From: a virus
Virus record (IMG/VR): IMGVR_UViG_3300008267_001162
Coordinates: 1-28,864 of that record
Direction: 5' to 3' (one strand)
DNA length: 28,864 nucleotides
Shown here in pieces: positions 1 through 28,864 of the stretch. The notes beneath the pieces are model-generated. The model was not told where the DNA came from, did no database searches, and worked only from the letters and a program-made list of their open reading frames with translations. Positions within the stretch are counted from its first letter, which is position 1. Every line of letters starts with the position of its first letter. The position numbers and the translations under genes were made by a program.

Positions 1-515
1 TCCCATAGGAACAATAAGTCATAAGGTAAATTACCTTTTTTCTGTTCATCTAACAAATCTAAAACAAATGCTGCTACGTCTTCAATAGTGTGTAATGTTT
101 CACGGTCAACATAAATGAAGTTACCTTCGTAATTTAAAACTTCACCTGTTGTTTCATCTACAATCTCATTTACATGAAGACCCATTTGAACAGCATGTTC
201 CCAATTCCATTTCATCTCAGTTACAATAAATACAGGTAAAACGCTCATTTTTTGAGCTGAAACCGCTGCTTCAATCATAGCGGTTGTTTTACCTGTATCA
301 CTGTGTCCGCGAAGAAGTACAATGTGGCCCATTGGAATCCCTGGTACTGATGTTACATCTTGAAATGCTGGACTCAGTGGGATCCATTTTTGCTCTTTAA
401 ATTTTACATTTGAATTGAGCATTTTCTTTTCCTTAAACTTAGTTAAATCAAATTTAGATTTAAGTTCAGAGGATAGAGCAGCCGTTAGCGATTCGCTTTT
501 TTTACTTCTTGCCAT
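1..515 (-). CDS. uvsX: UvsX/RecA-like recombinase, N-terminal part (runs off window)
   Basis: The ATG at 515-513 opens a frame that stays open to the window edge, giving 171 residues. Visible are a Walker A loop GHSDTGKTT at about residues 69-77, the strand VLPVFIVTE that follows it in phage RecA-like proteins, and YDLLFLWD at the edge, which fits the Walker B strand. This is the layout of the T4 UvsX family, the ATP-dependent strand-exchange recombinase used in recombination-dependent replication. The gene lies 11 bases downstream of the ssDNA-binding protein gene, its expected partner, so the two are probably co-transcribed. The start is chosen because it follows the previous stop directly and gives the usual basic N-terminal tail (MARSKKSES). 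A DnaB-type helicase was considered, but the Walker A sequence and strand order fit RecA/UvsX better. The C-terminus is not in the window. Confidence 0.88.
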   Translation of the reverse strand, partial: MARSKKSESLTAALSSELKSKFDLTKFKEKKMLNSNVKFKEQKWIPLSPAFQDVTSVPGIPMGHIVLLRGHSDTGKTTAMIEAAVSAQKMSVLPVFIVTEMKWNWEHAVQMGLHVNEIVDETTGEVLNYEGNFIYVDRETLHTIEDVAAFVLDLLDEQKKGNLPYDLLFLW

Positions 516-526
516 ATGTGTTTAGA

Positions 527-1357
527 TTAAAAGGGTAGGTCGTTATCTTCTTCGTCAAACAAAGCGTCAAACTTATCTGCTTTACTTACTTTTTCAGCCG
601 CAGGGGTTTTGAGTGAATAAGATTTAGCAGGTTTTTCAGCAACTACTTCTTCCTTTTCATCGTCGATGATTTCACCTTCAGCATATTCATCTTCAGGAGT
701 TAACCATTCTTGAAGTGCTTGTTTCATTTCATCATATGGGTATTTCTTAAATACTTCCATAGGATTAGGTTGGTTTTCAAGCAACGAGTTCATGGTAGCT
801 TTATCATCAGCCAATGGAGTTTCTTTAACTTTAGGCATGATAGTAGTTTTGTTGTAGTTTGTACCTGTTACTTCAGGACCTACAGTAGTCAATGTGATAT
901 CACGACCATTCATTACGTCGGTAAAATCACCAACATCTTCGTTATCAGCAAGATTCAAGAAATCCATGTACAATTCTTTACCAAACTGCCACAATTTAAC
1001 TCCTTCGCTTTCTTCACCACGTACAATTATGGGAACAAAGATACGCATTTTAGGGTCAAGCTTTTTAGCTAAGCGCCAGTTTTCCTTATCACTAGTAGTA
1101 CGCAATTGTTTTGCAAATTCTACGATAGGATCTTTTTCGCCCCAATTAATTGGAGATACCATAGTATTTTTTCCAATACCATAGTGAAAATACATCTCTG
1201 TGAAAGGGTTTTTCTTGTTGTGCTTATTAGGAACAACACGGATCACTTGTTTACCTACTGAAGGTTTCCAAAAGACAGATTTTTTTTCTCCGCTGCCTTT
1301 ACCGGATTGTTTTGACTGCATTGCTGACAGTCGGTTTCTCATTTCGTTTAAATCCAT
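527..1357 (-). CDS. 32: gp32-like single-stranded DNA-binding protein
   Basis: The 276-residue product matches T4-type gp32 in layout: a basic N-terminus (about 1-30), a core with KSVFWKPSVGKQVIRVVPNK and SPINWGEKDPIVEFAKQL, and an acidic C-terminal tail. It would coat ssDNA at forks and recombination intermediates and load or contact the recombinase and helicase. The protein has no cysteine at all, so the Zn site of T4 gp32 (one His, three Cys) is absent, as in some T4-like relatives. The tail ends DEEDNDLPF, which resembles the bacterial SSB C-terminal tip (D/E-rich, then IPF). It is the first gene of the visible uvsX pair and has a hairpin in its upstream region (1402-1425). No Shine-Dalgarno site precedes the ATG. 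Confidence 0.85.
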   Translation of the reverse strand: MDLNEMRNRLSAMQSKQSGKGSGEKKSVFWKPSVGKQVIRVVPNKHNKKNPFTEMYFHYGIGKNTMVSPINWGEKDPIVEFAKQLRTTSDKENWRLAKKLDPKMRIFVPIIVRGEESEGVKLWQFGKELYMDFLNLADNEDVGDFTDVMNGRDITLTTVGPEVTGTNYNKTTIMPKVKETPLADDKATMNSLLENQPNPMEVFKKYPYDEMKQALQEWLTPEDEYAEGEIIDDEKEEVVAEKPAKSYSLKTPAAEKVSKADKFDALFDEEDNDLPF

Positions 1358-1401
1358 AACTAATCAAATTTTGTTTGTAACATTAATATAATAAAAACCT
1401 T

Positions 1402-1425
1402 TTGAACTACCAAATTATAGTTCAA
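1402..1425 (-). promoter_or_regulatory. Hairpin between the 152-residue gene and the ssDNA-binding protein gene
   Basis: An 8-bp perfect inverted repeat (TTGAACTA / TAGTTCAA on the minus strand) with an 8-base loop that contains the stop codon of the upstream gene. A short T run (TTTTT) follows after a few bases. It could be a weak intrinsic terminator or attenuator, or an RNA structure controlling the ssDNA-binding protein. T4 gene 32 is known to be autoregulated through a structured leader, but no sequence similarity to that leader is claimed here. Confidence 0.45.
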
Positions 1426-1873
1426 CAATCTTATAAACTTTTGTGTTTAATTGCTTTAGGTCCCCGTTCTGGGTTAGAAGAATACAATTTTGGTAGTGTT
1501 GCCAGTTTACACGATATGAAGTATCAACTACTCCACTATTTAATTTTTTAATTAAATCGTTTAAGGCATTAATTGTATATAGTGTATTTGTTTCTTTTTT
1601 ACGATGCACTAAGATCGTATTTACAGGAATGTTATTCACATTAACTTGTTCAACGTTATAAGTAATTACATACTCATCTGTGCTCTTAACAAATAAGACG
1701 AACATCTTATTGTACATAATAGAATATGCCTTCGATATGCTTGTAACCATATCGTCAAGAGCACTTTCCTCTACAAACGTACAAAATAACTTGTTATTCA
1801 AATCTTTAATATTTAATTGGGCTTTCTCCCAATAAATATCATAATAATTATTCAAAGTCGTAACTGCTTCCAT
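1415..1873 (-). CDS. Unknown 152-residue protein of the replication module
   Basis: The family is not recognised. The 152-residue product is rich in Asn, Lys, Ile and Thr, has two cysteines, and shows no signal peptide or membrane segment. Alternating hydrophobic strands such as NKMFVLFVKSTDEYVITYNV suggest a small alpha/beta fold. Its start overlaps the end of the polymerase-like gene by 26 bases, so translation is likely coupled and a role in replication is plausible by context only. The overlap, the lack of a competing frame and the ordinary amino acid composition argue that it is a real gene. Confidence 0.6.
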   Translation of the reverse strand: MEAVTTLNNYYDIYWEKAQLNIKDLNNKLFCTFVEESALDDMVTSISKAYSIMYNKMFVLFVKSTDEYVITYNVEQVNVNNIPVNTILVHRKKETNTLYTINALNDLIKKLNSGVVDTSYRVNWQHYQNCILLTQNGDLKQLNTKVYKIVEL

Positions 1874-3128
1874 TTTTAACCTTTATTTGTAAACCTTTAT
1901 TTTTAAAAACATTTTCTATATCATTCATCAAATTTTCACTCGCATCATAATCAAACAAAAAACTATCGTACGTATATAATACTAACTTAGTATTTTTGCC
2001 TCTTAACAACTTGTGTATTTCCATCAATATACAAACATTTGTTGACGTCTCCAAGTTTTGTAGAATATAATTAAACAATTTTTGTGGATTCATGTTATCC
2101 AGCTCGCTCTTTTTAAAGCAATAACTTGAATTTGGCACAATAACTTGCCCCGAGTTATTAAACTCTTTCCAGTTATTATCAATAAATTTTTTTACTTGTT
2201 GAAAAAATTCAAGGTGCTCATACTCCTTAAATACGCCTCCGTATAGTTGCTTAAACGTGAGCTCTTTTGCTTCTTTATAGCTTGTGCCGTAGAGATCTGC
2301 GAATGCTTGGTGGACATCCGTAGTGCCAAAATCAAAGGCAACCAAACGACTAGCGAGATGAGGATGGTATGCACTAATATCGAGCTCCACAAACTCATGA
2401 CTCGATATAAAGCTCCCCCTTGCGCCATTATCTTTGTTTAGTGCGGCAAAATTAACGCCATTAAAAGAGTTACTTGGTCTACGTGTAGTTGTAGAAAGGT
2501 TGTAACTTGTGTAAACCCGTCCGTTGTTAACAGAGTAAAAATCTTTTGTGGGTTTAAAATGTTGGTTAAAAACTGTTTCATCTATGTTTATTCCGTTTTT
2601 TTCGATTCCAAAGAATGCGATTGTGGTTTTGTTGTTGTAAAAGTCAAAATATGCGGGTAAATCTGTTGTAAAATGCTGTTTTACTTTATTATAAATATGT
2701 TCACATACCTCATAGTGTTTAACTATCGGTATAAGTTTGTTGGTTTTTTGATAATCCGGATACTTGTTGTAAAAGTATGTATGTGTTTGGGTTAGTTCTG
2801 GTATATACGGATTCGAAATTAGATTTACATCAAGCAGGCTTTTAATGGGAAAATAATATAATGCATTTTTCTTATCACGCACCCACAACTGCTTTACTTC
2901 TTGTAATAATGTGTTTACTAACGTCTTATTAACATTTAAAGTCTCACTATGGTCGATACATAGCATATAACCTTTATTGTCACTAAACGGCCTATAATAA
3001 ACTAAAGATACATCGTTTAAAGCAGGATGTACTTTATCATGCAATGGGATAATTTCTACAAATGCTTCTTTAAATCCCCTATTAATTAGATAATTAATCT
3101 GCTCTTCCGTTTCTATTAACCAAAACAT
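1848..3128 (-). CDS. Divergent family A DNA polymerase-like protein, polymerase domain only
   Basis: The 426-residue product carries the palm and fingers order of DNA polymerase I. Residues 204-240 (GRVYTSYNLSTTTRRPSNSF onwards) match the region before motif A in Pol I. Motif A is VELDISAYHPHLASRL with Asp250. DVHQAFADLYG corresponds to the conserved DIH segment. Motif B is KELTFKQLYGG (Lys288, Tyr296, Gly297). Motif C is LVLYTYDSFLFDY (Asp388). Motif C is altered: the usual His-Asp-Glu is Tyr-Asp-Ser. The N-terminal 180 residues are too short and too degenerate for a clear 3'-5' exonuclease; an inactive relic is possible. Length is well below Klenow-type enzymes (about 600 residues). The adjacent ssDNA-binding and recombinase genes support a replication role. 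T4 itself uses a family B enzyme, so this would be a replacement or an auxiliary polymerase. Confidence 0.75.
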   Translation of the reverse strand: MFWLIETEEQINYLINRGFKEAFVEIIPLHDKVHPALNDVSLVYYRPFSDNKGYMLCIDHSETLNVNKTLVNTLLQEVKQLWVRDKKNALYYFPIKSLLDVNLISNPYIPELTQTHTYFYNKYPDYQKTNKLIPIVKHYEVCEHIYNKVKQHFTTDLPAYFDFYNNKTTIAFFGIEKNGINIDETVFNQHFKPTKDFYSVNNGRVYTSYNLSTTTRRPSNSFNGVNFAALNKDNGARGSFISSHEFVELDISAYHPHLASRLVAFDFGTTDVHQAFADLYGTSYKEAKELTFKQLYGGVFKEYEHLEFFQQVKKFIDNNWKEFNNSGQVIVPNSSYCFKKSELDNMNPQKLFNYILQNLETSTNVCILMEIHKLLRGKNTKLVLYTYDSFLFDYDASENLMNDIENVFKNKGLQIKVKNGSSYDFE

Positions 3129-3141
3129 TTATTATAACCAT

Positions 3142-3804
3142 TTATTGATAATATTTAATATAATCAAATCTTAGGTATTCTCCAAGTTTAGGTAAACGAT
3201 TTCTTTTTTCAGCTAATTCAACTATGTTTCTATTTACTTTAGCTACATTTTCTTTATTACCTGTTAAAATCCAAGTTATAGTAAATGGCTGATAAATTGA
3301 AAATTCAATTTGAGGATCTTGAGCAACTAATTTATCAAATTGTTCTTGATTAATCTCAATATACAATATTTGATTTGTTTGTTTGCAAAAATATCTTTGA
3401 AATTCTCCGTTTTGATAATCTTGTTGAGTTGGTTGGGTTGGAGAATAATAAGGTAAAATTTTAACTGGGGGGTTATAAATGTTTATATTCTTTAATTGAG
3501 CATAATTCAAAGCCGAATTATAATCTAAAGAGGTAACCGCATCTATTGCTCCCGGATTATGAGATGAAAAGATAGTAGCTGTTGAGGTTCTTATTACTGT
3601 TGAAGAATCACCTTCATCTTTTACTACAGGTTCAACTTTAATTAGTTCTTGGTTAGGTCTATCATCAGGTGTTTTTCCAGTAAATGCTCTTCCTGTACTT
3701 GTTAAGTAATAATATCCTGTATATGGGGTTTGGGTTAATTCAGTAACATACTCATCCCCATTAGTATACAAATTAGTTTTTATTTGAGATTTAGGATAAT
3801 ACAT
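3142..3804 (-). CDS. Unknown 220-residue protein, probable virion or baseplate component
   Basis: The family is not identified. The product is rich in Tyr, Thr, Asn and Pro, starts MYYPKSQIKTNLYTNGDEYV, and contains a G-Y-Y-Y-L-T-S-T-G-R-A-F-T-G-K turn-rich segment near residues 30-45. No membrane segment, signal peptide or catalytic motif is visible. The start codon lies one base after the stop of the 961-residue hub gene, so it is almost certainly in the same late operon. The polymerase-like gene follows after a 13-base gap. Context suggests a structural role at the end of the baseplate gene block, but the sequence alone does not show this. Confidence 0.6.
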   Translation of the reverse strand: MYYPKSQIKTNLYTNGDEYVTELTQTPYTGYYYLTSTGRAFTGKTPDDRPNQELIKVEPVVKDEGDSSTVIRTSTATIFSSHNPGAIDAVTSLDYNSALNYAQLKNINIYNPPVKILPYYSPTQPTQQDYQNGEFQRYFCKQTNQILYIEINQEQFDKLVAQDPQIEFSIYQPFTITWILTGNKENVAKVNRNIVELAEKRNRLPKLGEYLRFDYIKYYQ

Positions 3805-3805
3805 C

Positions 3806-6691
3806 TTATACTATTGGGTATGTTGTTAATTGACCTTTACTTGCTTGAGCTATAAATGTGGCTATTCTTTTACTTTCAATTTTACCACCTATTCTAATAT
3901 GGAAGTGACCTGCAGTTGCAGCTGATGATGGGTAATCATATTCGTTAATAAAGCTAACTATTTTGCTTTGATTACCTGCGGCAAATCCACCTAATATTTT
4001 ATCTACCGCATTTTTATTTTCTGTTGTTAAAGGTGAAATTGTAAAATCTAATCCTTGTCCAGAAGTGTGTGATGATCTATAAGACAATCTTTGGTGATAA
4101 GCATCATTACCTCCAGTTACTGTAATTATTAAACTTGGGAATTGTTTTTTAATTTCTCTAAATACTGAAGCAGCATAATCTACTAGATCACTTGAAATAT
4201 CTCCACCGTTAGATAATTCTCTACCTTTTTCACGGTACCCTAAACTTGCTAAGATTGTTCTTAATCTGTCAGCGTTTGGTGTAGAACCTACTGGGGTTAG
4301 GGATGTGCCTCTACTTGTATCTCTAGCAGAACCAGCTGCTACCGTACCTTTAGCAATCGAAGAACCAAATGGATTTTTAGGTACAGCAATAGATTCTAAA
4401 GTAGTAGTCCATTCATTATTTTGAATAGTATTAGTTATACCTTTAATTAAAAATTCTAATGCTGTAGGATAATTTGAAGGTAAAAAACTAGAATCAGCTA
4501 CATATTTTTGATAAACTTTCATTCCTGAAAGTCCATCCATTGTTAATTGTAAATCAAAAGGTAAAAATCCAATATTTGGAGAAGATGGTTTTGTAGATAA
4601 TGCTGAAAAATTATTATTTTGTGCGGCTACAGATGCTTCATCAGATGTTAAACCTGCTGCTTGTAAAGATTGTTTAGCTTGATCATACTCATAAAATGTA
4701 ACAGCAGTGTTAGTAAAATTAGTAATTGCTTCTTGGTTCCATTTTGGTTTTGTAGTACCCTTATAAGAACCTAAATCACGTAAGAAAACATTAAAAGCTC
4801 CTATAGCACCTTTATAATTTTCATTAATTGAACCACTTCCTTCTGTTTTTGAGTCTGTTGGATTATAAATAGTTTTTTTAAATCTATCATCTAATCCAGC
4901 ATTCATGCGAGATAAAGCTGTTGAATCTTGTCCTACTACATATCCATTAGATGTGGCACCTACAGTAATCATAGTTGCTAAATTAGGTGGAATTGTAGTA
5001 TTAAAACTTATATCTCTAATAAAACCAGCATGCGATTGACCTTTTTCCCAACCATCATCAGATATTAATTTATTTTTATCATCATAAATTTTACCTTGTC
5101 CATAATAATATCCGTAAACATCAAATGAAGCTAATATTGTTGGTTTTCCTTGTTTTTTTAACCATGAATCTCTATCGGGTAATACTACTTCATCTGTAAA
5201 TCGAATTGTGTTTTCATCCGCATCAACAGTAGGTTCTAATTTATTAAAATTGCCAGTAGCATTGTTCCAACCTTGACATAAACAATTTAATAAATCATAT
5301 AATGGAACCTTACCATCTTCATTTTTTAATGAATTCATTTGAGTAAGAATGTATTGCATATTAAAATAAGCATTCATTATCTTACCGTATTGATTTTTAC
5401 CATTTGGGGCTGAAACTACAAAATCATTAGTCCCTGCAGCAAATTCTACAAAACCACTTGGAGTATTAAAAACCTTATTAAAAATACAAACTCCAGGATC
5501 TGTACTAATTTGACGAGCCATTAAATATATAATATTAGACTCTATATCAGTATCTATTTTTTGTATAGGAATATCTGGTGTATCAACTTTTGGTAAAACT
5601 GTATTTTGAATAAATTCTAAAAAATACCCTAATCTAATATAATATTGAGCAGGACTTCCTTCATATTGTTGTCTAAAAGCAACAATATCTCCGGAGGTAT
5701 CACCTGTTAATCTAGAAATACCAGCTCCAGTTGCTCCTAAAGGTTGAAGTTTTTGTTGTAAATTATAAAACTTTTTTCCTATTTCATGAACATTAGCAAA
5801 AGATTTAATTACTTCTTCTGGAGAAGGTTCTGGTGGTGGACCAGCTGCTGTTCCTGCAGTACCTGAGGTACCTGATGTGCCTGTTGTGCCTGTTGTATTG
5901 GCTGAGGGTCCACCAGGTAAAAGAGCATTTGTTTTTAAAGATTCAATAACATCACCTAAACTTCTTAAAGTTACAGTAATATCATAAGCTCCTTCTTTAG
6001 TAAAGGTCCATGTAAAATTAACCACTTTACCTATAATAGCATCATAATTTCCATAAGATGATTTTATTTTTGAGGATATTTTAGAATAATAATTATCATA
6101 TTTTATTTTACCTGTTAAAAAATCATCTGCTAAACTATGAGGATTATCAGATATATAAACATTATTATTATCATAATAAGAACTATTACCCCATTCTAAC
6201 AACATCGAATATCCTAAACGCAAATATAAAACATCAATAATATCAAATTGATTTCTATTATTTGCTCTAATATTAATAGTAGCCGTTTTTAATGAACCTC
6301 TAGTTTCTGTCTTAATAGTAGCTTGAGTAATACCAGGCATTGGATTTAAACCAAATGCTGTACCCCCCATACCATAAGCATAATTGTTAAAATCTCCTAC
6401 ACCAGGCCATATACCACCTCTTTGATAAGTTTCTTGAACTCCTCTAGTAGGGGATTCATTTGTAGTTCCATTGAATAAAACAAATCTAGAAGCTAATTCT
6501 GTTCCACTATATGGTATTCCCCTAACAGGATTAGTTACATCAACTGAAGAAATTAATTTACACCAACCTGTTCGAGCTTGTAAAAAAGATAATATTTGAT
6601 TATCTCTATCACTAGCACCATAGATTGTTTGTCTTTGTTTTATTTGACTTATAATTACTGGATCAAAACCTTCCCCTACTATGTTAGCCAT
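3806..6691 (-). CDS. Baseplate hub/tail-lysin candidate with C-terminal LAS (M15-type) peptidase domain
   Basis: A 961-residue structural protein. Residues from about 803 to 940 look like a LAS-type zinc peptidase (lysostaphin, D-Ala-D-Ala peptidase, hedgehog fold): SSHTSGQGLDF supplies His875 and Asp882 spaced H-x6-D, and GHFHIRIGG supplies the HxH pair (His929, His931). Enzymes of this type cut the peptide part of peptidoglycan. The N-terminal part is strand-rich and includes a segment LGYSMLLEWGNS near residue 155, and a Gly-Thr-Ser linker lies near residues 262-283 before a Pro-rich stretch. By position next to a LysM-like and a tube-cap-like gene it is the best candidate for the job T4 gives to gp27/gp5: puncturing and locally digesting the cell wall. 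The hub role is inferred. The peptidase fold is fairly clear, but the cleaved bond is not. Confidence 0.72.
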   Translation of the reverse strand: MANIVGEGFDPVIISQIKQRQTIYGASDRDNQILSFLQARTGWCKLISSVDVTNPVRGIPYSGTELASRFVLFNGTTNESPTRGVQETYQRGGIWPGVGDFNNYAYGMGGTAFGLNPMPGITQATIKTETRGSLKTATINIRANNRNQFDIIDVLYLRLGYSMLLEWGNSSYYDNNNVYISDNPHSLADDFLTGKIKYDNYYSKISSKIKSSYGNYDAIIGKVVNFTWTFTKEGAYDITVTLRSLGDVIESLKTNALLPGGPSANTTGTTGTSGTSGTAGTAAGPPPEPSPEEVIKSFANVHEIGKKFYNLQQKLQPLGATGAGISRLTGDTSGDIVAFRQQYEGSPAQYYIRLGYFLEFIQNTVLPKVDTPDIPIQKIDTDIESNIIYLMARQISTDPGVCIFNKVFNTPSGFVEFAAGTNDFVVSAPNGKNQYGKIMNAYFNMQYILTQMNSLKNEDGKVPLYDLLNCLCQGWNNATGNFNKLEPTVDADENTIRFTDEVVLPDRDSWLKKQGKPTILASFDVYGYYYGQGKIYDDKNKLISDDGWEKGQSHAGFIRDISFNTTIPPNLATMITVGATSNGYVVGQDSTALSRMNAGLDDRFKKTIYNPTDSKTEGSGSINENYKGAIGAFNVFLRDLGSYKGTTKPKWNQEAITNFTNTAVTFYEYDQAKQSLQAAGLTSDEASVAAQNNNFSALSTKPSSPNIGFLPFDLQLTMDGLSGMKVYQKYVADSSFLPSNYPTALEFLIKGITNTIQNNEWTTTLESIAVPKNPFGSSIAKGTVAAGSARDTSRGTSLTPVGSTPNADRLRTILASLGYREKGRELSNGGDISSDLVDYAASVFREIKKQFPSLIITVTGGNDAYHQRLSYRSSHTSGQGLDFTISPLTTENKNAVDKILGGFAAGNQSKIVSFINEYDYPSSAATAGHFHIRIGGKIESKRIATFIAQASKGQLTTYPIV
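5845..5905 (-). repeat. Short Gly-Thr-Ser repeat linker inside the hub gene
   Basis: Minus-strand codons here encode TGTTGTSGTSGTAGTA, the same triplet pattern that fills the giant fibre gene at 21480-28864. It is followed by a Pro-rich stretch (GPPPEPSPEE). It probably forms a flexible or extended linker between the N-terminal hub region and the rest of the protein. The shared DNA pattern could allow recombination with, or origin from, the fibre gene. Confidence 0.7.
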
Positions 6692-6692
6692 A

Positions 6693-6992
6693 TTAAGCGT
6701 TTATTATATTAAAATCTTGAACAATAACAGAGTAATTTGCTGGAATTCGGATTTGAATTCCTTCAGGAATTACTAAAGTACTTTGATTTACTTTATCAGT
6801 ATTAGCAATTGATATTACCCACCATAAAGAACTATTACCATAATATTGTTGAGATAAAATATCAAATCTATCTCCTTGAGTAGTATAAACATAAATATCA
6901 TTTGAAGACAAAGGTACTTCAGGATATCTTGATGTTTGATACACTAAATTTCCTTCAATTTTTGTTTTTGGTATGTTCTGATATCTATTCAT
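6693..6992 (-). CDS. Small LysM-like tail/baseplate protein
   Basis: The 99-residue product has a LysM-like core from about residue 31: YVYTTQGDRFDILSQQYYGN followed by SSLWWVISIAN and then PEGIQIRIPAN. This is the pattern of small LysM proteins found in contractile tails, where the fold acts as a protein-protein clamp between tail or baseplate subunits instead of binding peptidoglycan. T4 gp53 is thought to use such a domain. Its start codon overlaps the stop of the 662-residue baseplate gene by one base, and the hub gene follows after one base, indicating coupled translation. The LysM-like call is good; the specific equivalence to gp53 is only a suggestion. Confidence 0.75.
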   Translation of the reverse strand: MNRYQNIPKTKIEGNLVYQTSRYPEVPLSSNDIYVYTTQGDRFDILSQQYYGNSSLWWVISIANTDKVNQSTLVIPEGIQIRIPANYSVIVQDFNIINA

Positions 6993-8980
6993 TAGTTACT
7001 ATCATAATTGTTATTAGCAATATTACTACCATTAGCTAAAGAAATATATCTTTCGGGACCATAAGTACTTACAAATCCAAAATCATCTTCAACACTTCCT
7101 GTTGTATTATTATTAAATGCATAAGCATTATTTTGAATTCTTGGAATAAACTTTTGAATTGGTGTAAAGCTAAATCCAGTTACTTTAATCATATGTGGTA
7201 GTTCTTTTACTGAAGCATCTCCATTTCCGGCTTCACTAGCACCTATTCCAATTTCCCAAGGTGATTCACTTGGTACATCATATGTTAAAGCAGTTATAAA
7301 ACCAGGTTGTTCATAAACGTAACCACCTACTGTTAATTGTACTAAATTACCTCTCATGTATCCATTTGGACTATAATCTGGAGCAAGTGATGAAGCAAGA
7401 TAGTTCAATTTTTTATACATTGGAATGAGTTCTTGCTTTGATTGAGCAACAACTGTCCAAGATAATGAAAGTTGTCTTGTAAACCCACCATAAGTGTAAA
7501 ATTGTTCTCCTCTTCCTAAATAATTAAATCCGTTCCATGTAGCATTATATGAGTCAGACATTGAATCTATAAATGCTCTAAAATGTATAAATGTTTTAAA
7601 ATTAGGAGAATCGTTATCTATAACAGCAATCCTAAACTTAACTAAATCGTTTACATATTCTTCAGAAGTTACATTTTCACTTCTATATACGGGGATGGAG
7701 GTAATTTTATCTAATCCTGGTTGATATGATCCTATTCCAGGAATATCTATTGGGGAATAAATAGAAGTTCCATTTATAGTTTGAACTCCTTTTTCATAAT
7801 TAACATAACTTTTACCTGAGCGTTGTCCTGGATCTCCTAGTAATACTCTATTTTCTATATTTCTAGTATTATAATTAGGAGCATCTGGTGTAGCACCAGT
7901 TTGTTCAGCTTTTGTTTTTTGAGTACCTTGTAATTTTGTTCTTAAAATTGCTCTAAAATCTTGAGTTTTTGGACTACCATCTAATTTACCTACATTATTT
8001 TCAGTAGATATAATATCTTCTTGATTATAAGTAAAGGTATTATTAACGTAAATTAAAGAAGTATTTTTAGGCCATGTATTACCTTCAGTTGCAGGTTCAT
8101 ATACATTATGAAAATATGCATCTGTTGATGTACCAAGAGGATTAATATTAGTAGGAAGCCATGCTAATTTATCTCCTAAATTTTTTGTTAATCTATAATA
8201 TTTTCCTGTAACTCCTTTATTTTTAGATATTGCTGTATTGAAAAAAAGAGTTCTAGTATAATTAGGATCAATTATTTTTTTATAAGTTCCATCAAAATAA
8301 GGTTTTAATGTAGGAGATTTAGCTTGATAATTATTTAAACCTGTTCTATTAATACTATCAACATATCTTATACCAGTATTCCCTATTCCTAAAATAGAAC
8401 CAGGACCACCTGTATAAACCATAACATTTTGTCCATCATTCAATTTTGTACCATTATCAATACCAGTTGTAGAACCAGATACTGCATTGAATAATTTAAC
8501 TAATCTATTTTCAAGATTAGGTTGAGTAGATTTAACTCTAGTATTGTATAAAGAATTATTATTAGCATATGCTCCCGTTTGGGCAAACGGATTTATTCCT
8601 TGTTTATTTAAATGACCACCAAATGCTACAACACCAGCTTGAGCTAATGTATTTAAAGGTGAATAAATACCTTCATTTAAAACACCACTTGTTTGTGTAC
8701 GAACAGCAGTACGTGATAATAATTGTTGTTTTGCTATAAACAATAAACCATTTGGTGATTTAGTGTCTATAAACATTTTAGTTAAACGTTTAACGTCAGT
8801 AAGAGAATCTCCTATTGCGTTTACACCTCCTCTTAAAATAAAATCTTCACGTGGTCCTAAATCATTAAAGCCATCAGGAATTGAAGTTTGAATATAGGGT
8901 TGTCCACTATACCCTCCTCCAAGAGTATCCTTCCCATATCTTAGGGACTTAAGATCGGTCTTTAAATTAATTAAGGGCAT
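6992..8980 (-). CDS. Large baseplate protein, tail tube cap/initiator-like
   Basis: A 662-residue structural protein. Its C-terminal third (about 455-610) has a pattern seen in tube-cap or tube-initiator baseplate proteins of T4-like phages: FIHFRAFIDSMSDSYNATWN, then LGRGEQFYTYGGFTRQLSLSW, then ELIPMYKKLNYLASS and LVQLTVGGYVYEQPGFITAL, closing with SPWEIG. The first 450 residues are Asn/Gly/Thr-rich and not assignable by eye. It overlaps the next gene by one base and abuts the 80-residue repeat gene, so all are in one unit. The role (joining tail tube to baseplate, as T4 gp48/gp54 do) is inferred from this pattern and position after the tape measure. Confidence 0.6.
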   Translation of the reverse strand: MPLINLKTDLKSLRYGKDTLGGGYSGQPYIQTSIPDGFNDLGPREDFILRGGVNAIGDSLTDVKRLTKMFIDTKSPNGLLFIAKQQLLSRTAVRTQTSGVLNEGIYSPLNTLAQAGVVAFGGHLNKQGINPFAQTGAYANNNSLYNTRVKSTQPNLENRLVKLFNAVSGSTTGIDNGTKLNDGQNVMVYTGGPGSILGIGNTGIRYVDSINRTGLNNYQAKSPTLKPYFDGTYKKIIDPNYTRTLFFNTAISKNKGVTGKYYRLTKNLGDKLAWLPTNINPLGTSTDAYFHNVYEPATEGNTWPKNTSLIYVNNTFTYNQEDIISTENNVGKLDGSPKTQDFRAILRTKLQGTQKTKAEQTGATPDAPNYNTRNIENRVLLGDPGQRSGKSYVNYEKGVQTINGTSIYSPIDIPGIGSYQPGLDKITSIPVYRSENVTSEEYVNDLVKFRIAVIDNDSPNFKTFIHFRAFIDSMSDSYNATWNGFNYLGRGEQFYTYGGFTRQLSLSWTVVAQSKQELIPMYKKLNYLASSLAPDYSPNGYMRGNLVQLTVGGYVYEQPGFITALTYDVPSESPWEIGIGASEAGNGDASVKELPHMIKVTGFSFTPIQKFIPRIQNNAYAFNNNTTGSVEDDFGFVSTYGPERYISLANGSNIANNNYDSN

Positions 8981-9222
8981 TATCCAGGTAAGTTATCTAA
9001 ATATCTTTCAGGAGTTTTACCGTCTAAATCTAATTGGGATGTTGCTAAACTTTTTTGGTATTGTGTAAGTCTATCATAAGAAAGAGGTGTTTTACCATCT
9101 AAATCTAACTGAGAGGTTGCTAAACTTTTTTCATATTGGGTTACACCATCATATGATTTTGGAGTTTTTCCATCCCATTGAGTTAACTGTGATCCTTTAA
9201 TAAGTAAATCTTTTAGTGCCAT
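8980..9222 (-). CDS. 80-residue protein made of 25-residue tandem repeats
   Basis: After a short leader (MALKDLLIKGSQLTQW) the protein consists of two nearly identical 25-residue units starting DGKTPKSYDG and DGKTPLSYDR, then a partial third unit DGKTPERYLDNLPG. No known domain is recognised. The stop codon overlaps the start of the 662-residue baseplate gene, and a TATTTATA box lies 10 bases upstream of the ATG. Position between tape measure and baseplate genes suggests a small virion component or a peptide that binds a repeated partner, but nothing in the sequence proves that. Confidence 0.65.
   Translation of the reverse strand: MALKDLLIKGSQLTQWDGKTPKSYDGVTQYEKSLATSQLDLDGKTPLSYDRLTQYQKSLATSQLDLDGKTPERYLDNLPG
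9025..9174 (-). repeat. 75-bp coding tandem repeat, two full copies
   Basis: Copies at 9100-9174 and 9025-9099 encode the two full 25-residue units of the small protein. A truncated third copy runs to the stop codon at 8980. The copies differ at synonymous and a few amino acid positions, so the duplication is not brand new. Confidence 0.85.
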
Positions 9223-9232
9223 AGTTTTTTGT

Positions 9233-9240
9233 TATAAATA
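9233..9240 (-). promoter_or_regulatory. TATTTATA box upstream of the 80-residue gene
   Basis: The minus strand reads AATATTTATAACAAAA here, ending shortly before the ATG at 9222. The same word precedes five other gene starts in the window, so it is a candidate late promoter element or translation-initiation signal. A copy with almost the same flanks lies at 11844-11851. Confidence 0.5.
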
Positions 9241-9246
9241 TTAAAA

Positions 9247-11832
9247 TTATTGAGTTTTGTAAGCACTGACAGACATTGCCGTACCTACTTTATTACCATC
9301 AAGATAAATATTACCACCAGTTTTAACAACAGTTATAAGTTCTTGTAGTAAAGCTACCATTTCATCTGTTCTACCTAATTTAGTGCCACCAGCACCTACT
9401 ACTGTATCTTCTGGTAGAGTTTTAATTACATAATCTTTAGCAGGTATTTCTCCACCGCTAGGAGCTTTTTCAAAGAATGGTGTAATGGCTTCACCTAATC
9501 CAGCAGCAGCATCAGGGAATAATCCTAATAGATTTTTAAATAACCAATCACCACCCATACTTCCTACTATAGTTCCTACAGGTCCACCAAGTGCTGTACC
9601 TAAAGCACCACCTAAAATACCACCTAAACCACCAGCAACTATTTTACCAACTTGTTGGTTTACTTGTTCTTTTGATAATGGTTTACCGTTTTCATCAACT
9701 GGATTTTCTAATAAACTTTTAATATCATTAATTGCAAAAAACCCAGTTAATAAAGTATTTAATCCTGGAATTTTTTTCAGGGCTGATTTAAAGAATCCAC
9801 CAACACCTCCTGCTGATTTTACTGCTCCTTTTATAGCAGTCATTGGGTTTAATTTACTAAGTAATCCTCCAAAAAATCCACCACCTCCAGACATAGCAGA
9901 TGCTGTACCAGCTTTAATAGCAGATTGAGCAGCAGCACCGTATACTTTTTTACCGGTTTCTTTCATAACAGCACCACCAGCAGCTCCTGCAGCACCACCA
10001 CCTCCACCAAGCATACCTCCTATACCCCCTAATGATTTTCCTAAACCAAGGAAGTTTGCAAATTTAATACCAGCTAATATAAGAGCACCTTTTACAATAC
10101 CATCCATTAATGGTTTTGATGATGCTAAAAATCCGGCAATATCGGCAATTGGAGTTACAATCGATTCAATGATTGGAGATAATTTTTCAAAAGCTGAAAT
10201 AAATTTTTCTTGAGCAGCTGCTAATCTTTCTTGTACTGATTGGCTTTTTAATTGGGATGCTAATTCATCATTGCCTAATTTGGCTAAAAATTCTGCTTCT
10301 TTACCTTGTTTACGTGCTAATTCATACTGTTCTTTAACAGCATCCATATTAGCAACTCCTAAAGTTTGTAAAGCTTGTTGTTCCATAAGCATGTCCGACA
10401 TTTCTTCACGGCTCATACCCATAGCTTTAGCAATAGACTCTTGTTGAAGTCTATTCATTTTACCAAATTTAACAGCATCAACTCCTTGAGCTTTTAACTC
10501 ACGACCTAATCCTACTAAATCATTATTTAAAGCAGCTCTTCTGGCTCCTTCTAAATTTAAATCTCTACCCGTTAATAATTCAGCTTCTAATTCTGCTGAA
10601 ATTGATTCTTCAAAATTAAGTAAAGAACCAGCTATATTATCTAATTTATCTAAACTTGTACCTAATGCTTTAGCTTGGGCTACACTCTTTACTAATGCTT
10701 GTGTACTACCACCTAATGATATTTTAGTAACATTTGAAGTTTTAGCAACTTCATCCATTATTTCTTTGTTACTAAAATTAATACCTAATTGTGCCTTAGT
10801 AACTTTTAATTGACCTAATAGTGAAGTAGTAGCTTGTTTTAAAGATACATTACGAAGTTTACTTAACTTAAGAGATTCATTTAAAATTTCTGGTTCAACC
10901 CCAGCAACATCTCTTAATTGGGTATATGTTTTTAAATCTTCTTCTGATACCTTAGCATTAGCTCCTAATGCTTTGTTAATTTCTAATTGAGACTGAAGTA
11001 ATTTAGATGCTGTTATATTAACATCACCTGAATTAGCTGCTATGCCTTCAAATTCTTTTCTAGTAGCTCTTGCTTCATCATAGGATATACCCATTTGTTT
11101 AGCAAAGTTACCAGTTTCGGTATCAACTTTTTGGAATATGTTATATAACTGTTTAACACCGGCTAAAACCAATGTTATACCAGTTAAAGGGTCCATTAAA
11201 CTAGTTTTTAAACTACTTCCTAATGAACTGAATGCTTTTTTCATTACACCAGCTGATGTGGAACCTTTTTTAGCTGCTTCTAATTGAGCCGCTCCTAAAG
11301 CTTCTTCAGCATCTATTAAATTTCCTAAGACAGGAATTTTAGAAATACCACCTATTAATTTACCAGTAACACCTAATTTTTGATTTATAGAATCGTAAGT
11401 ATTTGCTTGATCTTGTAAAATTTTAGCTTCATTATCTAAAGCTTCATTTATTTCTGTTTCTTTTTTTAATCTATTTTCTGTAGTGATTAACTGTAGATCT
11501 TCTAATTTTTGGAGGTTTTGTTGTAAAGTTAATCTTCTAAGTTGTAAACTTTGTTGTGCCTTATTTATATCAGATAATTTAAGGGCACCTTGATTTAATT
11601 TTAATTGATTTTGAAGCGCAATATCTAAACCTTTAGTTAAATCTGTAACAGATTTTACAGCTGATTTAGCTGTTGCTTTATTTATAGTATTAGATATTCT
11701 ATCAGCTACATCTAGTGTTTCTTCTAATCTTTCATTAATGGCTTCGCTAATCTGAGCACCAATTGATGTAATTTGGTCCCTCAGGAATCCTAATTCTGCA
11801 TTAAGTTTTTGAGTAGAATCTTGTTTAGCCAT
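9247..11832 (-). CDS. 29: Tail tape measure protein
   Basis: An 861-residue protein in the tape measure position, after the gp26-like chaperone and before the baseplate genes. The first 170 residues are charged and helical, typical coiled coil. Hydrophobic Gly/Ala-rich segments lie near residues 565-640 and 720-780 (for example GKIVAGGLGGILGGALG), as expected for the part that enters the membrane at DNA ejection. At about 0.15 nm per residue the tail would be near 130 nm, reasonable for a myovirus. The C-terminus (GGNIYLDGNKVGTAM) resembles the end of many tape measure proteins. The ATG at 11832 follows a TATTTATA box by 11 bases. Gene 29 is the T4 functional equivalent; sequence identity is not claimed. 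Confidence 0.82.
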   Translation of the reverse strand: MAKQDSTQKLNAELGFLRDQITSIGAQISEAINERLEETLDVADRISNTINKATAKSAVKSVTDLTKGLDIALQNQLKLNQGALKLSDINKAQQSLQLRRLTLQQNLQKLEDLQLITTENRLKKETEINEALDNEAKILQDQANTYDSINQKLGVTGKLIGGISKIPVLGNLIDAEEALGAAQLEAAKKGSTSAGVMKKAFSSLGSSLKTSLMDPLTGITLVLAGVKQLYNIFQKVDTETGNFAKQMGISYDEARATRKEFEGIAANSGDVNITASKLLQSQLEINKALGANAKVSEEDLKTYTQLRDVAGVEPEILNESLKLSKLRNVSLKQATTSLLGQLKVTKAQLGINFSNKEIMDEVAKTSNVTKISLGGSTQALVKSVAQAKALGTSLDKLDNIAGSLLNFEESISAELEAELLTGRDLNLEGARRAALNNDLVGLGRELKAQGVDAVKFGKMNRLQQESIAKAMGMSREEMSDMLMEQQALQTLGVANMDAVKEQYELARKQGKEAEFLAKLGNDELASQLKSQSVQERLAAAQEKFISAFEKLSPIIESIVTPIADIAGFLASSKPLMDGIVKGALILAGIKFANFLGLGKSLGGIGGMLGGGGGAAGAAGGAVMKETGKKVYGAAAQSAIKAGTASAMSGGGGFFGGLLSKLNPMTAIKGAVKSAGGVGGFFKSALKKIPGLNTLLTGFFAINDIKSLLENPVDENGKPLSKEQVNQQVGKIVAGGLGGILGGALGTALGGPVGTIVGSMGGDWLFKNLLGLFPDAAAGLGEAITPFFEKAPSGGEIPAKDYVIKTLPEDTVVGAGGTKLGRTDEMVALLQELITVVKTGGNIYLDGNKVGTAMSVSAYKTQ

Positions 11833-11843
11833 TTAATTTTTGT

Positions 11844-11851
11844 TATAAATA
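11844..11851 (-). promoter_or_regulatory. TATTTATA box upstream of the tape measure gene
   Basis: The minus strand reads AATATTTATAACAAAA, ending just before the ATG at 11832. Together with the hairpin at 11855-11880 it fills the 29-base gap after the previous stop, an arrangement that fits 'terminator then new promoter'. Confidence 0.5.
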
Positions 11852-11854
11852 TTA

Positions 11855-11880
11855 AAAGGCATCATTTTTTAGATGCCTTT
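11855..11880 (-). terminator. Hairpin at the end of the gp26-extension frame, possible terminator
   Basis: A 9-bp perfect stem (AAAGGCATC / GATGCCTTT) with an 8-base loop, followed on the minus strand by TTTTAATATTT. The stop codon at 11864-11862 lies at the foot of the loop. The T tract is short, so termination is probably partial and may set the level of tape measure transcription. Confidence 0.55.
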
Positions 11881-12131
11881 GTAACATAGGTTGGAACTTG
11901 AACTTTTGTACTAGCTGTAGCTCCAGCCGATTTCATATTTTTAATTGATTCTTGAACTGTGTCTTTTGGTGTATTTTTCTTTTCGTGAAATTCTTTTATT
12001 TTATTGTATGTAAAATTTCGCAACCAAATAGGCATGTCATAAATTATATCCCAACTGTATCCTCCTTGTCCATGAAATACAATTTCATGTATTTGGATAA
12101 AGAGTGAAGCTCTATACTCAGGCGTCAGGCC
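11862..12131 (-). CDS. 89-codon extension reached by +1/-2 frameshift from the gp26-like gene
   Basis: After the U7 run at 12138-12132, the frame that skips one base (or re-reads two) is open for 89 codons: GLTPEYRASLFIQIHEIVFH, then GQGGYSWDIIYDMPIWLRNF and a basic tail ending KASKK. The part before the first in-frame ATG (12035) looks like real protein sequence, and no good start codon exists upstream of that ATG, so independent initiation would lose a conserved-looking third. Its position, overlapping the end of a gp26-like gene and directly before the tape measure gene, matches the tail assembly chaperone pairs (lambda G and G-T) made by programmed frameshifting. It may act like T4 gp51, but its length differs. 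Alternative: one T too many in the homopolymer, which would make a single 340-residue fused protein. Confidence 0.68.
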   Translation of the reverse strand, partial: GLTPEYRASLFIQIHEIVFHGQGGYSWDIIYDMPIWLRNFTYNKIKEFHEKKNTPKDTVQESIKNMKSAGATASTKVQVPTYVTKASKK

Positions 12132-12876
12132 AAAAAAAGTTAAGCCCTACTGGGATAACGATGTCCTCCTCTACACCGTTTTCAGTTATGTGAGTATAAG
12201 ACATATCAACACCTGGGTTTATATTACTAATATATTCTCTAAGTGCTTTAGCATCACGAGCTAATAATCCATAATCTACAAATTCTCTAATGGTTTTCTT
12301 TTCATAATCACCATTAACAGAAATAATCATATTTTTTAATCGAGTTGAAATTTCAAATGAACCTTTAGGATCAATTTTTTTCAAACCAAGAATTTCTTTT
12401 TCTATAGCTTTTTCATCACCAACTGTTAACAATTTAAATGTAATCACATTACCTGTAGTTGGGAATTCAAAAGTAAATTCATTTTTTCTAGATTCTTTTA
12501 CTAAAGAAATATCAAATTCTTTTTCTTTTAAAGAACTTAAATCTACAGTAACAGTTTCTTCTACATCTGATGATGGGAAATTATATCTAAAACTATAATC
12601 TTTACCATAACCTAAAATACGAGCTGCTAATATAATAGCATCTTTATCACCAAGCAACAAATCATCATAATTAATTTTACTTATAATCATTGATTGGAGT
12701 AATTTGTCTAACCAAATACCTTGCTTAAGATAATTTGTATTGCTTAAAATATCTTCTTCTCTAGCAGTCATGTATTTCATTTCGATTTTACCTTCTGCTA
12801 GAGGTGAACCTTCAGGATATAATAAACCTTTTGAAGGTAAATCGATTGTTTCGGTTGGGAACTTAAATTCGGCCAT
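12118..12876 (-). CDS. 26: gp26-like baseplate hub assembly/tail chaperone protein
   Basis: The 252-residue product looks like the T4 baseplate protein family that includes gp26: an N-terminal FPTETIDLPSKGLLYPEGSP, then IEMKYMTAREEDILSNTNYL, a beta-rich middle, and a helical C-terminus with REFVDYGLLARDAKALREYI. It is cytoplasmic and thought to help assemble the hub and tape measure. The frame ends at TGA 12120-12118, twelve bases after a run of seven T residues where translation can shift into an 89-codon extension. A TATTTATA box lies 32 bases upstream and a strong terminator of the previous gene just above it, so this gene probably begins a new transcript. Confidence 0.75.
   Translation of the reverse strand: MAEFKFPTETIDLPSKGLLYPEGSPLAEGKIEMKYMTAREEDILSNTNYLKQGIWLDKLLQSMIISKINYDDLLLGDKDAIILAARILGYGKDYSFRYNFPSSDVEETVTVDLSSLKEKEFDISLVKESRKNEFTFEFPTTGNVITFKLLTVGDEKAIEKEILGLKKIDPKGSFEISTRLKNMIISVNGDYEKKTIREFVDYGLLARDAKALREYISNINPGVDMSYTHITENGVEEDIVIPVGLNFFWPDA
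12132..12138 (-). other. U7 candidate frameshift site
   Basis: The minus strand reads AAC TTT TTT TGG CCT GAC GCC TGA in the gp26-like frame. Re-pairing of Phe-tRNA on UUU after slipping +1 (or -2) is perfect within seven U residues and continues as GGC CTG ACG CCT into the open 89-codon extension. A -1 slip reaches a stop (TTG GCC TGA) at once, so the common -1 mechanism is excluded. No nearby stimulatory structure was identified. Confidence 0.6.
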
Positions 12877-12908
12877 AAATTGTTTTTATTAATAACTTTG
12901 TTGTCGTA

Positions 12909-12916
12909 TATAAATA
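12909..12916 (-). promoter_or_regulatory. TATTTATA box upstream of the gp26-like gene
   Basis: The minus strand reads CATATATTTATATACGAC, 32 bases before the ATG at 12876 and directly after the tail tube terminator. It is a clean intergenic position for a promoter. The flanks are less like the other copies (no CAAAA directly after). Confidence 0.45.
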
Positions 12917-12919
12917 TAT

Positions 12920-12956
12920 GAAAAAAAAAGAAGCTCGCGAAAAATCGCGAGCTCTT
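12920..12956 (-). terminator. Strong intrinsic terminator after the tail tube gene
   Basis: The minus strand has a 9-bp perfect GC-rich stem AGCTCGCGA / TCGCGAGCT (plus positions 12945-12953 and 12932-12940), a TTTT loop, and a nine-T run straight after the stem. It is the best terminator in the window and sits where the abundant sheath and tube transcripts should end. Confidence 0.92.
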
Positions 12957-12975
12957 TTAAATTTATTTTTACTAA

Positions 12976-13038
12976 TTAGAAGTTCAAGATACAGTAATCT
13001 GGTTGAACTGTCATTGTAATGTTTACAGCAGTACCACT
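12976..13038 (-). pseudogene. Out-of-frame C-terminal remnant of the tail tube gene
   Basis: In the -1 frame relative to the end of the tube gene, the minus strand encodes SGTAVNITMTVQPDYCILNF and then TAA at 12978-12976, just before the terminator. The ending (strand, then DYxxLxF-stop) is what T4-like tube proteins normally have. It indicates that the tube gene once continued to 12976 and that an internal piece of the C-terminal region, not a multiple of three bases, is missing. Confidence 0.72.
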
Positions 13039-13385
13039 ACAGGTCCTAATACGTCGAAAGTTAAATCTTTCTTATAGAAATCACTGTAACCATCTCTACC
13101 AGTTACTGATTCGTGGTGTAAACGTACCCATTCCATTACGGCTTGAGCACCTGAAGGAGTGATTGGATCGAATAATGTAAACTGGATAGTACCCCAAGTT
13201 GTTTTACCCTTAACGAAACGTTGTACGTTAATGTGATTAAGAGCTACTGTGCTTTGAGTTAAGTTTACAGCACCCACACCTTTGATCTCATAAGCAGGAA
13301 TACCATCGATATACATAATGAATCGGTTGGTTTGCTTTGGTTCAAAAGCTGTGAAAAATATTTCGTTTGGATCTAATACTGCCAT
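13023..13385 (-). CDS. 19: Tail tube protein (gp19-like), C-terminally disrupted
   Basis: The 120-residue frame matches T4-type tail tube proteins through residue 116: MAVLDPNEIFFTAFEPKQTN, then FIMYIDGIPAYEIKGVGA, VQRFVKGKTTWGTIQFTLFD and WVRLHHESVTGRDGYSDFYK. Tube proteins of this family are about 160 residues. Here the reading frame ends abruptly LGPVVVLL-stop, and the expected C-terminal strand appears in another frame downstream (12976-13038). Even if joined, about 20-25 residues are missing. The subunit stacks in hexameric rings to form the inner tail tube, so a broken copy should not give viable virions; an assembly collapse or a defective strain is likely. It lies directly downstream of the sheath gene with its own TATTTATA box 15 bases upstream of the ATG. 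Confidence 0.82.
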   Translation of the reverse strand: MAVLDPNEIFFTAFEPKQTNRFIMYIDGIPAYEIKGVGAVNLTQSTVALNHINVQRFVKGKTTWGTIQFTLFDPITPSGAQAVMEWVRLHHESVTGRDGYSDFYKKDLTFDVLGPVVVLL

Positions 13386-13400
13386 TTTATTTTATTTTAT

Positions 13401-13408
13401 TATAAATA
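13401..13408 (-). promoter_or_regulatory. TATTTATA box upstream of the tail tube gene
   Basis: The minus strand reads GAATATTTATAATAAAATA, ending 15 bases before the ATG at 13385. Together with the terminator at 12920-12956 it would bracket a monocistronic tube transcript. Confidence 0.5.
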
Positions 13409-13424
13409 TTCAACTTTTAAAAAA

Positions 13425-15155
13425 TTACGCTGGGAAAACAGCACCTGTTGGTAAGATGTTGAAATCTAGGTAAATGAATTCTGCAGTTTTAGTAGGTTGG
13501 ATATAAATTTGACCTACCATCTGGTTTCTATCAATTACATCAGCTGTGTTATTACTATCATCCATAATTACTTTGAACGCGTATAAACCTTGACGTTGTT
13601 GTACTGATTCTAAGTATGGGTTAACTTGACTTAAGAATTGGTTTCTTGTAGCAATTGTATTTTGTTCGAATACTAAATTTTGAGCTACTTGAGAAATGTA
13701 TGACTTAAGTTGAATTAACAATCTACGAACATTTACACGATCAAGTGCAGATGCTTTAGTTTGTAATGTTTTCTGACCGTATACTACAACTCCAGTACCT
13801 GGGAATGTTGCAATTGGATTAACTTTGTTTGTATATAAAGTATCGCGGTTAGCTTGAGATAATTTCTTTTCAGCTCTTACTACGTTACCTAAACCACCTC
13901 TGTTAATACCTGCTGGCGCAAACCATGGCTCACTTACGTTATCGTTATAAGCATAAACACCACCAATCATTGTTGAAGCTGGTACCCATACTAATTGAGC
14001 TGAATCTGGATCGATTGTTTGAACCCAAGGCCAGTAAGCTGCAGCGTATGAAGTATTTTTAGCGTTTGCTTGAGTAGTTACTTCTGAAATGCTTGAGCTA
14101 AAAGGTACTAAATCTGTTACGTAAATTGCATCTCCTCTGTTTTGAGTATTGTTAACAGCTGTAGTTACTTGAGAAGCACCTAAATTAGCTGTTGAAGAGA
14201 ATAAACCAGGAGTTAATAATACATTGTATCTGTAATCATCAACATTTCCTAGTAAATTAATCATATTAGTATATGCACTTGCTGTAATACCTTGTGGAGC
14301 TGTCGTTGATAAATCAATAGCACTGAAGTAATCAGCAGGTCCTACAAATAAAGAGCCAGAAGCAGCACCAAATGAACCACTACTATTTACTGGGATTGAA
14401 CCTGTTAATGCTGTTTTAGCTAAACCATTGTTATCAAAATATAATGGGGTTGGAGTTAATACACTTGATACATAAACGTATCTTGAATTGTTTGGATAAG
14501 TTCCAATTACTTCAATTTGGTTATCTGCTGAATTGTATTGTCTGTATTGGTCACCAATTAATCTAGCTACATAGTTAGGAGCTGTTGGGTCCATTGATAA
14601 GTTGGTCCAAGTTTCTAATACAATTGGAGAATTTGCATTATCATCACCTTGTCTAATTAACAAACTAAATGTACCAGATGATGTATCTCTGTTAGTAACT
14701 TGCCATCTAATGTTATCAATTGAACCTGAAACTAATGAACCACTAATATCCATGCTACCAGTGTTATTCATAACTTCACCTTGAGAAATAGTTTTTAATA
14801 CTAAAGCTTCAATGTTAGTTGATTGTACTATAGGAGTACCTGAACCAGTTGCGGTAGTTGCACTAGCAAATGAACCAGTTACTACTCTTGTTATTAATAA
14901 GGTTTGTCCACCGTTGTTAAAATAATTGTATGCAGCAATTGAGGTAAAATAGCTGTAAACTTGGCTTGCACTTAAAAAAGTAGTACCAAATTTATTTTGA
15001 TAGTCACTATAAGAAGTAACTATAGTTGGTACATTTACAGGGCCTTTTACTGTGGGACCGATAATAGCTGCTCCGACGGTTACGGGTTGAGAAGATACAA
15101 ATGAATTGTCGTTTTCTAACGCTAATACACCAGGAGATATTAATGTTTCTGCCAT
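13425..15155 (-). CDS. 18: Tail sheath protein (gp18-like)
   Basis: A 576-residue protein with the sheath signature: N-terminal MAETLISPGVLALENDNSFV and VTVGAAIIGPTVKGPVNVPT, a variable Ser/Thr/Asn-rich insertion domain, then AAYWPWVQTIDPDSAQLVWV and PASTMIGGVYAYNDNVSEPW (the conserved 'P-W ... G' core), and a C-terminal beta-handshake region with YIQPTKTAEFIYLDFNILPT. It polymerises around the tail tube and contracts on infection. It is followed by the tube gene, the standard order. The start is fixed by the conserved S-P-G-V motif close to the N-terminus. No disruption is seen. Confidence 0.95.
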   Translation of the reverse strand: MAETLISPGVLALENDNSFVSSQPVTVGAAIIGPTVKGPVNVPTIVTSYSDYQNKFGTTFLSASQVYSYFTSIAAYNYFNNGGQTLLITRVVTGSFASATTATGSGTPIVQSTNIEALVLKTISQGEVMNNTGSMDISGSLVSGSIDNIRWQVTNRDTSSGTFSLLIRQGDDNANSPIVLETWTNLSMDPTAPNYVARLIGDQYRQYNSADNQIEVIGTYPNNSRYVYVSSVLTPTPLYFDNNGLAKTALTGSIPVNSSGSFGAASGSLFVGPADYFSAIDLSTTAPQGITASAYTNMINLLGNVDDYRYNVLLTPGLFSSTANLGASQVTTAVNNTQNRGDAIYVTDLVPFSSSISEVTTQANAKNTSYAAAYWPWVQTIDPDSAQLVWVPASTMIGGVYAYNDNVSEPWFAPAGINRGGLGNVVRAEKKLSQANRDTLYTNKVNPIATFPGTGVVVYGQKTLQTKASALDRVNVRRLLIQLKSYISQVAQNLVFEQNTIATRNQFLSQVNPYLESVQQRQGLYAFKVIMDDSNNTADVIDRNQMVGQIYIQPTKTAEFIYLDFNILPTGAVFPA

Positions 15156-15177
15156 TGTTAGATAATTAATGTTTTGT

Positions 15178-15185
15178 TATAAATA
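15178..15185 (-). promoter_or_regulatory. TATTTATA box upstream of the tail sheath gene
   Basis: The minus strand reads ACATATTTATAACAAAACA, 22 bases before the ATG at 15155, inside the 50-base gap after the small coiled-coil gene. Confidence 0.5.
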
Positions 15186-15205
15186 TGTTAAGAATTTTCA
15201 AAATA

Positions 15206-15454
15206 CTATCGAGAGGTGAATTCACCTGTGGATAAATTTATATTCACATCACCATATTTTTGTTGTAACAAAACACCAATTTCTATTTCGGCCTTTTTAA
15301 TTTGTGATAACTCTTCGATTAATTGTTCTTTTTGAAGTTCAAGATCTTGAATATTAATTTCAATTACCCCAAACTTTTCGACCAATTCTCCTCGTTTATT
15401 ATTTAACTCTTGTAATTTAGATAACTCTTCTGGTGTTAGAACTTTATTTTCCAT
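15206..15454 (-). CDS. Small coiled-coil protein of unknown function
   Basis: The 82-residue product is almost entirely helical with heptad-like spacing of Leu and Ile from about residue 8 to 65 (for example EELSKLQELNNKRGELVEKF and ELQKEQLIEELSQIKKAEIE-type segments), then a short tail YGDVNINLSTGEF. No catalytic motif, signal peptide or cysteine is present. Its start overlaps the region just after the stop of the heptosyltransferase-like gene, so it may be co-translated. It lies directly before the sheath gene, which suggests a role in virion assembly, but the function is unknown. A TATTTATA-like word with one mismatch lies only three bases before its ATG and is not counted as a promoter. 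Confidence 0.65.
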   Translation of the reverse strand: MENKVLTPEELSKLQELNNKRGELVEKFGVIEINIQDLELQKEQLIEELSQIKKAEIEIGVLLQQKYGDVNINLSTGEFTSR

Positions 15455-15455
15455 G

Positions 15456-16667
15456 TTAATAAATATTCAAAATTTTATTAAGAGAATCAATTACTTGAGA
15501 AGGTTCAATTGTTTTTGTGCATTCAAAATGACGAGGAGTATTTTTATGATCTGGGCACCATTCCCAATCTCCTGGGTTTAGCCAATGGCGATTAAAACAT
15601 CCTTTACATGTTTGAGGATTTTTAGGAAATATTCTTTCACAATCTTGCATTTCAGTATATGGATAACTAAATCCTGAAATTAATACTGTTGGTGTGCCTA
15701 TTGCCCATGATAACCAACTCAATCCACTACCTAAACCAATAAATGCTTTAGCATCACGAATATCTACCATTCTATCTTCTAAAGGTACATCAAATCCAGT
15801 TTTATCAATAACTCGTTCTAAAGTACCACCTAATTTAGAATCATGCCATCCATCTCCTAAAGGTTCACCTGTAATCATTGCTACTTTATAACCTTTATCA
15901 TTTAAATAATCAATAACTGTTTGCCATCCTCCTGGATACATCCAATATTTAGCGTGTGCTGACGCATGAGGGGCAATTACAACATAATCTCCATCGATAT
16001 TTGTTTTTTGTTGAGGTAAATTAATTTTTGGTTTTACCTCTCTATATTTCATCCCTAATATTTCAGTTGCTGTTTGTTGTAAAGGATATTTTTTAAAATC
16101 AATAGGAGTCTTATCAAATACTATTTTTTTATCTTTATAAAACCATCCTACACTAAACATAGCATATAAATTAGTTACTTGATCTCCTGGTTTTACAAAT
16201 TGTAATTCAGGGTATTGTCCTTGAAACCATTCATTATGAAATGTAGAGCATACTACTTCACAGTCATTTTCTTTTCTAAATTCATCTATAAGGGGAAACC
16301 ATGCTAATGTATCTCCTAAAGCTGAACTTTCTAAATGAATATAAACTCTTTTACCTCTAGGATTAAATAAATGTTCAAACATTTTATATCCTGTTTCTTT
16401 ATCATATACTTCAATACGCCATTTAACTAAATATTTTATATTAGCACGAGTCCACATATTGTTACTAATGCTAGTTTCGTATAAAACTCGATTAGTTTTA
16501 GTATTAATAAATTTAATAAGATATTCTTTTTCTAAAGGTCCCAAAATTTCTATAAAGGGACCATCTAAAAAGTGAATATTAAAAACATTTTCAGGATCTT
16601 TACTAGGTATCCTTAATATTTCAACATTAGAGTATTCTTTAATTAAAACTTCTTTCATGATTTCCAA
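15456..16667 (-). CDS. TibC/AAH-like protein O-heptosyltransferase (GT9-type)
   Basis: A 403-residue glycosyltransferase with a beta-rich N-terminal domain (about 1-105), then a GT-B fold of the heptosyltransferase type. The motif HLESSALGDTLAWFP puts Asp119 where TibC and related enzymes have their catalytic Asp. VVIAPHASAHAKYWMYPGGW and DAKAFIGLGSGLSWLSWAIG match the nucleotide-sugar domain. The C-terminus has four cysteines, TCKGC (354, 357), WCP (371) and FEC (383), like the iron-binding cysteine set of the autotransporter heptosyltransferases TibC and AAH. Those enzymes add ADP-heptose-derived sugars to Ser side chains of adhesins. It overlaps the methyltransferase gene by 13 bases, the last of four sugar genes. 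The inferred substrate is a phage structural protein, most likely the adjacent Thr/Ser-rich fibre. Sugar donor and target are not shown by sequence. Confidence 0.8.
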   Translation of the reverse strand: MEIMKEVLIKEYSNVEILRIPSKDPENVFNIHFLDGPFIEILGPLEKEYLIKFINTKTNRVLYETSISNNMWTRANIKYLVKWRIEVYDKETGYKMFEHLFNPRGKRVYIHLESSALGDTLAWFPLIDEFRKENDCEVVCSTFHNEWFQGQYPELQFVKPGDQVTNLYAMFSVGWFYKDKKIVFDKTPIDFKKYPLQQTATEILGMKYREVKPKINLPQQKTNIDGDYVVIAPHASAHAKYWMYPGGWQTVIDYLNDKGYKVAMITGEPLGDGWHDSKLGGTLERVIDKTGFDVPLEDRMVDIRDAKAFIGLGSGLSWLSWAIGTPTVLISGFSYPYTEMQDCERIFPKNPQTCKGCFNRHWLNPGDWEWCPDHKNTPRHFECTKTIEPSQVIDSLNKILNIY

Positions 16668-17341
16668 TAATATATAAAACTTTGATAATAACCAAGTGAA
16701 ATAAAATGATTATTAAAACCTTTATCGGCAAAGAATGTAACAAATTTTAATCGTTCTGCATCTCTTTGTTCATCTGTTAAGGTTTCTACATCTTCATGAT
16801 ATTCAAAAAATATCTTTTGTATTTTATCCCACGTGATTTGACTTACATTTTCAAAAACATATTTTTCATGGCCTTCAATATCACATTTTAAGTAATCTAC
16901 TTTTGTAAGGTTGTGTTTTGAAAAAAATTCATCTAATGTAATACATTGTATAGGTTGAGTTTCCCACCAATTAGGCCATCTTGGAATATCAATGTATCCT
17001 TTTTCAGATCCAATAGCTACATTATCTACAATCCAATTATAGTTTTTATTTTTATTTAATGCTTCAAATACTCCTGGATCTGGTTCAACACAATATATTT
17101 TAGAACAACCTTTAGATTCTGCTCTAATAGCAGACATACCAATGTTTGCTCCTAAATCTAAATAAATATCCCCACATTGCATTCCAGGACCATAAGCATT
17201 TAATTCATCATGAATTAAATTTCCATAAGCCATTGATCCTTCCCAACCATATCTTTCTCCGATTTCATTAATGTTGCCGGATGTATCCCATGTTGAGATA
17301 TCAATCATTCGATTATCTTTTGTATAAAATTTAGTGCGCAT
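16655..17341 (-). CDS. FkbM-type SAM-dependent methyltransferase
   Basis: The 228-residue product has the FkbM family layout: SAM-binding motif I at YLDLGANIGMSAIRA (about 60-74), the acidic end of strand 2 at YCVEPDPGVFEAL (83-95), the FkbM motif ITLDEFF (134-140), and VDYLKCDIEGHEKYVFE (148-164) with the conserved D-I-E-G-H-E. Members of this family O-methylate sugars or small molecules. It overlaps the upstream glycosyltransferase by 11 bases and the downstream heptosyltransferase by 13, so the three are translationally coupled. The likely job is to O-methylate a sugar placed by the neighbouring transferases, a cap seen in other surface glycans. The substrate is inferred from context. Confidence 0.85.
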   Translation of the reverse strand: MRTKFYTKDNRMIDISTWDTSGNINEIGERYGWEGSMAYGNLIHDELNAYGPGMQCGDIYLDLGANIGMSAIRAESKGCSKIYCVEPDPGVFEALNKNKNYNWIVDNVAIGSEKGYIDIPRWPNWWETQPIQCITLDEFFSKHNLTKVDYLKCDIEGHEKYVFENVSQITWDKIQKIFFEYHEDVETLTDEQRDAERLKFVTFFADKGFNNHFISLGYYQSFIYYWKS

Positions 17342-18278
17342 ATTCGTTAAATAATTTTAATAAGTCTCTTGAACGGTTTAACCATGATAATTCTTGTGAT
17401 GTGTTTAATGAACGTTTTCTATAATCATCGTATTCATTAATAATTGTATCTAAACCTCGTAACATTTCTTTTAAGTTTCGAGGTGATCTCCATAATCCAT
17501 GAAACGTAGTTTCCATTTCTATCCATCCTAATATTGGCAAACCACAAGCAGCTGCTTCTAATAATGTAAGATTAGGATGTCCGGCTTCCAACTCTGAGGG
17601 ATGAAGAAATATAGTATGTGATGTGTAAAGTTGTCTTAATTGTTCATTTGAGGGTTCCCACATCATTGTTAATTTGGGATAACCTTTAACCCAAGGATTA
17701 TCATTAAGCCAATTTTCATTATTTTTAGGTCCAGCAATTGTAATAGGTAAATTACGAGACATTGCTACTTGTACTCCTAATCCAAATCCTTTTCTATCAT
17801 AAGCATCATATCCACCTAAACCATTATTTGCTAACATAAGCAAATTATGATTTATAGGATAATTTTCATTTGGATAAAAGGAATGTGTATCTACACCGTG
17901 TGAAAAATAATATACATTTGGTAAATCAAAATAATCAACTAAATAACGAGCAGGTACTAATGAAAAAATAGATTTTTCCATTGCCTCTCTATTTTCTTTA
18001 TAATTAAATGAATCTTTTCCATGATGATAAGCATGATGATCATGATGTTGAAAAATGTAAGGAATATCTCTTTCAGCTAACATTAATGCTAGATTAGCTA
18101 CATGAACCATTACAATATCATATTCTCCTTTTTGAATATCAGCACACCATTTAATATCAACTTCGTGTCCTAATTCTTTAAGATTACAAGTAAATTCCCA
18201 TACAATTTTTTCAATAGCTCCCCAAGCTGGAGGAGGGATAGGAATACCGCAACCTGGATTTACTTGGCAAATTTTCAT
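17331..18278 (-). CDS. GT4-like glycosyltransferase
   Basis: A 315-residue GT-B enzyme. The N-terminal domain starts MKICQVNPGCGIPIPPPAWG with the Gly-rich acceptor loop and helix GAIEKIVWEF typical of GT4. The C-terminal donor-binding region has IFLHPSELEAGHPNLTLLEA with Glu231 and Glu241, followed by AAACGLPIL. The spacing between the two Glu is x9 instead of the usual x7. Several His-rich turns (HHDHHAYHH, 79-86) are unusual. The gene starts within the last four bases of the upstream 663-residue transferase (ATGA overlap) and overlaps the methyltransferase gene, so it belongs to the sugar cassette. Donor and acceptor are unknown; a chain-extending role after protein-linked sugar addition is possible. 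Confidence 0.82.
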   Translation of the reverse strand: MKICQVNPGCGIPIPPPAWGAIEKIVWEFTCNLKELGHEVDIKWCADIQKGEYDIVMVHVANLALMLAERDIPYIFQHHDHHAYHHGKDSFNYKENREAMEKSIFSLVPARYLVDYFDLPNVYYFSHGVDTHSFYPNENYPINHNLLMLANNGLGGYDAYDRKGFGLGVQVAMSRNLPITIAGPKNNENWLNDNPWVKGYPKLTMMWEPSNEQLRQLYTSHTIFLHPSELEAGHPNLTLLEAAACGLPILGWIEMETTFHGLWRSPRNLKEMLRGLDTIINEYDDYRKRSLNTSQELSWLNRSRDLLKLFNEYAH

Positions 18279-20266
18279 AAAACTTTTTCTAAAAATCCGT
18301 TTAATTGTAATTTATTATCTATATACTCTTGATTTATAGTAATTACTTTTTTGTTTAAAAGTTTATTATTTTGACAATCATAAAAATCAAAAGTTAATGT
18401 AATTTCTTTTCCATTAAATTGATATAATCTATACCAAGCAAATTTGCGAGTAATATTAATATCTTCACTAAAAATTTCTTCACCTTCTTCTATAGCTTTT
18501 ACAACTAAAAGTCTATTATCTACTTCATTTGAATTTTGATAATAAATGGCAAAATTATTTTCAACATTTGTTGGTAAAACAGTAACATATTCTATACGAG
18601 AAAAATTATTATGTTTAAAATTTTCACTAACTAATTTATCCCAATTTTCTGCTGACTCTACGTGGATTTGATTCCTAAAAGGTTGTAGAGCATAATAAAA
18701 TATATTTTCATATCCATTAGATAAACTACCTACTTTATGTTTTAAATTATCATATTGAGTAGAAGTAGATATAAATTCATGAGTTTGAAAAAATAAATCT
18801 GTTTGAATACCTACAAAAAAAGTACTACTTACTTTACCTTCTGAATATTCTCGTTCATCAACAAATGCTCTTTTTTTATTTAGTCTAAAAGAAACATCGT
18901 TTATAAATTCAGGATTAGTTAAAATATAGTCGTAATTAATAAAAAATAATTTTTTAATTCCTATATTTTTTGCTAATGAAGCCGCATTATAATAATTTGT
19001 ATAAACAGCAGGACCATGGTAAACATCATTATCTTCACCACGTAAAAGAGTAGTTACTTTAAAATGACCATAATCAACCCAACAATGATGGTAAAAATCA
19101 TGTTTAGTTAAAAGATTATTTTTATCATAAACACAATAATCAACTAATTCTTGTAATTCTTCAGGAATAGGAACATGAGAAGTTAATATAATTTTTCTTC
19201 CAGTTTGTTTAAAAGATTCAATACATTCTTTTGTAGAGTCTATTACACTTTGTTGAACAGGATATGTAGAAATTATAACTGCTTCTTCTTCAATATTAAT
19301 TGTTTCTTCTACCTCAAGAGTTTTTTTAATTAATTCACAATTATTTTCAAAATTATCAAATTCAAGATAATTTACACCTTCAAATTTATCAAAATAATTT
19401 TGGTAAACATTTAAGTTATAAATTAAAGTAGGGATTTGATTTGAAATTGCCTCACGAATAACTAAAGGCATAGTTTCTTTATCATTATATGTTCCTCTTG
19501 ATGTAAATAAAAACAAATCCATTGCCTGATAAAAAGCATCTACATCTGTACGTTCATTCCACCATGTTAAATTAGGAGGAGTATCTTGTTCTAATGGTTC
19601 CCAATACCATCTAAAATTGTCTGCTCTATTACCTAAACTATGAAACTCATATTCAGGAAGTGCACGAGCATATTCAAAAAATTCTTTTTGATTTTTACGA
19701 GAAGTGTATAGGCCAACGTGTAATACGTGTCTTTTAGTTGGATCTAACTGTAGTTTACGCAATGCCTCATCACGATTGGGGCGATCAACATATTCAATAG
19801 GATATTCAACTAATACGCTTGGTATACTGATATTTTTGTATTGATTTATCTGCCAATTTGAAACAAACATAAATTTATCTGGGAAGAATTTTTTATGTTC
19901 TATATTAAAAGATGAATCGTGAGATGTTTCTACGATTTTATAATTTCTATCAGTTTTGTATAGTTTTTTAGCTACATCAAAATCCATATAGAATTCAGGA
20001 ATTTCTTCTGTGTGAACTATATCAGGTTGAACACGATTGATTATATCAATCAGTTCCATTTTATTTTCCCCTAATGTAAAAAATTTATCAGTATCAACTA
20101 ATTTTTTAACTTTATTTCTTGTAACTACAAGAACACCACCAGTACAATCAACCCATTCTACAAGATAAATCTCATAGGTATCTTTAAGTAATTCTATTTT
20201 TTTGGTTAAATATTGTGGGAGCCCACCAGTTGATAAATGTGGAGCAATAAATAACAATTTTTGCAT
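18275..20266 (-). CDS. Multidomain glycosyltransferase with extra C-terminal domains
   Basis: A 663-residue protein. Residues 1-310 form a GT4-like GT-B unit: MQKLLFIAPHLSTGGLPQYL, then HVLHVGLYTSRKNQKEFFEY at about 180, and LFLFTSRGTYNDKETMPLVI with REAISNQIPTLIY. Residues about 330-560 form a second domain beginning AVIISTYPVQQSVIDSTKEC, with DFYHHCWVDYGHFKVTTLLR and GIKKLFFINYDYILTNP, which may be a second glycosyltransferase-like (GT-A) domain. The last 100 residues are strand-rich and could bind sugar or protein. It opens the sugar cassette, with a TATTTATA box 14 bases upstream inside an inverted repeat. The enzyme may build a disaccharide or act as both initiating and extending transferase; this is inference. 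Confidence 0.72.
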   Translation of the reverse strand: MQKLLFIAPHLSTGGLPQYLTKKIELLKDTYEIYLVEWVDCTGGVLVVTRNKVKKLVDTDKFFTLGENKMELIDIINRVQPDIVHTEEIPEFYMDFDVAKKLYKTDRNYKIVETSHDSSFNIEHKKFFPDKFMFVSNWQINQYKNISIPSVLVEYPIEYVDRPNRDEALRKLQLDPTKRHVLHVGLYTSRKNQKEFFEYARALPEYEFHSLGNRADNFRWYWEPLEQDTPPNLTWWNERTDVDAFYQAMDLFLFTSRGTYNDKETMPLVIREAISNQIPTLIYNLNVYQNYFDKFEGVNYLEFDNFENNCELIKKTLEVEETINIEEEAVIISTYPVQQSVIDSTKECIESFKQTGRKIILTSHVPIPEELQELVDYCVYDKNNLLTKHDFYHHCWVDYGHFKVTTLLRGEDNDVYHGPAVYTNYYNAASLAKNIGIKKLFFINYDYILTNPEFINDVSFRLNKKRAFVDEREYSEGKVSSTFFVGIQTDLFFQTHEFISTSTQYDNLKHKVGSLSNGYENIFYYALQPFRNQIHVESAENWDKLVSENFKHNNFSRIEYVTVLPTNVENNFAIYYQNSNEVDNRLLVVKAIEEGEEIFSEDINITRKFAWYRLYQFNGKEITLTFDFYDCQNNKLLNKKVITINQEYIDNKLQLNGFLEKVL

Positions 20267-20302
20267 AACAATGTATTTCCTATAAATATAAGAAACATTG
20301 TT
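20267..20302 (-). repeat. Inverted repeat flanking the TATTTATA box before the sugar cassette
   Basis: An 8-bp perfect inverted repeat (AACAATGT / ACATTGTT) brackets about 20 bases that contain TATTTATA. One arm touches the start codon at 20266. It could be an operator for a dimeric regulator or a hairpin masking the translation start of the first sugar gene. Confidence 0.4.
20281..20288 (-). promoter_or_regulatory. TATTTATA box upstream of the glycosyltransferase cassette
   Basis: The minus strand reads CTTATATTTATAGGAAATA, ending 14 bases before the ATG at 20266. It is the only box in front of the sugar genes, so all four could be expressed as one late unit. Confidence 0.5.
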
Positions 20303-20323
20303 TAAAATTCCAAATTTAAATAA

Positions 20324-20983
20324 TTAATTTATATAAACTTCGTGATATGAACCTGTATATCCTATACTATTTCTAGTAGATTCAGTAGACCCCATAGTAT
20401 AGTCATATTCATTAGGAGCAGGACCTGGGTTTACGGGGAAACCACCTAAAACTAAATTTCCATTAATGTAGTAATCTCCAGTACCTCCAGGATAAAATGG
20501 AGGTGTTGTAATAGTTAATTTCCAATATAGTACCTCAATTAAGGGGATTGATGTTGTAAGTCCTTGGAAAGTTGAAGGACCATAAGTTGTTGTTGAACCT
20601 AATGGTCCTGTGTTTCCTCCTAGATAATTATAAGTTAAATTATCATCATAAAGAGTTACATCAATGTTATCAATATCACCGGCACTTTGATTATCAGCGT
20701 ATAATGTTACATCAAAATCTGGAAGAGTTCCATAAAAGTAAGTTTTATTCCTATAACTACCAAAATTAGGAGATGAATCTACAGGGATTTGAAATATTCT
20801 ATTATTACCTAATGTACTTCCATAAGCACCCCAACCATTAAAACTGTTACCTGATGAACCATTAGGTCCATCAAAATAACTATCACGAGCTAAACGTCCC
20901 CATAAAGTAGCACTTCCTGGGGTACTACCATTTGCTTCAGAATATATGTCACCAAATGATATAGGAGATGAAGGTGTTGCCAT
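20324..20983 (-). CDS. Small Gly/Tyr/Asp-rich structural protein, possible fibre tip or fibre partner
   Basis: The 219-residue product starts MATPSSPISFGDIYSEANGS, an opening like that of many phage tail-associated proteins from Bacteroidota-type phages, and ends with strand-rich Gly/Tyr/Thr sequence (YDYTMGSTESTRNSIGYTGS). It contains a near-repeat, DFDVTLYADNQ and NIDVTLYDDNL, near residues 88-116. No membrane segment, signal peptide or cysteine is present. It begins two bases after the stop of the giant fibre gene, the usual place for a fibre adhesin or fibre-specific chaperone. Either role is possible and neither is proven. Confidence 0.6.
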   Translation of the reverse strand: MATPSSPISFGDIYSEANGSTPGSATLWGRLARDSYFDGPNGSSGNSFNGWGAYGSTLGNNRIFQIPVDSSPNFGSYRNKTYFYGTLPDFDVTLYADNQSAGDIDNIDVTLYDDNLTYNYLGGNTGPLGSTTTYGPSTFQGLTTSIPLIEVLYWKLTITTPPFYPGGTGDYYINGNLVLGGFPVNPGPAPNEYDYTMGSTESTRNSIGYTGSYHEVYIN

Positions 20984-20985
20984 AA

Positions 20986-23900
20986 TTATTTATTTACTTT
21001 AGCTTCTAATTCTTTAACTTTATCATTTAATTCTTTAATAGCTTCAATTAATAGAGCATTTAAGTTACCATATGCTACTGATTTCATACCTGTTCTAGCA
21101 TCTGTATGTACTACTTCTGGAAGTACTACTTCTACTTCTTGAGCAATAACACCCGCGTGTCTGTGTTGATTATCTTCATCACCATCTAATCTTATAAATG
21201 TTACACCAGCTATTTGACTAATTTTATCAAGTGCATTTGGTATTACTTGAATATCACCTTTAATTCTTCTATCAGAGAATGCTTGAATATCATCTGATGC
21301 GTAGATAGATATACCACTTACGTTACCATTTACGTGTAATTTGTAAGATGGAGATGTTGTGCTAATACCTAATCTATCATTTGTATTATCAACGTATAAG
21401 AAGTCGGTACTTTGAACTGTAGTTGCGTTAACAGTGTATATTAAGTAGTTAGGTTGGTTGTTAAATGTACCACCACTAATACCTGAAGTACCACCTGTAG
21501 TAGATAAACCTGATGTTGTAGCTAAACCAGAAGTACCAAAGCTACCGCTTGTACCTGAAGTACCACTTGTTGAACTTAAACCACTTGCACCTGCATTACC
21601 TGATGTACCTGATGAACCTGTTGAACCTGAAGTTCCTGAAGTTCTTGATAAACCAGAAGCACCCGCATTACCTGATGTACCTGATGAACCATTAGTTCCA
21701 CTTGTACCTGATGTACCTGATGCTGAACTTTGACCTCCTGTTCTTGCAGCACCTGTTGTACCTGATGTACCTGATGTACCTGATGTGAAGCTTGGTGTGC
21801 TACCACCTGCAGCTTGTGCGGCACCACTTGTACCTGATGTACCACTAGTACCACTAGTTTGTGATGCTGAACTTGAACCGGCTGTTTGAACAGCACCTGA
21901 AGTACCACTTGTACCACTTGTACCACTTGTTTGTGATGCTGAACTTGTACCTGCAGCTTGAACAGCTCCGTTTGTACCGCTTGTACCTGAAGTACCGCTT
22001 GTTTGTGATGCTGTACTTGTACCTGCATTTGTAGCAGCACCACTTGTACCTGTAGAACCTGAGGTTCCACTAGTACCTGATGTACCACTTGTACCACTTG
22101 CTGTACTTTGACCTGCAGTTCGTGCGGCACCTGTTGTACCTGAAGTACCTGATGTACCTGAAGTTTGGCTTGATGAGCTTGTACCTGCTGATTGAACAGC
22201 TCCTGATGTACCTGATGTACCACTTGTACCTGAAGTTTGTGATAATGAACTTGAACCTGCATTTGCCGCCGCACCACTTGTACCTGTAGAACCTGATGTG
22301 CCACTTGTGCCACTTGTGCCACTTGTACCACTTGCTGTACTTTGACCTCCTGTTCTTGCAGCACCTGTTGTACCTGATGTACCTGATGTACCTGATGTAA
22401 AGCTTGGTGTACTACCACCTGCAGCTTGTGCTGCACCACTTGTACCTGATGTACCACTAGTACCTGAGGTTTGTGATGCTGTACTTGTACCTGCGTTTGC
22501 TGCCGCACCACTTGTACCTGATGAACCATTTGTACCTGAAGTACCTGATGTTGCACTTGCACCACTCACACCTGCGGCACCTGCTATACCTGAAGTACCT
22601 GAAACACCATTTGTGCCTGAAGTACCACTCGTACCTGAAGTACCTGATGCGGTGCTTGTACCAGAGTTTGTAGCTTGACCTGAAGTACCATTTGAACCAG
22701 TTGTTCCGCTTGTTCCGCTTGTTCCGCTAGTACCTGATGTTCTTGATAAACCAGAAGCACCAGCATTACCTGCTGTACCCGCGCTACCACTTGTACCACT
22801 AGTACCGCTTGTACCACTAGTTTGGCTTGCTGAACTTGTACCTGCAGTTCGTGCAGCACCTGATGTACCACTTGTTCCGCTTGTTCCTGAAGTACCTGAT
22901 GCTGTACTTAAGCCTGAAGTTGTAGCTAAACCACTTGTACCGAAACTACCGCTTGTACCTGATGTACCACTTGTTGAACTTATACCGCTTGCACCTGCGT
23001 TACCTGAAGTACCTGTTGAACCATTTGTACCTGATGTACCACTTGTTCCACTAGTACCTGAAGCACCTGCTGCACCTCCAGTACCTGCGCTACCATTTGT
23101 ACCTGATGTACCACTTGTACCTGAAGTTCTTGATAAACCTGATGCACCATCATTACCTGATGTGCCTGTTGAACCTGAAGTTCCTGAAGTACCTGATGTT
23201 CTACTATTTCCAGCAACACCTGCTGTACCTGCTGAACCGTTTGTACCTGAAGTGCCGCTTGTTCCTGAAGTTTGTGAAGCACCTGAAGCACCTGCTGTAC
23301 CCGCTGTACCAGCGCTACCACTTGTACCTGATGTACCGCTAGTACCTGATGTACCACTTGCTGTACTTTGACCTGAAGTTCTTGCTGCACCTGAAGTACC
23401 AGCACTACCGCTTGTACCTGAAGTACCTGCTGTACCTGCACTACCACTAGTACCACTAGTTCCACTTTCACCACTTATACCTGAAGCACCTGTTGCACCT
23501 GAAGTACCATTTGAACCAGTTGTACCTGATGTACCACTCGTACCTGAAGTTCCGCTTGTTGTGCTTAAACCTGAAGTTCTAGCTAAACCACTTGTACCAA
23601 AACTACCGCTAGTACCACTTGTACCACTTGTTGAACTTACACCACTTGCACCAGCATTACCAGATGTACCTGCACTACCATTAGTTCCGCTTGTACCTGA
23701 TGTGCCACTAGTACCTGCAGCACCTGCATTACCTGATGTACCTGCGCTACCATTAGTACCGCTAGTACCACTTGTACCACTTGTTCCTGAAGTTCTACTT
23801 AAACCTGATTGGCCTGCTGTACCTGCGGAACCATTAGTTCCACTTGTACCTGAAGTGCCTGATGTACCTGATGTACTTGAAATATTAGAACTACCTGCTG

Positions 23901-25617
23901 TACCTGCAGAACCATTTGTACCTGAAGTACCTGATGTTCCTGATGTTTGTGATAAACCTGAAGCACCTGCTGTACCTGCTGTACCCGCTGAACCTGCTGT
24001 TCCGCTAGTTCCTGAAGTACCTGATGTTCTGCTATTTCCTGAAATACCTTCTGTACCTGAAGAACCATTTGTTCCTGAAGTACCGCTTGTACCTGATGTT
24101 CTAGAATTACCAGCAGCACCTGCTGTACCTGAAGAACCATTAGTACCTGATGTGCCTGATGTACCTGAAGTACCTGAAGCACCTGAAGTACCACTATTAC
24201 CACCTAAACCGCTTGTACCTACTGAACCTGAGGTTCCTGAAGTACCAGAAGTTGAACTTAATCCTGATTGACCCGCAGCTCCTGAAGTACCTGCTGAACC
24301 ATTAGTTCCGCTAGTACCGCTAGTACCTGCAGTTCTAGATGAACCTGAAGTACCTGCGGTACCATTTGTTCCACTAGTTCCGCTTGTACCAGAAGTACCA
24401 GCTGCGCTTGAATTACCTGAAGTACCTGCAGAACCATTAGTTCCGCTTGTACCACTAGTGCCTGAAGTTCCTGAAGAACCAGCTGCGCCTGAATTTCCTG
24501 AAGTACCTGCAGAACCTGTTGTACCTGAAGTACCTGATGTACCGCTAGTACCTGAAGTTCCTGCAGTTCTAGAAGCACCAGCAGTACCTGCTGTACCTGA
24601 TGAACCTGCTGTACCTGATGAACCTGCTGTACCACTTGTACCTGATGTACCACTTGTTTGTGATGCACCTGAAGAACCAGCAATACCTGTAGTACCTGCT
24701 GTACCCGTTGTACCTGAAGTTCCTGATGTACCGCTTGTTCCACTTGTAGTACTTGAACCTGAGGTTCTAGCTAAACCACTTGTACCAAAGCTACCGCTGG
24801 TACCTGAAGTACCTGAGGTTGAACTTACACCACTTGCACCTGCGTTACCTGAAGTACCCGTGCTACCAGTTGTACCACTAGTTCCTGAAGTACCGCTTGT
24901 ACCACTAGTTTGGCTTGCACCTGATTGACCGGCGGTACCTGTAGAACCTGAAGTACCTGATGTACCACTAGTTTGACTTGCACCTGATTGGCCTGCAGTA
25001 CCTGATGATCCTGTTGTACCACTAGTACCTGATGTACCACTAGTACCTGAAGTTTGGCTTAATCCTGATTGGCCTGCTGTACCTGCAGAACCTGTTGTAC
25101 CACTAGTACCTGATGTACCACTAGTACCTGATGTTCCTGATGTTTGGCTTGCACCTGATTGACCGGCGGTACCTGCAGAACCTGCAGTACCACTAGTACC
25201 ACTAGTTCCTGAAGTTTGTGAAATACCTGATGTACCTGTAGAACCATTTGTTCCACTTGTACCTGAAGTACCTGAAGTTCTAGAAGCACCTGCTGTACCT
25301 GCGGTTCCATTTGTACCTGAAGTACCTGATGTGCCACTTGTACCAGCTGTACCACTATTACCTGCTAAACCACTTGTACCTACTGAACCACTTGTTCCGC
25401 TTGTACCAGAGGTCGAACTTAATGCTGATTGACCTGCAGCGCCTGATGTACCATTTGAACCATTTGTTCCACTTGTACCTGATGTGCCTGAAGTTTGTGA
25501 AGAACCTGATGTTCCTGCGGTGCCATTTGTTCCTGAAGTTCCACTAGTACCTGATGTACCAGCAGCACCTGAGTTACCTGATGTACCATTTGAACCATTT
25601 GTTCCACTTGTACCTGA
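20986..25617 (-). CDS. Giant Gly-Thr-Ser repeat fibre, C-terminal segment with Peptidase S74 chaperone
   Basis: The frame is open for about 1,543 residues from the lesion at 25618 to the stop at 20986. About 1,380 residues are Gly-X-Y triplets, mainly GTS, with almost no Pro. The tail from about 21420 reads NQPNYLIYTVNATTVQSTDF, then YKLHVNGNVSG, and a Peptidase S74 domain: SDRRIKGDI (Ser codon at 21276), HAGVIAQEVEVVLPEVV, and a C-terminal coiled coil KELNDKVKELEAKVNK. S74 domains trimerise phage fibres and then cut themselves off before the Ser, using a Ser-Lys dyad. A GTG at 22569 in the same frame is only a Val inside the repeat, not a start. The segment is the continuation of the frame at 25619-28864 after a 2-base lesion. 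It is most likely a long tail or side fibre and the probable substrate of the neighbouring glycosyltransferases. Confidence 0.85.
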   Translation of the reverse strand, partial: SGTSGTNGSNGTSGNSGAAGTSGTSGTSGTNGTAGTSGSSQTSGTSGTSGTNGSNGTSGAAGQSALSSTSGTSGTSGSVGTSGLAGNSGTAGTSGTSGTSGTNGTAGTAGASRTSGTSGTSGTNGSTGTSGISQTSGTSGTSGTAGSAGTAGQSGASQTSGTSGTSGTSGTSGTTGSAGTAGQSGLSQTSGTSGTSGTSGTTGSSGTAGQSGASQTSGTSGTSGSTGTAGQSGASQTSGTSGTSGTSGTTGSTGTSGNAGASGVSSTSGTSGTSGSFGTSGLARTSGSSTTSGTSGTSGTSGTTGTAGTTGIAGSSGASQTSGTSGTSGTAGSSGTAGSSGTAGTAGASRTAGTSGTSGTSGTSGTTGSAGTSGNSGAAGSSGTSGTSGTSGTNGSAGTSGNSSAAGTSGTSGTSGTNGTAGTSGSSRTAGTSGTSGTNGSAGTSGAAGQSGLSSTSGTSGTSGSVGTSGLGGNSGTSGASGTSGTSGTSGTNGSSGTAGAAGNSRTSGTSGTSGTNGSSGTEGISGNSRTSGTSGTSGTAGSAGTAGTAGASGLSQTSGTSGTSGTNGSAGTAGSSNISSTSGTSGTSGTSGTNGSAGTAGQSGLSRTSGTSGTSGTSGTNGSAGTSGNAGAAGTSGTSGTSGTNGSAGTSGNAGASGVSSTSGTSGTSGSFGTSGLARTSGLSTTSGTSGTSGTSGTTGSNGTSGATGASGISGESGTSGTSGSAGTAGTSGTSGSAGTSGAARTSGQSTASGTSGTSGTSGTSGSAGTAGTAGASGASQTSGTSGTSGTNGSAGTAGVAGNSRTSGTSGTSGSTGTSGNDGASGLSRTSGTSGTSGTNGSAGTGGAAGASGTSGTSGTSGTNGSTGTSGNAGASGISSTSGTSGTSGSFGTSGLATTSGLSTASGTSGTSGTSGTSGAARTAGTSSASQTSGTSGTSGTSGSAGTAGNAGASGLSRTSGTSGTSGTSGTTGSNGTSGQATNSGTSTASGTSGTSGTSGTNGVSGTSGIAGAAGVSGASATSGTSGTNGSSGTSGAAANAGTSTASQTSGTSGTSGTSGAAQAAGGSTPSFTSGTSGTSGTTGAARTGGQSTASGTSGTSGTSGTSGSTGTSGAAANAGSSSLSQTSGTSGTSGTSGAVQSAGTSSSSQTSGTSGTSGTTGAARTAGQSTASGTSGTSGTSGTSGSTGTSGAATNAGTSTASQTSGTSGTSGTNGAVQAAGTSSASQTSGTSGTSGTSGAVQTAGSSSASQTSGTSGTSGTSGAAQAAGGSTPSFTSGTSGTSGTTGAARTGGQSSASGTSGTSGTNGSSGTSGNAGASGLSRTSGTSGSTGSSGTSGNAGASGLSSTSGTSGTSGSFGTSGLATTSGLSTTGGTSGISGGTFNNQPNYLIYTVNATTVQSTDFLYVDNTNDRLGISTTSPSYKLHVNGNVSGISIYASDDIQAFSDRRIKGDIQVIPNALDKISQIAGVTFIRLDGDEDNQHRHAGVIAQEVEVVLPEVVHTDARTGMKSVAYGNLNALLIEAIKELNDKVKELEAKVNK
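21754..22509 (-). repeat. 72/72/90-bp higher-order repeat near the fibre C-terminus
   Basis: Protein units of 24, 24, 30, 24, 24, 30, 24, 24, 24 and 24 residues, each opening GAA or GAV and ending TSGTSGTSGT plus one residue. Typical openings are GAAQAAGGSTPSF, GAVQAAGTSSASQ and GAARTGGQSTASG. All lengths are multiples of three residues, so the Gly-X-Y phase is preserved. The unit order GAAQ-, GAAR- near the start is repeated near the end, indicating block duplication. Confidence 0.85.
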
Positions 25618-28600
25618 GACCAGCAGTACCTGTAGAACCTGTTGTTCCTGATGTGCCTGATGTGCCTGAAGTACCTGATGTTTGACTTAAACCTGAAGTA
25701 CCTGTTGCACCTGATGTACCTGCGGTACCAGTTGTACCTGATGTACCACTTGTACCACTTGTTCCACTTGTTGAGCTTGAACCAGAAGTTCTAGATAAAC
25801 CAGAAGTACCGAAGCTACCACTTGTGCCTGAAGTACCTGAAGTTGAACTTACACCACTTGCTCCCGCATTACCTGAAGTACCTGCTGAACCATTTGTACC
25901 GCTTGTTCCTGATGTTCCGCTTGTTCCTGAAGTACCAGCTGCGCCTGAATTTCCTGAAGTACCTGCTGAGCCATTAGTTCCGCTAGTACCTGAAGTGCCT
26001 GAGGTACCTGAGGTATTAGATGTACCTGAATTTCCTGAAGTACCGTTTGAACCATTAGTACCAGATGTACCTGAAGTACCAGATGTACCAGAAGTTCTAG
26101 AAGCACCAGCATTACCTGCTGTACCTGTAGAACCATTTGTTCCACTTGTACCGCTAGTACCACTTGTTTGTGATGCACCTGAAGAACCAGCGGCACCAGT
26201 AGTACCAGCTGAACCATTTGTGCCACTTGTACCTGAAGTACCACTTGTTTGGCTATTACCTGAGGTACCTGCGCTACCATTTGTACCGCTTGTACCTGAA
26301 GTACCTGATGTTTGAGATTGACCAGAAATACCTGCTGTACCTGCTGAACCGTTTGTACCACTTGTACCCGAAGTGCCTGAAGTGCCTGAAGTGCCACTAT
26401 TACCTGCTAAACCGCTTGTACCTACTGAACCTGAAGTACCGCTTGTACCAGAGGTTGAACTTAATCCTGATTGACCGGCAGCTCCAGCTGTACCATTTGA
26501 GCCGTTTGTTCCTGAAGTACCACTTGTGCCTGATGTTCTAGAAGCACCTGCTGTACCAGTAGTACCATTAGTACCACTTGTACCTGAAGTACCTGATGTA
26601 CCTGCTGCGCCTGAATTTCCTGATGTACCTGAAGAACCATTAGTTCCTGAAGTACCTGATGTACCAGAAGTACCTGCTGCGCCTGAATTTCCTGATGTAC
26701 CTGAAGAACCATTAGTTCCTGAAGTACCTGATGTACCAGAAGTACCTGATGTTCCTGAAGTTTGTGATAAACCTGATTGACCAGCTGTACCTGCGGAACC
26801 TGTTGTTCCTGAAGTTCCGCTTGTACCTGATGTACCACTTGTTTGTGATGCGCCTGAAGAACCAGCAATACCTGATGTACCTGCTGTACCGGCTGTACCA
26901 CTTGTACCTGAAGTACCACTTGTTGTACTTGAACCTGAAGTTCTAGCTAAACCACTTGTACCAAAGCTACCACTTGTACCTGATGTACCTGAAGTTGAAC
27001 TTAAACCACTTGCTCCAGCATTACCCGCGGTACCTGTTGAACCATTTGTACCGCTTGTACCGCTAGTTCCTGAGGTTTGGCTTAAACCTGATTGACCAGC
27101 TGTACCTGCTGAACCTGTTGTGCCGCTAGTACCTGATGTACCTGAAGTACCTGCGGTACTTGATGCGCCTGATTGACCTGCGGTACCTGCTGAACCTGCT
27201 GTTCCACTTGTACCACTAGTTCCTGAAGTTTGTGAAGAACCTGATGTACCTGCGGTTCCATTAGTACCACTTGTACCACTTGTTCCTGATGTACCTGCAG
27301 TTCCAGAAGCACCTGATGTACCTGCACTACCATTTGTACCGCTTGTACCTGATGTTCCTGAGGTACCTGCTGTACCACTATTACCTGCTAATCCTGAGGT
27401 ACCTACTGAACCTGAAGTACCAGAAGTACCTGAGGTTGAACTTAATGCTGATTGACCAGCGGCACCTGCTGTACCTGTAGTACCGTTTGTTCCACTAGTA
27501 CCACTTGTACCTGATGTACCAGCAGTTCTAGAAGCGCCTGATGTTCCTGCGGTACCATTAGTACCACTTGTACCACTTGTACCTGATGTACCAGCAGTAC
27601 CTGAAGCTCCTGCACTACCTGCTGTACCTGCGCTACCATTTGTTCCGCTAGTACCTGAAGTACCTGAAGTTTGGCTTGCACCTGAAGTACCTACGACGCC
27701 TGATGTGCCTGAAGTACCGGATGTACCTGCAGTACCGCTTGTTGTGCTTGAACCTGAAGTTCTAGCTAGACCAGAAGTACCGAAGCTACCACTTGTACCA
27801 CTTGTACCACTTGTTGAACTTAAACCGCTTGCACCTGCGTTACCTGAAGTACCTGCGCTACCATTAGTTCCTGAAGTTCCACTAGTACCTGATGTACCAG
27901 CAGCACCTGCATTACCTGCAGTACCGTTTGAACCTGTTGTTCCTGATGTACCTGATGTACCTGATGTACCTGAAGTTTGGCTTGCGCCTGATTGACCTGC
28001 GGTACCATTTGAACCTGCTGTTCCGCTTGTGCCACTTGTTCCTGAAGTTTGAGATAAACCTGAAGTACCTGTGCTACCATTTGTACCGCTTGTACCTGAA
28101 GTACCTGATGTTCTACTATTTCCTGATTGACCTGCGGTACCTGAAGAACCATTTGTTCCTGAAGTACCACTTGTTCCTGATGTACCTGCTGTACCACTAT
28201 TACCTGCTAATCCTGAGGTACCTACTGAACCACTAGTACCACTAGTTCCAGAAGTTGAACTTAATCCTGATTGTCCAGCAGCACCTGCTGTACCAGCACT
28301 ACCGTTTGTACCTGAAGTACCGCTTGTACCTGATGTTTGTGATGAACCTGAAGTACCTGCTGTACCGTTTGTACCACTCGTACCACTAGTACCTGAAGTA
28401 CCAGCGGCACCAGCATTACCTGAGGTACCAATACTACCGTTAGTACCTGATGTACCACTAGTACCGCTTGTACCTGAGGTTTGTGATATTCCTGATTGAC
28501 CTGCAGTACCATTTGAACCGTTTGTTCCTGAAGTACCTGAAGTACCGCTTGTTTGTGAAGAACCTGATGTTCCTGCAGTACCGTTTGTTCCGCTAGTTCC

Positions 28601-28864
28601 TGATGTACCTGATGTACCTGAGGTTCTTGATAAACCAGCATTACCTGCTGTACCAGCTGAACCGTTTGTACCTGATGTACCTGAAGTACCGCTTGTACCT
28701 GCTGTACCTGAATTTCCGGCTAAACCGCTTGTACCTACAGAACCACTAGTACCACTAGTTCCAGAGGTTGAGCTAAGACCTGATTGGCCGGCTGCACCTG
28801 CTGTACCATTTGAACCATTAGTTCCACTTGTACCTGATGTTCCTGAAGTTTGACTTATACCTGA
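25574..28864 (-). CDS. Giant Gly-Thr-Ser repeat fibre, upstream segment (5' end outside window)
   Basis: The frame enters at the window edge (codon 28864-28862 is TCA) and encodes about 1,082 residues of Gly-X-Y triplets before a frame break near 25618, after which it runs 14 codons out of register to a TAA at 25576-25574. It contains no Met codon and no obvious start, so the N-terminus lies beyond the window. Together with the downstream segment the visible protein is about 2,625 residues. Triplets are mostly GTS with GTN, GTA, GAA, GNA, GQS, GLS and regular non-Gly triplets STS, QTS or RTS. If the break is an error, both segments are one gene; if real, this would be a truncated fibre lacking its S74 chaperone. 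Confidence 0.82.
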   Translation of the reverse strand, partial: SGISQTSGTSGTSGTNGSNGTAGAAGQSGLSSTSGTSGTSGSVGTSGLAGNSGTAGTSGTSGTSGTNGSAGTAGNAGLSRTSGTSGTSGTSGTNGTAGTSGSSQTSGTSGTSGTNGSNGTAGQSGISQTSGTSGTSGTSGTNGSIGTSGNAGAAGTSGTSGTSGTNGTAGTSGSSQTSGTSGTSGTNGSAGTAGAAGQSGLSSTSGTSGTSGSVGTSGLAGNSGTAGTSGTSGTSGTNGSSGTAGQSGNSRTSGTSGTSGTNGSTGTSGLSQTSGTSGTSGTAGSNGTAGQSGASQTSGTSGTSGTSGTTGSNGTAGNAGAAGTSGTSGTSGTNGSAGTSGNAGASGLSSTSGTSGTSGSFGTSGLARTSGSSTTSGTAGTSGTSGTSGVVGTSGASQTSGTSGTSGTNGSAGTAGSAGASGTAGTSGTSGTSGTNGTAGTSGASRTAGTSGTSGTSGTNGTTGTAGAAGQSALSSTSGTSGTSGSVGTSGLAGNSGTAGTSGTSGTSGTNGSAGTSGASGTAGTSGTSGTSGTNGTAGTSGSSQTSGTSGTSGTAGSAGTAGQSGASSTAGTSGTSGTSGTTGSAGTAGQSGLSQTSGTSGTSGTNGSTGTAGNAGASGLSSTSGTSGTSGSFGTSGLARTSGSSTTSGTSGTSGTAGTAGTSGIAGSSGASQTSGTSGTSGTSGTTGSAGTAGQSGLSQTSGTSGTSGTSGTSGTNGSSGTSGNSGAAGTSGTSGTSGTNGSSGTSGNSGAAGTSGTSGTSGTNGTTGTAGASRTSGTSGTSGTNGSNGTAGAAGQSGLSSTSGTSGTSGSVGTSGLAGNSGTSGTSGTSGTSGTNGSAGTAGISGQSQTSGTSGTSGTNGSAGTSGNSQTSGTSGTSGTNGSAGTTGAAGSSGASQTSGTSGTSGTNGSTGTAGNAGASRTSGTSGTSGTSGTNGSNGTSGNSGTSNTSGTSGTSGTSGTNGSAGTSGNSGAAGTSGTSGTSGTSGTNGSAGTSGNAGASGVSSTSGTSGTSGSFGTSGLSRTSGSSSTSGTSGTSGTSGTTGTAGTSGATGTSGLSQTSGTSGTSGTSGTTGSTGTAGLRYKWNKWFKWYIR
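25611..25622 (-). other. Two-base frame lesion in the fibre gene
   Basis: The plus strand reads CCTGAGACCAGCAG where the pattern elsewhere is CCTGAGGTACCAGCAG. Loss of two bases shifts the Gly-X-Y frame. All repeat sequence on either side keeps one constant phase, so this is the only frame break seen in 7.4 kb. Confidence 0.85.

Follow-up and report, generated by a model that had tools for sequence, protein, structure and literature searches.

A conserved YUU_U site and an out-of-frame extension point to +1 frameshifting in the gp26-like tail chaperone gene of a T4-like phage

How might a single phage tail gene give rise to two proteins? The question is raised by an 89-codon reading frame, without a start codon of its own, that runs out of the 3' end of a gp26-like gene in a viral genome sequence. 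The window analyzed here is the whole stretch of 28,864 nt (IMG/VR record IMGVR_UViG_3300008267_001162, positions 1 to 28,864). On its minus strand the tail sheath gene (13425..15155; PF04984, PF17482 and phrog_23 at 4.9e-75) is followed by the tail tube gene (13023..13385; phrog_4542, 3.6e-12), the gp26-like gene (12118..12876), the out-of-frame extension (11862..12131) and, 29 nt downstream of the extension, an 861-aa ORF (9247..11832) in the tape measure position. Assignment of this ORF as the tape measure protein rests on its position and length, and it has no family match of its own in Pfam-type and phrog profile searches. The same order of sheath, tube, gp26-like gene, extension and tape measure is common to the window and to phages SP-15, LIS04 and immuto, and in all three phages a tail tape measure is annotated at the equivalent place. 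Being flanked by major tail genes on one side and by the tape measure gene on the other is one of the features expected of a gene of the lambda G/GT type. We consider it very probable that the gp26-like gene encodes two tail assembly chaperones, the longer one made by a +1 shift at UUU-UUU-UGG (12130..12138); this reading comes from sequence alone, and there are no peptide, reporter or ribosome-profiling data behind it.

A separate peculiarity of this contig lies upstream. The tail tube ORF is truncated and its frame shifted, with 79 nt absent relative to the related locus L001 at junction 13036/13037 (between CCTGTAG and TGGTACTGC). The tube gene is whole in relatives, and the loss is likely to be either an assembly error or a true deletion of this contig.

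The gp26-like ORF ends GGG CTT AAC TTT TTT TGG CCT GAC GCC TGA, with a run of seven U residues at 12138..12132 and the zero-frame stop four codons beyond it. The frame that either a +1 or a -2 shift would enter continues after TTT TTT as GGC CTG ACG CCT GAG and stays open for 89 codons, from GGC at 12131 to TAA at 11864..11862; upstream of the site it is open for only 4 codons. It contains no ATG, GTG or TTG before codon 33, and its first ATG, 33 codons downstream, falls midway along the conserved domain. The extension consequently overlaps the gp26-like ORF in another frame and has no start of its own, a second feature of G/GT-type genes. The predicted fused product is 337 aa. A first-pass annotation of this DNA had described the U run, the nearby stop and the open 89-codon frame, had judged the extension to lack a suitable start, and had ruled out a -1 shift, since that frame meets TGA at once (TTG GCC TGA); each of these statements was borne out by the sequence.

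The arrangement is shared by a large lineage. The extension lies in the same +1 frame in 184 of 186 relatives, viral contigs and isolates together, and at the same +1 offset in all 13 bacterial-MAG loci from GTDB genomes. The 184 loci were assembled from the best IMG/VR relatives, further scans and isolates, and include a few duplicates (e.g., L104 is SP-15 and L105 is RM378); among the 13 GTDB-genome loci, L218 and L219 are identical. The best 80 IMG/VR relatives all carry the extension at the +1 offset. Among the isolates with a +1 extension are the Flavobacterium phage immuto, Microcystis phage Mel-JY01, Listeria phage LIS04, Bacillus phage SP-15, Streptococcus phage GXN1 and Rhodothermus phage RM378; close-relative scans using SP-15 and RM378 returned only these two themselves. 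Such sharing of one offset is far beyond chance. The annotated records that we checked overlook the fusion, or treat its second half as a protein apart, labeled "hub assembly catalyst" or hypothetical.

The junction follows the consensus [TTT/TTC/CTT]-[TTT/CTT]-T, nearly always with TGG CCT. TTT-TTT-TGG is found 149 times, TTC-TTT-TGG 14, TTT-CTT-TGG 10 and CTT-TTT-TGG 3 times; rarer forms are TTT-TTT-TAC and TTT-TTT-CAC (2 each) and TTT-CTT-TAC, TTT-TTT-AGT, TTC-TTT-CGT and TTT-CTA (1 each). YTT_T is kept in 182 of the 184 +1-offset loci, or is represented by UUU_C- or UUU_A-type variants in the handful of most distant phages (SP-15, LIS04, GXN1 and L083), with the junction reading UUC_UUU_CGU in GXN1, UUU UUU AGU in LIS04 and AAC-TTT-CTA in L083. 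Preservation of the slippery site across relatives, with the frame offset unchanged, is the third G/GT-type feature. Alignment with relatives had been proposed as a check on whether the U run and the offset are conserved; the offset and the YTT_T site are, and the run itself is shorter, at 3-4 T, in the TTC-TTT-T and TTT-CTT-T variants.

For codon statistics we used 87 representatives with <80% nucleotide identity. The P-site Phe codons among them are TTT in 81 of 81 cases; over the rest of the gene the share of TTT is 77% (~10^-9 for the bias, phylogeny ignored). Almost no variation is seen in the 12 bases TTT-YTT-TGG-CCT, in contrast to the third positions on either side. Past the zero-frame stop, nucleotide differences number 5254, 2813 and 13824 at +1-frame codon positions 1, 2 and 3. 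The extension is under coding constraint, and there is a strong case that it would be translated in the +1 frame; the act of shifting into it is an inference. RNAalifold detected no conserved base pairs in 29 relatives, the downstream RNA of the window folds no better than shuffled sequences (z -0.78), and the aligned relatives have no conserved purine-rich SD-like element upstream of the site. UUU_UGG also occurs in frame in two further genes of the window, so that the tetramer by itself would be insufficient for shifting. A hungry Trp codon model is weak, because TGG, at 1.2% of codons, is not rare.

Could the two frames be joined in some other way, or not joined at all? A sequencing or assembly indel hiding an in-frame fusion has some initial appeal, given that homopolymers are error-prone and that the neighboring tube gene has its 79-nt deletion, but the identical offset recurs in ~190 independent contigs and isolates, some of them variants without the homopolymer, and the chance of such an artifact is vanishingly small. 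Base-calling error at the U run is likewise excluded by the independent contigs and isolates. Slippage of the polymerase on the seven-T run of the window could also generate a fusion during transcription; the TTT-CTT-T and TTC-TTT-T relatives have the identical offset with only 3-4 T, and since these variants without a T run exclude transcriptional slippage we give it almost no weight. It is formally conceivable that the extension is an independent small gene, expressed through re-initiation or an internal start and never fused. Short separate ORFs are annotated there in GenBank records, and in two relatives, L116 and L121, a stand-alone ORF that begins at its own ATG shortly after the gp26 stop carries the extension. 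In both, however, the extension has moved to the third frame, and in L116 the slippery site has also gone; these two loci appear to represent a natural loss of the frameshift. Elsewhere, 72 of 183 loci have no start of any kind between the stop upstream and the twelfth codon beyond the site, the window has none before codon 33, and protein conservation reaches right to the shift site. An independent start in relatives would have refuted the frameshift, and it is met with only in L116 and L121, in a different frame; we regard an unfused gene as quite improbable.

A subtler alternative is a -2 shift at the same site. Such a shift is known for the tail chaperone of phage Mu, reaches the same relative frame, and would give a product with one extra Phe. 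The UUU UUU U of the window allows P-site re-pairing after -2 as after +1, and UUU UUU AGU of LIS04 re-pairs better after -2 unless the first UUU slips; only with the first UUU as the slip codon does LIS04 fit +1 cleanly. Other relatives bar clean re-pairing at -2, for the P-site tRNA would be mismatched in TTC-TTT-TGG (14 loci), in TTC-TTT-CGT (GXN1) and in AAC-TTT-CTA (L083), so that re-pairing at -2 is not maintained in every relative. The TTC-TTT-T, TTC-TTT-CGT and AAC-TTT-CTA sites re-pair cleanly after +1 (UUU to UUY), and it is on this ground that +1 is favored over -2. The TTT-CTT-TGG variant also speaks for +1, with a P-site slip from YUU to UUU like that of prfB. Phage tail chaperones use -1, -2 or +1 shifts, +1 is the commoner route into the +1 frame, UUU_Ynn is especially +1-prone in bacteria, and prfB-type tests ranked CUU_U as the +1 site of highest efficiency (PMC5009743). 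We regard the -2 shift as unlikely. The first-pass annotation had left the choice between +1 and -2 undecided: a shift into the frame that they share is strongly supported, and of the two +1 fits the relatives better, the direction being inferred.

Under the preferred +1 reading, translation by the majority of ribosomes would end at TGA and give the 252-aa gp26-like protein. A minority, its size also a matter of inference, would shift +1 at UUU-UUU-UGG with the A-site codon unfilled: the P-site tRNA-Phe (tRNA-Leu in CUU variants) would slide one base forward at 12135..12133, from UUU to UUU, with U12132 skipped. The shifted ribosomes would then read 89 further codons to produce the 337-aa protein with an additional helical domain. 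By analogy with lambda gpG and gpGT, coating of the tape measure protein would fall to the short form, and recruitment of tube subunits to the tail domain of the long form. As with the lambda pair (Xu, Hendrix and Duda), a single gene immediately preceding the tape measure gene would yield products with a shorter or a longer C terminus, the second frame has no start of its own, and the slippery site is conserved; the window differs in its +1 rather than -1 shift, its PF12322 core and its YUU_U site. The slip itself is closer to that of prfB (release factor 2), where a YUU_U P-site tRNA slips onto UUU, CUU_U being the prfB slip. Unlike prfB, the window has sense UGG and not UGA in the A site (UGG, UAC and others in the family, not a stop) and lacks the conserved upstream SD-like element, and where prfB is an autoregulatory switch, the window gene would yield two proteins. 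Frameshifting in tail chaperones is already known, and a +1 shift was proposed earlier for the tail chaperone of the haloarchaeal myovirus HSTV-2 (PMC5009743, PMC8211752), which differs in being an archaeal virus.

The identity of the short product was approached through its family and fold. The core scores 30.1 bits against PF12322 (T4_baseplate; curated cut-off 24.5) and matches phrog_150 at 1.1e-11, in agreement with its earlier description as the gp26-like frame of a T4-like phage. PF12322 is also matched by SP-15, LR756508, GXN1, RM378 and Atu_ph07, and no match at E <= 0.01 was obtained for immuto and Mel-JY01. With core and extension modeled separately by AF2, the core model (pLDDT 92.9) has BFVD matches to T4-like gp26 proteins and to the "baseplate hub subunit" of SP-15 (TM 0.85). 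Its best PDB match among 992 aligned chains is the HK97 tail assembly chaperone 2ob9, which is modest (Z 5.3; 76 residues, rmsd 4.2) and covers core residues 1-95 only. When the window core was compared directly, profile to profile, with P-SSM4 gp26, the probability was a poor 29.8%, and the link to the gp26 family rests instead on PF12322, phrog_150 and the BFVD fold matches. Gene order and the modest HK97 match make a tape measure chaperone the best reading of the core; that it binds the tape measure is inferred without protein data. Of a G/GT-type gene one would further expect a fusion protein that is made in a fixed ratio, binds the tape measure and is missing from the virion. The tail assembly chaperone identity given at first pass gains support from gene order and from the conservation of site, frame and extension, together with the modest HK97 resemblance. 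The extension model is a three-helix domain (mean pLDDT 73) with no significant match in BFVD, and none of the 6 PDB chains ranked by Foldseek aligned to it with Z 2 or more. DUF6760, a Pfam family of unknown function, matches 8 of 46 extension sequences (best 1e-5); we found no paper that links DUF6760 with contractile injection systems.

A comparable pair of proteins may exist in T4 itself. PF12322 is matched by T4 gp26 as well as by T4 gp51; the two proteins also align to one another (BLAST 2e-6) and, as these alignments indicate, are paralogs. In profile comparison the C-terminal tail of gp51 matches the extensions found in -1 phages, cyanophages among them (P 5.8e-6), and the -1 extensions in turn match the +1 extensions (P 4.2e-6). 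T4 gp26 ends GLKEFF-ELL, with FF, encoded by TTC TTT, at the position of the relatives' shift site. T4 thus resembles the window in its PF12322 core, its extension-like gp51 end and the placement of its gp26 end, and differs in having two separate paralogous genes with no need of a frameshift. These likenesses suggest that T4 gp26 and gp51 may be the same short and long pair made from two genes.

In cyanophages such as P-SSM4, the gp26-like core is likewise followed, at an FF site, by a homologous extension that is out of frame, with the difference that the frame is -1 and the site U_UUU_UUC. All 80 cyanophage-type IMG/VR loci (69 representatives) pair a T_TTT_TTC site with a -1 extension; the -1 heptamer pattern X_XXY_YYZ is satisfied in this lineage and not in that of the window. 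No start codon is found in the first 14 codons of the -1 frame in 18 of the 80 loci; the others have one, so that re-initiation is possible there. The cyanophage gp51 (L094:8325-8522, loci L225-L304) is annotated as a separate gene and is apparently a -1 frameshift product of gp26. T_TTT_TTC at the end of the gp26-like gene, with a gp51-like frame at -1, also occurs in P-SSM4, KVP40, Mosig, S-SM2, Desulfovibrio 7757, BUCT608, avDM12 and Atu_ph07, and phiM7 has T_TTT_TTT with a gp51-like frame at -1. The KVP40 annotators noted a 40-aa similarity to T4 gp51 and kept the genes separate. Agrobacterium phage Atu_ph07 and the 595-kb uncultured phage LR756511 (L090, L091) have a -1 extension at T_TTT_TTC and cores nearer to the +1 lineage. 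Ackermannvirus-type gp26 genes (L096, L102 and L223: Det7, Vibrio D494 and rabagast) have an extension-like -1 frame that is mostly unannotated, with a weaker slip site, ATT-TTC or CTT-TTC.

In a tree of 32 cores, two -1 phages, Atu_ph07 and LR756511, group with the +1 lineages, and the remaining -1 lineages group with T4. Four changes suffice, and long branches leave the details unsure. It is likely, if less secure than the frameshift in the window, that gp26 and gp51 of the whole T4 supergroup are a chaperone pair of the lambda G/GT kind, produced through -1 shifting at U_UUU_UUC in the cyanophages and in a number of other groups, through +1 shifting at YUU_U in the large lineage of the window, and through duplication in T4. 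One protein pair would then have been maintained across phages by three routes. gp26 and gp51 have been listed as hub assembly chaperones, and gp51 as an essential protein whose function is unknown and which the particle lacks (PMC3004832). If correct, the G/GT-kind reading accounts for gp51 being essential yet missing from the virion, and a short and a long tape measure chaperone would give gp26 and gp51 each a testable role. We found no description of the family's site, the -1/+1 switch or the T4 gp26/gp51 link in open-access papers, which is weak evidence of novelty. A +1 site that has neither a stop codon nor conserved RNA structure is also a good natural case for studies of +1 frameshifting.

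Three further regions of the window deserve mention. Between the tape measure and baseplate genes, an 80-aa ORF (8980..9222) consists of ~3 tandem repeats of DGKTPLSYDxLTQYxKSLATSQLDL. Four ORFs between the sheath and fiber genes (15456..20266) resemble, by eye only, glycosyltransferases and a methyltransferase. The fiber-like coding region at 20986..28641 is a low-complexity GTSGTSGT repeat of great length, and spurious ORFs lie on both of its strands.

Follow-up and report, generated by a model that had tools for sequence, protein, structure and literature searches.

A candidate phage-encoded protein O-glycosylation cassette with a TibC/AAH-like enzyme, linked to Gly-Thr/Ser-Ser fibres

The known acceptors of the glycosyltransferases TibC and AAH are beta-helix autotransporters, the fold of which is unlike that of a collagen-like fibre. 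A collagen-like repeat serves as surface O-glycan carrier in BclA of the Bacillus exosporium, with Pro in the X and Thr in the Y position (GPT). TibC and AAH modify Ser and not Thr (PMC4358343). In mycobacteriophages, virion glycosylation targets the capsid and tail-tube C-termini, as far as the citing account describes it (Freeman et al. 2023, cited in PMC12619734). Here we analyzed a viral DNA stretch of 28,864 nucleotides (the window), for which a sequence-only reading had proposed that a four-gene cassette glycosylates and O-methylates a giant fibre. The TibC family of the key enzyme and the ties to Gly-Thr-Ser (GTS) fibres spoke for this proposal, while its stress on Thr and its methyltransferase as a core member were not supported.

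Gene organization and enzymes of the cassette

The cassette consists of four overlapping genes on the minus strand, and their positions and enzyme types agreed with the sequence-only reading. They encode a multidomain glycosyltransferase of 663 aa (GT663; 18275-20266, GT4-type by Pfam and NCBIfam), a GT4-like GT-B glycosyltransferase of 315 aa (17331-18278; PF00534, 4e-06), an FkbM-family SAM methyltransferase of 228 aa (16655-17341; TIGR01444, PF05050) and a TibC/AAH-like protein O-glycosyltransferase of 400 aa (15456-16658; TIGR04414), or of 403 aa from an upstream TTG (16667). The start is probably the ATG at 16658, since many relatives begin there and the gene then overlaps the stop of FkbM by 4 bp (ATGA).

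The cassette was indeed located between fibre and sheath, but a small gene intervenes on either side. The 82-aa gene next to the sheath (15206-15454) stays with the sheath also where TibC is missing, and was therefore ruled out as a cassette member. On the fibre side, a Ser/Thr/Gly-rich protein of 219 aa (20324-20983, minus strand) gave no matches in Pfam, NCBIfam or PHROG. Its gene is syntenic in L005, L018, L033, L056 and other contigs, occurs alongside the S74 fibre in some members of the group, and is absent from many TibC-positive loci. It is possibly a minor virion protein.

The identity of the TibC-like protein was evaluated with family profiles, alignments and a structure model. It scored 295 bits against TIGR04414 (hepto_Aah_TibC; cut-off 200) over profile positions 26-374 of 374, and its residues 24-399 were aligned with 4rap by phmmer at an E-value of 3.5e-56. 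A match to PF01075 (GT9) was also obtained, and the LPS heptosyltransferase profiles stayed below cut-off (RfaQ, 29.2 bits of 467; heptosyltransferase I, 22.1 of 185). In a scan of 369 genomes, matches other than true TibC genes, including ordinary GT9 enzymes, did not exceed 36 bits. No PHROG family matched the protein at E 0.001. The AF2 model of the 403-residue protein contained the TibC fold including the N-terminal beta-barrel, and the comparison with TibC, which had been suggested earlier, gave a VIA-align Z of 30.9 (353 residues at 3.6 A, model range 26-403), followed by a GT9 at Z 17.6. On these family scores and the fold, an LPS heptosyltransferase was rejected. The protein belongs to the TibC family, as a true homologue of TibC and AAH.

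The identity to TibC was 35% (128/361 aligned residues). The Asp of the ALGD motif, D119, aligns exactly with the catalytic D110 of TibC, and C354, C357, C371 and C383 align with the iron-finger residues C339, C342, C358 and C370, so the Asp and the four Cys singled out in the sequence-only reading both correspond to TibC-type enzymes. In the AF2 model, the iron-finger region had a pLDDT <50. The four Cys were invariant in 22 relatives, as were D119 and K240, R299 and W318, the counterparts of the donor-binding Lys230, Arg286 and Trp305. Pro300, the donor stereochemistry residue of TibC, is Gly313 here and Gly in 22/22 aligned relatives, and Thr226, a phosphate contact, is Ser236 in 22/22, a conservative change. 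The donor specificity may differ because of these two replacements, and with Gly at the Pro300 position throughout, heptose could no longer be treated as a given.

The N-terminal half of GT663 is a GT4-type GT-B domain (about residues 1-321; PF00534, 5.9e-09), which matched HepE (GT4) with a Z of 19. The second half contains an alpha/beta domain (about 325-540) and a C-terminal beta-sandwich (about 555-645). With the AF2 model (pLDDT 80.6), the PDB matches were filled by the N-terminal domain, and the BFVD matches aligned poorly over the full length. The GT4 gene was within 1 kb of GT663 throughout 52 cassettes. The FkbM protein scored 79.6 bits against TIGR01444 (cut-off 37.7), and was found, separate or fused, in 16 of the 52 distinct cassettes, which ruled it out as a core member. 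Moreover, TibC was fused to GT4 in L301, L308, L309 and LR756501 and to the N-terminal half of GT663 in L302-L304 and L311-L314, and a GT-TibC-FkbM fusion was also observed. Together, the fusions join all four activities. We propose that GT663 and GT4 are glycan extension enzymes and that FkbM is an accessory enzyme that O-methylates the glycan.

The giant fibre and its linkage to TibC

The fibre is encoded on the minus strand in two frames. Its C-terminal part (20986-25616) ends in a Peptidase_S74 (endosialidase-type) intramolecular chaperone, and its N-terminal continuation (25617-28864) is open at the window edge. The 2,624 residues within the window comprise 671 Ser, 585 Thr, 728 Gly and 6 Pro. 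A fibre of more than 2,600 Thr/Ser-rich residues, as previously described, is thus present, but not as a single open frame. The break near 25,615 looks like an assembly join, since the near-identical independent contigs L001 and L002 begin exactly there, and a programmed frameshift was judged less likely.

The fibre matched PF01391 (Collagen, 1e-16) and PF13884 (Peptidase_S74, 9.4e-16). In the 25617-28864 part, the Gly-X-Y register was continuous, with 325/325 Gly falling into a single phase across 1,082 residues; Gln, Ser or Arg takes the place of Gly about every nine triplets. Over the 606 triplets of the whole fibre, Thr occupied X in 71% and Ser occupied Y in 61%. By register and PF01391 the fibre appears collagen-like, for which a triple helix is one reading and other Gly-rich folds are possible. 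Ser in most Y positions was what these fibres had in common, whereas X varied. As TibC and AAH modify Ser (PMC4358343), the earlier emphasis on Thr was shifted to Ser in Y.

The gene order fibre-GT663-GT4-(FkbM)-TibC-sheath recurred in dozens of contigs. Among the relatives, 37 had both TibC and a Gly-Thr/Ser-Ser fibre, 8 had neither (most of the TibC-negative contigs were short), and none was discordant. On the sheath tree, the TibC and GTS states changed together 6 times, and 4/4 supported independent pairs agreed (p 0.125, with only 4 pairs). In L108, TibC and the GTS fibre occur together, distant from the sheath; where TibC is absent, the sheath and its neighbour gene remain. The Gxx fibre closest to the cassette is poor in Ser/Thr (14-16%) in L065, L066 and L076, where the GTS fibre is located farther off in the record.

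Then, records were chosen by one trait and scored for the other. Among viral records picked by GTS repeats alone, 18/45 carried TibC, compared to 0/41 charged collagen-like repeat controls (Fisher p 1.3e-6). GTS fibres may exist without TibC because the other 27/45 showed none; most of these are fragments. In the reverse direction, 13 large TibC-positive records found without use of the repeat were checked whole, and GTS repeats were present in 12 of them; in LR756504 (636 kb), GTS repeats were not detectable. Among these 13, occurrence of the enzyme without such repeats, a condition of the kind that had been named as evidence against a link, was confined to this record.

Similar pairs were found in bacteria. 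In three MAGs, the TibC gene adjoins lipoprotein-like GTS genes, and in two of them (3.8 and 2.3 Mb, with TibC over cut-off), the sole GTS repeats of the genome adjoin the TibC gene. These cellular pairs are without GT663, GT4 and FkbM. The pairing of a TibC-like enzyme with a GTS protein recurs in many phages and in bacterial chromosomes. The survey of related contigs envisaged at the outset thus connected the cassette with Gly-Thr/Ser-Ser fibres through synteny and co-occurrence, gene fusions and the two-gene pairs of cellular genomes.

Proposed modification of the fibre

From the enzyme identity, its catalytic and iron-binding residues, the fold, the linkage, the co-inheritance with GTS fibres and the fusions, we infer that the fibre is modified, at which site and in which order of steps, with which sugar and to what end. 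Very probably, the four genes form a protein O-glycosylation system by which the phage modifies its own giant collagen-like fibre. During infection, the first step would be the transfer of a sugar by the TibC-like enzyme to the Y-position Ser of Gly-Thr-Ser triplets. This sugar would probably be heptose from ADP-heptose, supplied by the host in most cases. GT663 and GT4 would lengthen it into an oligosaccharide, which the FkbM enzyme would O-methylate in some phages. Once mature, the fibre would form a long, nearly Pro-free, triple-helix-like rod with a dense glycan coat.

Many phages carry glycosyltransferase genes for serotype conversion, and the enzyme matches GT9 by PF01075. It could thus be an LPS heptosyltransferase in a set that modifies host LPS or capsule for superinfection block or serotype change, with the fibre adjacent because the tail region is modular. 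We consider this improbable: the TibC-specific family score and the iron finger set it apart from ordinary GT9 enzymes at ≤36 bits, it is co-inherited with one fibre type even where both moved, and bacteria contain two-gene pairs of TibC and a GTS lipoprotein. Furthermore, the replication and tail gene set of the phage is T4-like, and no prophage signs were seen in it. Glycosylation of another virion protein, such as the sheath, the capsid or the 219-aa protein, with the GTS fibre as a correlated but separate trait, would fit the Ser/Thr/Gly-rich 219-aa protein directly before the cassette, the sheath just after it, and the capsid and tail-tube targets reported for mycobacteriophages in the citing account (Freeman et al. 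2023, cited in PMC12619734). This also has little likelihood, as many TibC-positive loci are without the 219-aa gene, TibC-less loci keep the sheath and its neighbour, and L108, LR756501, Mel-JY01 and the cellular pairs share the GTS protein and not the sheath.

It is unlikely, though less so, that the sugar put on the fibre by the TibC-like protein is not heptose, or that GT663, GT4 and FkbM serve a separate pathway. The Gly at the stereoselectivity position Pro300 and the Ser at Thr226 favor this, and the cellular pairs do without the three partners. ADP-heptose synthesis genes were absent from most TibC-positive phage records; a phage-borne pathway as a general rule was rejected, as nothing beyond single genes, in G025 and LR756504, turned up. 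On the other hand, the adenine-reading Arg286 has its counterpart in R299 throughout the relatives, an adenylyltransferase above the TIGR02199 cut-off is encoded in one TibC/GTS record, and the fusions link the enzymes.

If the proposed fibre glycosylation is true, the TibC/AAH family, whose known role is to heptosylate virulence autotransporters, gains a second class of acceptor with an entirely different fold, and a modification is predicted for a low-complexity type of phage fibre that is widespread. Glycan-coated fibres would also bear on how receptor binding is predicted from the sequence of a fibre. The means by which such long, Pro-free Gly-Thr-Ser fibres are kept folded, and the surface that they present to hosts, become directly checkable by mass spectrometry, for which the isolated phage Mel-JY01 and the minimal bacterial TibC-lipoprotein pairs are test systems. 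A tentative extension, which may well prove too broad, is that TibC enzymes are the core of a 'glyco-collagen' system common to many tailed phages, huge phages and some bacteria, in which a sugar on the Y-Ser of Pro-free Gly-Thr/Ser-Ser repeats would replace (hydroxy)proline as triple-helix stabiliser.

Comparison with described systems

TibC-type enzymes in phages and glycosylated Gly-Thr-Ser fibres were not found in the literature search, which had most subscription journals outside its range. In databases, phage metagenome TibC-like domains already bear such names, as in UniProt A0A6J5SVC1 (uncultured Caudovirales phage; a BFVD match), a 'Glycosyltransferase Aah/TibC' by annotation alone, without acceptor or function. 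In Microcystis phage Mel-JY01 (PP395634), a TibC domain (43% identity) forms part of a 1,226-aa fusion protein that also contains a GT domain and is encoded beside a (GSS/GTS)n protein. Unlike here, the fused protein is annotated only as 'methyltransferase FkbM', and the sheath is elsewhere in the genome.

BclA and other glycosylated collagen-like proteins share the Thr/Ser-rich collagen-like repeat. In the present fibre, however, Pro is almost absent, with Thr in X and Ser in Y; BclA is not phage-borne, and the enzymes differ. Like the mycobacteriophage system, as its citing account presents it, this one is phage-encoded and would act on virion proteins, but the predicted target is the tail fibre.

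A close likeness is also seen to the bacterial autotransporter heptosyltransferases (BAHT) TibC and AAH (TIGR04414; PDB 4RAP, 4RB4; PMC4358343), with which the enzyme shares the sequence family, the GT-B fold, the N-terminal beta-barrel, the catalytic Asp, the donor-binding Lys/Arg/Trp and the four-Cys iron finger, whereas Pro300 and Thr226 are replaced at 35% identity. An oligosaccharide is suggested here, unlike in BAHT systems, because of the extra glycosyltransferases and FkbM. In the AIDA-I/TibA system, the acceptor is an adjoining type V autotransporter with a strand-loop-strand passenger; here it would be a Collagen and Peptidase_S74 fibre, and Pfam scans of ten cassette and neighbouring proteins gave no autotransporter domain. 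In both cases the enzyme gene lies near that of a repetitive Ser-rich surface protein, which for BAHT is a beta-helix autotransporter and, in this phage-encoded system, a predicted collagen-like Gly-X-Y fibre.

Giant fibre and TibC-like enzyme

The window comes from a T4-like myovirus and encodes a sheath, a tube, a baseplate of T4 type, UvsX and gp32-like proteins. The nearest relatives of the sheath are in Flavobacterium phage immuto (53%) and Microcystis phage Mel-JY01 (51%). The order of transcription on the minus strand is giant fibre (28864 to 20986), 219-aa protein, GT663 (a 663-aa multidomain glycosyltransferase, 18275-20266), GT4-like enzyme, FkbM methyltransferase, TibC-like enzyme (15456-16658), 82-aa protein and sheath. 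Adjacent enzyme genes share 4 to 11 bases, with the TibC-like gene begun at the conserved ATG. The 82-aa coiled-coil-like protein (15206-15454) was kept directly ahead of the sheath with the cassette present or absent.

The 2,624 fibre residues within the window comprise 728 Gly, 671 Ser, 585 Thr and 6 Pro. In the collagen-like Gly-X-Y triplets (GTS repeats), X is Thr in 71% and Y is Ser in 61%. All 325 glycines of the N-terminal 1,082 residues share one phase, and the apparent breaks in this repeat are triplets with Gln, Ser or Arg in place of Gly, about every nine triplets. The C-terminus is a Peptidase_S74 (S74) chaperone, which is found on other self-cleaving trimeric fibres. The frame break near 25,615 (25600-25620) is likely an assembly join inside the repeats rather than a programmed frameshift, since two independent, near-identical contigs (L001 and L002) start exactly there.

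The sequence-only reading had likened the last enzyme of the cassette to TibC and AAH, and this assignment held. The protein scored 295 bits (cut-off 200) against TIGR04414, the NCBIfam equivalog of autotransporter O-heptosyltransferases; when 369 genomes of one bacterial class were scanned, all matches besides two true TibC genes scored 36 bits or less. The TibC structure (PDB 4rap) aligned to residues 24 to 399 with an E-value of 3.5e-56. The residues important in TibC are D110, T226, K230, R286, P300 (stereoselectivity), W305 and four iron-finger Cys (PMC4358343). D110, K230, R286, W305 and the four Cys are all kept in the alignment, while T226 is replaced by Ser and P300 by Gly in 22 of 22 aligned relatives. 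The AlphaFold model (pLDDT 80), in which the iron-finger region was poorly modelled, matched TibC with a Z of 30.9, N-terminal beta-barrel included, compared to 17.6 for the runner-up GT9 structure. One phage TibC-like protein is already so named in UniProt. In addition, a TibC ORF in contig L045 (8737-10614) is extended at its C-terminal end by some 225 residues, and comparably long ORFs occur in L046 and L047. Residues 555-645 of GT663 form a C-terminal beta-sandwich similar in size and strand number to the TibC N-terminal beta-barrel; the two could be a shared acceptor-binding domain.

Linkage of cassette and GTS fibre

Relatives of the TibC-like protein are encoded in 198 IMG/VR stretches, and those with sufficient flank showed the recurrent order S74 fibre, GT663, GT4, (FkbM), TibC, sheath. 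GT663 lies within 1 kb of GT4 in 52 of 52 distinct cassettes; FkbM is present in 16 of the 52, between the other cassette genes or fused to GT663. A second sampling, keyed on the sheath, yielded TibC-free contigs, and those with at least 5.5 kb upstream of the sheath had no GTS fibre in that upstream stretch. With duplicates and one uninformative fragment left out and record-level searches counted in, TibC and GTS fibre were both present in 37 cases, both absent in 8 and discordant in none. On the sheath tree the two traits switch six times, each time jointly, and four switches are on supported branches; four supported pairs are insufficient for significance alone, and the TibC-negative contigs are mostly short. 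In L108, a 136-kb record, neither lies near the sheath, and both adjoin each other elsewhere. The table, the tree and this joint relocation indicate that cassette and GTS fibre move as one unit.

Viral records were also drawn by a DNA pattern for GTSGTSG alone. TIGR04414 matched in 18 of 45, with TibC not found in the sequenced portion of the other 27, compared to 0 of 41 records drawn by a charged collagen-like pattern (G-E/D-K; Fisher p 1.3e-6). In 14 of 19 TibC neighbourhoods (these 18 and L108), the cluster that contains TibC has a GTS fibre no more than about 6 kb away. Every partner enzyme in the window cassette occurs fused to TibC in one record or another: GT4 in L301, L308, L309 and LR756501, the GT663 N-terminal domain in L302-L304 and L311-L314, and a GT plus FkbM in L310. 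In LR756501, a 735-kb phage with 1,456 GTS pattern matches, the GT4-TibC fusion adjoins a large GT663 homologue (L436, 15347-21194). Y is mostly Ser in GTS-type fibres, TibC-linked or not, and X varies (Thr, Ser, Asn).

Some records fit the pairing less well. The 636-kb phage LR756504 carries a TibC homologue (L437, 19944-21110), yet no GTS repeat was found in its record; a SIS_2 (GmhA-like) sugar isomerase gene lies 27 kb from the homologue. Contigs L065, L066 and L076 have an S/T-poor fibre closest to the cassette, with the GTS fibre farther away in the record. The cassette-adjacent fibres of L065 (1-4550) and L076 (1-2961) belong to a different collagen type (GPQ, GYT) whose Y positions are rich in Gln.

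Proposed mechanism and sugar donor

The family and fold of the TibC-like enzyme, the conservation of its active site and its linkage to the fibre are established; beyond these, we infer the most likely course of modification as follows. The TibC-like enzyme would act in the infected cell and glycosylate Y-position Ser of the fibre, GT663 and GT4 would extend the sugar, FkbM would cap it by O-methylation, and the S74 fibre would assemble into a glycan-coated rod. Y-position Ser is the proposed site because Y is mostly Ser and TibC targets Ser, not Thr (PMC4358343). ADP-heptose is the likeliest donor, since the adenine-reading Arg is kept and one TibC- and GTS-positive record encodes a phage-borne ADP-heptose adenylyltransferase domain (L438, G025:C1:144669-145088; TIGR02199, 183 bits, above cut-off). 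An ADP-heptose synthesis gene of this kind was not found in most records searched, and the host would have to supply the donor. Candidate purposes of the proposed glycan are stability without Pro, protection, receptor choice and proteolysis resistance. No report of a TibC-GTS fibre system in phages was found in the open-access literature.

TibC-GTS pairs in bacteria

A search with the phage alignment brought up TibC-like genes on six MAG contigs. One (L154) is a phage contig itself, bearing a sheath gene, and another (L155) has a phage-type GT663-GT4-TibC cassette adjoining a GTS fibre. The context of L158 is chromosomal (genes for LysR, a histidine kinase and transporters), and its TibC lies between two genes whose products each have a lipobox-like N-terminus with GTS/GSS repeats after it. 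These two genes contain all 33 GTS pattern matches of the 3.8-Mb genome. Of the 369 genomes scanned in its class, one more (2.3 Mb) exceeded the TIGR04414 cut-off, and its only nine matches lie in a lipoprotein-like gene adjoining TibC. L156 likewise has such a pair. These lipoprotein-like genes directly adjoin the TibC homologue at 6530-6919 and 9273-9899 in L158, 2084-2422 in L444 and 3694-4125 in L156. GT663, GT4 and FkbM were not found near the bacterial pairs, which indicates that TibC is the enzyme linked to the GTS repeat. The bacterial pairs thereby represent the system in cells in its minimal form, with two genes.
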